Part shown: positions 1-64,000 of the stretch, one piece after another
Numbering within the stretch: the first letter of the stretch is position 1
Layout: the number at the start of each line of letters is the position of its first letter
Assembly: GCA_951799425.1 (NCBI GenBank)
Contig: OX637391.1
Span: 24,166,551-24,230,550, forward strand
DNA: 64,000 nucleotides
Direction of reading: 5' to 3'
From: Ilex aquifolium
Taxonomy: Eukaryota > Streptophyta > Magnoliopsida > Aquifoliales > Aquifoliaceae
Made by a program: the position numbers and the translations under genes
The notes under the pieces: model-generated
Databases searched by the model: none
The model's input: only the letters and a program-made list of their open reading frames with translations
Told to the model about the DNA's origin: nothing

Positions 1-422
1 TTGTATGAGTTTGAGAGAATTTTTCTACAGAGCTTCGTGCTCACCCCCTACCGCTAACATTTTTCAGATTACCCGCTTGAGGAGGACGTAAGGGTCGAGG
101 AGCCCGCTACTTGGGAGACTCCACGTGACGGGAGTGTGGATCCCGAGGTGGACGCATAAAACGACCCCCTTTCCTTTTGTACTAGACTAGGACATTCTTT
201 TGGAAAATTGTGTAGTCTAGTTTCTTTTGTTTATTCCGCTGTGCAACTTGAATTAATTTTTGAGATGTAATAGCCGTAATTTGGGCTTATTCTTTTGGAT
301 CACTTTGTAAATATTTGTGGATGACAAATGGAGTCTCATTTCTTGAGGAATTATTTTAGTGCTCTCATGATATGAATGTTTTAGAATGTAATGCCGTTCA
401 GGGTGTGTTTTGGGGTGTTACA
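1..422 (+). mobile_element. 3' part of an LTR (TGTAACACCCC family), cut by window edge
   Basis: The segment ends in GGGGTGTTACA, the inverted form of TGTAACACCCC. Over its length it matches the reverse complement of roughly 2356-2830, the end of the solo LTR at 2356-4555, so the two are the same LTR family in opposite orientation. It is inserted into a CTTCCGGAAGG-type Athila LTR that resumes at 423. The presumed target duplication GCATT (423-427) cannot be paired because the left end lies outside the window. The superfamily of this LTR is not determinable here. Confidence 0.8.
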
Positions 423-2063
423 GCATTTAATCTACCATTTAATGAAGTTTTGTGTGAATGTAGGTGAAGAGTTCTAAATGGCTTGAGTTAAGCTCCCATC
501 ATAGTGTTTAAAGTCAATGAAGATGAGGGGAAAGCTTAAAGGAAGGATTGGAAGGTGAAGAAACCAATAAAAAAGTAAATTGGATGAAAAATTTCCGGAA
601 GGTTTGGGAATAAACCTTCTGGAAGGTTTGTACTTGGTCTACCTATGCACTACTAAAACCTTCCGGAAGGTTTTGTCTACTGGAATAAACCTTTCGGAAG
701 GTTTGGGTCACTGGATAGCTTTTTCTCCTTGCCTTGCATAAACCTTCTAGAAGGTTTATATCGACCTTCCAGAAGGTTTTGCCCAGAAATGCCAGACAGC
801 CTGCAACTCAAGCTCTGTCACTTAGGGGTCCCACCTATGACCCTTCCACTTGTCCCCTGACATCTCTTACACACATACATGCCTCCCTTCACTCCAAGAT
901 GGATTTTGGAGGCCAATGAATTAATGAGGAAGAAAAAGAAGAGAGAAGCCTGGGGAGATGCAAGCTAGGCTTGTCCTAGCCTGTCCAATGCATCAACTCA
1001 GCCCCCCATTGATGGGAAGCCTGTCACACATGCTAGAGGACCTCCATAGACGAAAATTCAAGCCACACTTCAGATTATTTAGCATTGTAAGAGCATTGTA
1101 GAGAGAGAAGCTCAAGGAGGAAGACATAATTTTAGAGAGAAGTTAGATTTTTGCATTTTCTTTACCCATTTCACTTGTAATCTTATGTAAAACTCTTCTA
1201 AGCTTCATTTATTGCACTTAATGTCATTTATTTCAAGTGTATTGCAAGTTTAGCCAAGCATCTTTCAATCTACCATTATTACATTCAAGTTTTTCACTTC
1301 AAGTTTTTAAAATTGGTATTAAATGCACTTCTTCATAATTTAACTTTCCCTGCATTAATTCAAGTTTCAATCTTCATTTCTTCACAATGTCTTTTTACTT
1401 TATGTATGTTCTTGCATTAAATATGAGTAACTAAGCTTTAAGTTGGCTAATCCAACGAAGAATTTCTCTTGGGTATGCTAAATCCACTCTTTTTTTATTT
1501 CTCCTCGTAGTGTAAGATGGTTTGGTTTGACTAGGTTCAGTGTGGAAGTGGTTGTGAGTTCTTGATATACCATACACTTGTCACAAGGTATGCTTGAATC
1601 CTCACCTCCGTTTTAGTCCATGGCTTCCTACGAATCAATCGAACGTTTAGGCACCATTGGAAGAATATCTTGAGTTGATTTTGCATTCTCATTGGAATGA
1701 CCTCTTTGGATTAGCCAACACTTGTTTCCATTTCATTTCATCAAGAACACAACTCATCCAAACACATATTCAAAAGATTTTTACACTTTTCTATTTAAAA
1801 AAAAATCACCTTCAACACAATTCACCTTCCTTCCCTAAGGAGACGACCTTGGAATACCAATTCCAAGTAAAACACGACACTCGAAAGTCTCTCTACGCTT
1901 GGGGAGCACTTTTGTACACACATACACAGACACATTTCATTCACACACACGTCTTCGCATTTCTTGCATGATGTCCGAGGGAGAGTGACACTCACCTAAC
2001 TGTATAAGCCACATACACATTATTGGAATCATGGTCGAAAATTAGGAATGACAGAATCGATCA
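423..2063 (+). mobile_element. Athila-type LTR, subfamily A2, 5' end interrupted
   Basis: The sequence aligns by eye with the other CTTCCGGAAGG-type LTRs in this window (13514-15194, 46696-48447, 63352-64000). Shared landmarks are the lead-in around 'ggcttgagttaagct', the palindrome cluster, the block around 'cctaggcaccattggaaga', and the closing 'gagtgacactcacc' followed by an ATCA end. The first ~90 bp are displaced by the LTR ending at 422. Detailed spacing is closest to the LTR starting at 63352, so I place both in one subfamily. No convincing primer-binding site follows 2063, so it may be a solo or truncated LTR. Confidence 0.75.
588..780 (+). promoter_or_regulatory. Cluster of CTTCCGGAAGG palindromes in LTR A2
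   Basis: About six exact or near-exact copies of the palindrome CCTTCCGGAAGG occur here, some with one base changed in the central CCGG. The position matches the clusters in the other A-type LTRs, in the putative U3 region. The regulatory role is inferred from position and recurrence only. Confidence 0.55.
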
Positions 2064-2355
2064 AGCATTTGGAAAGCTGGCTGGAAGTGGTTTGGCTGGG
2101 CTTCCCTTTACTGTTTATGACTCTCTCACACACACTGACTGTATCTGACTCTGTCTGGATATCCCTAACTCTTTGGCTTCCCTCTGCTCTTTGTAGCGAA
2201 GAACTTCACAGAATGCTGGAAATGAAACTGCAGGGGGCTATTTATAGAGGTTGGAGAGGAGCTTGAGGCGGTTAAGCATGGCCTGGCCAATCAGGCTTCT
2301 TGTTGCAGCTGCTGGCCAATGGGGAAAGAGACAGAGGCTTAATGCGATTTAGCCA
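2064..2355. other. Unassigned segment between LTRs
   Basis: This 292-bp stretch carries no recognisable coding sequence. On the minus strand it reads like a small promoter: TATAAATA at 2239-2246 followed by a leader-like sequence. It is cut by the solo LTR at 2356; the AGCCA duplication (2351-2355 and 4556-4560) shows that it was once continuous with 4561 onward. Confidence 0.4.
2239..2246 (-). promoter_or_regulatory. Candidate TATA box, minus strand
   Basis: The minus strand reads CTATAAATAG, a canonical plant TATA box. No gene is recognisable downstream, so it may belong to an old LTR. Low confidence as a functional site. Confidence 0.3.
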
Positions 2356-3955
2356 TGTAACACCCCAAAACACACCCTGGACGACATTACATTCTAAAAC
2401 CATTTACATAATGAGAGCACTAAGATAGTCCATCAATAAGAAAATTTTTCCATTCATCATCCATAGAATTTACAATATCATCCCAAAAGAATAAGCCAAG
2501 CTATGGCCACAATATCAAAAGAATATGCCAAACTATGGCATTTACATCTCAAAGGATCAAATGTAACTTAGCAGCAGAATAACAAAAGAAAACTAAACTT
2601 CACATGATTTTAAAATGAATTTTCAAGTCTAGTATAAAAGAAGCTATGTCTCTACAGGTCCACCTCGGGATCTAGATTCCCCTCGGGTGGGGCCTCCCAA
2701 TACCCCGGCTCGTCAACTCCGAGATTCTCCTCTAGCACCAAATCTGAAAATGTTTAACTGTAGGGGGTGAGCACTAAGCTCTGTAGCAACATTCCTCCCA
2801 AACTCGAACAAGGTTTATAAAAACATATAAAATGGCCGGTCTCATTTCACAAATAGCATATATAATCTTAGAAGTAAAACATAGACATTTTAGAATGGAT
2901 CTCAAGTTTAAGTAACAATAGTAATTTAAATGAACAGTAAAAGAAACCAAGATCCAACACATATCCATTTCCCAAAATATAAACCATTTTCCCACAAGAC
3001 CTTGTGGAATCCCATACTCCCACAAGTGCTTGTAGGTAACCATTTTCCACAATAATACAATAATCCATCCATATGTATATGTATTTCAAACATGATGTAA
3101 GGCAAACCCCATGAATCAACACATTGAGTAATATCTAGCCCACACACACCCACACAAATCTTATCAAAGATATCCATCCTTTAGGAAGGGCGTATGTCAT
3201 ACCAATAGCAGTGACGTATCCAACCCAGGTATTAGTATACTAACCCTCTGACACGGCACCCGTGAGCAATAGCGGTTTAGTCTTACCAAAACACCAACCC
3301 TACTACGAGTGGTAGGAAAAATGCCAACCCACACGGAGCAAGCTACACGTCTACCCACTCTACGATATCTCGTCAAAGGCCACCCATGGTCATCCCACAC
3401 TCATAAGAGATACAATATCAAACCCAATTTCACAATTTACAAGTATATCTTAAAAACCCCCAAATTTATCACATGACGATTTCAATAAACAATTATAAAA
3501 AAAATACAAGAGATCACCACCACATCATTTTATCACTCAACACAAAGCACTATGGTTTCAAAATCAATAATCAAGGAAGAATTTAAGAAGAAAATCCATC
3601 ACTCTCCAAAAACTAGGGTTTTGAAACATAAAAAGAGATTTCATGGGTATTCAACCCTTACTTTGTTAAAAACATGTAATATTTGCCCAAAAGACTAAGA
3701 GAGGATGATTTCATATCATATATATAACATTTAGAGCAAAACATACATATATACATAAGCCCTAACCTCAATGTAAGAGAAAGAGAAGAAATCCCCTACC
3801 TTCTTCTTCCTTAGTGTTCTTTGAGGAACTTGAAGTTTTGATCCTCTTCAATGTGTAAATCCTCTCTTGATCTTGTATTTTCCCCTTATTTCTTCCTCTC
3901 TAAGATTATCTAGGGTTTGAAATGTTGAAATGGGACTAATGGAGGCGTCCTTATG

Positions 3956-3963
3956 TATTTATA
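3956..3963 (-). promoter_or_regulatory. TATA box of solo LTR
   Basis: The minus strand reads CCTATAAATAC. It lies 54 bp downstream (minus-strand sense) of the CGTTCGAACG cluster, the same order as in the family B Athila LTRs. Confidence 0.6.
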
Positions 3964-4016
3964 GGGTGAGAAATGACCTCCTGTGAGCGATTCTGAAACC
4001 CATAATTCGCAAGTCA

Positions 4017-4163
4017 CGTTCGAACGTCATTGGCGTTCGAACGTTCGTCACTCCCAGTACTTTTGTTTTTCCATCAGACAAGAGTACTAGAACGCACTTT
4101 CGTTCGAACGTTTATTCACGTTCGAACGTCGATTCACGTTCGAACGTCATTTCACGTTCGAAC
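4017..4163 (-). promoter_or_regulatory. CGTTCGAACG palindrome cluster in solo LTR
   Basis: About six CGTTCGAACG or nearly identical sites occur in 147 bp, several spaced by 7-10 bp. The first pair (4017-4026 and 4034-4043) has a 17-bp period. This is the same motif as in family B Athila LTRs, although the LTR termini are unrelated. Confidence 0.65.
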
Positions 4164-4560
4164 AGAATTCCTGTTTTTGCTGAAACTTCCAGTGAAGTTT
4201 TGGCCTATTTAGAGATTGATTTGGAAATGTTTCGTGAAATACACTTTTGTAGTCCTAGATGTCTAATATCTACTATAAAAATTTCGGATCAATTGGACAT
4301 CAGGATAAAGAGTTATGATCAAAATACTAGTAAGTGTCCAAAGTCCTTTCTACCCAAGTTTTCTCTTAAATGTGCTTTCATTCCGAAAATCTTCCTAGCT
4401 TCTAATACATACTCTATTACACCGCCTAACATTTTTATTGCTACTTTTCCAATCCACCAAATTCAAACACACATCACTACGCATATCCCCATTTTTACAA
4501 CATTTGTTTACTATATATCTATATACATATATAAAAGAAAATACGGGGTGTTACAAGCCA

Positions 4561-7133
4561 CCACCACCATCCGGACGGTGCTAAACCTCTGAATTTTGGT
4601 GGGGTTGCTTCCTTGCTGGTTTGATGTATTTGCACTTTGATCCCCTTGCTGATTTGACTTGGACAGTTTACTCCCCCTAGTTTTGCATCATTTATGCACA
4701 AAACCCTGAAAAATAACAAGTTTAACGCATTAATCCTAATTTACGCACTAACCCTAATTTCATATACTTTAACTGTTTTAACTCATTTCATTAACACAAT
4801 TGACCTATTAACCTAACTGATTAACGCACTAATTAGGGTTAACAATTTCACAAGTTCAATTCAAATTACACATTTGATTACAAAAATGTAATTTAAAAGC
4901 CACATGCCAACTTCTTCATCAACAAAGGGCCCAAGTGAGGGCCGTCCATCGATGTTTGTCCCACACTTGAAATGTTGTTCCCATAAAGGGTGAGTCACAC
5001 TCAATAGGATATCTTCTAAAGAGGCTACTCCCCAACCCATATGCATATGAAATGTTCACATACCATTCAACAATCAATCAAATATGCAATTCATAATGAA
5101 TTTTATAATGTCATGCCATGTCATGAGATGATACCCACACATGCAATGCAACTTGAGCCATCCACCGGCTCTCATTCCACATGCAATGTCATGTGTATGC
5201 ATCCGGACATTCCAAACCCCTGTATTGATGTTAAACATCCAATGACCAATTTACAAAATCTCGGGTTTTTCTTAGGGTGGGTATTTATGGACGTTCAACA
5301 ATGGGTACCCAACCAACACGACGTCTATGGACTTCCACCAACGGCTCCGCGTACACTTACACACTTTATGGGCTCTTATACCAACGAAAGTACGTATACG
5401 AAATTTACTGGGTCTTGTGCCCGAGGGAGAATCTATCCCTTCTTGCTAACCCCGACCCTTGCTTTCAATGCAACCATGCGACTTAGTCCAACTTTCCCAA
5501 GCCCCATGTATCAACCCACCAAGGATGATGTTTGATCAAATCATGCACACATACCCATAGTCATGTCACATGCCCACAAATGTGATGTTTTCCGTGCATA
5601 TGCAAATGTAATGTATAAATGTAATTCCCATATCATGTTCAACATATTATGAACATATTTCATCTCAATCAACATTTCCCAATTACCAATTATATCATAA
5701 ACATATAATCACAATTCACAACCTTAAAAAGCATGTTATATCATTCTCATTCAAATAACATACTCAAGTCATTTCTAGGCATTTTTTCAAACACCAACCA
5801 GGCACAAAAATTATGTAAACACATAACATGCCCAAATTAACACATTTCATGCAAACAAGCAATTTCAAGATACGCAACTCATGCTAGAATTGATTTTATA
5901 CATTGTTATACCATTTCTCATACTCTAGTTATACTAAGTGTATCTTAAACAAGAGATTTCATCTTTAAATCACGTTACCCATTCCATACACAACTCTAGG
6001 TAGAAAATAAACCTACTTAGGAAATGAACCCTGCCTCTTGAAATGTAATGCCGCATAAGAGAAGTCCCAATTACCAAAATCAAGCTTCAAAACCTTGATC
6101 CCAAAGATCCTGTTCTTGAGATTTTGGTGAAACCCACGATCCTTTGTACATGCTCGTAGCTCTCCTCACGTAGAGCACTTTTTATTCTTGACCTGAAACA
6201 ATCCGAAGAATAGATTGCCCAAGATCGAAGAAGAAAGGTTGGAGATTCCTTGATTTTCTCTCTCTTCTCTCTCTCTCTATCTATCCAGAAATGGGTGTGT
6301 AAATGGGGAGAAAAATATGATTCTAAATATAAACTAACTAGGGTTAATCCGTGCCTGAATATACAGTACAGTGTGAATGGTGAGGAAATTATTTCATCGT
6401 ATTAATGTTGAATTAACAAAAATATCATCAATCAGTGTTTGTTATATTGATGACAACTTGATTTTATCAGTTAGGGGGTTATAATAGTAAATGTGTAGAA
6501 TAATACGTTTGAGCTGGATTATATATAATACCAACTTTCTTGGTGGTATTAAAATACCTCTATAATACAGGTCTATCGCATAACAAATATACCATAATTA
6601 TACGATTATTATATGTTTTTTAAATTAATACGGTATCAAATTTACTAAACAAAGTATTAGGTCCAATTAAATAAAAAATAGTACAATCCAATATTTAATC
6701 CCCTCATAATACGTCTACCAAACAAGCTTATTGGATTTTTGAATTGAGAAGGACAAAGCACCTGCATAGGAGGTAATGAAAAACTCGAATGAAGATACAA
6801 TAGAAGTCCGAGAAGATAGACACTTAAATCAAGTCTTGTCTTTCGTAAAAATTGACCATAGCAATTCAGCTAGACCTAATCCATCCGATGTCAAGTGGGT
6901 TAAAGTCCAAACAATTAATCTTATGAAATATCGATAGAAAAACCCGTATATGGTTCTTTTGTTTCTATGGATGCCAGCAAAACTTCTTGGAGAACTGAAT
7001 CATCAGTTACAATTGAAGTAGTCTACTTAACACCATTCATTCTTAAAGTGGAAATAATAATTTTGTTTGTTGAAAAGGTATCTTGTCAGTCTTACCAAAT
7101 ATCCATCAGCCATACATGTGCTGCATAATCTAT
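4561..7133. other. AT-rich, degenerate sequence; possible old LTR remnant
   Basis: No convincing coding sequence is present. A 164-codon open frame at 5041-5535 has no recognisable domain and a low-complexity Met/His/Pro composition, so I do not call it. Base texture between about 5000 and 6250 (runs rich in 'cat', 'caa' and 'cacat', then a CT-rich stretch near 6245-6285) resembles the interior of the solo LTR at 2356-4555 in the same orientation, which suggests an eroded LTR. I could not find its ends. Confidence 0.35.
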
Positions 7134-7494
7134 TGGGTTAATTATACTTTGTGCCCATCTATGATGACCTTTATCTCATTCTACCTTTTGAACTGCAAAA
7201 TTCATCACATTATCTCATTAATTACTTGAATTGGTTTCACACTACCCAAAACACAAACGTTTGCTACATTTTGGACGAAAAATTAAACTTTTTGAGACAA
7301 AGTGAAACAAAAAAATATGATTCGCGGAGCATAGTGAAAAAACTTTCAATCAAATTTAAAACTGAATACTTATCATTGAGGTAATTTGATACTACTAATC
7401 ATAGTTCAAAGTAATGCAAGGGACATGATAGTTGAGGAGGTAAAGTGACACAAACCCTCGTAATTTGAGGGAGAAAAGTATAATTAATCCTAAT
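7134..7494. mobile_element. MITE-like foldback
   Basis: The left end (around 7137, 'ttaattatactttgtg') is repeated inverted at the right end (around 7475-7493, 'aaaagtataattaatcc'). Internal arms are partly complementary. There is no coding capacity. Size and structure fit a non-autonomous foldback DNA element. The target duplication is uncertain, possibly TTA or TAA. Confidence 0.5.
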
Positions 7495-7667
7495 ATATTT
7501 ATCTATCAACATCCATTCCTATCGATGCTCATCCACTGGATACATGGGAACATTCGTGTTTGTTGGTACAAATTCTTGCACAACTCAAGGATTTTGGCTG
7601 TCCTGGGTGAACACCCAGTAGCCTTTACCTCTCTTCCTACCTGAGCGAAATGTGGGGGAACGCATCC

Positions 7668-7678
7668 GTCTCACATCG
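7668..7678 (+). promoter_or_regulatory. USE-like box (left arm)
   Basis: GTCTCACATCG matches the plant snRNA upstream sequence element with one change. CCATATAAG at 7702-7710 follows, with 25 bp between USE and the TATAAG core. Confidence 0.45.
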
Positions 7679-7825
7679 GAAGAGAGTCGTCTCCCCCACC
7701 TCCATATAAGCCTGGGCCTTTATGAAGTGGGTACCCATCCCAGCAGATCTGCTTGGATGGGTACCTCCTCCATAGGAAGCCCAGACTTATATGGCAGGGG
7801 GGGGGGGGGGGAGACGACTCTCTTC

Positions 7826-7836
7826 CGATGTGGGAC
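7826..7836 (-). promoter_or_regulatory. USE box (right arm)
   Basis: The minus strand reads GTCCCACATCG, a perfect match to the plant snRNA upstream sequence element. CCATATAAG follows on the minus strand at 7794-7786. The interval is lengthened by the G/C homopolymer. Confidence 0.5.
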
Positions 7837-7895
7837 AAGATGCGTTCCCCCACATTTCGCTCAGGCAGGAAAAGAGGTAAAAGGCTACTGCCGAA

Positions 7896-9640
7896 CGCGC
7901 GCAGGTCAGCCGGAATCCTTCGTGGAGGGAAAAATCCCTTACAGTGTTGATCATAAGAAGTTTGCCCCAACAGAAAATGCTACATGTGTAGATTATTTTT
8001 TTCCTCTTAAGTAACAACATGATTAGTATAAGTTAGTTTCCGAAGTGAGAGGAAAATCTAATTTTGTTAATTTGTTTGTTAGGATTGAAATTTGAGAGTG
8101 CTGATCTTTCCAGATACAAGTTAATAGTTTTTTTCACACGGACTATTGATTTAGTAGTTGGACAGAGGATGATACACAAATTATACGTCATAAGCTTGAT
8201 ACCGTAACAATATAAAACTCAATTTGATCGAGACATGCGATTTCCTAGTGATTATGTTTCTTTGAAAATTTGTGTTTCAACGGCAAAGCTAAATAACACA
8301 AGGTTTCAACAATTTTCCGTGAGTAAAAATATTTATGTAATTCCTACAGGAAAAATAATTGAGAAATGCGTAACTTGCAAATAAACTTCGGAAAAGTCTA
8401 ATAGTTTATTACACTTCATTTGGCAAGAGTTTTTACATGAAAAGTTTATGGTGTTCGTGTTTATCAGCCATTGATCAAACACACTGTCACATGGCTATTA
8501 GTATTGTTTTTTTTTTTGAAAGAAGGCTATTAGTATTGTTTAAACTGGTGTAATTGAGAACAAAACTCCAGGTCTATGGTGTAGATGTAGGAGTGGCCAA
8601 GGGATACTCAACACAAGTGGCCTTAATTTTGCTATTTTGTGTTGGTATTGGGCTTTGGTACTCAAGCCCAGTGAGATTTGATTAGTTATATATCGTGTCC
8701 CTTCTTATCTTTTCGCAGCTGGTTTCAAGCCTCGACCAAGGACAAGCCCATGTTTTTCCTTTCTTTTTGTTGGGCAAGTACACTTGATCCGACCATTGTA
8801 AGATGTTTTGGCGGAGAATTATGAAAAAGTTCACCAAATTATATTTATTGATTTTCAAATAGATAGTTCTTAATGTTAAGTCCTCATCTTCTTACTTTTA
8901 TTGTGTCTAGGTACATTTTTTGATTTTTTCTGATTTTTTTTTGACATATTTGTCCACCCCTTAAATCATGCATATTAGAAAGAATTTATTTTATTATGTT
9001 AAATATTTCCTAATTTAATTGATGAATTATATTCATAGTATCTTTGTCATCAAACGTATCTTCTTTATTCTACATGAAGCATCAGCCATTATCGTTCTTC
9101 TTCTTCACCAACCAGTTTTTATTTTTCTTTCTTCTTCTCCAACCAATTAACCTTAAATGATTGTCCTTATTTTTCTGCAACCCGTTTTCATTTTTCTTCT
9201 TCTTATTCTTCTGCAACATTCAGTCATTATCAAGTTCGAAATTATACTTTCATTCATTTTTTTTTCTTTTGTTTATTTTTTAATTTTTTCGGTTCAACTG
9301 ATTGTTTGAGTGATCACATTTTTTGTTTCTTTTTTTTATTTTTTTATCAAACTGTTGTTAGAGCAAGTTAGTTTTTTTACCAGAATAGATCATTTTCTCC
9401 ATGTTCTCTGTATTGTACTATTACACTATAATTTTCATCCATATCGTTATAATCTCATATAATTTCTATAATATGATATATGATACGTAAATACTGTTTT
9501 TGATTTCTTCATGTTTTTGGCTCTATATTTTCCGTACATATAATTGTTTGTATGGTCATTTTTTTTATTTCAGTTTTATGACTATAATGATATTTTGTTA
9601 ATTTTTATTATATCAACAAATGAACCAATGCTGCCACACA
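7896..9640. other. AT-rich spacer without recognisable genes
   Basis: Apart from the retroposon scar at 8493-8541, I see only AT-rich sequence with T-rich runs (for example 9080-9360, rich in 'ttctt' and 'ttttt'). No open frame resembles a protein family. Confidence 0.5.
8493..8541 (-). mobile_element. Minimal retroposon scar: 17-bp duplication around a T-run
   Basis: GGCTATTAGTATTGTTT occurs at 8493-8509 and again at 8525-8541, separated by only 15 bp (eight T, then gaaagaa). A long exact target duplication next to a poly(T) run is the footprint of target-primed reverse transcription. I read it as a LINE or SINE copy truncated to little more than its tail, inserted on the minus strand. Confidence 0.6.
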
Positions 9641-9644
9641 GTAT

Positions 9645-9870
9645 TGTTACACTCTTAAATCAAAGGAATGCGTGTGTTTGTAGTTGTAGTGACGAGGCTC
9701 TGAAACAATGATGGCATACTCTGTTGTCACAGTATTAAAACAAAGGAATGTGTGTGTAATTGTCATATTCAAGCCGCTCAGCCAATGGTTTCGTTGTCAT
9801 AGTATTAAGCCAAATGAATGTGTGAGTGTGTGATCGTAGTGTCTAAGTCATCGCACCAATGATGTCTTTA
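9645..9870 (+). repeat. About three degenerate tandem repeats of 70-85 bp
   Basis: The phrase 'ttaaa(t)caaaggaatg(c/t)gtgtg' recurs near 9654, 9746 and 9806, each followed by a related tail ending near 'caatgatg' or 'caatggtt'. Copies are diverged. No function is visible. Confidence 0.55.
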
Positions 9871-10158
9871 CATCTGCAAAAATTTACTAAAACCCATTGT
9901 CACACTATAAATTCATATGCCAAAATAAGGAAAAATTGTGACAACAAAGGGTTATTCAAGCAAAATAACACTCTGTGAACACAAAGTGTATCAACAAAGT
10001 GTTCGTTGAAAGTGTGACTATAAAAGTGAGTACATATATAGTGGATAGATAGTGCGAGTCCAAAGCAAAAAACATAAAAAAAAAAAATTACATCTCAAAT
10101 ACTATGATTGTCCCTTTTTACATAGAAAGTGTGACTCCATATTGTGCCTTCAAAATTT

Positions 10159-10548
10159 CCTTACTTTTAATATTTTGTAAGATAAGATAACTAAAATTCT
10201 TTAATTTTAGTTTTCAAGTATCAAAAGATTTCCAAAAACTTTGAATCATATTACTAAAAAAAAGGAAATAAAATCTGTTATGTTGAAGATGAAAGCCTAT
10301 AACTTTGAGTCCCAAATTGTTGTATCACGTAATCTCTAAAACTCCTAAATTTTAGATTTTTTTCCCATATTAGAACTCATATATATATATATATATACAT
10401 GACCAAATTAAACCCAATGCAAACCAAAATTCCTTAATTTTAGTACTTTCTAAGATAAGATAACTAAAATTCCTTAATTCTAGTTTTTAAATTTCAAAAG
10501 GTTCCCAAAAAATTTGAAACATATCCCTAAAAAAAGAAAAGAAATTGT
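10159..10548 (+). repeat. Pair of ~115-bp direct repeats
   Basis: Two diverged copies (about 10159-10275 and 10432-10548) share 'taagataagataactaaaatt' and a downstream 'tttgaa...cata..actaaaaaaa' block. A short AT microsatellite (10379-10396) lies between them. This could be the remains of a duplicated or LTR-like sequence. Confidence 0.5.
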
Positions 10549-10769
10549 TTTTCCTTTATGGTTTTTCAAAACCATTTTAGGCAAATGCTACATAGTAAAA
10601 GGGTATTCAAGTCTTTCTATATCATCCAAGATTTTTTCATGGACTTATTCATTAATAAGTCTAATTTGGTGAACCGGCTTCCAAAGGACCCGATGTTTTG
10701 GATTTTGCTTCGATACGCATCTATAATATATGCTCCAACATGAAACTTATTTAATATTAAATGGGTGAA

Positions 10770-11061
10770 TTGTACTTTGTATCTTGAAAATTTTTAAGAT
10801 TCTCATTTTGTACACTCAAAAGATTAAATGTTTCACATTGCACCCTTAATGTATTAAAAGTGTTGCAATATGACTCTTCTGTCAGCTTTATGTTAGTTTT
10901 TTTGTCAGTATCAATGGGTTGGCTTTTGACGGAAACAATAAAGCTAGCTAATAGAAGAGCCTATTACAACATTTTTGATACATTGAGGGTGCAATATAAG
11001 AAATTTAATCTTTAAGGGTGTAAAATAAAAATTTTAAAATCTTTCAGGGTGCAAAGTACAA
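10770..11061. mobile_element. MITE-like foldback, ~290 bp
   Basis: The arms are inverted copies: 'ttgtactttgtatctt' on the left matches the complement of 'gggtgcaaagtacaa' on the right, and the complementarity runs inward for about 130 bp with substitutions. There is no coding capacity. The size fits a non-autonomous foldback DNA element. Flanks (10762-10769 and 11062-11069) show no clear duplication. Confidence 0.65.
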
Positions 11062-11153
11062 AAAACCTGTTCTAAATTAAAAAAAATTCGGAGTCTTACT
11101 CTATATACAATAGAGCTAAAAAAATTCTAATTGAGAAATATTTTGTGGATTGA

Positions 11154-12577
11154 TGAGTGCACGAAAATGCATTCTAAATACCCTATTATTGGATTAAAAT
11201 GCTAAAATGTGAATAGAAATAATTAGATATAATTTATATTATTGAATTTAATATCTATTCACACTGAGATATATTTGAACATGATTTTATAATATTTTAA
11301 ATCTTAAATATTGCAATATTGGTTGGTGAGATATAATTTACAATTAGGCTTTACACTTAACATTTTTGAAACTTTACTATTCAGCTTTTATATTTGTTTT
11401 TATTTTGATGGCAGCCGCATGGAGTAAAATGCATAGCAACATATATATAGGTGAAGGAGTCAACATAAAATATGACTCTTATTTGAATTAAAGGATTGTA
11501 CGTGGGCCCTTTTGATTGTATGGAAGACTTTGACTTGATAAAAAGGCTGAAGCTGATGTAGCAAGGCTAGAGAGGATTTGGTGCAAGTTGGCATGGAACT
11601 ACATGCAGCTGTCACGTGGGACCCAGCACTCAGCAGATTTGGGCTTTATCCTTCTCAAAATACATGTGGTTTGGGCTTTAGAGGCTGGAATAAAATATGA
11701 GGAAAGGGAGAGTTTTGGGGGGATTCGACTCCTTTTTGTGTTGGAGACGGAAAAGAGGGGAGAGAGGTTTTTGTGGCTAGGAGAGGCGGACAGAGACGAA
11801 AAAGAGGGGGATGGCCGCCGTTTGCTCTATATTTTTCCCTGGGAGATTTTTGTTGTCCATGATATTTTATGGGTAACTAAATTCTCAAGTAAGTTGAGGG
11901 ATGAACTTGCACAATAGATGATATTTATTTATTTATTTTTAATTTATGTAATTGATTTTCAATTACTAAAATTCTTTTGTTTTATCATTCTCAATTCATT
12001 GTTGATGTTTTCTTCTCCGAATAATCGTAGAATTTATTATGTTTATGGATTCAGTCATGTTCTTTTTCTATTGAATGGATTAGCTCTTTAATTATGTTTG
12101 GATCAATTATTTATCTATATTGATTTAATTCTTTGCTGCAATATCGCTTCCTGAGTATATTGTCGTCGTTAGATTTTCTCAATAGTGATAATAATTTACA
12201 TATTTTAAAAGTGGTGACTGATTTTTCAAAGGGTTACATTTGGTTTAATCTTGGTTTATAAATCTATACCTTCCGATTGAGAATTTTGGGAATTGAGTTC
12301 CCAATTGAGTTATTCAATGAATTAAGAATAATTAAAATACCAGATTTGTGCAAGGGATTCCTAATCCTTACTGTTTGTCAAATTTGAGTACTTTTTTCTG
12401 TTAGTCACTTTGCTTCACTTTAATTTGCATTTAAAATTAATATTTGTTCTCCAGTAATCATTTAATATTTTTCTTTAGTTTCTTTGTTCCTTCTACTATT
12501 CTTTTAGTTTGTCTCTCTGTGGAATCGACTTCTCAAAGCTGTGCTACAACTACCACGTTATTCTTTGGGCGTAATCA
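11154..12577 (+). mobile_element. Solo LTR, ~1.4 kb
   Basis: The unit starts TGAGTGCACG and ends GTAATCA. It is flanked by the 4-bp direct repeat TTGA (11150-11153 and 12578-12581). Near the 3' end it has the 'gtggaatcgactt...ctacaactaccac' block, which resembles the 'gtggattcgactcc...ctacaacttgac' block near the 3' end of family B LTRs. An alternative start at 11151 (TGATGAG) would match other LTRs better but leaves no duplication. A 109-codon open frame inside has no recognisable domain. Confidence 0.65.
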
Positions 12578-12728
12578 TTGACTTATTGTTAATTTTTTTA
12601 ATCATAATTATGAAATACTTTGGGATCCATTTAAGAATCTGACTCTAATAGTGGTTCTGTGGAAGTTTTATCTTTTCAGGATTTGGAGATCTAGTTCTAT
12701 AAGAAAACAAGGGTATTATTATTATTAA

Positions 12729-13513
12729 TTTTTTTTTTTGATAATAAACGATATGGATTTTACTTAACTTTAAATGGAAGCATCTTTATGGAGGACATTT
12801 TGTAAAAGCAGTGGACATTCCTCCATCCAATTACAAGAATCCGTAACATTAATTTCGAATTTAGCAAGAGTATGCGCAACTTCATTTCCTCCCTTTCGAG
12901 TCCAAATCGTTGAGAAGTTGACAAAATTGTTGACATGTTCCTTAATTTGATTGACAAATTTCCCCACTTCTGATAGATCCGTCCTCTCAAGCTTCATAGC
13001 ATCAATTAATACCTTAGAATCACCTTCAATAGAAATGAATTGATAACCTATCTCCACAGTCAAATTCACAACTTTTGCAGTAGCCATAGCCTCCACATAC
13101 TTTGCCTTAGGTAGTCCCTCAATCTTGCAGCAATGAGCCATTGCAAAATTACCACTGCTATCTCATACAATAACACCAATGCCATAACATTTTCTTTCTT
13201 CACTGATTGCACCATCGAAATTAATCTTGAGGGTTCTTTCACAAGGGGCACACCACCTACTAATGCCACCTGGGAGATGGGGTTGGGCAGAGGTTCTATG
13301 AACCATTTCGTTCAATACTTGACTATGAAAATTCTGTGCATACTCGCTAATTTGGCTAGGATTGAGAATAGCCTCCCCAACCTTCACTTTGGTTCTGCTA
13401 ACCCACATTGTCCAAGCCACCATTAATAGAAGTCCCATATTTTTCGAATGAGATTGCTCAGGATGATCACACACCCAATCTGCAAAAGAATGGGGCCCTT
13501 TAGGGCATGTAAT
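12729..13513 (-). pseudogene. 5'-truncated L1-type LINE: RNase H domain and poly(A) tail
   Basis: The minus strand encodes the C-terminal RNase H (RVT_3-type) domain common in plant L1 LINEs. Visible landmarks are LKINFDGAI (first Asp), AKYVEAMA (Glu), IEGDSKVLIDA (second Asp) and GGNEVAHTLAKF, preceded by the typical Trp-rich linker (VAWTMWVSRTKVKVG). The reading frame is open from 13511 to 12770 except for one in-frame stop at 13163-13165, just after GIGVIV. About 30 bp beyond the end of the frame lies an 11-base A run (12739-12729, minus strand), the expected tail. The reverse transcriptase and endonuclease parts are absent because the copy is interrupted at 13513 by the Athila LTR. A host RNase H-like gene is less likely given the tail and linker. 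Confidence 0.75.
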
Positions 13514-15194
13514 TGATTAGCACAAAATAATGCACATCATGTATGCTTTTATACCCCTTTTATACTTACTTTTGTGGTGGAAATGGGAAGAAATGCAATT
13601 AATCAAATAATTAATGAAGTTGTTGTGTGATTGTAGGTAAAGAGTTGGATATGGCTTGAGTTAAGCTCCCATCGTAGTGCTCAAAGTCAAGGGAGATGGG
13701 GGGTGGCTTAACGGGAGGCTTGGAAGGTGAAGAAATCAAGAAAAAGACAAATCAGGAGAAAACCTTCCGGAAGGTTTGGTCATCGACCTTCCAGAAGGTT
13801 TGCACACTGGAAGGCAAATACTCTGCCCCTGCCAAAACCTTCCGGAAGGTTTTGCTTCGACATTCCAGAAATTTTTGCACACTGGAGTTGGTTATACTAC
13901 AAACCTTCCGAAAGGTTTTGCACACTAGAAAAAACCTTCCAGAAGGTTTTGCTGAAAAACGCCAGACACCTACAACTCAAGCTCTGCCACTTAGGGGTCC
14001 CACCATTACTTCTCCCACACATTTCCTGACATTGTCTACATACAACCATGCCTACAAGACCCTAGCTTCTGACTTTTGAGGTTGGAGGATGGGAAATGAA
14101 GAGAGAGAAAGAGGGAGGCATGGTGGTTGCTGGGTAGGCTTGTCCTAGCCTGTCCAAGCCATCAACTCACCTCCCATTGATGGGAGGCCTGCACGTACAG
14201 GCTATAGGAGCCTCATGGAAGAAAATGCATAGGAGTTACACCATTGTAGACCATTATTCAGCATTTTAGAGAGAGAAAGTTTGGATTTTTGCATTTCCTT
14301 ACCCATTTCACTTGTAGTGAGTTGTAATACTCTTGTAATCTTCATTTATTGCACTTCAATGTCATTTATTTCAAGTGTATTCCAAGTTTAGTCATGTATC
14401 TTTGAATCTACCATTGTTACATACGAGTTTTTCACTTCAAGCTTTTTAGTTGGGTATTAAATGCACGTATATTTGTAGTCTCACTTTTCTTTACATGAAG
14501 ACAAGTTTTAATCTCCATTTCATTACCATGTCTCTTTCTACATTGTATGTCTTTGCATTTAATATGAGTAGCTAAGTTTTACGTTGGCTAATCCAAGGGA
14601 GATTTTCTCTTGGGTATGCTAAATCAACTCTCCTCCATTTTTCCTCATAGTGTAAAGTGTTTGATTTGACTAGGTTGAGTGTGGACGTGGTTGTGAGCTC
14701 ATGATACACCGTAGATTTGTCACGGGGTATGCTTGAGCCTGCACCTCGACTTTAGTCCCTCACTTCCTACGAATCAATCGAACACCTAGGCACCATTGGA
14801 AGAATGTTTTGAGTTGATTTGGCATTCCCATTGGAATGACCTCTTCAGATTAGCCAACCTTGTTTCCATTACATTTTAATCGAAAAACTTCACTCACCAA
14901 AACACAAACTCACAAGATTTTACACTTTTCCATTTATAAAAAATCACCTTCACATGATTCAATATACCTTTCCTGAGGAGACGACCTTGGAATACCCATT
15001 CCAAGTAAAACACGACACTTGAAAGTCTCTCTTCGCTTGGGGAGCACTTTTGCACACACACACTCACATTTTCATTCACACTCATGTTTTTCCCATTTCT
15101 AGCATCGAACCAGAGGGAGAGTGACACTCACCTACACACATAAGCCATATATAAATGATCGGGTGATGTTCGGAGATTAGGGTGAACGATATCA
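13514..15194 (+). repeat. 5' LTR of element A1
   Basis: Begins TGATTAGCAC and ends GATATCA, eight bases before the primer-binding site. It pairs with 46696-48447. It includes the palindrome cluster at 13760-13950. Confidence 0.85.
13760..13950 (+). promoter_or_regulatory. CTTCCGGAAGG palindrome cluster, 5' LTR of A1
   Basis: About six copies occur 246-436 bp into the LTR. Exact copies are at about 13762 and 13839; the others have one or two changes, mostly in the central CCGG (CCAG). Confidence 0.6.
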
Positions 15195-15202
15195 AGTATT
15201 TT

Positions 15203-15220
15203 TGGAGTTGTTGCCAGGGA
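15203..15220 (+). other. Primer-binding site of A1 (tRNA-Asp type, diverged)
   Basis: TGGAGTTGTTGCCAGGGA aligns with TGGCGCCGTTGCCGGGGA, the complement of the plant tRNA-Asp 3' end, which is seen intact at 40400-40417. Confidence 0.75.
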
Positions 15221-15304
15221 AGGCAAAACATTGAATTAGAAGGTGATTTCGGACAACGGAGGTAAGTCCCGTGATTCTCATCACGGGCCGAGGTACGTTG
15301 CTCC

Positions 15305-16913
15305 TTGTATATACTTTTGTTTACTTTTCATTTCAATTGTAGATATTGTTTTTGCATGTGGGGACGGGACGACCAAAATAGATCGGTTAGACGAACCCTA
15401 GAACCTAATATGAATCTTGACCAAGACCCACCCAAGGATGCCGGTGAAAACTTTGAGGATGAGGAGGCTAATGTTCCACGGGGTGGGGGAATACAAAACC
15501 CTAGAATGCCAAACCCCCGAATGCATTTTTCCCCTCCTATGAATGAGGGAAACAATATCCCAATTGATCCTCCGGCTAGGTCAATGCGGGATTATCTCCA
15601 ACCCACTCGTAGCACCACTCCTTCATGCATTCTTTTACCGGTCCAAGCTCATGTCGTCCTAGTTAAACCAGGAATGTTACAACTACTTCCTCAATTCCAT
15701 GGAATTGAAAGGGAAAATCCTTATTTGCACATTAAGGAATTTGAGGAAATAGTTGCAACTTTTCTCACTAATCATGCCATGGAAGACATAGCTCGCATGA
15801 AATTGTTCCCATTTTCCCTTAAAGACAAAGCCAAAACGTGGTTGAATTCCTTGAAGCCTAAATCAATAAGCTCTTTGACACAAATGCTTTCTGAGTTTTT
15901 GAACAAATTTTTTTTCGGTGCCCAAGACCACCGCTCTTAAAAAGCAAATCCAAAATTTTTCAAAAAAGCCCAATGAACAATTTTATTAATGTTGGGATCG
16001 CCACAAGGAATTGCTACAATCCATTCCACATCATGGTTTTGAACCATGTCAATTGATGAGTTTTTTCTACGAAGGGATTACACCGGGCCATCGACAGTGC
16101 ATAGACATGATATGCAGTGGGGAGTTTTTAAACAAGTATCCCGATAAGGCCCTAGAGTACTTCAATACATTGGCACAAAATGCACAATCTTGGGATATCA
16201 CGGATCCCGCCGATGTACCGAGGTCCTCTCCGGGTAGTAATCAACCAAGTGGGGGAGGGATGTATGATTTAAGGGATCAGGAAGACTTGCTTTCCAAAAT
16301 CACCAAATTGTCTCGAAAAGTGGAGAGTTTTGAGGTCAATAAGAGACATGTGGTGTCCAACATTTCCAAGACTGAGAAGTTTTGCTCTATTTGTTAGATT
16401 GTTGAGCATTCCATATCGGAGTGCCCCAACATTCCGGCACTTAAAGAGGTGTACCTTGAGCAAGTCAATGCCTTCAATCAAAGTAGGCAATCATTCTCCC
16501 CATACTCTAATAGATACAATATGGGTTGGATTAATCACCCAAACTTTAGTTGGAAGAATGAGAATCCCACTCCTCACGGGTCTAGTTCATATTCACCTCC
16601 CATGCCTCCCAAGAAAAACCAATACCATGGTCAAGGCCCTTCGTCTAGCTCCCAATACCCCCGGTCCAATCCACAAGGGTTTTCACAAAATCCGCCTCTA
16701 CAAATTTTTGGTCAACAAGGACTATCTAACCCACCCACCTACCAACCAACTCATAAAAGAAACTTGGAGGATGTGGTGCACCAATTCATCCAAAGCCAAG
16801 CCACCATCAACAATCAAACCGCTGCCGCTTTTAATGACATTCAGACTCAAATCACAAAATTGACCAATGCCATAGGGTCATCACAACAAGAGAAGGGAAA
16901 ATTCCCCGCTTAA
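15305..16913 (+). pseudogene. gag: Athila gag of element A1 (fossil)
   Basis: Encodes the capsid and nucleocapsid region of an Athila Gag. The recognisable order is an acidic N-terminal stretch, LQPTRSTTPSCILLP, QLLPQFHGIERENPYLHIKE, the capsid core ending ESFEVNKRHVV, a region where the zinc knuckle is expected, NHPNFSWKNE, and a Pro/Ser/Gln-rich tail before EKGKFPA. The order matches the gag at 53290-54835. The copy is broken, with a few breaks. It lies between the primer site and the protease region, as expected. Confidence 0.85.
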
Positions 16914-16940
16914 CCCCAAGAGAACCCTAGAGGTCAACAC

Positions 16941-17894
16941 GTGATAGAGTCATCTGAATCCACCAAAAAGAGTTGTGAGGAACTCAAGGCGGTCACCACC
17001 CTTTGGAGTGGCAAACAAATTGACAAAAATATTTTGCCAAAAGTCTCACCTAATGCCATATTGGAAAAAAAGAAAGAGACTATGACTCCAAGGGGTGAGG
17101 TGAGTGAAAAAGAAAAAAATGTTGATGTTAATGTGTATGCATGTCCCATTCCGGCCCCTTTTCCCCAACGTTTGAAACCACCCGTGAAGGTGGCTAACTA
17201 TTCTGACATAACTGGAATGTTCAAGCAGGTGAAAATCCCTTCATGTGCAAAGATTTTGAAAGATTTGTGTACCGTGAAGAGGAAGTTTAATGTACACAAG
17301 AAGGCATTCCTCACCGAGCAAGTGAGCTCAATCTTGACGACCAACACACCGCCAAAGTTCAAAGAGCCCAGCTGCTCAACCATTGCTATCACAATAGGAA
17401 ATTGCCGGGTGGAGCAAACACTTCTTGACTTGGGGGCAAGTGTCAATCTCCTACCCTATTCGGTGTACCAACAACTCCAACTTGAAGAGTTAAAGCCAAC
17501 TCCAATCACTCTTCAATTGGCAGATCGAAGTGTTAGAACACCGAGGGGAGTAGTTGAGGATGTCTTAGTTCAAGTTGATAATTTATATTTCCCTATTGAT
17601 TTTATTGTACTTGATACTCATCCAGTTGTTAACCCTAGCTCAGAAATTCCTGTCATACTAGGTAGGCCATTCCTTGCTACTTCTAATGTCGTGATTAATT
17701 ACAGGAATGGACTTATGAAGCTTGCATTCAGAAATATGACAATGGAGCTCAATGTGTTCAACTTGTGCAAGCAACTGGGTGATGATGAAGAAGTACATGA
17801 GATCAACCGGATTGACACCTTGTTGGAGGATCACTTGGAGCTATTGAGCACTTTGAAGTTGGGGGAGGAGGAGATTGTTGATCAAGAGGAGCCT
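16941..17894 (+). pseudogene. pro: Gag-pol linker and aspartic protease of A1 (fossil)
   Basis: A long open frame begins with the conserved KKSCEELKAVTTLWSGKQ segment and contains the retropepsin-like core: LLDLGASVNLLPYSVY (the D-[LST]-G active-site region), followed by ITLQLADRSVRTPRG and IPVILGRPFLATSNVVI. This order is the standard Athila protease. The element was cut here by the solo LTR at 17895-19244; the same pol region resumes at 19249. Confidence 0.85.
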
Positions 17895-19244
17895 TGTTGT
17901 CCGAATTTGATATTGACAATTTACGTGCAAGTATACACGATCAACAAGTAATAAAGTTATAAGTAGAGTATCGTTCCCACGGAGAATTATTGCTAATAAC
18001 TTCCAAGTACTAACTTTATATCAATTCGATTTTATTTAAAGAATTGAAATTGAACTATATAATTACTAATTTAAGACTAAATCTAAAATTACTGAACAAT
18101 GAGTGATTTTACCGGATAAAAGAATTTAAGATTACAACTTCTCCTAATGTTTCGTATAAATCTTTCCACTCTCTTTCCAGTTAATTGATCAAATTAAGTT
18201 GTTAACTAAGACTTCAAAATTATTTATCAAACCTCTTCCGATAGTAAGATAAACATATCTCTCCCAATTAAATTACTATATTCCTATGCAAAATAAGTTG
18301 GAATAGATTCATTAAGTTCAAACTCTCATAAAAGTTACACACGACATATAGGTATATTCCTATCCTATACACAAACCCAACTATTCAATCCGAAGAAGAA
18401 TCAACTAGACGCATGTCATCATATTCCGATCTAAACCTAGAATTCATCTCCCAATTTCATCTAGGTTATCAAATTAATTGTTGGCCACACAATTATATAT
18501 TAAGCACAAAATATGAAAAACAACTTATATATGATCAATAAGAACTAGAAATGAGAGTAGATCAATTTAACTAAACATCAGGTTCCGTTGCAATCTTAAT
18601 AAAAATTTAGTTCATAATGTAATTGAAAAATATCATCCTCAAATTAAAAAACATCTCAAAAAATCAAGAACTAAAAGTAAGAGAAAAGGAATGAAAACTT
18701 AATTGCAATCTTCAATCTATCTCTAGCCTTCAATCCCAATTTTCTTCATGTTGCTTCCTTCGATTCTTGCCTTTAATTTTCTATCAATCCTTGGTCCTTC
18801 TTCTATTATAGCAGCCCCAAAATCAGTATTCTCCTATTCCAATTCAAACCCTAGCATATATGTGGCATTAGAGTCCAATTTCGGCTCAAAAACAAGTTAG
18901 AATTCGCGTCCACATTAAAACAAGGGCTGCAGCCCCTAAAATCAGCGTAGGAGCACTGACTTTCTACCTTCCTAGTGCTGCAGCGCTAGTCCTAGCGCAG
19001 CTGAGCTGATCCCCTTTTAAGCCTAGAGCTTCCCTTGTTGCTTAGTCTTCAAAAATCCAACACTTAGGCTCCCAAATGACTTTGTTTCCTTCCAAATGAT
19101 CATGTTTCCTTCCAAATGATCATGTTTCCTTCCAAATAACATTAAAACACACAAAACAAATAAAAAGGAACATAAAATACTTGAAAACTTACAATTTCAC
19201 CAAGTCAAGAGTACTCCATTCGTAGGTATAAAACCCACTCATCA
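17895..19244 (-). mobile_element. Solo LTR with AGCCT duplications, nested in A1
   Basis: A 1350-bp unit on the minus strand begins TGATGAGTGGG and ends CGGACAACA. It is flanked by identical 5-bp repeats AGCCT at 17890-17894 and 19245-19249, and the A1 coding sequence is continuous across it. It has a candidate TATA box on the minus strand near 18818-18811 (GCTATAATAG). No internal region remains, so the family is unknown. It contains a short minisatellite at 19072-19138. Confidence 0.92.
19072..19138 (+). repeat. Minisatellite, ~3 copies of 20 bp
   Basis: Unit caaatgatcatgtttccttc, with the first copy reading 'gacttt' instead of 'gatcat'. It lies inside the solo LTR at 17895-19244. Confidence 0.75.
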
Positions 19245-19248
19245 AGCC

Positions 19249-19452
19249 TTAAAGTTTACAAGGGGTAGAAAAATGGACCCCTACATTTGAGAAGCTTCCA
19301 CATCAAGAGAATAGAATTTTTCCATCCACTGTACAAACTCCAAACTTCGAGTTGAAGCCTTTGCCATCAAACCTCAAATATTCATTCTTGGGGGAGCACA
19401 ATACTTTTTTGGTGGTCATAAGTTCTTCATTGAAGTCAAAGCAAGAAGATGA
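19249..19452 (+). pseudogene. Protease-RT linker of A1 (fossil segment)
   Basis: The sequence matches 58785-58975 of the second pol region in the 51490-63351 chimera (landmark TPTFEKLPHQE in that copy). It ends at the left duplication ATGA of element B. A further 26 bp of the same pol region survive at 30635-30660, between element B and the next solo LTR. Confidence 0.75.
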
Positions 19453-19826
19453 TGATGCTTGATCTGAAATGTGTACACCCAAGTGCAAGCGGTCAAGCTA
19501 TAGTAATAATCCGGTTTGAGTCCGGAGTCGAATCCACAGGGAACTTTTGTTGATATTTCTGAGGTGAGCAGTGGTAGAGACCTATTGATTGTAACCTTTG
19601 AGATTTGCTGTGAGATATGAGTTTTTCTGGACAGAATATTGATTAGTACTTAAAGTTGACATATTATTATGAAATTTTAAGACTAATGGTACTTTAATGG
19701 AGTTTAAGTGATGTCATTTCAGGCCCTAAACTGAACAAGGACCCAAGAACAACAAGTACCACACTTGGAGGCAGCACCAGTACATTAGAGCCCAAAATTG
19801 GAGAAGCTTGGAGCACAGCCAGAACG

Positions 19827-20190
19827 TTCGAACGCCAACTCACGTTCGAACGTCCACAATACATTGTAGCAGACTCAACTGCTGAAGAGAAGGCGTGTTG
19901 CAGTTAGGAAAGAAGACTGGAGCTCTGAAGTACTTGAGTGCACGTTCGAACGCCAACTCACGTTCGAACGTACACTTGAGTTGATGGAAGACCAGACCAC
20001 TGCAGAGAATTGGAACTGAACTTCACAGAAGACCACAGATCACTCGAGTGAAAGGGGTCAGAGCAAATCTGGCGTTCGAACGCCCTTAGTGCAAAAACAA
20101 GAAGAAACGTTCGAACGACAATCAACGTTCGAACGCCCTCAGTGCAAAAACAGAAAGAACGTTCGAATGCCAACTCAAGTTCGAACGTTA
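19827..20190 (+). promoter_or_regulatory. CGTTCGAACG palindrome cluster (inverted LTR fragment)
   Basis: About eight CGTTCGAACG or near-identical sites occur, several in pairs with 8-bp linkers (for example CCAACTCA). They lie upstream of TATAAATA at 20280. Confidence 0.65.
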
Positions 20191-20279
20191 TCCACAGACT
20201 GGCAGCAGAGTTGTTGACTGTTCACTTGGACTTGGGCATCAAACACTATTCTTTCACCCCCCTGCCTCCTCCTCTTGCC

Positions 20280-20287
20280 TATAAATA
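20280..20287 (+). promoter_or_regulatory. TATA box, family B LTR fragment
   Basis: GCCTATAAATACTCCCC sits about 90 bp downstream of the palindrome cluster. The same block is found in every family B LTR. Confidence 0.65.
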
Positions 20288-21979
20288 CTCCCCTTGTTGG
20301 AGAGCTAAAAAAAGGAGAGCATAGTAGGAAATAGATAGTGATGGAGGCTTAGACTCCCACTCTCATTGTAGTTAGTTCATTTTCCTTATGAAGTCTTTAT
20401 TTTAGAGATTAGTTTGGCTTTAGCCCAACATCTCTTGCTTGTTATAACAGTAGTTTTATGCTTATGTTTATGTTTATGCTTTCATTTCTCATGCATAGAA
20501 GAGAAATAGCTCCCATCTTGGTTGAGGAAGCAACCCTCCAATCTTTGGTTGAGGAAGCCACCCTCCAAATGTGACTAGCTTTCTTCTACTTTTATTGTTC
20601 ATGCATTTCACTTCCATTGCTTGAGCTTCCTTCTTTCTTAGAAGAGTGAAACTCTTCCACTTTTCTAGAGCTTGATTAAAGCCGTGAAGGGTGGAACGTG
20701 ATTCACTCATTCTTTGCGGAAGATTCGCTCCGCGTTTGTTGTTACTTTATCTTTTAAAGTTCTCCACTTGGAGGGATGAGCATCACTCACTTTTCTAGCT
20801 TTACCCAAGCCATGAAGAGTGAGTAGTTTCTCATTCACTCTTTAGTGAGAGGAGAAAGGCATGTACAAGTTATCCGGGAATCATATTTGTGCAATGTTCT
20901 TTTATGCTTAACGTCACTCTTTAGTGCAAGGATCTGGACATGTAGCTAGTTATCCGGTTTGTCATAATTGTGCTTGATAACTCAATTAACTCCCGTGTCA
21001 ATAGAAAGTTAATCGGAAGATAAAGATGGATTGTGAGAATTAAGAACATGATTCCGATGTCTTTCTAGAAGTTTACAAGAATTGCCTGTGCCGAGACTTA
21101 ACTCGTCTACAAACAAGCAAGTGTTTCTACAAGATATCCAATCATGATATTAATATTTCATTCTTTAAATGAAGTACAATAAGGGGGAAGATTGAGGGGT
21201 AGTCATGAGGATCTAGCCGGGGTACTTGCCTTGAACTGATGAGTCTGTCTATGCAAGAGTCATCCGTGTCATAGAAAGAACCCACAATTATACAAAGTAC
21301 CCTAGCTTTGCTAGATGCAATCAATCATCCAATAACAAGAAGAAATAAGCGTTAAGCATAGAAACATTGCACAAATATGATTCCCGGATAACTTATACAT
21401 GCCCTTCTCCTCTTACTAAAGAGTGAATGAGAAACTACTCACTCTTCATGGTTTGGGTAAAGCTAGAAAAGTGAGTGATGCTCATCCCTCCAAGTAGAAA
21501 ACTTATAAGATAAAGTAACAACAAATGCGTAGCCAATCTTTAACAAAGAATGGGTGAATCACATTCCACCCTTCACGGCTTTGGTAAAGCTCTAGAAAAG
21601 TGGAAGAGTTTCACTCTTCTAAGAAAGAAAGAAGCGCAAGCAATGGAAGTGAAATGTATGAACAATAAAAGTAGAAGAAAGCTAGTCACATTTGGAGGGT
21701 GGCTTCCTCAACCAAGAATTGGAGGGTTGCTTCCTCAACCAAAAGGTGAGCTATCTCTCTTCTATGCATGAAAAATGAAAGCATAAACATAAGCATAAAC
21801 ATAAAACTACTGTTATAACAAGCAAGAGATGTTGGACTAAAGCCAAACTAATCTCTAAAATAAAGACTTCATACAAGGGAAATGAGCTAAATCTACAATG
21901 AGAGTGGGAGTCTAAGCCTCCATCAACTTTCCTACTTCCTACTTCCTACTTGGCTCCCATAACTCTCCAACAAGGGGAG

Positions 21980-21987
21980 TATTTATA
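21980..21987 (-). promoter_or_regulatory. TATA box, 3' LTR of element B
   Basis: TATAAATA on the minus strand, at the same place relative to the palindrome cluster (22447-22087) as in the 5' LTR. Confidence 0.65.
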
Positions 21988-22086
21988 AGCAAGAGGAGGA
22001 GACAAGGGGGGGGGGGGTGAAGGAATAGTGTTTGCCGCCCAAGTCCAAGTGAACAGTCAACAACTCTGCTGCCAGTCTGTGAATAC

Positions 22087-22447
22087 CGTTCGAACGTGAG
22101 TTGGCGTTCGAACGTTCTTTCTGTTTTTGCACTAAGGGCGTTCGAACGTTTACTGCCGTTCGAACGTTTCTTCTGTTTTTGCACTGAGGGCGTTCAAACG
22201 CCAGATTTGCTTTGACCCTATCACTCGAGTAGTCTGGTGGTCTTCTGTGAGGTTCAGTTCCAACTCTTTGCAGTGGTCTGGTCTTCCATCAACTCAAGTG
22301 TACGTTCGAACGTGAGTTGGCGTTCGAACGTGACACTCAAGTGCTTCAGAGCTCCAGTCTTCTTTCCTAACTGCAACACGCCTTCTCTTCAGTAGTTGAG
22401 TTTGCTACAGTGCAATGTGGACGTTCGAACGTGATTTGGCGTTCGAA
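22087..22447 (-). promoter_or_regulatory. CGTTCGAACG palindrome cluster, 3' LTR of element B
   Basis: About eight sites, mostly paired: 22087-22096 with 22104-22113, a pair near 22140-22165, a pair near 22302-22329 and a pair near 22421-22449. Linkers are commonly 8 bp. Confidence 0.65.
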
Positions 22448-22633
22448 CGTTATGGCTGTGCTCCAAGCTTCTCCAATTTTGGCTCTAATGTGCTGGTGTT
22501 GCATCCAAGTGTGGTACTTGTTGTTCTTGGGTCCTTGTTCAGTTTAGGGCCTGAAATGACATCACTTAAACTCCATTAAAGTACAATTAGTCTTAAAATG
22601 TCATAATAACATGTCAATTTTAAGTACTAATCA

Positions 22634-22646
22634 CACTCCCCAACCT
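22634..22646 (-). other. Polypurine tract of element B
   Basis: The minus strand reads AGGTTGGGGAGTG directly before the LTR start TGATTAG. It primes plus-strand DNA synthesis in LTR elements. Confidence 0.7.
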
Positions 22647-22650
22647 AAAT

Positions 22651-22669
22651 ATTGCTAGTCTCTAGTAAT
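22651..22669 (-). other. Hairpin next to the polypurine tract (element B)
   Basis: The minus strand reads ATTACTAGAGACTAGCAAT: CTAG / AGA loop / CTAG, extended by three further pairs across one mismatch. It has the same CTAG-RGA-CTAG form as in A1 (46660-46678) and C (43937-43955). Confidence 0.6.
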
Positions 22670-24455
22670 ACGAAAAAGAAAAATCTACTCCTAATGCCAT
22701 TTTCGTAGGTCATCCGGTTGCATTTAGCTTATGCAACAAGCCGTTGAACCACTAGGTTTACCCTAGCGTACGAGTGTTGTCTCGTGAGGGTTTCCAGGGA
22801 AGCTACTCACAAACTTCAGTCGAACAGATGTGCATAGGAGAGTGCTGACTAAAGTAAATTAGCATCATTGTCGTTGGGACACCAGATTGTCAATTTTGAC
22901 TTATGTCTCACACGTCCTTATTTCACAGGTATTCATTCTATGCAAAAATTATCATTTGTGACATGGGTATTTGAAATTCTCAATGCAGTAGGAATGATCA
23001 TTCAAGCAACAGGAATTGTTGTGTAACAAATACTCCCTTTTATCACCTTCCATGGATAGTTTCGATTTCACAAACCTCACCTAGTATACCCTCAGCAAAA
23101 GTTCACTCTGATTATAGTGACTTGTTTCTCACAGATCATGTGATCAGAAGATGGCCAATCGAAAAATCACATGCACAATTTAGGAAATGAGTGAAATTTT
23201 TAAGAAGCAACTACTTATGTTTGGCATAACCTCATGAAAGAATATTAACGCAATTAAAAGGAATGCTATTTACCATATCCCAATTGTGATTATCAACACA
23301 TGCATGTAACAGACTTGAGATCAAATAGGGCTTTTCATTGGTTGTAGCGTGGCCAGAGGTCAGTGGCTAACGAAACGACGTCAGGGATTTTCAAAAGCTA
23401 TCTTCTGTTTACGTATTGTAGCACACCTTTTTCTAACTTCTTGATATTTTGCCGAGAGATGACATTTCTTTCTTTCATTTTTCTCATTTTTCACTTTCTT
23501 GGCAAGTTCTTGCCTTTTTGCTTTTGTTTTGTTTCAATTGTTCCAATCAACTCTTCTTGGATGATAATCTCGAATGCTCCTTTTTCTTTTCCTTTTTCTG
23601 TATCATCTTACAAAGAGGATGTAAGAAAATTAGATAGCCAAGGTATGTCAAGTATGTTTTCCTGTGGATTGGTAATCATATAGGTTTATCAAATAAAAAT
23701 TTATACATTGATGGCTCAAACATGGCTAACGAGGGATAAATTTTGTCAAAGAAAGGTCTAAGGCTCAATATTATATCAAAGATGGCCTAAGATCATTTCT
23801 CAAGCATGTGCACATGTATGTGTCGTATACGATGGTTCCTTGTGGGATATGTCAATAGATCACTTTTAAGTGCGTCAATCAAAGCAAGGTTAATGAGATC
23901 ATTCAAAAATTGAGAGTGAAAAAAATTTACTTGAGTAAACATTGATTGTCTCTCGAAAGCATTGTTAGGTTCGAAACTCACCCTGGTGTTCTTTGTTATC
24001 TCCACTGTGTATGTCGGGTTTTCCAGGGGGTATTGGTTATATACCAATTCCATTTTCGAGTCAGATCCTCCTGTACCTTTAAAATAACAAATATCGATGT
24101 ACATGACAATTTAAGTATAGAGAGAATACCAATTTTTTTTTTCAAGAAATGTGGTTTTAAGTCTCGGTTGATAAATGGAGGTGTCAAACCGATCATGTGC
24201 AAATTTACTCTAGCGAGCATTCTTAATATCCACATTTGTTCCATCACCTTTTAATTTTTATGCTAAATCTACAAATGCATTAAAACAAATAAAAGTGATA
24301 AATGGAACCATTCATTTCAAAATATCATCTTTTAATATCAACGGTTCGATTCATTCACAATTGCACAAAAACTTACAACTATCAAAGAAGAAATTCATAA
24401 AAAGAAGCACTTTAAACAAACATAAAAACAAGAACAAGAACAGAAATCCTCTCTC
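22670..24455 (-). other. 3' non-coding region of element B
   Basis: No coding pattern is seen on either strand; plus-strand open frames here lack any family signature. The region separates ORF3 from the polypurine tract, as in A1, although I see no clear sequence match to the A1 equivalent. Confidence 0.5.
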
Positions 24456-25562
24456 TCACTCTCCTCCTTGTGCACCATCTCCTCCATGTCCACCATGTCC
24501 ACCCCTCAAAAGCCTAAGGATCTCATCCTGCTTAGCTTCAATGCTAAGCATGACGTCCAATAAGGAGCGTCGGGTGCTGGTGCTGGTGCTAGGTCCCGCC
24601 TCTGCTGGCTGATCTCCCTCTCTCTCCATCTCTCTCTCCATCTCATCAAGCTCCTCTTGTACCTCATCCACTCCGTGGGCCGGGGGCTCTTCTTGCCTTG
24701 TCGCTGGGCCGCCACTATGACTTTGGCTTCTCCGGAAGGAAGCCTTGTTCAGTGGCCCCATTGGCTTTTGGATTTCCATCTCGGGCTTCACCCTCACCCC
24801 ATGTTCTTTGCATAGTTCTGTCACTAGGGTGCCGAAAGGAAGCGAATTCCTCTTCACATCACACCCTTTTTTCATTTCTGTCAGAATTAGGGAGGGGAGA
24901 TCAATGCTTTGCCCTTTTCCAATCGCATACAACACCCGAGCCATGTTAGGTAAAACTTCATTTTTTCTTCCTATTGGAGCAAAATTTGACACCGCAATTA
25001 AGTTTAACATTTTGTATTTGTCACTTAGCTCCCCTTGTCTAAAAAATTTCTTCCCAGTCCACGAAAAATTGGGTACTCTAGTCAGTTCCTTCCCCACCTC
25101 ATTCATCGCCACATTCTTCCTTGAAGGATAAGCGGGATTTGGCACCCGAGGCACCTATTGCCTTACTCCCCAAATGTAATCTTTATCAACGTCCACATGG
25201 ACTCCCCTTACATACGTTCGAATTTCCCCCTCGATGATCTCGGCGTTGGAGAAAAACTCCCGCACCAAGTCGACTACGGCCTCACCGCCGTTCCTTAAAT
25301 ACAACAACCACCCCCTCCTTTCCATCTCCGCAAAGATTCCCAACTCCGCAAAATCAGCCAAAATCACATCTCTTTCACAAACAATGGCTTTGTTTTGGTA
25401 GAAATTTTCAAACCTGTCTGCTTTTAGAGCTGTGAGAAACCGAGTCTTGTCGTATCTCCTTGTGAGTGGTGGCATTCCTTCTCTCACCACCACCACTTCT
25501 TCGACAAAATTTGGCTCTTGGGTGTTTGGGTTCTTCCTGGCAAGAAGCTTGACTCTTGGCAT
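24456..25562 (-). pseudogene. ORF3 of element B, PF20167-like 'putative plant transposon protein'
   Basis: I place the start at the ATG giving MPRVKLLARKNPN, because it parallels MARTK in A1 and lies downstream of the TATA box at 25779-25773. The order is a basic N-terminus, the block FYQNKAIVCERDVILAD, a 'RRGWLLYL ... VREFFSNAEI' core, YVRGVHVDVD, then a second block with FSWTGKKFF and NMARVLYAIGKGQSID, and a Glu-rich possible coiled coil with a Gly/His tail. By recall this is the Transposase_32 domain attached to many plant Athila/Tat-type elements; its biochemical role is unknown. The copy is broken, with about one break. Long plus-strand open frames over the same bases are shadows. Confidence 0.75.
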
Positions 25563-25772
25563 TTTTTCAGTTTTTGAGTTGGAGGGTTTTGAAATCTTTG
25601 ATTTCTTTGTGAAAATGGATCTTCTTGAAGTGGAAAATGTCTTGGGAGGGTTGATTTTTGGTGAAGATGGAGAATGGTTGGGGTTTTGGGATCTGGGTAG
25701 TGAAGAGTCTCCAAGGTTTTTTGGGTTTTCAGAAGTTTTGGAGGGTTTTGAAATGAAGAAGACGAGCCGGGC

Positions 25773-25779
25773 TTTTATA
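25773..25779 (-). promoter_or_regulatory. Candidate internal TATA box upstream of ORF3 (element B)
   Basis: The minus strand reads GGCTATAAAAGCC. It lies 14 bp downstream of the internal palindrome cluster and about 210 bp upstream of the MPRVK start codon. The intervening leader is C/T/A-rich, like plant 5' UTRs. It suggests a separate ORF3 transcript. Confidence 0.55.
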
Positions 25780-25792
25780 GCCTGAGTCGTAA

Positions 25793-26096
25793 CGTTCGAA
25801 CGTTTGTGACGTTCGAACGTGGATAGAAGGATTTTAAACAGACTGTTCGAACGTGGTATGGCGCTCAAATGTGGTGAGCTCCAAGTACTTTTGTGTTCTG
25901 TCAGAGGCCAAAGTATTGTAAGTTCTCTTCGTTCGAACGTTCTATTGGCGTTCGAACGTTAATCTCGTTCGAATGGTCTATTGGCGTTCGAACGGACTGA
26001 GCTCCCAATACTTTTAAGTTCCAGCAGAAGCTTCATCAGAGGCTGAATACTGTACGCAGTCAACGTTCGAACGTTACCTAGCGTTCGAACGTTGAA
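25793..26096 (-). promoter_or_regulatory. Internal CGTTCGAACG cluster upstream of ORF3 (element B)
   Basis: About eight exact or one-off sites occur, including pairs with 7-8 bp linkers (25793-25819 and 26064-26093). This is the only part of the B interior with the motif, and it mirrors the U3 arrangement of the LTR, including the following TATA box. Confidence 0.6.
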
Positions 26097-27066
26097 CCAA
26101 AATTAAAGTTTTTCTCTACTACACTATATACAATCAAAGAAAACAAAACACACAAATTTAAATCAAGAAAAACTAAGGCGTCTCAGGATGAACCCCTACC
26201 CACGCTTCAGGTTGGTATTTTGGGGCATTCCTTACTCGGCCCATATTTTCATTTCAGTCAAAAGATTTTTACACTTTTTACAACAAATTCGGACCTTTGG
26301 CATTCACTCCCCCAACAAAAGTACAAATTTCCTACAGAAAATTATCTAATCCGAGTCTCCCTCTGTGTCTGTGTAAAATGGACAACCAGTAACTCTCCCA
26401 ACTTCCTCTCTCACAAATCGGTTAAGCACAGTACCGGAATAGCATGGCGTATTAGGGTAATCCTTACTCAGTCCATTCACTATCCAGTCTAATCGATCAA
26501 GTGGGCGACCGGAAATTGTTTCAGAACACTGGTTGTACCTTTTTTCGTGAAAGAATCAGCCACACTGTTTACAGGCACCAAGCCTTTTTGCACGACGGCG
26601 ATTGGCAAAGCTGTTTTTGCCACAGAGGGGTTTCGCTTGTTTTTCTTTGATTTCAGCCTTCCTTACTAATCTTGCTTTTCTCATGATCATAATATGTACA
26701 TCAGATGGAAAAGTACGTAGAACTCCTAGGCTAAACCAAAAAAGATTTACATCCATGATTGCTAAATTTTAAGACTCACTATCTGGTTCTTTAACGTCTG
26801 CCAGTCACAAAGACGATTGAAACTGATTCATAAGCATAATCATCAATTTATACAATCAATGTTCAAACATGATTAACAGCGACAATAAAAATTTAAAAAT
26901 TTACGAAAATTATGAACGAAAAAGAACTGATGAACTGATCATACCCCCCAACCTAAACTGAACATTGTCCCCAATGTTTCGAATTTACCGGTTCATGGAG
27001 TGTGGAGACGAGGTTGAATGGTAGAGATCTATTCACCGCTGAGACCTACAAACAAAAACACAAAAA
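26097..27066 (-). other. Non-coding region between gag and ORF3 (element B)
   Basis: It occupies the position where pol would lie in an autonomous Athila element. I see no protease, RT or integrase wording on either strand. Confidence 0.5.
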
Positions 27067-28559
27067 TTACTCATCTGTGCGCAGATCTGGTTTTCGGGTG
27101 TTTCCTGTTGTTGAAGGGTTCCCTACATGGAATTGGCCTTGTGGTTGCTTTGGTTGAGCAGGAAACTTTCCCTTTTCGTGTGTGACCATGGATTGAGTCA
27201 ACTTTTGGATGTGGCTTTTAAGATCCTCAAAAGATTGAGTGGTCTGGGTTTTGAAATCAGTGAAAGCCTGTGTGGAATTATTGTTATAATTCATTTGGCT
27301 TTGCATGAACTGATTCAGTGTGTCCTCAAGGTTCCTCTTTTGTGGTGGTTGGTATGGTTGATATGCAGGAGGTCCTTAAGGTGGTGGGTATGGTCCTTGT
27401 TGTTGGTTCATGGGTATTGGTTGTGTGTTCTTCCAACTGAAGTTAGGGTGGTTTCGCCACCCAGGATTGTATGTTTCAGAATATGGGTTGGAGTAGGGCT
27501 TGTTGAAGTTGGAAACTGCATGTGTTTGTTCCAACAAGACTTCTTTGAATGCTGGGATGGTGGGACACTCCCCAGTAGGGTGTCCTGTTAGCGCACAAAT
27601 TCCACACATTTGCTCGGTGGAAGGGCTAACATCAACTTGATGGACTTTCTTCATCTCTAAAGCTTCAAGCTTTCGAGATAGTGTGGACATTTTTGCTCTC
27701 AAGTCATCATCCTCTCTCAAGACATATTTTCCTCCTTGGGAATTAGATGGTCTGGCTTCTACAGTGGTAGGGGAGGCTGAGTCCCACATCTGAGAACTGT
27801 CAGATATGGTGTCGAAAAAATTGAATGCCTCCTCCGGACTTTTTCCCATGAATTCTCCTTGGCCATCATTTCGACAAACTGACGTAGTCTAGAGGGTAAG
27901 GAGTCATAGAAAAATCCTACCAAAGTCCAATTTTCAAAAGCATGATGTGGGCAGGATTGGAGCAGATCTTTGAATCTCTCCCAACTTTGATAAAAAGTTT
28001 CTCCTTCTTTGACCGCAAAATTCATGATTTGCCTTTTTAGTGCATTTGTGCGGTGTAAAGGAAAAAACTTTCTAAAAAATTCATTTTGTAATGCTTGCCA
28101 ATTGGGTATTGAAAAAGCCTTTAAAGAATTTAACCATTGTTTGACTCTATCCCTCAAGGAAAAAGAAAACAGTTTCATTTTGGCCAATTCAGAATTGTCT
28201 TGGAATGTTCCACACACTTCCTCAAAATCTTTTATATGCAGATATGGATTTTCTGCATCCAATCCATGAAACACGGGTAATAACTGCACTGTCCCCGGCT
28301 TTACAGTAAAGAGGGGAGCATTTTCAGGAAAAATAAAACAAGAGGGGACACTATTTCTTGTGGGATTTAAGTAATCCTGCAAAGTTCGGATGTTAGGGAC
28401 CTCCTCCTCTCTCATAGGAACTTCTCCATTTCTTTCATTATTTGCCATACTACCCTCACAAGAGTCTGCTACTGATCTAGGTGAATTAGGTTCAGGTTGA
28501 TTCACGGACTCACACGATTCTGCCGGCAAATTTTGGAAGTGAGGAGTGCCCTCAGTCAT
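27067..28559 (-). pseudogene. gag: Athila gag of element B
   Basis: Encodes an Athila-type Gag. The order is an acidic N-terminus, LQDYLNPTRNSVPSCFIFPE, the capsid core (QLLPVFHGLDAENPYLHIKD through FVEMM), MSTLSRKLEALEMKK, a zinc knuckle of the form CX2CX4HX4C (CGICALTGHPTGECP), NHPNFSWKN, and a tail ending EKGKFPAQPKQ. It is close in wording to the A1 gag but clearly a different family. It starts about 95 bp inside the primer site. It is broken, with about two or three breaks; the capsid part is open over most of its length. Confidence 0.88.
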
Positions 28560-28652
28560 AAAGAAAATAAAACAAAGTTATTTACAGTAAACCAAAATAT
28601 ACACAATGTTGAAGGTCTTTTTACCTTTCACCTTAAAATACCTTTTAAAGGT

Positions 28653-28670
28653 TCCCCGGCAACGGCGCCA
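28653..28670 (-). other. Primer-binding site of element B (tRNA-Asp)
   Basis: The minus strand reads TGGCGCCGTTGCCGGGGA, a perfect complement of the plant tRNA-Asp 3' end, six bases after the LTR end. Confidence 0.88.
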
Positions 28671-29982
28671 AAAACTTGATGCTTGATCCGAAATGTGTAC
28701 ACCCAAGTGCAGGCGGTCAAGTTGTAGTAATAATCCGGTTTGAGTCCGGAGTCGAATCCACAGGGAACTTTTGTTGATATTTCTGAGGTGAGCAGTGGTA
28801 GAAACCTATTGATTGTAACCTTTGAGATTTGCTGTGAGATATGAGTTTTTCTGGACAGAATATAAGATTCTTTCCAGGAAGATTTTCTTAACAAAATAGG
28901 TGCTAATAAAAAAAAGTCACTCTTTAGTGCAAGGATCTGGACATGTAGCTAGTTATCCGGTTTGTCATAATTGTGCTTGATAACTCAATTAACTCCCGTG
29001 TCAACAGCAAGTTAATCGGAAGATAAAGATGGATTGTGAGAATTAAGAACATGATTCCGATGTCTTTCTAGAAGTTTACAAGAATTGCATGTGCCGAGAC
29101 TTAACCCGTCTACAAACAAGCAAGTGTTTCTACAAGACATCCAATCATGATATTAATATTCCATTCTTTAAATGAAGTACAATAAGGGGGAAGATTGAGG
29201 GGTAGTCATGAGGATCTAGCCGGGGTACTTGCCTTGAACTGATGAGTCTTTCTATGCAAGAGTCATCCGTGTCATAGAAAGAACCCATAATTATACAAAG
29301 TACCCTAGCTTTGCTAGATGCAATCAATCATCCAATAACAAGAAGAAATAAGCGTTAAGCATAGAAACATTGCACAAATATGATTCCCGGATAACTTATA
29401 CATGCCCTTCTCCTCTTACTAAAGAGTGAATGAGAAACTACTCACTCTTCATGGCTTGGGTAAAGCTAGAAAAGTGAGTGATGCTCATCCCTCCAAGTAG
29501 AGAACTTATAAGATAAAGTAACAACAAATGCGTAGCCAATCTTTAACAAAGAATGGGTGAATCACATTCCACCCTTCACGGCTTTGGTAAAGCTCTAGAA
29601 AAGTGGAAGAGTTTCACTCTTCTAAGAAAGAAAAAAGCGTAAGCAATGGAAGTGAAATGTATGAACAATAAAAGTAGAAGAAAGCTAGTCACATTTGGAG
29701 GGTGGCTTCCTCAACCAAGAATTGGAGGGTTGCTTCCTCAACCAAAAGGTGAGCTATCTCTCTTCTATGCATGAAAAATGAAAGCATAAACATAAGCATA
29801 AACATAAAACTACTGTTATAACAAGCAAGAAATGTTGGACTAAAGCCAAACTAATCTCTAAAATAAAGACTTCATACAAGGGAAATGAGCTAAATCTACA
29901 ATGAGAGTAGGAGTCTAAGCCTCCATCAACTTTCCTACTTCCTACTTCCTACTTGGCTCCCATAACTCTCCAACAAGGGGAG

Positions 29983-29990
29983 TATTTATA
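29983..29990 (-). promoter_or_regulatory. TATA box, 5' LTR of element B
   Basis: The minus strand reads CCTATAAATACTCC, about 100 bp downstream of the palindrome cluster. Confidence 0.65.
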
Positions 29991-30087
29991 GGCAAGAGGA
30001 GGAGACAAGGGGGGGGGGTGAAGGAATAGTGTTTGCCGCCCAAGTCCAAGTGAACAGTCAACAACTCTGCTGCCAGTTTGTGAATTA

Positions 30088-30455
30088 CGTTCGAACGTGA
30101 GTTGGCGTTCGAACGTTCTTTCTGTTTTTGCACTAAGGGCGTTCGAACGTTTACTGCCGTTCAAACGTTTCTTTTGTTTTTGCACTGAGGGCGTTCGAAC
30201 GCCAGATTTGCTTTGACCCTATCACTCGAGTAGTCTGGTGGTCTTCTGTGAGGTTCAGTTCCAACTCTTTGCAGTGGTCTGGTCTTCCATCAACTCAAGT
30301 GTACGTTCGAACGTGAGTTGGCGTTCGAACGTGACACTCAAGTGCTTCAGAGCTCCAGTCTTCTTTCCTAACTGCAACACGCCTTCTCTTCAGTAGTTGA
30401 GTCTGCTACAGTGCAATATGGACGTTCGAACGTGATTTGGCGTTCGAACGTTATG
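30088..30455 (-). promoter_or_regulatory. CGTTCGAACG palindrome cluster, 5' LTR of element B
   Basis: About eight sites are arranged in the same pairs as the 3' LTR cluster at 22087-22447. The few differences between the two clusters are mostly C/T or G/A changes in the central CG. Confidence 0.65.
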
Positions 30456-30844
30456 GTTGTGCTCCAAGCTTTTCCAATTTTGGCCCTAATGTGCTGGTGC
30501 TGCATCCAAGTGTGGTACTTGTTGTTCTTGGGTCCTTGTTCAATTTAGGGCCTGAAATGACATCACTTAAACTCCATTAAAGTACAATTAGTCTTAAAAT
30601 GTCATAATAACATGTCAATTTTAAGTACTAATCAATGATCTCTTGAGAGTGTTGAGGAGGTGATTAGTAGTTAAAAAGAGTAACTTACTATGCCCTTTTT
30701 AAGACTAATTATTCTTTGATAGAGTTTCATTGATGACATTTCAGGAGAAAGATTGTGCAAGGGCCTACAAGTTAAGGGATACCAAATTTTCATACAACAC
30801 CCCCGTTCTGGAGGAAAATTGGAGAGGTTTGAAACAAGGCATGA

Positions 30845-31175
30845 ACGTTCGAACGCCAATCCATGTTCGAACGTCCTCTTGAATTATTTGAGGACCAAAC
30901 TGCTGAAGTGATGATACATGGCGTGTTGTAGCTAAGAAGAAAAACAAAAAGGTGTTGGAGTACCACGTTCGAACCCCAATCAACATTCGAACATTGGCTT
31001 GAATTATTGAGAACCAGATTATTGAGTGCAAGGGCAATGGTACATGGCGTGTTGCAGTTACTCTCACAGAAGAACATAGGCCACTTGAGTGGGAAGATCA
31101 AACCCCATCCAGTGTTCGAACGCTCATCAAGTAAGACAGGAGACAACGTTCGAACGCCCTCTAACGTTCGAACGC
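30845..31175 (+). promoter_or_regulatory. CGTTCGAACG palindrome cluster, solo LTR
   Basis: About seven exact or degenerate sites occur 184-510 bp into the LTR, upstream of TATAAATA at 31291-31298. Position and order match element B. Confidence 0.6.
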
Positions 31176-31290
31176 TGTCCCCAGATAGCCTGTAGAGTGG
31201 TTGATTTTCTATCCGGACCTTGGGGCACTCACTTGGACTTTGAAGACCTTGTACTATTCCTTCACACTCCCTTGCCTTCTCCTCCTTGCC

Positions 31291-31298
31291 TATAAATA
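31291..31298 (+). promoter_or_regulatory. TATA box of solo LTR 30661-32456
   Basis: GCCTATAAATACTCCC, as in all family B LTRs. Confidence 0.65.
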
Positions 31299-32461
31299 CT
31301 CCCATTGTGGGAGCTTCAAAGGAGACCAACAACTTAGAGCTAGAGCTAGTTGTAGAGTTAGACTTAGATTTACATTTACTTGCATAGAGGAAGATAGATC
31401 ATCTTTTGGTTGATGTGGAAACCCTTCAAAAATGAATAGCTTTCTTCTACTTTCGTTATTAGTTTCATTTGCTTCCATTGTTTGAGCTTCCTTCTTCCCT
31501 TAGGGGAGTGAAACTCTTCCACTTTTCTAGAGCTTTACCAAAGCCGTGAAGGGTGGAACGTGATTCACTCATTATTCGTCGAAGATCAGCTCCTTGTGTA
31601 GTGTGTTTTACCTTGTAACTCCTCTACTTGGAGGGATGAGAATCACTCACTTTTCTAGCTTTACCAAAGCCATGAAGAGTGAGTAGTTTCTCATTCACTC
31701 TTTAGTAAAAGGTGATGGACATGTATACATCATTCAGAAGTTATATTTGTGCATTTCGTTTATGCTTAATGCTTTATATTTCTCTTATTTATTGAATGAT
31801 TGAATGCATCTAGCAAAGCTAAGGTACTTTGCACAACCATGAGTCCTTTCTATGACATATATGACTCTTGGTATAGGAAAACTCATTGGTCCTTGGCAAG
31901 CACCCCAGCTAGATATTGATGACTACCTTTCAATCTTCACCATTATTGTGCTTCACTTAAGAATGGAATACTAACGCAATGGTTGGATGCCTTGTAGAAA
32001 CACTTGCTTGTTTGTAGACAGGTTGAGTCTCGGCACAGACAATTCTTGTAAACTTCTACAAAGACATCGGAACCATGCTCTTAATTCTCACAATCCATCT
32101 TTATCTTTCGATTAACTTCATGTTGACATAGTGGTTAATTGAGTTTCTAAGCACAAGTATAACAAACCGGATGGTTGACTACATGTACCGATCCTCGAGC
32201 TAAAGGGTGACTCTTACATTTGAGATTATGTTATATTTTGTCTAGAAAATTCTCTTGGAAATCATTTTATATTTGGCCCAGGAAAATCCCTAAACATCAT
32301 AATTTCAAATCTCAAGGGTGCCGTCACTTTGGCCTCTGTCACTACTTACTTCGAAACACCAACATTAGTTCTCTGTGGATTCGACTCCGAACTTAACCGG
32401 ATTATTACTACAACTTGACCACATACACTTGGGTGTACACATTTTGGATCAAGTCAGGAGG

Positions 32462-33948
32462 TACAAGGGAGCAATTGGTTGGACGATTTCCAATATCAAG
32501 GGGATAAGCCCCCTCATTTGTACACACCGCATCTACCTAGAAGAAGACTCCAAGCCGTCCCGACAACCACAAAGAAGGCTAAATCCTATCATGAAGGATG
32601 TGGTGAGGGATGAGGTACTCAAACTACTTGATGTGGGCATCATCTATCCAATTACCGACAGTAAATGGGTGAGTCCCACTCAAGCAGTGCCAAAGAAATT
32701 GGGGGTCACCGTTGTTGCAAATGAGGAGAACGAGTTTATTTCGACAAGAGTAGTCACCGGATGGAGAGTTTGTATCGACTATCGGAAGCTCACTCGTACA
32801 CAAGAAAGGATTAATTCCCTTTGTCATTCCTTGACCAAGTATTGGAGAGAGTAGCCAATCACTTGTTTTATTGTTTCTTGGATGGCTACTCCGGCTACAA
32901 TCAAATTGAGATCGATTTGGAAGACCAAGAGAAGACTATATTCACATGTCCCTTCGGCACCTTTGCTTATCGCCGAATGCCATTTGGGTTATGTAATGCC
33001 CCGAGGACGTTTCAAAGATATGTGATGGGAATTTTCAGCGACATGGTGGAGAAAATTGTGGAAGTCTTCATGGATGACTTTTCCATATTTGGGGACTCAT
33101 TTGAAGATTGTTTGAAGAACTTGGAGAGAGTACTTGAGAGATGTGAGGATAATAATTTGGTTCTCAACTAGGAGAAGTGCCACTACATGGTGACATAAGG
33201 GATAGTGCTCGAGCACATCGTTTCGGCAAAGGGGATTGAAGTCAACAAATCCAAGGTTGATGCAATTTCCAACCTCCCCACACTGAAATTCGTCAAAGAC
33301 ATCAGGGCGTTTCTTAGCCATGCCAGTTTTTACCGTCTTTTTATAAAAGATTTTAGTGCATTGACACGACCCTTGACCAATTTGCTTTCCAAAGATGTCC
33401 CATTTGTGTGGTCGGATAATTGTGAGACATCATTTAAAAAACTCAAAAGCATGCTCACTACACCTCCAATTATGCGACCACCCAAGTGGGACTTACCATT
33501 TGAGCTCATGTGCGACGCGAGTGATTACGTGGTCGGCGTTGTGCTTGGTCAACGGGAAGGCAAGAGACCATATGTAATATACTACACTAGTAAGACTCTA
33601 AATGAGGCACAAATGAATTACACTACAACCGAAAAAGAGTTACTAGCAGTAGTATTTGCATTGGATAAATTTCGGTCTTACATCATTGGTTCACCTATTG
33701 TAGTCTACACTGATCACTCTGATTTGAAGTATCTTTTTTCTAAGCAGGACGCAAAACCGAGACTCATTAGGTGGATCCACCTCCTACAAGAATTTAACTT
33801 GACAATCAAAGACAAAAAGGGAGTTGAGAACGTGGTGACGAACCATTTGTCCCGACTTGTAGTTCAAGATGATGAAGAGCATATTCCTATCCCAGACTCT
33901 TTTCCTGAAGAGCATTTATTTTCCATTCATTCTGTTTGTCCTTGGTAG
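32462..33948 (+). pseudogene. pol: Reverse transcriptase and RNase H of A1 (fossil)
   Basis: The order is that of Ty3/Gypsy Athila pol: RRLNPIMKDVVRDEVLKLLD, DSKWVSPTQ, VTGWRVCIDYRKL, YCFLDGYSGYNQIEID, CPFGTFAYRRMPFGLCNAP, the active-site block VFMDDFSIFGDSF, the connection [20 protein letters not shown], and an RNase H domain with [37 protein letters not shown] and [13 protein letters not shown]. It ends before the integrase zinc-binding region. The copy is broken, with a few breaks. Confidence 0.85.
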
Positions 33949-35252
33949 GCTGACATTTGCAATTATCTTGCTATAGGACAAATTCCACCGCACTGGAGCC
34001 CAGAGGATAGACGGAGATTTATGGCGGATGTGAAGTACTTTCACTTCGACAACCCATACATGTTCAAGTAATGCCTTGAACAACTCATGAAGAGATGCGT
34101 ACCTGAGAATGAACAACGGGACGCCCTTGCATTCTGCCATTCCGAAGCGTGCGGTGGACACTTCTCTTCCAAAAAGACTTCAGCTTAGGTTTTGCAATCC
34201 GGTTTTTATTGGCCTTCTTTAATTAAGGATTGTGTTTCATTTTGTAAGGAATGCGATAGGTGCCAAAGATTAGGTAGTGTGAACCGTAGGAATATGATGC
34301 CTTTGTCCCCCGTGCTAGTATATTTGATTAGATATTTGATTGTTGGGGCATTGACTTCATAGGTCCATTCCCTATGTCTTTTGGCTACCTTTATATTTTG
34401 CTGGCGGTGGACTATGTGTCCAAATGGGTAGAGGTCATTCCAACCAAGACCAATGACCACCGGGTCGTGGTCAAGTTCTTAAAAGAGAACATGTTTTCGA
34501 GGTTCGGGATGCCTCGTGCAATGATAAGTGACGGTGGTTCTCATTTCTGTTATAGGCCATTTACATCTTTAATGCATAAGTATGGCGTCACACACAAGGT
34601 GTCCACCATTTATCACCCACAAACCAATGGCCAAGCCAAGTTGGCCAATAGGGAGATCAAGAACATCCTAGAGAAAACGGTGAACCCTAATAGGAAGGAT
34701 TGGTCACTTAGGTTGACCGATGCTTTATGGGTTTACCGCATTGCTTACAAGAGCATTCTAGGTATGTCACCCTAAAGGCTAGTTTATGGCAAGGCTTGCC
34801 ATTTGCTAGTTGAAATGGAGTACAAGGCCTATTGGGCCATCAAGACCTTAAAATTCAACTTGAGAATAGATGGAGAGAATAGGAAATTGGAGTTGAATGA
34901 GTTGGAGGAGATCCGTAGAGATACATACGAGAGCTCAAGAATTTCAAAAGAAAGGGCTAAAATTTTTCATGACAAATCCATTTTAAGGAAAACATTTGAG
35001 CCTGGACAAAAAATGCTCTTGTATAATTCTCGACTTTCCATCTTCCAAGGAAAACTCCGATACCGTTGGGATGACCCCTATCTTGTCAAGGTGACCTACC
35101 CCAATGGAGCCATGGAAATCACAAACCCCGAGGATGGTAAAACATTTAAGGTCAATGGTCAAAGACTTAAGCCATTCTTCGAGGGTTTTGAGGGTCAAAG
35201 GGTGGAGGAAGAGTTGGTGGATCCAGTTTACTCGGACCTTTTGGAGGATTAA
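33949..35252 (+). pseudogene. pol: Integrase of A1 (fossil)
   Basis: Contains the HHCC zinc-binding region (FCHSEACGGHFSS ... CDRCQ-type block), the catalytic core ([51 protein letters not shown]) and the C-terminal basic region ([46 protein letters not shown]). No chromodomain follows, consistent with Athila. The copy is broken, with a few breaks. Confidence 0.85.
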
Positions 35253-37332
35253 CTGTTCATGTAGATTTTAGTGTACAGTCGCTTTCTTTTATCAGTTAAT
35301 TTCCAAGTTATCTCATTTACTTACTTTCATCCTTGTGTAGTTTTTGTTCTTTTAATGTGTAGATTACGGTGTTTTTGTCAAAAGCTTCATACAAGGTGTT
35401 CTCTAACCCTGCTTATCTTTTAAAAATCCTTCATTGCATATCATATCTTTTTTGTTGCATTGAGGACAATGCATGAATCAAGTTAGGGGGTGAGGTGCAC
35501 CATTTGTATGATACACCAATTTTTTGTAAAAATTTTTGTTGATGATACCAATTTTTGTGGTGAAATTCACCTTTCACATGTTCTACAGATTTTTGTTTAA
35601 GAATAGTAGAGATATATGTGAAAATTTTGAAAAATTTTGAGAAAAATATCTAAATGTTGACCTATATTCCCCCATTCAAAGTGTTGTGGAATTATTGATA
35701 TGATGATCTTTGCTTTGAATTGTGAATACATGAGCACATTATAAAAGTTTATCCTATCCTAAGAGTATCACATACTTGTTTGCTTTTGAACTCACCCATA
35801 AGTGCACCTTGAATGTGTAATTTCAAAAATTTACGGATTGAATTCACTTTTTGAGAGCTTGACATGAATAGTGGAGATGAGTAGGTAACCATGAGAGCTT
35901 TAGTGTCAATCCTTGTTGGAAGGAATTTACATTTACTCAAAGAACAATTTTTCAAATTCAAATCTGTTCAATAATCTCATTATGCTTGTTTTGGTTAAAG
36001 TGCGTTGGGTAGTTGATTGACTTTGTTCTGAAATGAAAAATGCTCTCCCATGCTTATCTAGAGATGATCATAGGCCATCTTTGAGCCTTACCCTTGTTCT
36101 TGTGAAAATATTATCCCTAGTGTCGTGATTGAGCTTTGTTGAAAATTCGTTTCCGTGCCACACAATTGACCAAGCCAGTGCAAAATGATAAAAATTTACC
36201 ACACCCTAGTTGTTCCCAGAGTTGACTATGATTGAACATGAAAGAGAAGGAATGTTAATGTGGAAACCCAACAAAGGGATAAATAATGTGGAATTCAAAT
36301 GTTGAATGAAAAAGAATGAAGAATCCGAGAAAAGGGGTGAAAAAATAAAGAATGATCACAGAAAAAAGGAAAATTTTAAGAAAAAGAAACAAAGAGTGAA
36401 GTAATGGTGTTAGACTGAAAATCCCATAAAAAGGGAGATCGTTTTGAAATAAACGTCATTCACCTGGAACAACCCTCTTTGTTATCCTCTATCCTTCGTT
36501 TCATTTGCCTCAATCTCTCCCCAAGGCCCCATAATAACCCTTGAAGTCCTAAATGATCTAGAGACAGCATGGGGAAAACACATTTTTAAAGAAAAAGAAA
36601 GGTTGATTTAACTATCTAGTGCCCTAGCATTCCATTCATGAGATTATGCCAAGGTTGTTTCATTTTTATGCATGAACTTCATTTTTGGACTATATGTTAG
36701 TATACTTCATTTTGTACACATGATTGTATCTCACATATACACACGGAGAGCATGCCAGGATAACCATAGTGTGATTCATTGTTGAGAGACACCCTTGGTG
36801 AGAGTTGCATCGAAGATGAATTTGGATAGTCAAGTGAATGTGAATCCCGTTGGGTAAATGCTTAAATTACATGTTCACAACACACACACGAGTTTGAAAA
36901 TGAATGTGTAGGTGCATACTCTAGAATAGCATTTAAAGCCATGGTGATGCTCATGTGTGCTTAGTTTGGGTATTTGAACTATCTCATCATGTAGCCCTAT
37001 GCTTGTGGGATGGGGGAATATTCCTCAAATTTTTGATATTGGGAAGATTTAGGAATGCCTTTACCTTTTGAATCTATGCTTTATATTTTGGGTATTTATT
37101 TTGGTAGTTAAACTTAGAAATCCAAGTCTTGTATTTTGAAAGTATCAAAATTTTAAATCATATTGCAATTTCAGAAATGACTTTGGGCATGATTACTCAA
37201 TTGTGGTTCATTTTTTTTGTTCAGGTTTTTGGTAGAGTAGATGTCATAGATTAGGTGTTAGAATGTTTAGGAGTTGAAATAAGTTGGATTGGAAGTGATA
37301 GTTGGAGCACTGGAATTGTTTTGCAAAAAAGG
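35253..37332 (+). other. Non-coding region between integrase and ORF3 of A1
   Basis: About 2 kb with no coding pattern. It begins with a hairpin and G-rich tract (35456-35490). The rest is closely paralleled in order by 42229-43940 of element C and 61990-63350 of the chimera, so this module is conserved among the Athila subfamilies here. Confidence 0.7.
35456..35490 (+). other. Internal hairpin followed by a polypurine-like tract
   Basis: TGCATTG-AGGA-CAATGCA (35456-35473) is a perfect 7-bp stem with a 4-base loop. AGTTAGGGGG follows at 35481-35490. Nearly identical pairs occur at 42229-42263 and 61996-62029. Confidence 0.6.
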
Positions 37333-37405
37333 CAAAACCTTCCGGAAGGATTTTTCCAGTGTGCAAACCTTCTGGAAGGTCGAAGCAAAACCTTCCATAA
37401 GGTTT
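37333..37405 (+). promoter_or_regulatory. Internal CTTCCGGAAGG cluster upstream of ORF3 (A1)
   Basis: Three copies (one exact, two with changes) lie about 380 bp upstream of the MARTK start. A C/T-rich leader-like stretch (37465-37570) follows. No canonical TATA box is seen, unlike element B. Confidence 0.5.
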
Positions 37406-37784
37406 TGCACATAAAGCTAAAAATGAGGGTTTTAAGTGCATTTTTTTGGTCTAACTGTTCATTTGCCCTCTTCTATCTGACTTCCCAAGCATCTATCTCT
37501 CCCTCAAAAGCTTCTCTAATCTCCTCTAAACTCCATAGAACTCTCAACCACCACCCAAATCTTCCATATTTCACTACTAGGGTTGTTTATTACTGAATTT
37601 TTGCTGAAATTTGTGGATTGCTCACTAAACCCTAGTTTTTCCCCAAATTTCCATTTCTCTCCAAAGTTTTGATTCCATCGCAATGGCTCGGTTAGGAAGG
37701 ATCCCCCTTGACTTTTTTTAGCCCGTGGAGCAACTTTTGATGTTGTTTTTGTCATTTTTGGGTGTTGGGGCACTGTTGATCTTT

Positions 37785-38499
37785 ATGGCCCGAACCAAAA
37801 TCACGGGTCTGGGCTCCTTACAACCTGCGGGCACTAGTTCCCGCAAGAGGAGTGTGGAGGGCCCTAGTAGCGGATATAGGGCAGAGAGGAGGACAAAAGC
37901 AAGAAATGATGCTCGCAATCAAAGGATTGAGGAGAAACATGTAACTTGTGAGCATTTTGTGGATAGGCCCACTCTTGGGCAGAATAACGAAGTGGTGAGG
38001 ATCATTGAGGGTCATGGGCTGGGGATTTGGTTTGAGCTAGTTAGCAGGTATAACCTGGCTTTGTGTAGGGAGTTCTATAGGAATTTGAACGTGGTGGATG
38101 AGGATGGTAGTATTCTTAGGACGAATGTGAGGGGGAAGACGTTTGACGTGACCCCAGATTTGATTGCCACATTGATGAAATACCAGAGGCCTCCCCCTAA
38201 TACCCCGGTCTACCCACACAATGTCCAAGGGAGAAAAACACTCTCTGAGTATGTACAGCTTACCTATTAGGACCCGACCCAATTCAAGGGGACAACTCTA
38301 GTCGGGGGCCTCAAGCACTCCTACGGTGTCATGAACAAGATCTTGCACTACAATCTGAGCCCTCGGGGAAGGGAGAAGAACTCTAGTGTGGAGAATCTCG
38401 CCCTTCTACATGCATTCATGACCGGGAAGAGATGTGGCTCTATTAATCTGGGAGTTCATGAAGGAGTTCGCTCAGGCTGCAAAGTCGAAGGCGAATCTC
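37785..38499 (+). pseudogene. ORF3 of A1, first part (PF20167-like)
   Basis: I choose the ATG giving MARTKITGLGS because it parallels MPRVK in element B; an upstream ATG at 37684 is possible. Visible blocks are a basic N-terminus, ARNQRIEEKHVTCEHFVD, a 'LALCREFYRNLNVV' core, VRGKTFDVTPDLIATLM, and LHYNLSPRG. It belongs to the same PF20167-like family as element B ORF3. The gene is split by the insertion of element C; the remainder lies at 45870-46360. The copy is broken apart from that insertion. Confidence 0.75.
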
Positions 38500-40396
38500 T
38501 GATGAGAGCAAAATATTGCATATTTGATGGCCTCATTATATGCATTTTAACTCAACTTTTGCATTTAAGTACTTAGTGTTAGCCAAAGTTGTGAATAATG
38601 TTGATATTTTGATGTTGCATGTTTTGATAGCTTAAATGATGGATTTTAGGACTTTGCAACTATGTTGGATGTGAGGTGAAGTGGTGGACTCATAAAATGA
38701 GGATTGAGAGGCTTGGAAGGTAAAGAAATCAAGAAAAATGCATTTTGGATGAAGACCTTCTGGAAGGTTTATGAAGACCTTCCGGAAGGTTTAGCCCACT
38801 GGAATTTCGTAATTTTGACACTGTACCACTGTTTTTCTAAATTTTGACCATGATCTACTTCGAATTTGAAAAAGTGCAAAACATGAAAGTTGTAGATATG
38901 GATGTCTTTTTTATTGTGTCAAAATTTCAGATCAATCCAACGGTTGGATCAAAATTTATTATTTTTCTACCAAACCTGGTCCAGAGCTGTCACCAGATTC
39001 CAGTAGGTTAAACCTTCCGGAAGGTTGTCATCGTTCTTCCGGAAGGTCTTGCCCAGAATGCGAAAAATAGCTTGCAACTCAACTTTGCGGCTTGGGGGTC
39101 CCACCTAATCTTCTCCCACTTGCTCCCCAACATTATCTTACACAAGCACATGCTTCCCTTACACATTTGGAGGACTTTGGAGGCTTTGCATTGAAGAAGG
39201 CATGGGAGGGAAGTGGGCTACCATGGGGGTGTTGTCCTAGCTTGTCCAAGGCAATCAACTCAGCCCCTCTTTGGTGTAAGACCTGCACACACCTAGGGGG
39301 ACCCTCCATGGACGAAATTCGAGGCTCTCACTCTCCATTATACATTCAACATTCAACACACAAGAAAAGGGGTTGGCTACCTAAGCTTAGGATTAGATAT
39401 AGAAAGCTCCAAGGGGGAAGATGATGAATAGTGCTCAAAGTGACGTTTTTGCATTTTTCTTCCACTCTTTCACTTGTAGTTTAATGTAAGAACCTTGTAA
39501 GCTTCATTTATTGTCTTTAATGTCATTCCTTTCAAGTTTATTGCAAGTTTACTTTCATGTTCTTCATTTCACCATTGTTATTTAAGTTTTCTTCATTTCA
39601 AGCTTGTATATTGGGTATTGCATATTTTTCCTTCATAGCTTTAGATTTCTTGTTGTAAGTTAAGTTTCATGCTCCATTTCCCTTCCATGTCTATTTACAT
39701 TATGCTTGTCTTTCATTTATGCATAAGTAGCTAGCTTTTAAGTTGGTTAGTCCAAGGGTGAATTCCATTTGTGGATTCCATTCCAACTCTCTTTCATTCC
39801 TTCTCTCGGTGTATGTTGGCTCGGTTTGATTGGGTTGAGGGTGGATAAATTGGTGAGTCTTTGATATTCCGTAGGCCTAGTCACGGTTTATGCTTGGATA
39901 CTCACCATTTTATCCCTAGCTTCCCATGAATCAATCGTACTTCTAGGCACCATTGGAGGAAGGCTTTGAGTTGGCTTGATATTCCCATTGGAATGAACCT
40001 CTTGGATTAGCCAACACTTGCTTTCTTGCATTTTCATTTTGAACAAAACTCAACAAAACACAAATACAAGATTTTACACTTTCTTTTCTCTTTTTGCAAA
40101 ATCACTTTCACAAAACTCCCTTTCCTTCCCTGAGGAGACGACCTTGGAATACTTTTCCAAGTAAAACACCGACAACGAAAGACTCCTTGCGATTGGGGAG
40201 CACTTTTGTTCACCACACACGCATTCCATTTCATAACATTTTGTTCATTCCATTCATTTCCATCACCATTCCATTGTTGCCTAATCTTTTGCATCATTCC
40301 GAGTGAGAGTGACACTCACCCATTCCTATAAGCCATACACACAATTAGGGATGATGTTTAGGGGTTAGGGAATACAACACGGTTTTCATTCAATCA
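38500..40396 (+). repeat. 5' LTR of element C
   Basis: Starts TGATGAGAGC, ends CAATCA. It contains CTTCCGGAAGG-type palindrome pairs near 38756-38790 and 39013-39050. Between them lies 'gaaagttgtagatatggatgt', a block shared with the LTR remnant at 48475-49214. Open frames in the LTR occur identically in both copies and have no family signature. Confidence 0.92.
38756..39050 (+). promoter_or_regulatory. Two CTTCCGGAAGG palindrome pairs, 5' LTR of C
   Basis: One pair lies at about 38756-38790 and another at about 39013-39050, with more widely separated members than in A1. The same pairs recur at 44229-44263 and 44486-44523 in the 3' LTR. Confidence 0.6.
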
Positions 40397-40399
40397 TTT

Positions 40400-40417
40400 T
40401 GGCGCCGTTGCCGGGGA
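40400..40417 (+). other. Primer-binding site of element C (tRNA-Asp)
   Basis: TGGCGCCGTTGCCGGGGA, a perfect match, three bases after the LTR end. Confidence 0.9.
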
Positions 40418-40526
40418 AGGTAAAGCGTCGAGTTCGAGGGTGATTTTGGGACGGCATAAGGTAAGTCTTGTGATTTTCATCACGGGCCAAGGTATGTCAT
40501 CTAACTTGTAAATATTTTATTTTTGT

Positions 40527-41513
40527 TTGTGTTTTGTAATTTTTTCTAATTATTATGGAAATGTATATAATGCCCAAAATTTACAAAATGTGTGTAAGAT
40601 TTGTGATGAGTATGGGCATATTACTAGTGAGTGCCCAAGAATGGCCTCTTATTTTGAAAACGTTTGCAAGATTTGTGGTGAATATGGACACATCACTAGT
40701 GAGTGCCCTATAAATGCCCCTTATTTTGGAAACGTTTGCGAAATTTGTGGTGAAAATGGACACCTCACTAGTGAATGCCCAATAAATTATTCGGTTCAAC
40801 ACTTTGAATGCGAAGGTTCAAATTCAAATTTGGCCTCCAAAATTTTTTACCCTAACCATTATGTTACACCGAGTTATTCGAGTTATGGTTGGGAGAATGA
40901 ACCTCATGATTGGTCATCCGATCTCACACCACCAAATGAATCTCCCCATTATCCAACATATGAGGACTCAACCGAACAAGCATTGGAAAATACTTTTTAT
41001 GAGTTTATGCAATCCCAAATGGAATGCAATGCCCAAATGGAATGCATTGCCCAACAACTTAATGCATTGACTAATGCTACAATTGTTATGCATGAAGAAC
41101 AACACCTTGAGCATAGTCAATGTATTGAGGATGACCCCCCCAATGAAATGCATATGGATGTTGAATCTCCCACCACTATAGATTGTGAAACATTTGATGA
41201 ACTTATTATCTTGCATGAGGCTAATGAGCCCAAGGTCATTTTTCCATCTAGGAGTGGTGTTGAGATTCACATTTCTCAACTTGGGGAGGGCATTGAAATG
41301 AAGTTAAGTGTTGAAACTCTTAAAGAGAAATTGTATATTCCATTTGTTGCATTGCATAAACTTACATACACCCTAGTTTGGTTTAGATTTTTGAATAATT
41401 ATCTCTTATATTGTTGGATAGATTGGATAGAAAGGGCATTGATGCAACAAAAAAAATTTAAAATCAAGAAAATCCATGGGCGCAAGGTCATATCCGAATT
41501 GAAGCCGGATTGA
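40527..41513 (+). CDS. Gag-derived protein with three tandem zinc knuckles (element C)
   Basis: One continuous frame of about 328 codons. Near the N-terminus are three zinc knuckles of the form CX2CX4HX4C, beginning CKICDEYGH, CKICGEYGH and CEICGENGH, with a near-identical 24-25-residue spacing that indicates internal duplication. No capsid region precedes them. The rest is acidic, with EFMQSQMECNAQMECIAQQL as a possible coiled coil, and a basic C-terminus (KKFKIKKIHGRK). Gag normally has one knuckle, so this may be a trimmed nucleocapsid that binds the element's RNA for packaging by helper proteins; that role is inferred. There is no in-frame ATG before the first knuckle, so the true start is uncertain. 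Confidence 0.65.
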   Translation: MCFVIFSNYYGNVYNAQNLQNVCKICDEYGHITSECPRMASYFENVCKICGEYGHITSECPINAPYFGNVCEICGENGHLTSECPINYSVQHFECEGSNSNLASKIFYPNHYVTPSYSSYGWENEPHDWSSDLTPPNESPHYPTYEDSTEQALENTFYEFMQSQMECNAQMECIAQQLNALTNATIVMHEEQHLEHSQCIEDDPPNEMHMDVESPTTIDCETFDELIILHEANEPKVIFPSRSGVEIHISQLGEGIEMKLSVETLKEKLYIPFVALHKLTYTLVWFRFLNNYLLYCWIDWIERALMQQKKFKIKKIHGRKVISELKPD

Positions 41514-41704
41514 CAATAGCCCTCTTTGTTTGTTTTAATGTACATAGTAGTTAGCCCTCTTTGTTTTTATTTTCATGTATATATGTGTGATTCAAGTTTT
41601 TGATAGGTTATATGTCTTAGAAAGGGTGTTAAAATGTTTTGGAGTTGAGGAGATTTGGTTTGGTTGAGAATTTTTTTTTAAAAGCAATGGAATGGTTTTG
41701 CAGC

Positions 41705-42020
41705 AAAAGGCAATACCTTCCGAAAGGTTTCATCGACCTTCCGGAAGGTTTTATTCCAGTGAGCAACACCTTCCGGAAGGTTTCATTGACCTTCCGGAAG
41801 GTTTTGCCTACTGGAATTTTTTGCCTCAGGCGATAAGCAAAACCTTCCAGAAGGTTTCATCGACCTTCCGGAAGATTTTGCCTACTGGAGTGAAACCTTC
41901 CGGAAGGTTTTGTCTACTGGAATAAACCTTCCGGAAGGTTTTACCTGTTGACCTCTTTATTCAACTGTTCCTGCTCAAACCTTCCGGAAGGTTTCTATCG
42001 ACCTTCCGGAAGGTTTTGCC
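41705..42020 (+). promoter_or_regulatory. Internal CTTCCGGAAGG array of element C
   Basis: About ten exact or one-off palindromes occur in ~315 bp, mostly in pairs with the linker TTTCATCGA or close variants (21-bp period). It is the densest cluster in the window. The flanking blocks (41585-41650 and 42018-42040) match the ORF3-upstream region of A1 (37222-37270 and 37403-37430), but no ORF3 follows. Confidence 0.65.
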
Positions 42021-42228
42021 CAAAATGCTAAAAAAAGAGGGTTTTATGTTAAAATTTTTGAAAAACCCTTTACATTTCCCCCAAACCTCAAGCTCCCAAG
42101 ATTTCTCCTCTCCTTCTGCTCTATTCAACTCTTCGACATACCTCCTCTAAAAAAAAAAAAAAAAAAGAGAAAAAGAGTGTATCTTATTTTTCCCCTTTCT
42201 TTCATTTTTCTCATTGCATGATTCTTTG

Positions 42229-42263
42229 TGCATTGAGGACAATGCATAGTTCAAGTTGGGGGG
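42229..42263 (+). other. Internal hairpin and polypurine-like tract, element C
   Basis: TGCATTG-AGGA-CAATGCA (42229-42246) followed by AGTTGGGGGG (42254-42263). It corresponds to 35456-35490 in A1. Confidence 0.6.
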
Positions 42264-43936
42264 TGAGGTGCACCATTTACATGTTCCGCCATTTTTTGTA
42301 TAGAATAAGTTGGAAATGTGAAATTTTTTTAAAAAAAAATTTTGGAACATTTTTGTGAAAAATATTCAATATTGAACTATATTCCTCTATCTTAGTTGTT
42401 ATGGGATTTGTGAATTGCTTGATCTTCATTTTGAACTTTGAATACATGAGCACATTATAGAAGTTTATCATATTGCCAAGAGTATCACATATGTGTTTTC
42501 TTTCAAACTTTACCATAGTGCACCATGAACTTGTAATTTTGGTAATTTACGGATTGAGTTCACATTTTAGTGCTTGACATGAATAGTGGAGATGAGTAAG
42601 AACCCATGTGAGCTTTAGTGCCAATTCTTGTTGGAGGGAACTTACATGTACTCAAGGAACAATTTTTCAAATTTCACATTTGTTCAATAATCTCATTATG
42701 CTTATTTTGGTTAGGTGCATTTGTGTAGTTGATTGACTTTGTCTTGAAATGCAATGTGCTCTCCCATGCCTATCTAGAAATGATCTTAGGCCATCTTTGA
42801 TTTGCTTTGAGCCTTAGCCTTTTTCTTGTGAAAAATTTATCCCTAGTGCCATGGTTGAGCCTAATTGAATTCGTTTCTATGCCATACATTTGACCAAGCC
42901 AATGAAAATGATAAATATCTACCTTACCTTGGTTGTTCCTAGAGCTAAGTATGAGTAATCATAAAAGAGAAGGAAGTATGGTGTGGAAACTCAAACAAAA
43001 AGGATGAATGATGTTGGAACTCAAAGAGTTCAAACGGAAAAGAATGATAAAATACAAGAGAAGGAGAAAAATGGGTGAAAGAAGAAAAAAAAGAAAAGAA
43101 TGATAAGGAAAAGAAAAGAAACAAAGAATTGGTGATGGTGTGAGAATCAAAATCCCAGGAAAAGGGAAGTGTTTGTCCAAGATTTAAAGTCTCTCACTCG
43201 GAACAACCCTCTTTGTTATCCTATACCCTTCATTTCACCTACCTAGATACCACCCCAAGGCCCCATTATAACCCTTGAAAGTCCTAAATGATCTAGAGAA
43301 GCATGGGGAAGGCACACTTTTAAAGAAAAAGTAAAGTTAATTTTGCTATCTAATGCCCTAGCATTCCTTTCATGAGATTATGCCAAGGTTGTTTCATTTG
43401 TATACATGTGCTTCATTTTTGGATTATATGCGAGCACTTTGTTTTGAGCACAAGATTCTATCTCACATATACACATGGAGAGCATGCTAGGATAATCATG
43501 AGTGATTCATTGTTGAGAGAACACCCTTGGTGAGTTTTTGCATCGAAGCTTAATTTGGATAGCCATGTGAATGTGAATTACGTTGAGTAAATGCTTAAAT
43601 TACATGTTCATTCCACACACACACGAGTTTGAAAATGAATGTGTAGGTGAATACTCTAGAATAGCATTTAAAGCTATAATGTGTTTCATTTGTTTTTAGT
43701 TCGGGTGTTTTGAACAAAGCTATTTTTGAAATCCCATTGCTAGTTAAGATAGGGGAATATGCTTTAAATATTGGATATTAGCAAAAGAAGTTTGTAGGTA
43801 CCTTCACTGGAAACCTTCACGAGACAAAACTCGTCCACTAGGGATCACCTAGGGGTTTAAAGGCTTATTGCATATGCTAAATGCAATTTCGGAATTAGTA
43901 TAGGTTTATTTTTTGTTTGCTTGCTTTTACATTTTG
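42264..43936 (+). other. 3' non-coding module of element C
   Basis: No coding pattern. It follows the same order as 35491-37040 in A1 (for example 'tacatgagcacattat', 'cttgacatgaatagtgg', 'aggccccattataaccc'). A purine-rich stretch lies at about 43010-43165. Confidence 0.65.
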
Positions 43937-43972
43937 TTTGCTAGGGACTAGCAAAGCTTAAGTTGGGGGGTG
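43937..43972 (+). other. Hairpin and polypurine tract of element C
   Basis: TTTGCTAG-GGA-CTAGCAAA (43937-43955) is a perfect 8-bp stem with a 3-base loop, followed by AGTTGGGGGGTG immediately before the 3' LTR. Confidence 0.75.
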
Positions 43973-45869
43973 TGATGAGAGCAAAATATTGCATATTTGA
44001 TGGCCTCATTATATGCATTTTAACTCAACTTTTGCATTTAAGTACTTAGTGTTAGCCAAAGTTGTGAATAATGTTGATATTTTGATGTTGCATGTTTTGA
44101 TAGCTTAAATGATGGATTTTAGGACTTTGCAACTATGTTGGATGTGAGGTGAAGTGGTGGACTCATAAAATGAGGATTGAGAGGTTTGGAAGGTAAAGAA
44201 ATCAAGAAAAATGCATTTTGGATGAAGACCTTCTGGAAGGTTTATGAAGACCTTCCGGAAGGTTTAGCCCACTGGAATTTCGTAATTTTGACACTATACC
44301 ACTGTTTTTCTAAATTTTGACCATGATCTACTTCGAATTTGAAAAAGTGCAAAACATGAAAGTTGTAGATATGGATGTCTTTTTTATTGTGTCAAAATTT
44401 CAGATCAATCCAACGGTTGGATCAAAATTTATTATTTTTCTACCAAAACTGGTCCAGAGCTGTCACCAGATTCCAGTAGGTTAAACCTTCCGGAAGGTTG
44501 TCATCGTTCTTCCGGAAGGTCTTGCCCAGAATGCGAAAAACAGCTTGCAACTCAACTTTGCGGCTTGGGGGTCCCACCTAATCTTCTCCCACTTGCTCCC
44601 CAACATTATCTTACACAAGCACATGCTTCCCTTACACATTTGGAGGACTTTGGAGGCTTTGCATTGAAGAAGGCATGGGAGGGAAGTGGGCTACCATGGG
44701 GGTGTTGTCCTAGCTTGTCCAAGGCAATCAACTCAGCCCCTCTTTGGTGTAAGACCTGCACACACCTAGGGGGACCCTCCATGGACGAAATTCGAGGCTC
44801 TCACTCTCCATTATACATTCAACATTCAACACACAAGAAAAGGGGTTGGCTACCTAAGCTTAGGATTAGATATAGAAAGCTCCAAGGGGGAAGATGATGA
44901 ATAGTGCTCAAAGTGACGTTTTTGCATTTTTCTTCCACTCTTTCACTTGTAGTTTAATGTAAGAACCTTGTAAGCTTCATTTATTGTCTTTAATGTCATT
45001 CCTTTCAAATTTATTGCAAGTTTACTTTCATGTTCTTCATTTCACCATTGTTATTTAAGTTTTCTTCATTTCAAGCTTGTATATTGGGTATTGCATATTT
45101 TTCCTTCATAGCTTTAGATTTCTTGTTGTAAGTTAAGTTTCATGCTCCATTTCCCTTCCATGTCTATTTACATTATGCTTGTCTTTCATTTATGCATAAG
45201 TAGCTAGCTTTTAAGTTGGTTAGTCCAAGGGTGAATTCCATTTGGGGATTCCATTCCAACTCTCTTTCATTCCTTCTCTCGGTGTATGTTGGCTCGGTTT
45301 GATTGGGTTGAGGGTGGATAAATTGGTGAGTCTTTGATATTCCGTAGGCCTAGTCACGGTTTATGCTTGGATACTCACCATTTTATCCCTAGCTTCCCAT
45401 GAATCAATCGTACTTCTAGGCACCATTGGAGGAAGGCTTTGAGTTGGCTTGATATTCCCATTGGAATGAACCTCTTGGATTAGCCAACACTTGCTTTCTT
45501 GCATTTTCATTTTGAACAAAACTCAACAAAACACAAATACAAGATTTTACACTTTCTTTTCTCTTTTTGCAAAATCACTTTCACAAAACTCCCTTTCCTT
45601 CCCTGAGGAGACGACCTTGGAATACTTTTCCAAGTAAAACACCGACAACGAAAGACTCCTTGCGATTGGGGAGCACTTTTGTTCACCACACACGTATTCC
45701 ATTTCATAACATTTTGTTCATTCCGTTCATTTCCATCACCATTCCATTGTTGCCTAATCTTTTGCATCATTCCGAGTGAGAGTGACACTCACCCATTCCT
45801 ATAAGCCATACACACAATTAGGGATGATGTTTAGGGGTTAGGGAATACAACACGGTTTTCATTCAATCA
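43973..45869 (+). repeat. 3' LTR of element C
   Basis: 1897 bp, differing from the 5' LTR at about eight positions, nearly all transitions. It ends CAATCA before the duplication ATCTC. Confidence 0.93.
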
Positions 45870-46360
45870 ATCTCCCTTTCGACAATCTTGTCACTAAGAT
45901 GTGCTTTCACTGCAAGGTCAAGGCCTACGCACACGATGTGCTGCTGCCCCCTGAGGTTGGCGCTATTGGGAAATCGAGTAGCAGTAAGAGGGCAGCAAGG
46001 ACTGGGGGTTAGAGAGCTAGTGCCTCGATACCTGAGTCATCCTCTGCTGGGCCATCCTCTTCTGGGCCTTCTACTTTTGCCCTGGTCCGTACTCTGTCAC
46101 AGCACTTGGATGCTTTGGAGGGGTCGATGTATGGGCTGACCTTGATGATGACTCGGACCTTCCAGCACACCTTCACGGGCGAGCCCATCCCCAGTGGACC
46201 TCCACCACCTCCGGCCAGACCTTCTACCTCCACTCCCATGACTTCTACAGTTGTTGAGGTGGAAGGTTCCAACGATGATGATGATGACGACTCGGGTGAC
46301 GCCGAGGAGGAGAGTGATGATGAGGAGGCTGAGAAGAAGATGGACGAGGATGATGAGTAG
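45870..46360 (+). pseudogene. ORF3 of A1, remaining part with acidic tail
   Basis: Downstream part of the A1 ORF3, after the element C insertion. The visible part is a Pro-rich stretch (GPPPPPARPSTST) followed by a strongly acidic C-terminus (DDDDDDSGDAEEES and on). The acidic tail could suit a nuclear or chromatin-binding protein, but nothing more specific can be said. The copy is broken. Confidence 0.55.
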
Positions 46361-46659
46361 TTGTGTCGTCGTGATTGTTTGTTGTTTCTTTTTGTTTTAG
46401 TTGTATATGTCACACAGTTAGGATTAGAATGATCGGCCTAGTAGAAGTGTCTCTAGGATTTGGGCCGTTTTGTTTTTGAATTCTAAATCCTTGTACTGAA
46501 CTTTTGAATGTAATTAATGAAAAATATCATAGTTGTTCGTTTTATCTTGCCCAAGTCTATTTCTTTAATTGCATTGTGATTTTTGCAATTTGATTATTTG
46601 GCAATTTATGTGTGTAAATGGATTGTTGCAGTTTTACACTTTGCGGTTTGAAAATAAAG
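46361..46659 (+). other. 3' non-coding region of A1
   Basis: About 300 bp between ORF3 and the hairpin, with no coding pattern. The 'tgaatgtaattaatgaaaaa' near 46505 looks like a possible polyadenylation region for an ORF3 transcript. Confidence 0.4.
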
Positions 46660-46695
46660 TTTGCTAGGGACTAGCAAAACTCAAGTTGGGGGGTG
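46660..46695 (+). other. Hairpin and polypurine tract of A1
   Basis: TTTGCTAG-GGA-CTAGCAAA (46660-46678), identical to element C, then AGTTGGGGGGTG next to the 3' LTR start at 46696. Confidence 0.75.
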
Positions 46696-48447
46696 TGATT
46701 AGCACAAAATATTGCACATCATGTATGCTTTTATACCCCTTTTATACTTGCTTTTGTGGTGGAAATGGGAAGAAATGCAATTAATCAAACAATTAATGAA
46801 GTTGTTGTGTGGTTGTAGGTAAAGAGTTGGATATGGCTTGAGTTAAGCCACCATCGTAGTGCTCAAAGTCAATGGAGATGGGGGGTGGCTTAACGGGAGG
46901 CTTGGAAGGTGAAGAAATCAAGAAAAAGGCAAATTAGAAGAAAACCTTCCGGAAGGTTTGCACACTAGAAGGCAAAGACTGCCCCTGCCAAAACCTTCCA
47001 GAAGGTTTTGCTTCGACCTTCCTAAAGGTTTTTCACTCTAGAGTTGGTTCTACTGCAAATCTTTTGGAAGGTTTTGCACACTGGAGTTGGTTCTACCACA
47101 AAAATTCTGAAAGGTTTTGCACACTGGAAAAAACCTTCTGGAAGGTTTTGCTTTGACCTTCCGAAAGGTTTTGCTGAAAAATGCCAGACACCTGCAACTC
47201 AAGCTCTGTCACTTGGGGGACCCACCATTGCTTCACCCACACATTTCTTGACATTGTCTACATACAACCATGCCTACAAGACCCTAGCTTCTAACTGTTG
47301 AGGTTGGAGGATGGGAATTGAAGAGAGAGAAGGAGGGAGGCATGATGGTTGCTGGGTAGGCTTGTCCTAGCCTATCCAAGCCATCAACTCACCTCCCATT
47401 GATGGGAGGCCTACACACACAGGCTATAGGAGCCTCATGGACGAAAATGCAGAGGAGTTACACCATTGTAGACCATTATTCAACATTTTAGAGAGAGAAG
47501 CTCAAGGAAAAAGACATAGTTTAGAGAGAGAAAGTTTGGATTTTTGCATTTTCTTATCCATTTCACTTATAGTAAGTTGTAATACTCTTGTAATCTTCAT
47601 TTATTGCACTTTAATGTCATTTATTTCAAGTGTATTCCAAGTTTAGTCATATATCTTTGAATCTACCATTGTTACATATGAGTTTTTCACTTCAAGCTTT
47701 TTAGTTGGGTATTAAATGCACTTATCTTTGTAGTCTCACTTTTCTTTACATTAAGACAAGTTTTAATCTCCATTTCATTACCATGTCTCTTTCTACATTG
47801 TATGTCTTTGCATTTAATATGAGTAGCTAAGTTTTACGTTGGCTAATTAAAGGGAGATTTCCTCTTGGGTATGCAAAATCAACTCTCCTCCATTCTTCCT
47901 CGCAGTGTAAAGTGTTTGGTTTGACTAGGTCGAGTGCGGACGTGGTTGTGAGTTCTTGATATACTGTAGACTTGTCACGAGGTATGCTTGAGCCTACACC
48001 TCCACTTTAGTCCCTCACTTCCTACGAATCAATCGAACGCCTAGGCACCATTGGAAGAATATTTTGAGTTGATTTGGCATTCCCATTGGAATGACCTCTT
48101 CGGATTAGCCAACCTTGTTTCCATTACATTTTAATCGAAAAAATCCACTCACCAAAACACAAACTCACAAGATTTTACACTTTTCCATTTTTACAAAATC
48201 ACCTTCATACGATTCAACCTTCCTTCCCTGAGGAGACGACCTTGGAATACCCATTCCAAGTAAAACACGACACTCGAAAGTCTCTCTTCTCTTGGGGAGC
48301 ACTTTTGTACACACACGCACATTTTCATTCACATACACATTTTCCCCATTTCTAGCATCGAACCCGAGAGAGAGTGACACTCACCTACATACATAAGCCA
48401 TATATACATGACCGGGTGATGTTCGGAGATTAGGGTGAACGATATCA
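46696..48447 (+). repeat. 3' LTR of A1
   Basis: 1752 bp, starts TGATTAGCAC, ends GATATCA. It pairs with 13514-15194. It is followed by 27 bp (48448-48474) that loosely resemble the post-LTR/primer region of A1 rather than an independent flank. Confidence 0.82.
46941..47175 (+). promoter_or_regulatory. CTTCCGGAAGG palindrome cluster, 3' LTR of A1
   Basis: About eight copies occur, one exact at 46943 and others with one or two changes. Same LTR position as in the 5' LTR, but copy number and order differ, so the cluster has been reshaped since insertion. Confidence 0.6.
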
Positions 48448-48474
48448 AACAATAATTCCTACTTGTTGCCATAC

Positions 48475-49214
48475 TGATGAGTGCGTAGTATTACATATTT
48501 AACGGCCTCATTACATGCATTTTAACTCAACTTTGCATTAAATTACTTAGAGTTAATCGAATTTGTGAATAATGTGAAAATTTTGATGTTGTAGGTAATC
48601 ATAGAGTAAATGATGGCTTTCGGAACCCTGCAACTAAGTGTGGATGAGTGGTGAAGAGATGGACACATTACATGAGGATTAGGAGGCTTTAAAGTGAAAT
48701 AAATCAATAAGTTAGCGGTACTTGGTATCATAGGTACCGATATCTAAGCATACTAGAATTTTGGTACCGACACCCACACCAATTGGTAGTAGTACCCCGG
48801 TATTTTACATTTTTTTACCATGATCCACTTCGAATCTGAAAAAGTGAAAAACATGAAAGTTGTAGATCTGGATGTCCTATATCTTATGTAAAACTTTCAG
48901 CTTCATCAGACGGTGGGATCACAAGTTATAACAAATTTATGAAATCTAGTCCTGAGCTTGAATCCCCCTTACGACCTACCAATAGAACCTTAAAACCTAC
49001 CAGTAGAAAAACCTACTGGAAGTTTTCTACCGATAGGTTTTTGACATTCTACCAGGAGGTTTTTCCTAGAAGTGCCAGACACCTTTCCACGTGTCTCCAC
49101 CTACTCCGGGGGCCCACCTCTTGTCATCCCAACCATATCCTGACATTTTTGACACGCCATGATGGTCTCTTACACCCTAAAGTCAGATTTTGGAAGAGAA
49201 AAGTATGGGAGATG
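48475..49214 (+). mobile_element. 5' part of a third Athila-type LTR, truncated
   Basis: Starts TGATGAGTGC and follows element C LTR order ('acggcctcattacatgcattttaactcaac', 'atgaaagttgtagatctggatgt'). In place of CTTCCGGAAGG it has CTACCGGTAG-like palindromes (48975-49065) and GGTACC sites (48735-48765). It is cut at 49214 by the next LTR. Confidence 0.7.
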
Positions 49215-49735
49215 TGATTAGCACAAAATATTGCACATTATGTATGCTTTTATACCCTTTTATACTTGCTTTTATAGTGGAATTGGGAGGAAATGCAATG
49301 ATGCAAATAATTAATGATGTTGTTGTGTGATTGTAGGTAAAGAGTTGGAAATGGCTTGAGTTAAGGCCCCGTCGTAGTGCTCAAAGTCAATGAAGATGAG
49401 GGGTGGCTTAAAGGGAGACTTGGAAGGTGAAGAAATCAAGAAAAAAGAAAATCTAAAGAAAACCTTCTGGAAGGTTTGCACATTGAACTACCTATGGCCC
49501 TGCCAAAACCTTCCGGAAGGTTTGCATCGACCTTCCGGAAGGTTAGGCATAATGGACAACTTTTTCCTTTACCTCTGCCAAAACCTTCTGAAAGGTTTGC
49601 ATCGACCTTCCGAAAGGTTTTGCCCATAAATACTAGACACCCTGCAACTCAAGCTCTGCCACTGGGGGGGGGTCCCACCTATGATTCTCCCACACATCCC
49701 CGGACACTCTCTGCATACATACATGCCTCCAAACA
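49215..49735 (+). mobile_element. 5' part of an A-type LTR, truncated
   Basis: Starts TGATTAGCAC and follows the A1 LTR, including a CTTCCGGAAGG cluster at about 49462-49620, until about 49735, where similarity stops abruptly. The rest of the LTR is missing. Confidence 0.75.
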
Positions 49736-49770
49736 CTCAATATCTAGCAATCGCCTGAGATCATCCTGTG

Positions 49771-49856
49771 AAAGGATTAAGTCTGTCGATCATAGGAGAA
49801 ACTCAATCCTTTGTTTTTAGACTAGTTTCTCCTATGATCGATAGACTCAATCCTTT
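49771..49856. repeat. 33-bp inverted repeat with 20-bp loop
   Basis: Left arm 49771-49803 and right arm 49824-49856 are complementary with two mismatches; each includes tcataggagaaact or its complement. This may be the end of a foldback element or a breakpoint scar. Confidence 0.7.
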
Positions 49857-50060
49857 GGTGGGACAATGTTACTAATTGGGATAAAAAATGGTGTGAACAA
49901 GGAAGCAAGACAAAGTGATGATTGGAGCAGAATGCAATGAAAACGTGGAACTCGTTCCTAAAAATGCTAACCATGTTGAAGGGAGTTCAAGTTCCAACCT
50001 AGTAGAATCTGTAATGCAAGGAAATGGCCAACCTAGTGGCCAGAATAGTGAATTAATGCA
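49857..50060 (+). other. Unassigned segment, possibly coding remnant
   Basis: One frame over about 49940-50065 reads without stops through ELVPKNANHVEGSSSS and on to a Gln/Asn/Ser-rich stretch, which looks more like protein than noise. No family is recognised. It could be captured host sequence or the N-terminal part of an unrelated element. Confidence 0.3.
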
Positions 50061-51489
50061 AGACTAAAGGAAATTGGATTTTCTTTCTTATAGTAGGCGT
50101 AGACGTCGGGATTATGAGTTATTTTTCATTTTACTCTTTTGGGACTTATTTATCATTTTGATTATTTTTGGGATTTATTTGTCATTTTGGAGTTTGTATT
50201 CCCTCTATATATAGGGGTGAGTGTTTTTCTGATATACTTTTTGATTGATTATTGATTATTAATTTTATTTGCTCCTAGCTTCCTTCTTTTTCTACTGATT
50301 TTTCTCATCCCCTTCTTCTCCTCTTCTCATCTCCACTTCTTCCATTTCTTAATCTACATCAATTTGGTATCAGAACTAATACAATCTACATCAATTTTTG
50401 GATGACACTTTGGAAGCTCTTTGGACTAGTCTTAAATTTTTATCTTCCTTTCATGCCCAAACTAATGGACAAAATGAGGTTGTAAATCGTAGTTTGGGAG
50501 ATTTGCTTAGGTGTCTAGTGGATGAGAAGATGGGATTAATTGTTGCATACTACAAAATTTGCCTATAACAACTCCATAAATAGGTCGACTGGTTACCTCC
50601 TGATTCCCACACTTTAGAATCCGTTGAAGCCTTTGTCTAGCATATCCGTGACCTACATTCTGACATAAGATAGAAAATTGTATTAAGTAATGAGAATTAT
50701 AAATTGACTGTCAATGTTCACCGTGCGTATAAAGCATTTAATGTGGGAGATTATGTCATGGTTCGTGTGCGTCCTAAATGCTACCCTAAACATTCCTTTA
50801 AAAAGTTACATGCTTGAGCCACTGGCCCTTTTTGTATCTTTGTAAGCTTGGACCTAACGCATATCACATTGACTTACCTTCGAATATGAGTATTAGTCCT
50901 ATTTTCAATGTAGAGGACTTGTTTCCTTATCATGGTACTTTTAAGCCTCCCATGTTTCCAACACGTGTTCCTATAGGTGGAGTCACTTCATCGTTAACAT
51001 CACCTACAGTTTCGATTGTTCCCCCATTTCTGCCACAGTTGCATGACCAGATTGCAAATGTCTTTGAGGATCAGATTGTTAGCTCATTTGATGATGGGTA
51101 TCGTTGTTATCTTATTCCGTGGAGAGACCATCCTGAGACTGATGCTTCATGGATTACTAAGGACGAGTTTAATTGGCTTGACCCTGATCTTCTAGAGTAT
51201 TATCACCATCATCTCTCTCCAGATGTGAGTTCTTTTCAGTCGGGGGGAAATGATGGGAATTAGATTTTCGTTATAGTAGGTGTAGACGTCAGGATTACGA
51301 TTTTTCATTTTACTCTTTTGGGACATATTTTTCATTTTGATTATTTTTGGGACTTATTTGTCATTTTGGATTTTGTATTCCCTCTTTATATATAGGGGTG
51401 AGTGTTTGTCTGAGATACTTTTTGATTAATTATTGATTATTGTTTTTATTTGCTCCCAGCTTCCCTCTCTTTCTATTGATTTTTCTCAT
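50061..51489 (+). mobile_element. Internally deleted chromovirus (Ty3/Gypsy) remnant
   Basis: Two similar short LTRs (about 50061-50362 and 51257-51489) flank a ~900-bp interior. A primer site of the tRNA-Met type (TTGGTATCAGAAC near 50363) follows the first, and a G-rich tract (TCGGGGGGAAATGATGGGA) precedes the second. The interior keeps only the end of integrase and a chromodomain-like C-terminus (50814-51263). Gag, protease, RT and most of integrase are absent. The 3' LTR is cut by the LTR at 51490. It is a broken, old copy. Confidence 0.75.
50400..51263 (+). pseudogene. Integrase end and chromodomain of chromovirus remnant (fossil)
   Basis: The early part matches the integrase core (QTNGQ- and EVVNRSLGDLLRCLV-type wording); the open part at 50814-51263 has GPNAYHIDLPSNMSISPIFN, then a chromodomain-like end with YLIPWRDHPETDASWITKDE and DPDLLEYYHHH. 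Chromodomains in this position direct integration toward marked chromatin in the family. The copy is broken, with several breaks. Confidence 0.75.
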
Positions 51490-53123
51490 TGATGAGTATA
51501 GAATATTGCACATCATGTATCTCTTTTGCACCCATATTGCTTGTTTTGTGGTGAAAATTGGGAGAAATACTTTCAAACTCACAATTAATGGAGATTCATC
51601 TGATTGTAGGTAAAGAGCAGGTAAGGTCGTGCATAAAGCCTCCCATCAAGTGCTCAAAGGCAATGAGAAAGAAGGGAATGCTTAACGGATGGCTCGTGAC
51701 CTCAAGGAACCAAATAAATCCCAAAGTAGGACAAAACCTACCGGTAGAAGTCAACCAAAACCTACCGGTAGAAGATTCAAAACTTATCGGTAGAAAATGC
51801 TACTAGAATTCTTCTACCTCAGCTATGCAAAAAAACCTATCGGTAGAAAATCTTACTGGAAAAAACCTACCGGTAGGTTTTCTTACATTCTACCGGTAGG
51901 TTTTACCCAATGTTTCTAGATACCTGCTCATACGACTCCACCTATTCTAGGAGCCCACCTCTTGTCATCCAAACCATACTCTGACATATTTGACACCCCA
52001 TGATGCTCTCCTAACCCCTAAAGTCAGATTTTAAGTGAGAGAGAGGGGGAAAACAAGAGAGAGAAGAGAGGTGGTTGGGAAAGCATGGGAGGAGCATGCT
52101 TGTCCTGTTTTTGCTTGTTCAAGTGTCCAACCTCTCCCCACTCATAGCAGCTCAGTTCACACAGGCTAAAGGAGGGGGATGGACAAAAAATTACCAAGGG
52201 TTACACCATTATTCATTTTTTACATGCTTTTAGAGAGAGAAGCTCAAAGGTTGAAGATGAAATTTTAGAGAGAGAAAGTTGGGTTTTTACATTTCCTTCA
52301 CCATTTTCGTTGTAGTAAGATTTATTCTATTTTTAATATTTCCCTCTTTCACTTTAAACTCTTTTATTCAAGTTTTAATCAAGCTTAGCTAAGTGTTCTA
52401 GCATTTCCATTTCTGCATTTATTCCATTTAACCCTTTCTTGCATTAATACAAGTTTCATGCTTTATTTCACTACCATGTCTCTTTACCTTATGTTGATTC
52501 TTGCTTTTACTATGAGTAGCTAGACTTTTAGTTTGCTAATCTAAAGAGAATTTCCTCTTGGGCATGTGAAATCGACTCTCTTTCATTCTTCCTCATAGTG
52601 TAAAGTATTTGGTTTGACTAGGTTGAGTGCAGACGTGGTTGTGGGCTCTTGATACACCGTAGACTTGTCACAAGGTATGTTTTTGTCCAACACATCCCCA
52701 TTAGTGCCTCACTTCCTACGAATCAATCAAACACCGAAACACCATTGGTTGAATGAATTTAGTTGATTTGGCATTCCTATTGGAATGACCTCTATGGATT
52801 AGCCAACCTTGCTTTCTTGCATTTTTACCAATGCACAACTCACCAAAACACAATTTTCAAGACTTTCCAATTTTCATTTCTTTCACTAATCACCCTTCAA
52901 AACAATTTGACATTTCCTTCCCCGAGGAGACGACCTTGGAATACCTATTCCAAGTAAAACACGACATTGCAAGTCTCTCTACGCTTGGGGAGCACTTTTG
53001 CACACACACACGATTTTCTCCATTTCTTGCATTTGAACCCGAGGGAGAGTGACACTCACCTACTCGTATAAGCCATATACACATAGTCCAGGTTCGTGTT
53101 TGGAGATTAGGGAAAACCATTCA
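51490..53123 (+). repeat. 5' LTR of the chimera (CTACCGGTAG type)
   Basis: Starts TGATGAGTAT and ends ACCATTCA, eight bases before the primer site. Its overall order follows the A1 LTR, but the palindrome cluster uses a different core. Confidence 0.85.
51729..51905 (+). promoter_or_regulatory. CTACCGGTAG palindrome cluster
   Basis: About six copies of CCTACCGGTAG or a one-off form occur 239-415 bp into the LTR, several at ~23-bp centre spacing. This is the same position as CTTCCGGAAGG in A1. Confidence 0.6.
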
Positions 53124-53131
53124 AGCATTTT

Positions 53132-53149
53132 TGGCGCTGCTGCCTGGGA
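53132..53149 (+). other. Primer-binding site of the chimera (tRNA-Asp type)
   Basis: TGGCGCTGCTGCCTGGGA, three changes from the perfect tRNA-Asp complement. Confidence 0.75.
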
Positions 53150-53289
53150 AGGGTAAGCGTTGAATTCGAAGGTGATTTGGGGATAACGGAGGTAAGTCCC
53201 GTGATTCTCATCACGGGCCGAGGTACGTTGCTCCTTTTTACATATTTTTGTATATTCTTTCTTTCAAAATTTAAGTAGTATTTTTGTAT

Positions 53290-54835
53290 GTGGGGACGTA
53301 ACGATCAAAATAGACTAGTGAAACGTGCCTTAGGACCAAATATGAATATAGACTAAGACCCACTCGAGGATGCCGGAGACAGTTTCGGGGATAATAGTGC
53401 CAATATTCCGAGGGGCGGGGGAATGCAAAACCCCCGAATGTAATTTTTCCCTCCAAGAAATAAAGGAAACAATCTCCCTATGGACCCTTCGGCGAGGTCA
53501 GTGAGTGATTATCTCCAATCAACTTGAAGCACCACCCCCTCATGCATACTTCTACCTGTGTAAGCGCGTGGCTTCCTTGTTAAACCGGGCATGTTGCAAT
53601 TACTTCCTCAATTCCATGGAGTGGAACAAGAAAATCCTTATCTACACATTAAGGAATTTGAGGAAATTATTGGAACAATCATTACAAATCATGCCATGGA
53701 AGACATGACACACATGAAATTATTTCCCTTCTCCCTCAAAGACAAAGCTAAAACTTGGTTGAACTCGTTGAAATCCCGATCGATAAGTTCTTGGGCACAA
53801 ATACTTTCTGAATTTTTAAACAAATTTTTTTCGGTGCCCAAGACCACTGCTCTTAAGAAACAAATTCAAAACTTTTCAGAAAAATCAAATGAGCAGTTCT
53901 ATCAATGTTGGGATAGATATAAGGACTTGTTACACTTCATTCCACATCATGGATTCGAACCATGGAAATTGGTGAGTTTCTTCTATGAAGGAATTACACT
54001 GGGCTATCCACAATTCATCGACATTATGTGCAACGGAGAGTTTCTAAGTAAGGATCCCGATAAGGCCCTTGAGTACTTTAACACATTGGCGGAAAATCTC
54101 CAATCTTGGGATATCACGGATCCCATCGATGTGCCAAGGTCCTCTTCGGGTAGTCAGCCAAGTGGAGGGGGAATGTATAACTTGCGTGACCAAGAAGACT
54201 TGCTTGCTAGAATAGCGAAATTGTCCCGCAAGGTAGAGAGTCTAGAGGTGAATAGGAGGCATGAGGTGTCTAACATTACAAAGGCCGAGGAATTTTGCTC
54301 TATATGTGAGAGTGTTGAGCGTTCTATTTCGGAGTTCCCAAACATTCTGGCACTCAAGGAGTTATATCACGAGCAAGTAAATGCTTTCAAGCAAAGTAGG
54401 CAATCATTCTCTTCACACTCCAACACATATAATCCGGGATGGAGCAACCACCCGAACTTTAGTTGGAAGAATGACAACCTTATTCCTCATGGGTCTAGAT
54501 CATTGTCACCTCCCATTCCACCCAAGCAAAACCAATCATACTATGGTCATGGCCTCTCATCTAGCTCCCAATACCCACGGTCCAATTCACAAGGGTTTTC
54601 ACAAAACCCACCTCAGCAAGGGTTTGGTCAACAAGGACCACCTAACCCACCCACCTACCAACCTCCTCACAAGAGAAATTTGGAGGATGTCGTGCATTAA
54701 TTCATTCAAAGCCAAACCACAATCAACAATCAAACCGCCACCGCTTTTAAAGACATCCGAACTCAAATCACTAAGTTGACCAATGTTATAGGGTCGTCCC
54801 AACAAGAGAAAGGGAAATTTCCCGCTCAACCCCAA
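53290..54835 (+). pseudogene. gag: Athila gag of the chimera (fossil)
   Basis: Same order as the A1 gag: QLLPQFHGVEQENPYLHIKE, a long capsid core, YNLRDQEDLLARIAKLSRKV, a nucleocapsid-position segment, NHPNFSWKND, and a Pro/Ser/Gln tail with EKGKFPAQPQEN. The main open part is 53591-54700. It is broken, with a few breaks mostly at its two ends. Confidence 0.85.
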
Positions 54836-54849
54836 GAAAACCTAAGGGG

Positions 54850-55740
54850 TCAACATGTGATTGAATTGTCTGAGGCTACCAAAAAGAGTTGTGAGCAACT
54901 CAAGGCGGTCACCACCCTTAGGAGTGGCAAGCAAATAGATAAAACCATTTTGCCTAAAGTCTCACCCAAATCCACATTGGAAAATGAAAAAGAGACTAAG
55001 GGTAGCTCCGAGGAGGGTGAAACACTTGAAAAATAAAAGATTGTTGATTTGAATGTGCACAATTGTCTTATCCCGGCCCCGTTTTCCCAACGTTTGAAGT
55101 CACCAGCTAAAGTTACTAACTATTCGGATATTATTGAAATGTTTAAGTAGGTGAAGATAAACATTCCTCTTCTTGATGCCATCAAGCAAATACCTTCATG
55201 TGCAAAGATATTGAAAGATTTATGCACCGTGAAGAGAAAATTGAATATGCATAAGAAGGCATTCCTCATCGAACAAGTGAGTTCCATTTTGAGGACCAAC
55301 ACAACACCTAAGTTCAAGGATTCTAGCTGCCCGACCATTGCCATAACCATTGGGAATTGTCATGTGGAGCAAGTGCTACTAGACTTGGGAGTAAGTGTCA
55401 ACCTCCTACCCTTTTCAGTGTATAAAAAATTGTAACTTGAGGAGTTGAAGCTAACCCCAATTACTCTTCAATTGGCAGACCGAAGCATGAGAACACCAAG
55501 GGGAGTAGTTGAGGGTGTTTTAGTCAAAGTGGACAAATTTTATTTTTTCGTTGGCTTTATTGTACTTGACACTCACCTCGTTGCTAACCCTAGTTCACAG
55601 ATTCCTGTTATATTAGGTAGGCCTTTCCTTGCTACTTCCAATGTTGTGATAAATTACAGGAATAGTCTAATGAAGCTTGTCTTTTGGAAACATGGCGATG
55701 GATCTCAATGTGTTCAATCTTTGCAAGCAACCAGGAGATG
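54850..55740 (+). pseudogene. pro: Linker and protease, first pol of chimera (fossil)
   Basis: Contains KKSCEQLKAVTTLRSGKQ and the protease core order (LLDLG block, ITLQLADRSMRTPRG, IPVILGRPFLATSNVVI). It is broken, with several breaks. Confidence 0.8.
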
Positions 55741-57420
55741 ATGAGGAAATTCATGAAGTCAATCGGATTGACACTTTGGTGGAGGATCACATGGAGCTAC
55801 TTTGCAATTCCAAGTTGGAGGAGGAAAAATTTATTGAAGATCAGGAGCAGAAAAGTGTGCAAGGGGTGGGGAATTGGACTCCAACATTTGAAAAACTTTC
55901 ACCACAAGAGAAGAAGATTTTTCCATCAACTGTGCAAACACCTATCTTGGAGTTGAAGCCATTGTCATCTACACTCAAGTATGCATTTTTAGGGGAGCAC
56001 AAGACATTCTCAATGGTGATAAGCTCTTCTTTAGAGTCAAGGCAAGAAGAGGAGTTGTTGCAAGTTTTGAGGAGGTATAAAGGAGCCAGCGGTCGGACCA
56101 TAGCCGACATCAAAGGAATTAGCCCCCTCATTTGCACCCACAAAATCTATTTAGAAGAAGACTTCAAGCCATCCCAACAACCACAACGAAGGCTAAATCC
56201 TATCATGAAGGATGTGGTGAGAGAAAAAGTGCTCAAGCTACTAGACATGGGCATTATTTTTGCAATTGCCGACAGTAAATGGGTTAGTCCCACGCAAATA
56301 GTACCAAAGAAGTCGGGAGTCACTGTAGTTGCAAATGAGTTGATTCCAACAAGGGTGGTCACCGGTTAGAGAGTTTGCATCGATTATCGAAAACTTAACT
56401 CATGCACAAGAAAGGATCACTTTCCCTTGCCATTTCTCGATCAAGTGTTAGCGAGGGTAACTGGGCATCCTTTTTATTGCTTCTTGGATGGCTATTCCGG
56501 CTAAAATCAAATAGAGATTGCCTTGGAAGATCAAGAGAATACCACATTCACGTGCCCTTTCGACACTTATGCCTATCGCCAAATGCCATTAGGTTTGTGC
56601 AATGCCCCTGGAATTTTCAAAGATGTATGATGGGGATTTTCAGTGACATGGTGGAGAAGATTGTGGAGGTGTTCATGGATGACTTTTCAGTGTTTGGGGA
56701 CTCATTTGAAGGTTGTTTGGAAAATTTGGAGAGAGTTCCAGAGAAATGTGAAGAGAAGAATTTGGTGTTAAATTGGGAGAAGTGTTATTTCATGGTAAGA
56801 CAAGGGATTGTGCTTGGACACATTGTGTCTGCAAAGGGGATTGAAGTAGACAAATCCAAGGTGGAAACAATTTCAAACCTATCCACTCCAAAGGTCGTCA
56901 AAGATATCAGGTCATTTCTTGGCCATACTGGTTTTTACCGTCTATTTATTAAGGATTTTAGTGCATTGGCAAGACCCTTGATCAATTTGCTAGCAAAGGA
57001 TGTTCCCTTTGTGTGGTCGAGTGATTGTGAGGCATCTTTCAAAAAACTCAAAAGTATGCTCACTTCACCTTCAATCATACGACCACCCAAGTGAGAACTA
57101 CCATTTGAGCTCGTGTATGGCGCGAGCGATTGCGCAGTGCTAGGTCAAAGGGAAGACAAAAGGCCATATGTAATATACTATGACAACAAAACTCTAAATG
57201 AAGCACAAATGAATTACACTACCACTGAAAAAGATTTGCTAGCCATAGTATTTGCAATGGACAAATTTAGGTCATACATAATTGGTTCTCCTATTATAGT
57301 TTACACTGATCACTCTACTTAAATGTATTTTTTGTCAAAGTAGGACGCTAAACCGAGACTCATTAGGTGGATCCTCCTCCTTCAAGAATTCAACTTGATC
57401 ATCAAGGACAAGAAAGGAGT
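55741..57420 (+). pseudogene. pol: RT and RNase H, first pol of chimera (fossil)
   Basis: Shows [80 protein letters not shown] and NYTTTEKDLLAIVFAMDKF in order. It is broken, with many breaks. Confidence 0.82.
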
Positions 57421-58080
57421 CGAGAATGTGGTGGCGGACCATTTGTCACAGCTTGTCATCCAAGACGCCGAAGAGCACATCCCTATCCCTGATTTCTTTC
57501 CCGATGAGCATTTATTTTCTATTCATTCAATTTGTCCGTGGTACGATGATATTTGCAATTTTCTTGCCACATGACAAATACCACGTAATTGGACCTTGGA
57601 AGATAAATGAAGATTCATGGCGAATGTGAAGTACTTCTACTTCGACAACCCGTACTTATTCAAATATTGCCCCGATCAAGTCATGAGGAGATGTGTACCA
57701 GAAAATGAACAACATGATGTCCTTTCCTTCTGCCATTCTGAGGTGTGTGGTGGGCATTTCTCTTCCAAGAAAACTTCAGCTAATGTTTTTCAAAGTGGTT
57801 TTTATTGACCTTCATTGATTAAAGACTGTGTTTCATTTTGCAAACAATGTGATAGGTGTCAAAGTTTGGGAAGTGTGACCCATAGAAACATGATGCCCCT
57901 ATCCCCCGTGCTTGTCATTGAAATATTCGATTGTTGGAGTATCGATTTCATAGGTCCATTCCCTATATCCTTTGGCTACCTTTATATCCTATTGATAGTG
58001 GACTACGTGTCCAAGTGGGTAGAGGCAATCCCAACCAAGACCAATGACCAAGTTTTAAAAAAAATATATATTTTTTCAAG
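57421..58080 (+). pseudogene. pol: Integrase, first part, of chimera (fossil)
   Basis: Shows the zinc-binding region (CHSEVCGGHFSSKKTSA; CKQCDRCQ) and the start of the catalytic core ([29 protein letters not shown]). The core does not continue; at about 58080 the sequence passes into a protease-upstream region. Confidence 0.8.
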
Positions 58081-58988
58081 CAGGTTAAGATCAACATCCC
58101 GCTCCTCAATGCTATCAAGCAAATCCCTTCATGTGCCAAGATCTTGAATGATTTGTGTACTGTGAAGAGGAAGTTGAATGTTCACAAGAAGACATTCCTC
58201 ACCGAGCAAGTGAGCTCAATCTAGAGGACCAACACCCCACCAAAGTTCAAAGACCCGGGCTGCCCAACCATTGCCATCACAATAGGAAATTGTCGGGTGG
58301 AACAAGCACTTCTTGACTTGGGGGCAAGTGTCAATCTTCTACCCTATTCGGTGTACCAACAATTTTGACTTGAAGATTTGAAGCCAACTTCAATCACTCT
58401 TCAATTGGCGGATCGAAGCGTTAGAACACCAAGGGGAGTAGTTGAGGATGTCTTAGTTCAAGTTGATAATTTCTATTTCCCTATCGATTTTAATGTACTT
58501 GATACTCATCCAATTGCTAACCCTAGCTCACAAATTCCTGTCATACTAGGTAGACCTTTTCTTGCTACATCTAATGTCGTGATTAATTGCAGGAACGGTC
58601 TAATGAAGCTTGCATTTGGGAATATGACAATGGACCTCAATGTATTCAATTTGTGCAAACAACCGGGGGACGATGAGGAAGTGCATGAATTCAATAGGAT
58701 TGATACCTTGGTGCCGAATCACTTGGAGCTATTGAGAACTTTGAAGTTGGGGGAGGAGGAGATTGTTGATCAAGAGGAGCCGAAAAGTTTAAAAGGGGCA
58801 GAAAAATGGACCCCTACATTTGAGAAACTTCCACATCAAGAGAAGAAAATTTTTCCATCCACTGTACAAACTCCAAACTTGGAGTTGAAGCCTTTGCCAT
58901 CAACCCTCAAATATTCATTCTTGGGGGAGCACAATACCTTTTCGATGTTCATAAGTGCTTCATTGAGCCAAATCAAGAAGAGGATCTA
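58081..58988 (+). pseudogene. pro: Protease region, second pol of chimera (fossil)
   Basis: Begins in the gag-pol linker (matching about 17222 onward of A1) and runs through the protease core (ADRSVRTPRGVVEDVLV, IPVILGRPFLATSNVVI) to TPTFEKLPHQEKKIFPS. It matches A1 more closely than the first pol does. It is broken, with a few breaks. Confidence 0.82.
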
Positions 58989-60480
58989 TTGAAAGTGTTG
59001 AGGAGACACAAGGGAGCAATTGGTTGGAAGATTACCAATATCAAGGGGATAAGCCCCCTCATTTACACACACCGCATCTATCTGGAAGAAGACTCCGAGC
59101 CGTCCCGACAACTACAAAGAAGGTTGAATCCGATCATGAAGGATGTGGTGAGGGATGAGGTACTCAAACAACTTGATGTGGGCATCATCTTTCCGATTGC
59201 TGATAGTAAATGGGTCAATCCCACTCAAGTGGTGCCAAAGAAATCGGGGGTCACCGTGGTTGCAAATGAGGACAATGAGTTGATTCCGAAGAGAGTAGTC
59301 ACCGGATGGAGAGTGTGTATCGACAATCAGAAACTCAACTCTTGCACAAGAAATGATCATTTCCCTTTGCTATTCCTCGACCAAGTATTGGAGAGAGTAG
59401 TCAGACACTTGTTCTATTATTTCTTAGATGGCTACTCCGGCTACAATCAAATTGAGATCGCTTTGGAAGACCAAGAGAAGACTACATTCACGTGTCCCTT
59501 CAGCACCTTCGCTTATCGCCAAATGCCATTCGGGTTGTGCAATGCTCTAGGGACGTTTCAAAGATGTGTGATGAGAATCTTCAGTGACATGGTGGAGAAA
59601 ATTGTGGAAGTCTTCATGGATGAATTTTTCGTATTTGGGGATTCATTTAAGGGTTGTTTGGAGAACTTAGAGAAAGTACTTGAGAGATGTGAGGAGAAGA
59701 ACTTGGTCCTCAACTGGGAGAAGTGCCACTTCATGGTGACACAAGGGATAGTGCTCGGGCACATCATTTCTGCAAAGGGGATCGAAGTTGACAAATCCAA
59801 GGTTGATGCAATTTCCAACCTCCCCACACTGAAAGTCGTCAAAGATATCAGGTCGTTTCTTGGCCATGCCGGCTTCTATCGTCGTTTTATAAAAGATTTT
59901 AGTGCATTGGCTAGGCCCTTGACCAATTTACTTTCCAAAGATGTCCCATTTGTGTGGTCGGATGGTTGTGAGGCGTCATTTAAAAAATTGAAAAGCATGC
60001 TCACTACACCTCCAATTATGCGACCCTCCAAGTGGGACTTACCATTTGAGCTCATGTGCGACGCGAGTGATTACGCGGTCGGCGTTGTGCTTGGTCAAAG
60101 AGAAGACAAGAGACCTTATGTAATATACTACGCTAGTAAGACTCTAAATGAGGCACAAATGAATTACACTACCACTGAAAAAGAGTTGATAGCCGTAGTA
60201 TTTACTTTGGATAAATTTCCGTCTTACATCATTGGGTCACCTATAGTAATCTATACCGATCACTCTACTTTGAAGTATCTTTTGTCTAAGCATGATGCAA
60301 AACCGAGACTCATCAGGTGGATCCTCCTACTCCAAGAGTTCAACTTGACAATCAAAGACAAAAAGGGAGTGGAGAACGTGGTGGCGTACCATTTATCTCG
60401 ACTAGTGGTTCAAGATGCCGATGAGCATATTCCTATCCCAGACTCTTTTCCTGACGAGCATTTATTTTCCATTCATTATG
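58989..60480 (+). pseudogene. pol: RT and RNase H, second pol of chimera
   Basis: The longest pol frame in the window, open for 558 codons from here into the integrase. The order is RRLNPIMKDVVRDEVLKQLD, VTGWRVCID, YFLDGYSGYNQIEIA, the polymerase active-site region near residue 210, [57 protein letters not shown] and IYTDHSTLKYLLS. It looks nearly whole in reading frame; whether it is functional cannot be judged here. Confidence 0.85.
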
Positions 60481-61712
60481 TTTGTCCTTGGTTTGCTGAC
60501 ATATGCAATTATCTTGCTATAGGACAAATACTACCGCACTGGAGCCCGGAGGATAGACGGAGATTTATGGCGGATGTGAAGTACTTTTACTTCGACAAAC
60601 CGTATTTGTTCAAATACTGCCCTGACCAACTCATGAGGAGATACGTACCTGAGAATGAACAATAGGACATCCTTGCATTCTGCCATTCCAAAGCGTCCGG
60701 TGGACACTTCTCTTCCAAAAAGACTTCGGCTAAGGTTTTACAATCAGGTTTTTATTGGCCTTCATTAATCAAAGAATGTGTTTCCTTTTGTAAATAATGT
60801 GATAGGTGCCAACGTTTGGGTAGTGTGACCCGGAGGAACATGATGCCCCTCTCCCCTGTACTTGTAATCGAGATATTTGACTGTTGGGGCATCGACTTTA
60901 TGGGTCCATTCCCCATGTCTTTTGGCTACCTCTATATATTACTGGCAGTGGACTACGTGTCCAAGTGGGTGGAGGCTATCCCAACCAAGACCAATGACCA
61001 CCGGGTCTTGGTCAAGTTTTTGAAAGAAAACATCTTTTCGAGGTTCGGGATGCCTCGTGCAATGATAAGTGACAGTGGTTCTCATTTATGTAATAAGCCA
61101 TTTGCATCTTTAATGCATAAGTATGCTGTCACACACAAGGTGTCCACCGCTTATCACTCACAAACCAATGGCCAAGCTGAGTTGGCCAATAGGGAAATCA
61201 AGAACATCCTAGAGAAAACGGTGAACCCTAATTGGAAGGATTGGTCACTTAGGTTGACCGATACCCTATGGGCCTACCGCACTACTTACAAGACCATTCT
61301 AGGCATGTCACCCTATAGGCTAGTCTATGGGAAGACTTGCCATTTGCCGGTTGAAATGGAGCACAAGGCTTATTGGGCCATCAAGACCTTGAACTTCAAC
61401 TTGGGAACGACCAGAGAGAATAGGAAGTTGGAGATGAATGAATTAGAGGAGATCCGAAGGGATGCGTATGAGAGCTCAAAAATTTCAAAAGAGAGGGCTA
61501 AGATTTTTCATGACAAACTCATTTTAAGAAAGACATTTGAGCCCGGACAGAAAGTGCTCTTGTACAATTATCGACTCTCTATCTTTCAAGGAAAACTCCG
61601 ATCCCGTTGGGATGTCCCTTATCTTGTCAAGGTGGCCTACCCCAATGGAGCCATGAAAATCACGAACCCCGAGGATGGTAAAACATTCAATTGTCAATGG
61701 CCAGAAACTTAA
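60481..61712 (+). pseudogene. pol: Integrase, second pol of chimera (fossil)
   Basis: Zinc-binding region near 60655-60815, catalytic core ([47 protein letters not shown]) and basic C-terminus ([20 protein letters not shown]). No chromodomain. It is broken, with about two or three breaks; the core and C-terminus share one open frame of 298 codons (60816-61712). Confidence 0.83.
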
Positions 61713-63351
61713 GCCATTCTTCGAGGGTTTTGAGGGTCAAATGGTGGAGGAAGAGTTAGTGGATCCGGTTTACCCGGACCTTTTGGAGGGTTAATTGTTC
61801 ATATAGTTGTTAGTGTATAGTCGCTTTATTTTATCATTTAATTTCCAAGTTATTTTGTTCACTTACTTTATCTTTGCATATAGTGTTTTCTTTCAATGTG
61901 CATATTACGGTGTTTTTGTCAAAAGCTCCACGTGAGTTGTTCTCTAATCCTACTTATCTTTTAAAGTCCTTCATTGCATATCATATCTTTTTTGTTGCAT
62001 TGAGGACAATGCATGAATCAAGTTGAGGGTGAGGTGTACCATTTATATGATACACTAATTTTTTGTGAAATTTTTTGTTGATGATACCAATTTTTGTGGT
62101 GAAATTCACCTTTCACATGTTCTACAGATTTTTGTTTAAGAATAGTTGAGATATATGTCAAAATTTTGAAAATTATTGTGAAAAATATCTGAATTTTGAA
62201 CCATATTTCATTATTCAAAGTATTGTGGGCTTTTTGATATGATTGATCGTTGCGTTGAACTTTGGATACATGAGAGCATCATAGAAGTTTTTCCTTTTGC
62301 TAAGAGTATCACATATATATTTACTTTTGAAGTCACCCATAAGTACACCTTGAATGTGTAATTTCGACAATTTACGGATTGAGTTCACATTTTAGAGCTT
62401 GACATGAATAGTGGAGATGAATAAGTACCCAAGAGAGCTTTAGTGTCAATCCTTGCTGGAGGGAACTTGCATTTACTCAAGGAACAATTCTTTAAACTTT
62501 AAATTTGTTCCATAATCTAATTATGCTTGTTTTGGTTAGAGTGCATTTGTGTAGTTGATTGACTTGTCTTGAAATGCATAATGCTCCCCCATGTTTATCT
62601 AGAAATGATCTTAGGCCATTTTTGAATGCTTTGAGCCTTAGCCATTTTTTATTGTGAAATTCTATAACTAGTGTCATGTTTGAGCCTTGTTGAAAATTTG
62701 TTTCCATGCCACACATTTAACCAAGCTGGTGCAAAATGATAAAAATTTACTACACCTTGGTTGTTCCGAGAACTGACCATGATTGATCATAAAAAGGAAG
62801 AAAATGTGGTGAGGAAACCCAAAAAAGGATTGAATGGCATTGAATGAAAAAAGGACAGAAAAAATCTGAGAAAAGGAGAAAAAGGGGTGGAAGAAGAAAA
62901 AGAAAGATAAAAAGAAAAGGAAAATGTTAAGGAAAAGGAGGGAAAAGAAACAAAGAGTGAGGTGAAGGTGATAAGCTAAAAATTTCACAAAAAGGGGAAA
63001 TTGTTGACAATAAAGGTCATGCCTCGGAATAACCCTCTTTGTTATCCTCTATCATTCATTTCATTTGCCTCAATATCACCCCAAGGCCCCATTATAACCT
63101 TTGAAGTCCTAAATGATTTGGAGACAACAAGGGGATAGCATACTTTTAAAGAAAGAGAAATGTTGATTTTGCTATCTAATTCCCTAGCATTCCTTTCATG
63201 AGATTATGCCAAGGCTGTTTTATTCTTATGCATGTACTTCATTTTTGGATTATATGTGAGCATACTTTGTTTTGTGCACAAGATTCTATCTCACATATAC
63301 ACACAGAGAGCATGCCATGATAACCATAGTGTGATTCATTGTTGAGAGACC
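61713..63351 (+). other. 3' non-coding module of the chimera
   Basis: Follows A1 35253-36800 in order, including the hairpin TGCATTG-AGGA-CAATGCA (61996-62013) and a G-rich tract. It stops where the next LTR begins, at a point equivalent to about 36792 of A1, so ORF3 and the LTR of this subfamily are missing. Confidence 0.7.
61996..62029 (+). other. Internal hairpin and polypurine-like tract, chimera
   Basis: The hairpin is identical to 35456-35473 and 42229-42246. The purine tract downstream reads AGTTGAGGGTGAGG. Confidence 0.55.
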
Positions 63352-64000
63352 TGATTAGCACAAAACATTGCATATATTGTATGTTGTTATGCCTTTTTTA
63401 TACTTGCTTTTGTTGTGAATTTGGGGAGAAATGCGTTTAATCTGCTCTTTAATGGAATTTTGTGTAAATGTAGGTGAAAATATGTAAATGGCTTGAGTTA
63501 AGCCCCCATCGAAGTGTTTGAAATCAATGAAGATGAGGGGATAGCTTAAAGGAAGGATTGGAAAGTGAAGAAACTAGGAAAAAGGCAAATTTGATGAAAA
63601 CCTTCCAAAAGGTTTGGCCATAAACCTTCCGGAAGGTTTGCACTTGGTCTGCCTATTCACTGCCAAAACCTTCCGGAAGGTTTTGTTTACTAGAATGAAC
63701 CTTCTGGAAGGTTTGCATCGACCTTCCGGAAGATTTTGCTCACTGGAATGCTTTTTCAACTGATCCTGCACAAACCTTCCGGAAGGTTTGCATCGACCTT
63801 CCGGAAGGTTTTGCCCAGACAGCCTGCAACTCAAGCTCTGCCATTTGGGGGCCCACCTACACTTCTCTCCCACTTGTCCCCTAACATCTCTTACACATAT
63901 ACAAGCCTCCCATCACCTCATTCTGTACTTTGGAGGCTCAAGCATTGAAGAGGAGCAGAGAGAAGAGGCAAGTGAGGGGAGCTGCAAGCTAAGCTTGTCC
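63352..64000 (+). mobile_element. A2-subfamily LTR, cut by window end
   Basis: Starts TGATTAGCACAAAACATTGC. Spacing of its palindromes and flanking text matches the LTR remnant at 423-2063 more than A1. Only the first 649 bp are in the window, so it cannot be told whether a full element follows. Left flank is AGACC (63347-63351). Confidence 0.8.
63597..63812 (+). promoter_or_regulatory. CTTCCGGAAGG palindrome cluster, A2 LTR
   Basis: About seven copies, including a perfect pair near 63776-63810 joined by TTTGCATCGA (22-bp period). Position 246-460 in the LTR. Confidence 0.65.

Follow-up and report, generated by a model that had tools for sequence, protein, structure and literature searches.

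A palindrome cluster shared with the LTR, a TATA box and a G-poor leader as a probable internal promoter for the extra 3′ ORF of a gypsy-type retrotransposon

The window, that is the whole 64-kb stretch of DNA analysed here, has a GC content of 39% and holds nested LTR retrotransposons; its gene content suggests a flowering plant as the source. One of these, element B, is a minus-strand element without pol. Self-comparison places its 5′ LTR at 28682-30634 (minus strand, the inner end being approximate) and the main part of its 3′ LTR at 20910-22633 (minus strand), the two being 98.2% identical over 1724 aligned columns. The last ~190 bp of the 3′ LTR (19453-19639, minus strand) are displaced behind an inverted LTR fragment at 19640-20913. 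A primer-binding site (PBS), TGGCGCCGTTGCCGGGGA, is matched exactly at 28653-28670 (minus strand) and likewise in element D at 40400-40417; we take this sequence to be complementary to tRNA-Asp and to be the PBS type used by Athila/Tat elements. The gag of B (27376-28559, minus strand) lies in two overlapping frames, 27759-28559 and 27376-27849, the first of which matches PF03732 (Retrotrans_gag, E 3.9e-16), and is disrupted by one frameshift and one stop. It resembles the gag of putatively gypsy-type, pol-bearing elements elsewhere in the window, with 51% over 181 aa to the gag at 53486-54028 and 44-48% to that at 15422-16115. Across the whole window 21 ORFs reach 150 aa, and among these B has no pol, its only minus-strand ORFs being gag and the pieces of ORF3. 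We take B to belong to a putative Athila-like Ty3/gypsy setting; no Sirevirus-type gene, as a Ty1/copia Sirevirus with ENV would carry, was found among its Pfam matches.

After gag, B carries in order a polypurine-tract-like stretch (26944-26972, soon after gag), a short broken ORF (26346-26756), a palindrome cluster and ORF3, all on the minus strand. The short ORF has one in-frame stop and its first 66 aa match PF05515 (Viral_NABP), so that we read it as what remains of a nucleic-acid-binding gene of carlavirus type; the NABP-like piece had no relatives in PHROGs or in a viral contig collection, the latter a poor place to look. ORF3 is not intact in the present copy: a TAG in its frame, at 25157-25155, leaves two pieces of 135 and 232 codons. 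The first piece, beginning MPRVK (25155-25562, minus strand), ends at this TAG and matches PF20167 positions 1-53 with 28.6 bits, whilst the second (24456-25154, minus strand) matches positions 73-176 with 55.0 bits. Measured against the curated PF20167 cut-off of 45 bits, the second piece lies above and the first below, as does a piece from element H (28.3 bits). By these matches ORF3 is a predicted extra 3′ ORF of the Transposase_32 (PF20167) family. No relatives of ORF3 were found in virus and prokaryote contig collections, which are poor places for such a gene, nor did PDB or NCBIfam hold a relative of the pieces tried; the fold predicted for an ORF3 piece (mean pLDDT 46) was too poor for use. 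The N-termini of ORF3 may bear some likeness to the H3 tail.

Between gag and the 3′ ORF3 lies the internal palindrome cluster of B (25793-26091, minus strand), with seven exact copies of CGTTCGAACG and two with one mismatch. The first-pass annotation had reported this cluster with an upper limit of 26096; the cluster itself is confirmed and its limit is corrected to 26091. A TATA box, GGCTATAAAAGCC (25770-25782, minus strand), begins 13 bp below the cluster, and its core TATAAAA (25773-25779) was found exactly where it had been called. GGCTATAAAAGC has a single occurrence in the window, and the chance of meeting CTATAWA downstream of a random oriented point is 0.0034 within 20 bp and 0.0205 within 120 bp. 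Two CA steps near the TATA box, 25755/25754 and 25750/25749, are candidate start positions. With the start placed by TATA spacing, the predicted 5′ leader of the ORF3 mRNA covers 25563-25754 (minus strand, 192 nt) and has no ATG, 6% G, 32% C and 41% A, being C/A-rich and G-poor. The first ATG to follow, at 25562-25560, is that of ORF3, and the MPRVK start proposed for the ORF stands. A scan of both strands in 192-nt windows at 10-nt steps, with thresholds derived from the leader itself, found a match on ATG absence, low G and high C in 1 of 12,762 windows, and that window overlies the leader; taken by itself the lack of an ATG carries no significance, since 41% of shuffles with matched composition are likewise ATG-free. 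An RNA started in the LTR (start assumed at 29960) would present 78 ATGs ahead of ORF3, 26 of these ahead of gag. No second copy of the B interior was found within the 64-kb window.

Exact CGTTCGAACG occurs 38 times in the window and not once in 100 dinucleotide shuffles, and all 38 copies lie either in five clusters in LTRs or LTR fragments or in the internal cluster of B. When up to two mismatches are allowed there are 56 matches, 49 of them within these six clusters; the remaining seven are single and scattered, all with two mismatches. The U3 regions of the B 5′ LTR (30088-30450) and 3′ LTR (22087-22449) each hold a minus-strand cluster of eight exact copies plus one. Nine copies with up to two mismatches are found in the inverted B LTR fragment (19825-20187) and seven in an old B-type LTR (30846-31174). 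The last cluster (4017-4164, minus strand, five exact copies plus one) lies in the U3 of a solo LTR at 2356-4555 (minus strand, target duplication AGCCA), with a TATA at 3964-3958. This LTR begins TGTAACACCCC and has no match to the B LTRs in self-comparison (E 1e-8), and is therefore taken as another family. CTATAWA follows on the correct strand in five of the six clusters, at distances of 13, 53, 92, 97 and 116 bp. The 97-bp case is the B 5′ LTR (CTATAAA at 29991-29985), whilst the B 3′ LTR has a TATA-like TTATAAATA instead, with TATAAA at 21987-21982. Because four of the six clusters share one LTR type, these amount to three independent cases, namely the B-type LTRs, the solo LTR and the internal site.

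The internal cluster had also been thought to copy the arrangement of the LTR. This is borne out for the motif and not for LTR sequence, since masked spacers align no better than shuffles: they score 23-28 where shuffles average 23-24, which led us to reject an origin of the cluster by duplication from the U3 of B itself. Compared with the solo-LTR U3, motifs masked, the internal cluster scored 39 (shuffle mean 20.8, sd 3.3, maximum 38 in 200 shuffles), the one comparison out of nine between unlike clusters to exceed its shuffle maximum; unmasked, the two agree at 74% over 156 columns. Copies of CGTTCGAACG are mostly paired, 17-19 bp apart. Because the internal spacers are unlike those of the B-type U3s, yet motif and pairing are kept, it is the motif itself that is shared. 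Two LTR families and one internal site thus have it in surroundings that are for the most part unlike, which suggests either that the motif was selected for or that small enhancer modules were exchanged. Words from the spacers added little: AAAAGTAYTKGGAG has six matches where 3.8 are expected, a number short of significance, its three exact matches all falling in the two clusters that supplied the word, and GCAAAAACAGRAA has 20 against 9.1 expected, a number reached in none of 100 shuffles, with many matches outside the clusters. By raw vector strength at 10.5 bp, the copies in the D internal cluster look helically phased (0.91), whereas those of B do not (0.22 in the internal cluster, 0.39 in the LTR). 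A motif-pair scan of viral contigs, a poor place to look, returned nothing, and a literature search with the letters of CGTTCGAACG gave no retrotransposon title among the matches listed.

When all exact 10-base palindromes are counted without bias, two stand out, CGTTCGAACG (38) and CTTCCGGAAG (26), followed by AT runs (5 each) and CTACCGGTAG (4). Each of the 26 exact copies of CTTCCGGAAG belongs either to an LTR of the C/H/D group or to one of the internal clusters that elements H and D carry. We infer that the plus-strand LTRs at 13514-15195 and 46696-48448, 87% identical, are the 5′ and 3′ LTRs of one element, H, split by later insertions including B and D; the 5′ LTR carries a CTTCCGGAAG cluster at 13764-13945. 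The internal cluster of H (37338-37402, plus strand) has three CCTTCCGGAAGG-type palindromes, one exact, one with one mismatch and one with two, and stands ~385 bp upstream of a PF20167 ORF. The first piece of this ORF, beginning MARTK, runs from 37785 to 38270 (plus strand) and ends at a stop at 38268; the frame is further cut by the insertion of D at 38500, beyond which the second half of ORF3 leaves a faint trace (tblastn E 0.09). In a single comparison with B ORF3 the H ORF gave 27% over 94 aa (E 8e-05). The H leader has two ATGs between 37470 and the PF20167 ORF. Element D (38500-45869, plus strand, target duplication ATCTC) has LTRs at 38500-40396 and 43973-45869 that are 99.6% identical, both with copies of CTTCCGGAAG. 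Its internal cluster (41716-42013, plus strand) comprises ten CTTCCGGAAG-type palindromes, eight exact and two with one mismatch, and is followed by a G-poor leader; neither the ORF survey nor sequence comparison found an ORF3 after it. No CTATAWA was found below the internal cluster in H or in D.

In all three elements with an internal cluster (B, H and D), the interior repeats the palindrome found in the LTR of the same element, and because H and D are related this amounts to two independent cases. The H internal cluster scored 53 against the inverted H 5′ LTR (shuffle maximum 32), and the D internal cluster 55 against the H 5′ LTR (maximum 31) and 42 against its own LTR (maximum 36), each with 100 shuffles. 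Not above shuffles were the H internal cluster against the D LTR (29 and 30) and the D internal cluster against the H 3′ LTR on the same strand (37, maximum 44). What is new here is that H and D carry CTTCCGGAAG both in their LTRs and in their interior, in H upstream of a PF20167 ORF. Moreover, a related LTR at 51490, with 71% identity to the H 5′ LTR over the first 265 columns, holds palindromes of a third type at 51737-51899 (plus strand), four exact copies of CTACCGGTAG and two decayed. These six were located by a pattern ending CGGTAG, and in a scan of the same LTR for CTTCCGGAAG every copy had at least two mismatches. The six copies read as CTACCGGTAG or its decayed form and there is no near-copy of CTTCCGGAAG; therefore both half-sites changed together. 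Among copies with a single mismatch, 8 of 10 for CGTTCGAACG and 21 of 21 for the second palindrome, scored as a 12-mer, carry C>T or G>A, the pattern that deaminated methylcytosines should leave in silenced copies. The pol-bearing stretch at 53.1-63.3 kb showed no palindrome cluster, and none of five ORFs tested there matched PF20167.

We consider the best and most likely reading to be that 26091-25563 is an internal RNA polymerase II promoter and leader of ORF3, probably co-activated with the LTR via a shared cis-element; it gains weight from H and D. The palindrome cluster would act as an upstream activating region, being the same cis-element as in the U3 of B, and a dimeric factor, encoded by the host or by the element, would bind the palindromes and activate both the LTR and the ORF3 promoter. 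The TATA box would set the start of the ORF3 mRNA ~25-30 bp below it. A factor that switches on the LTR, and with it genomic RNA and gag, would thus also switch on a short ORF3 mRNA, so that gag RNA and ORF3 mRNA would appear in the same cells with no splicing needed. A separate promoter for ORF3 was already suggested in the first-pass annotation, and the cluster, the TATA box at 13 bp, the G-poor leader and the first ATG all fit it; that both promoters answer to the same activator we infer from the shared motif. Against the promoter reading, H and D have no canonical internal TATA, the H cluster is weak, the H leader holds ATGs and B ORF3 is broken. Because both ORF3 and gag are broken in this copy, the promoter would now drive at best a truncated product, and the arrangement would be a family trait dating from the active period of B.

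Alternatively, ORF3 might be expressed from spliced RNA started in the LTR, the internal cluster being a relic of an old recombination with no transcription start. Such splicing has been proposed for the env-like ORFs of BAGY2 and Athila, and predicted splice acceptors are mentioned for both (PMC2829016). In B, an acceptor-like site at 26333 reaches the 99.1 percentile of 3760 minus-strand AGs under a rough acceptor model, built on approximate frequencies and useful as a lead only. However, because five ATGs lie between 26333 and ORF3, this best acceptor would not make ORF3 the first ORF; weaker acceptors at 25899 (93 percentile) and 25694 (91) would make that of ORF3 the first ATG. Splicing also leaves unexplained both the TATA box at 13 bp from the cluster and the composition of the leader, and we think it unlikely as the route to ORF3.

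A different role for the arrays, as anti-silencing or chromatin-boundary binding platforms across the element in the manner of VANC, with the promoter position secondary, is in our view quite unlikely. It would accord with family-specific arrays confined to LTRs and non-coding interior, with the symmetrical change of palindrome copies in one related LTR, and with the decay of near-copies almost only by C>T/G>A, as methylated cytosines would give; a drop of methylation in LTRs has been reported for a sunflower Athila group (PMC12844716). However, the arrays do not stand just anywhere in non-coding sequence but directly upstream of TATA boxes or leaders, and no VANC-like protein was identified.

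It is very improbable that the cluster is a chance or mutational by-product, arising from tandem duplication of a simple palindrome beside a fortuitous TATA. Tandem duplication clearly adds to the copy number, as the repeated spacers attest, but no copies are expected by chance, the same motif stands on non-homologous spacers, and H and D show the same design built on a different palindrome. That the cluster serves RNA polymerase III (B-box-like), or is some other element not meant for Pol II, can be virtually dismissed: the sole point in favour is the partial likeness of GTTCGAA to the tRNA B box, whereas ARAGORN found no tRNA gene in the window, CTTCCGGAAG has no B-box likeness, and a TATA box with a long leader to an ORF favours Pol II.

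The closest design to that of B is known from Sireviruses. Palindromic repeated-motif (RM) boxes are clustered in the LTR before the TATA in 13 Sireviruses (Bousios 2010, PMC2829016). Copies in the linker occur only where ENV exists, in 9 of the 13 RM-bearing elements, and 77 of 79 such copies lie before ENV (PMC2829016). This position was taken to support an internal ENV promoter, which was not conclusively identified (Bousios 2010, PMC2829016), and RM was called Sirevirus-specific, being absent from the classic elements compared (PMC2829016). Like B, these elements are thus described with element-specific, multi-copy palindromes both in the LTR before the TATA and before an extra 3′ ORF, and the RM listed for a Vitis Sirevirus, CGGTCGACCG, is one symmetric change away from CGTTCGAACG. 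The two settings differ, in that Sireviruses are described as Ty1/copia elements with ENV, whereas B has a gypsy-type gag, a PBS that we take to be of Athila type, and a PF20167 ORF3. Moreover, the internal cluster of B has a TATA box and a leader downstream, whereas the Sirevirus internal promoter is described as not conclusively identified. Judged from its sequence, B, and less clearly H, is a Sirevirus-like design in a gypsy-type element with a PF20167 ORF.

Among Ty3/gypsy elements, gene23 of maize Grande is cited as having its own internal promoter (Gomez-Orte et al. 2013, as cited in PMC7264820 and PMC11963269). Like ORF3 it is described as an additional ORF placed after gag/pol and before the 3′ LTR, whereas it runs antisense to gag-pol and B ORF3 is sense, and shared LTR and internal motif clusters are not mentioned in the available parts of these two sources (PMC7264820, PMC11963269). 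The ORF(+) of sunflower Athila 14, 487 aa long and from an element found active, is like ORF3 a sense 3′ extra ORF matching PF20167 (PMC11728184). It differs in coming from an active element whereas B ORF3 is broken, and the text at hand describes no promoter analysis (PMC11728184). Among the papers listed by searches of the open-licence literature none, judged by title and abstract opening, describes an Athila-type element with an LTR-like internal promoter. Outside the retrotransposons, arrays of the VANC21 motif are reported from non-coding regions of VANDAL transposons; as in B, H and D, these are family-specific arrays of a short motif in non-coding parts that change together (PMC5735166). 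VANDALs are, however, DNA transposons with a non-palindromic 9-base motif and a known binding protein.

We further entertain, as an improbable extension, that the PF20167 ORF encodes a dimeric DNA-binding protein for its own family's CpG-centred palindrome, in the LTR and in its own promoter, which it would activate or protect. Because palindrome and protein would change together, CGTTCGAACG, CTTCCGGAAG and CTACCGGTAG would differ between families and match within an element. Both B, which lacks pol, and D, which lacks ORF3, could parasitise such a circuit because their sites are kept. That a solo LTR from a different family also bears the B palindrome argues rather for a host factor, or for the site having been stolen.

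It is an old question by which route the extra 3′ genes of plant retrotransposons are expressed, be it splicing, stop suppression or an internal promoter. A TATA box and leader after an LTR-type cluster, together with the second palindrome in H and D, make the internal-promoter idea directly testable, and the arrangement suggests a rule common to Ty1/copia and Ty3/gypsy. The similar but weaker arrangement in H and D, with its different palindrome, is a hint at joint activation of the extra gene and the element. Were the binding factor encoded by the element, LTR retrotransposons would have an equivalent of their own to self-regulating viruses or to VANC.

A short minus-strand ORF of element B, a pol-less Athila-like LTR retrotransposon, lies at 26756-26346, between gag and the proposed internal promoter, and is broken by one in-frame stop. 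Searched against Pfam profiles, its first 66 aa matched PF05515 Viral_NABP (E = 5.1e-7, 30.3 bits, cut-off 23) and PF01623 Carla_C4 (E = 2.6e-4, 21.3 bits, cut-off 20.9), both of which are nucleic-acid-binding proteins of carlavirus-type RNA viruses, whilst the second piece of the ORF gave no profile match. This ORF looks like the relic of an RNA-virus gene borne within a retrotransposon. The phrase 'nucleic acid binding protein' was absent from the papers found by a literature search on this theme. A betaflexivirus replicase-like sequence is reported from cucumber (PMC3136472).

Element D (38500-45869) is a young plus-strand element with LTRs that are 99.6% identical, and it is inserted within the frame of the PF20167 ORF of element H. 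It contains a zinc-knuckle ORF and an internal palindrome cluster with a leader; a pol ORF is absent from D in the ORF list of the window, and ORF3 was looked for in D and not found. The ten palindromes of the cluster (41716-42013) are spaced at 21, 32, 21, 53, 21, 32, 31, 53 and 22 bp, that is, near 2, 3 and 5 helical turns, with a vector strength of 0.98 at 10.6 bp, a descriptive figure. In an H-related LTR, the palindromes found at 51737-51899 have both half-sites altered, from CTTCCGGAAG to CTACCGGTAG.

The histone H3 tail begins MARTKQTARK. The PF20167 ORFs of B (25562, MPRVKLLARK) and H (37785, MARTKIT) start in a similar way, a likeness that may be due to chance in a basic N-terminus. 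The 3′ LTR of B also shows an odd rearrangement: at 19453-20913 its terminal part is interrupted by a truncated LTR from the same family, 91.6% identical and lying in inverted orientation.

Lastly, the internal cluster of B is followed at its far end, after 33 bp, by CTATATA on the plus strand (26124-26130), opposite to that of B. The solo LTR, taken to be of another family, carries CTATAAA at 4273, 109 bp past its own cluster. The palindrome clusters might be active both ways, yielding RNA antisense to gag.
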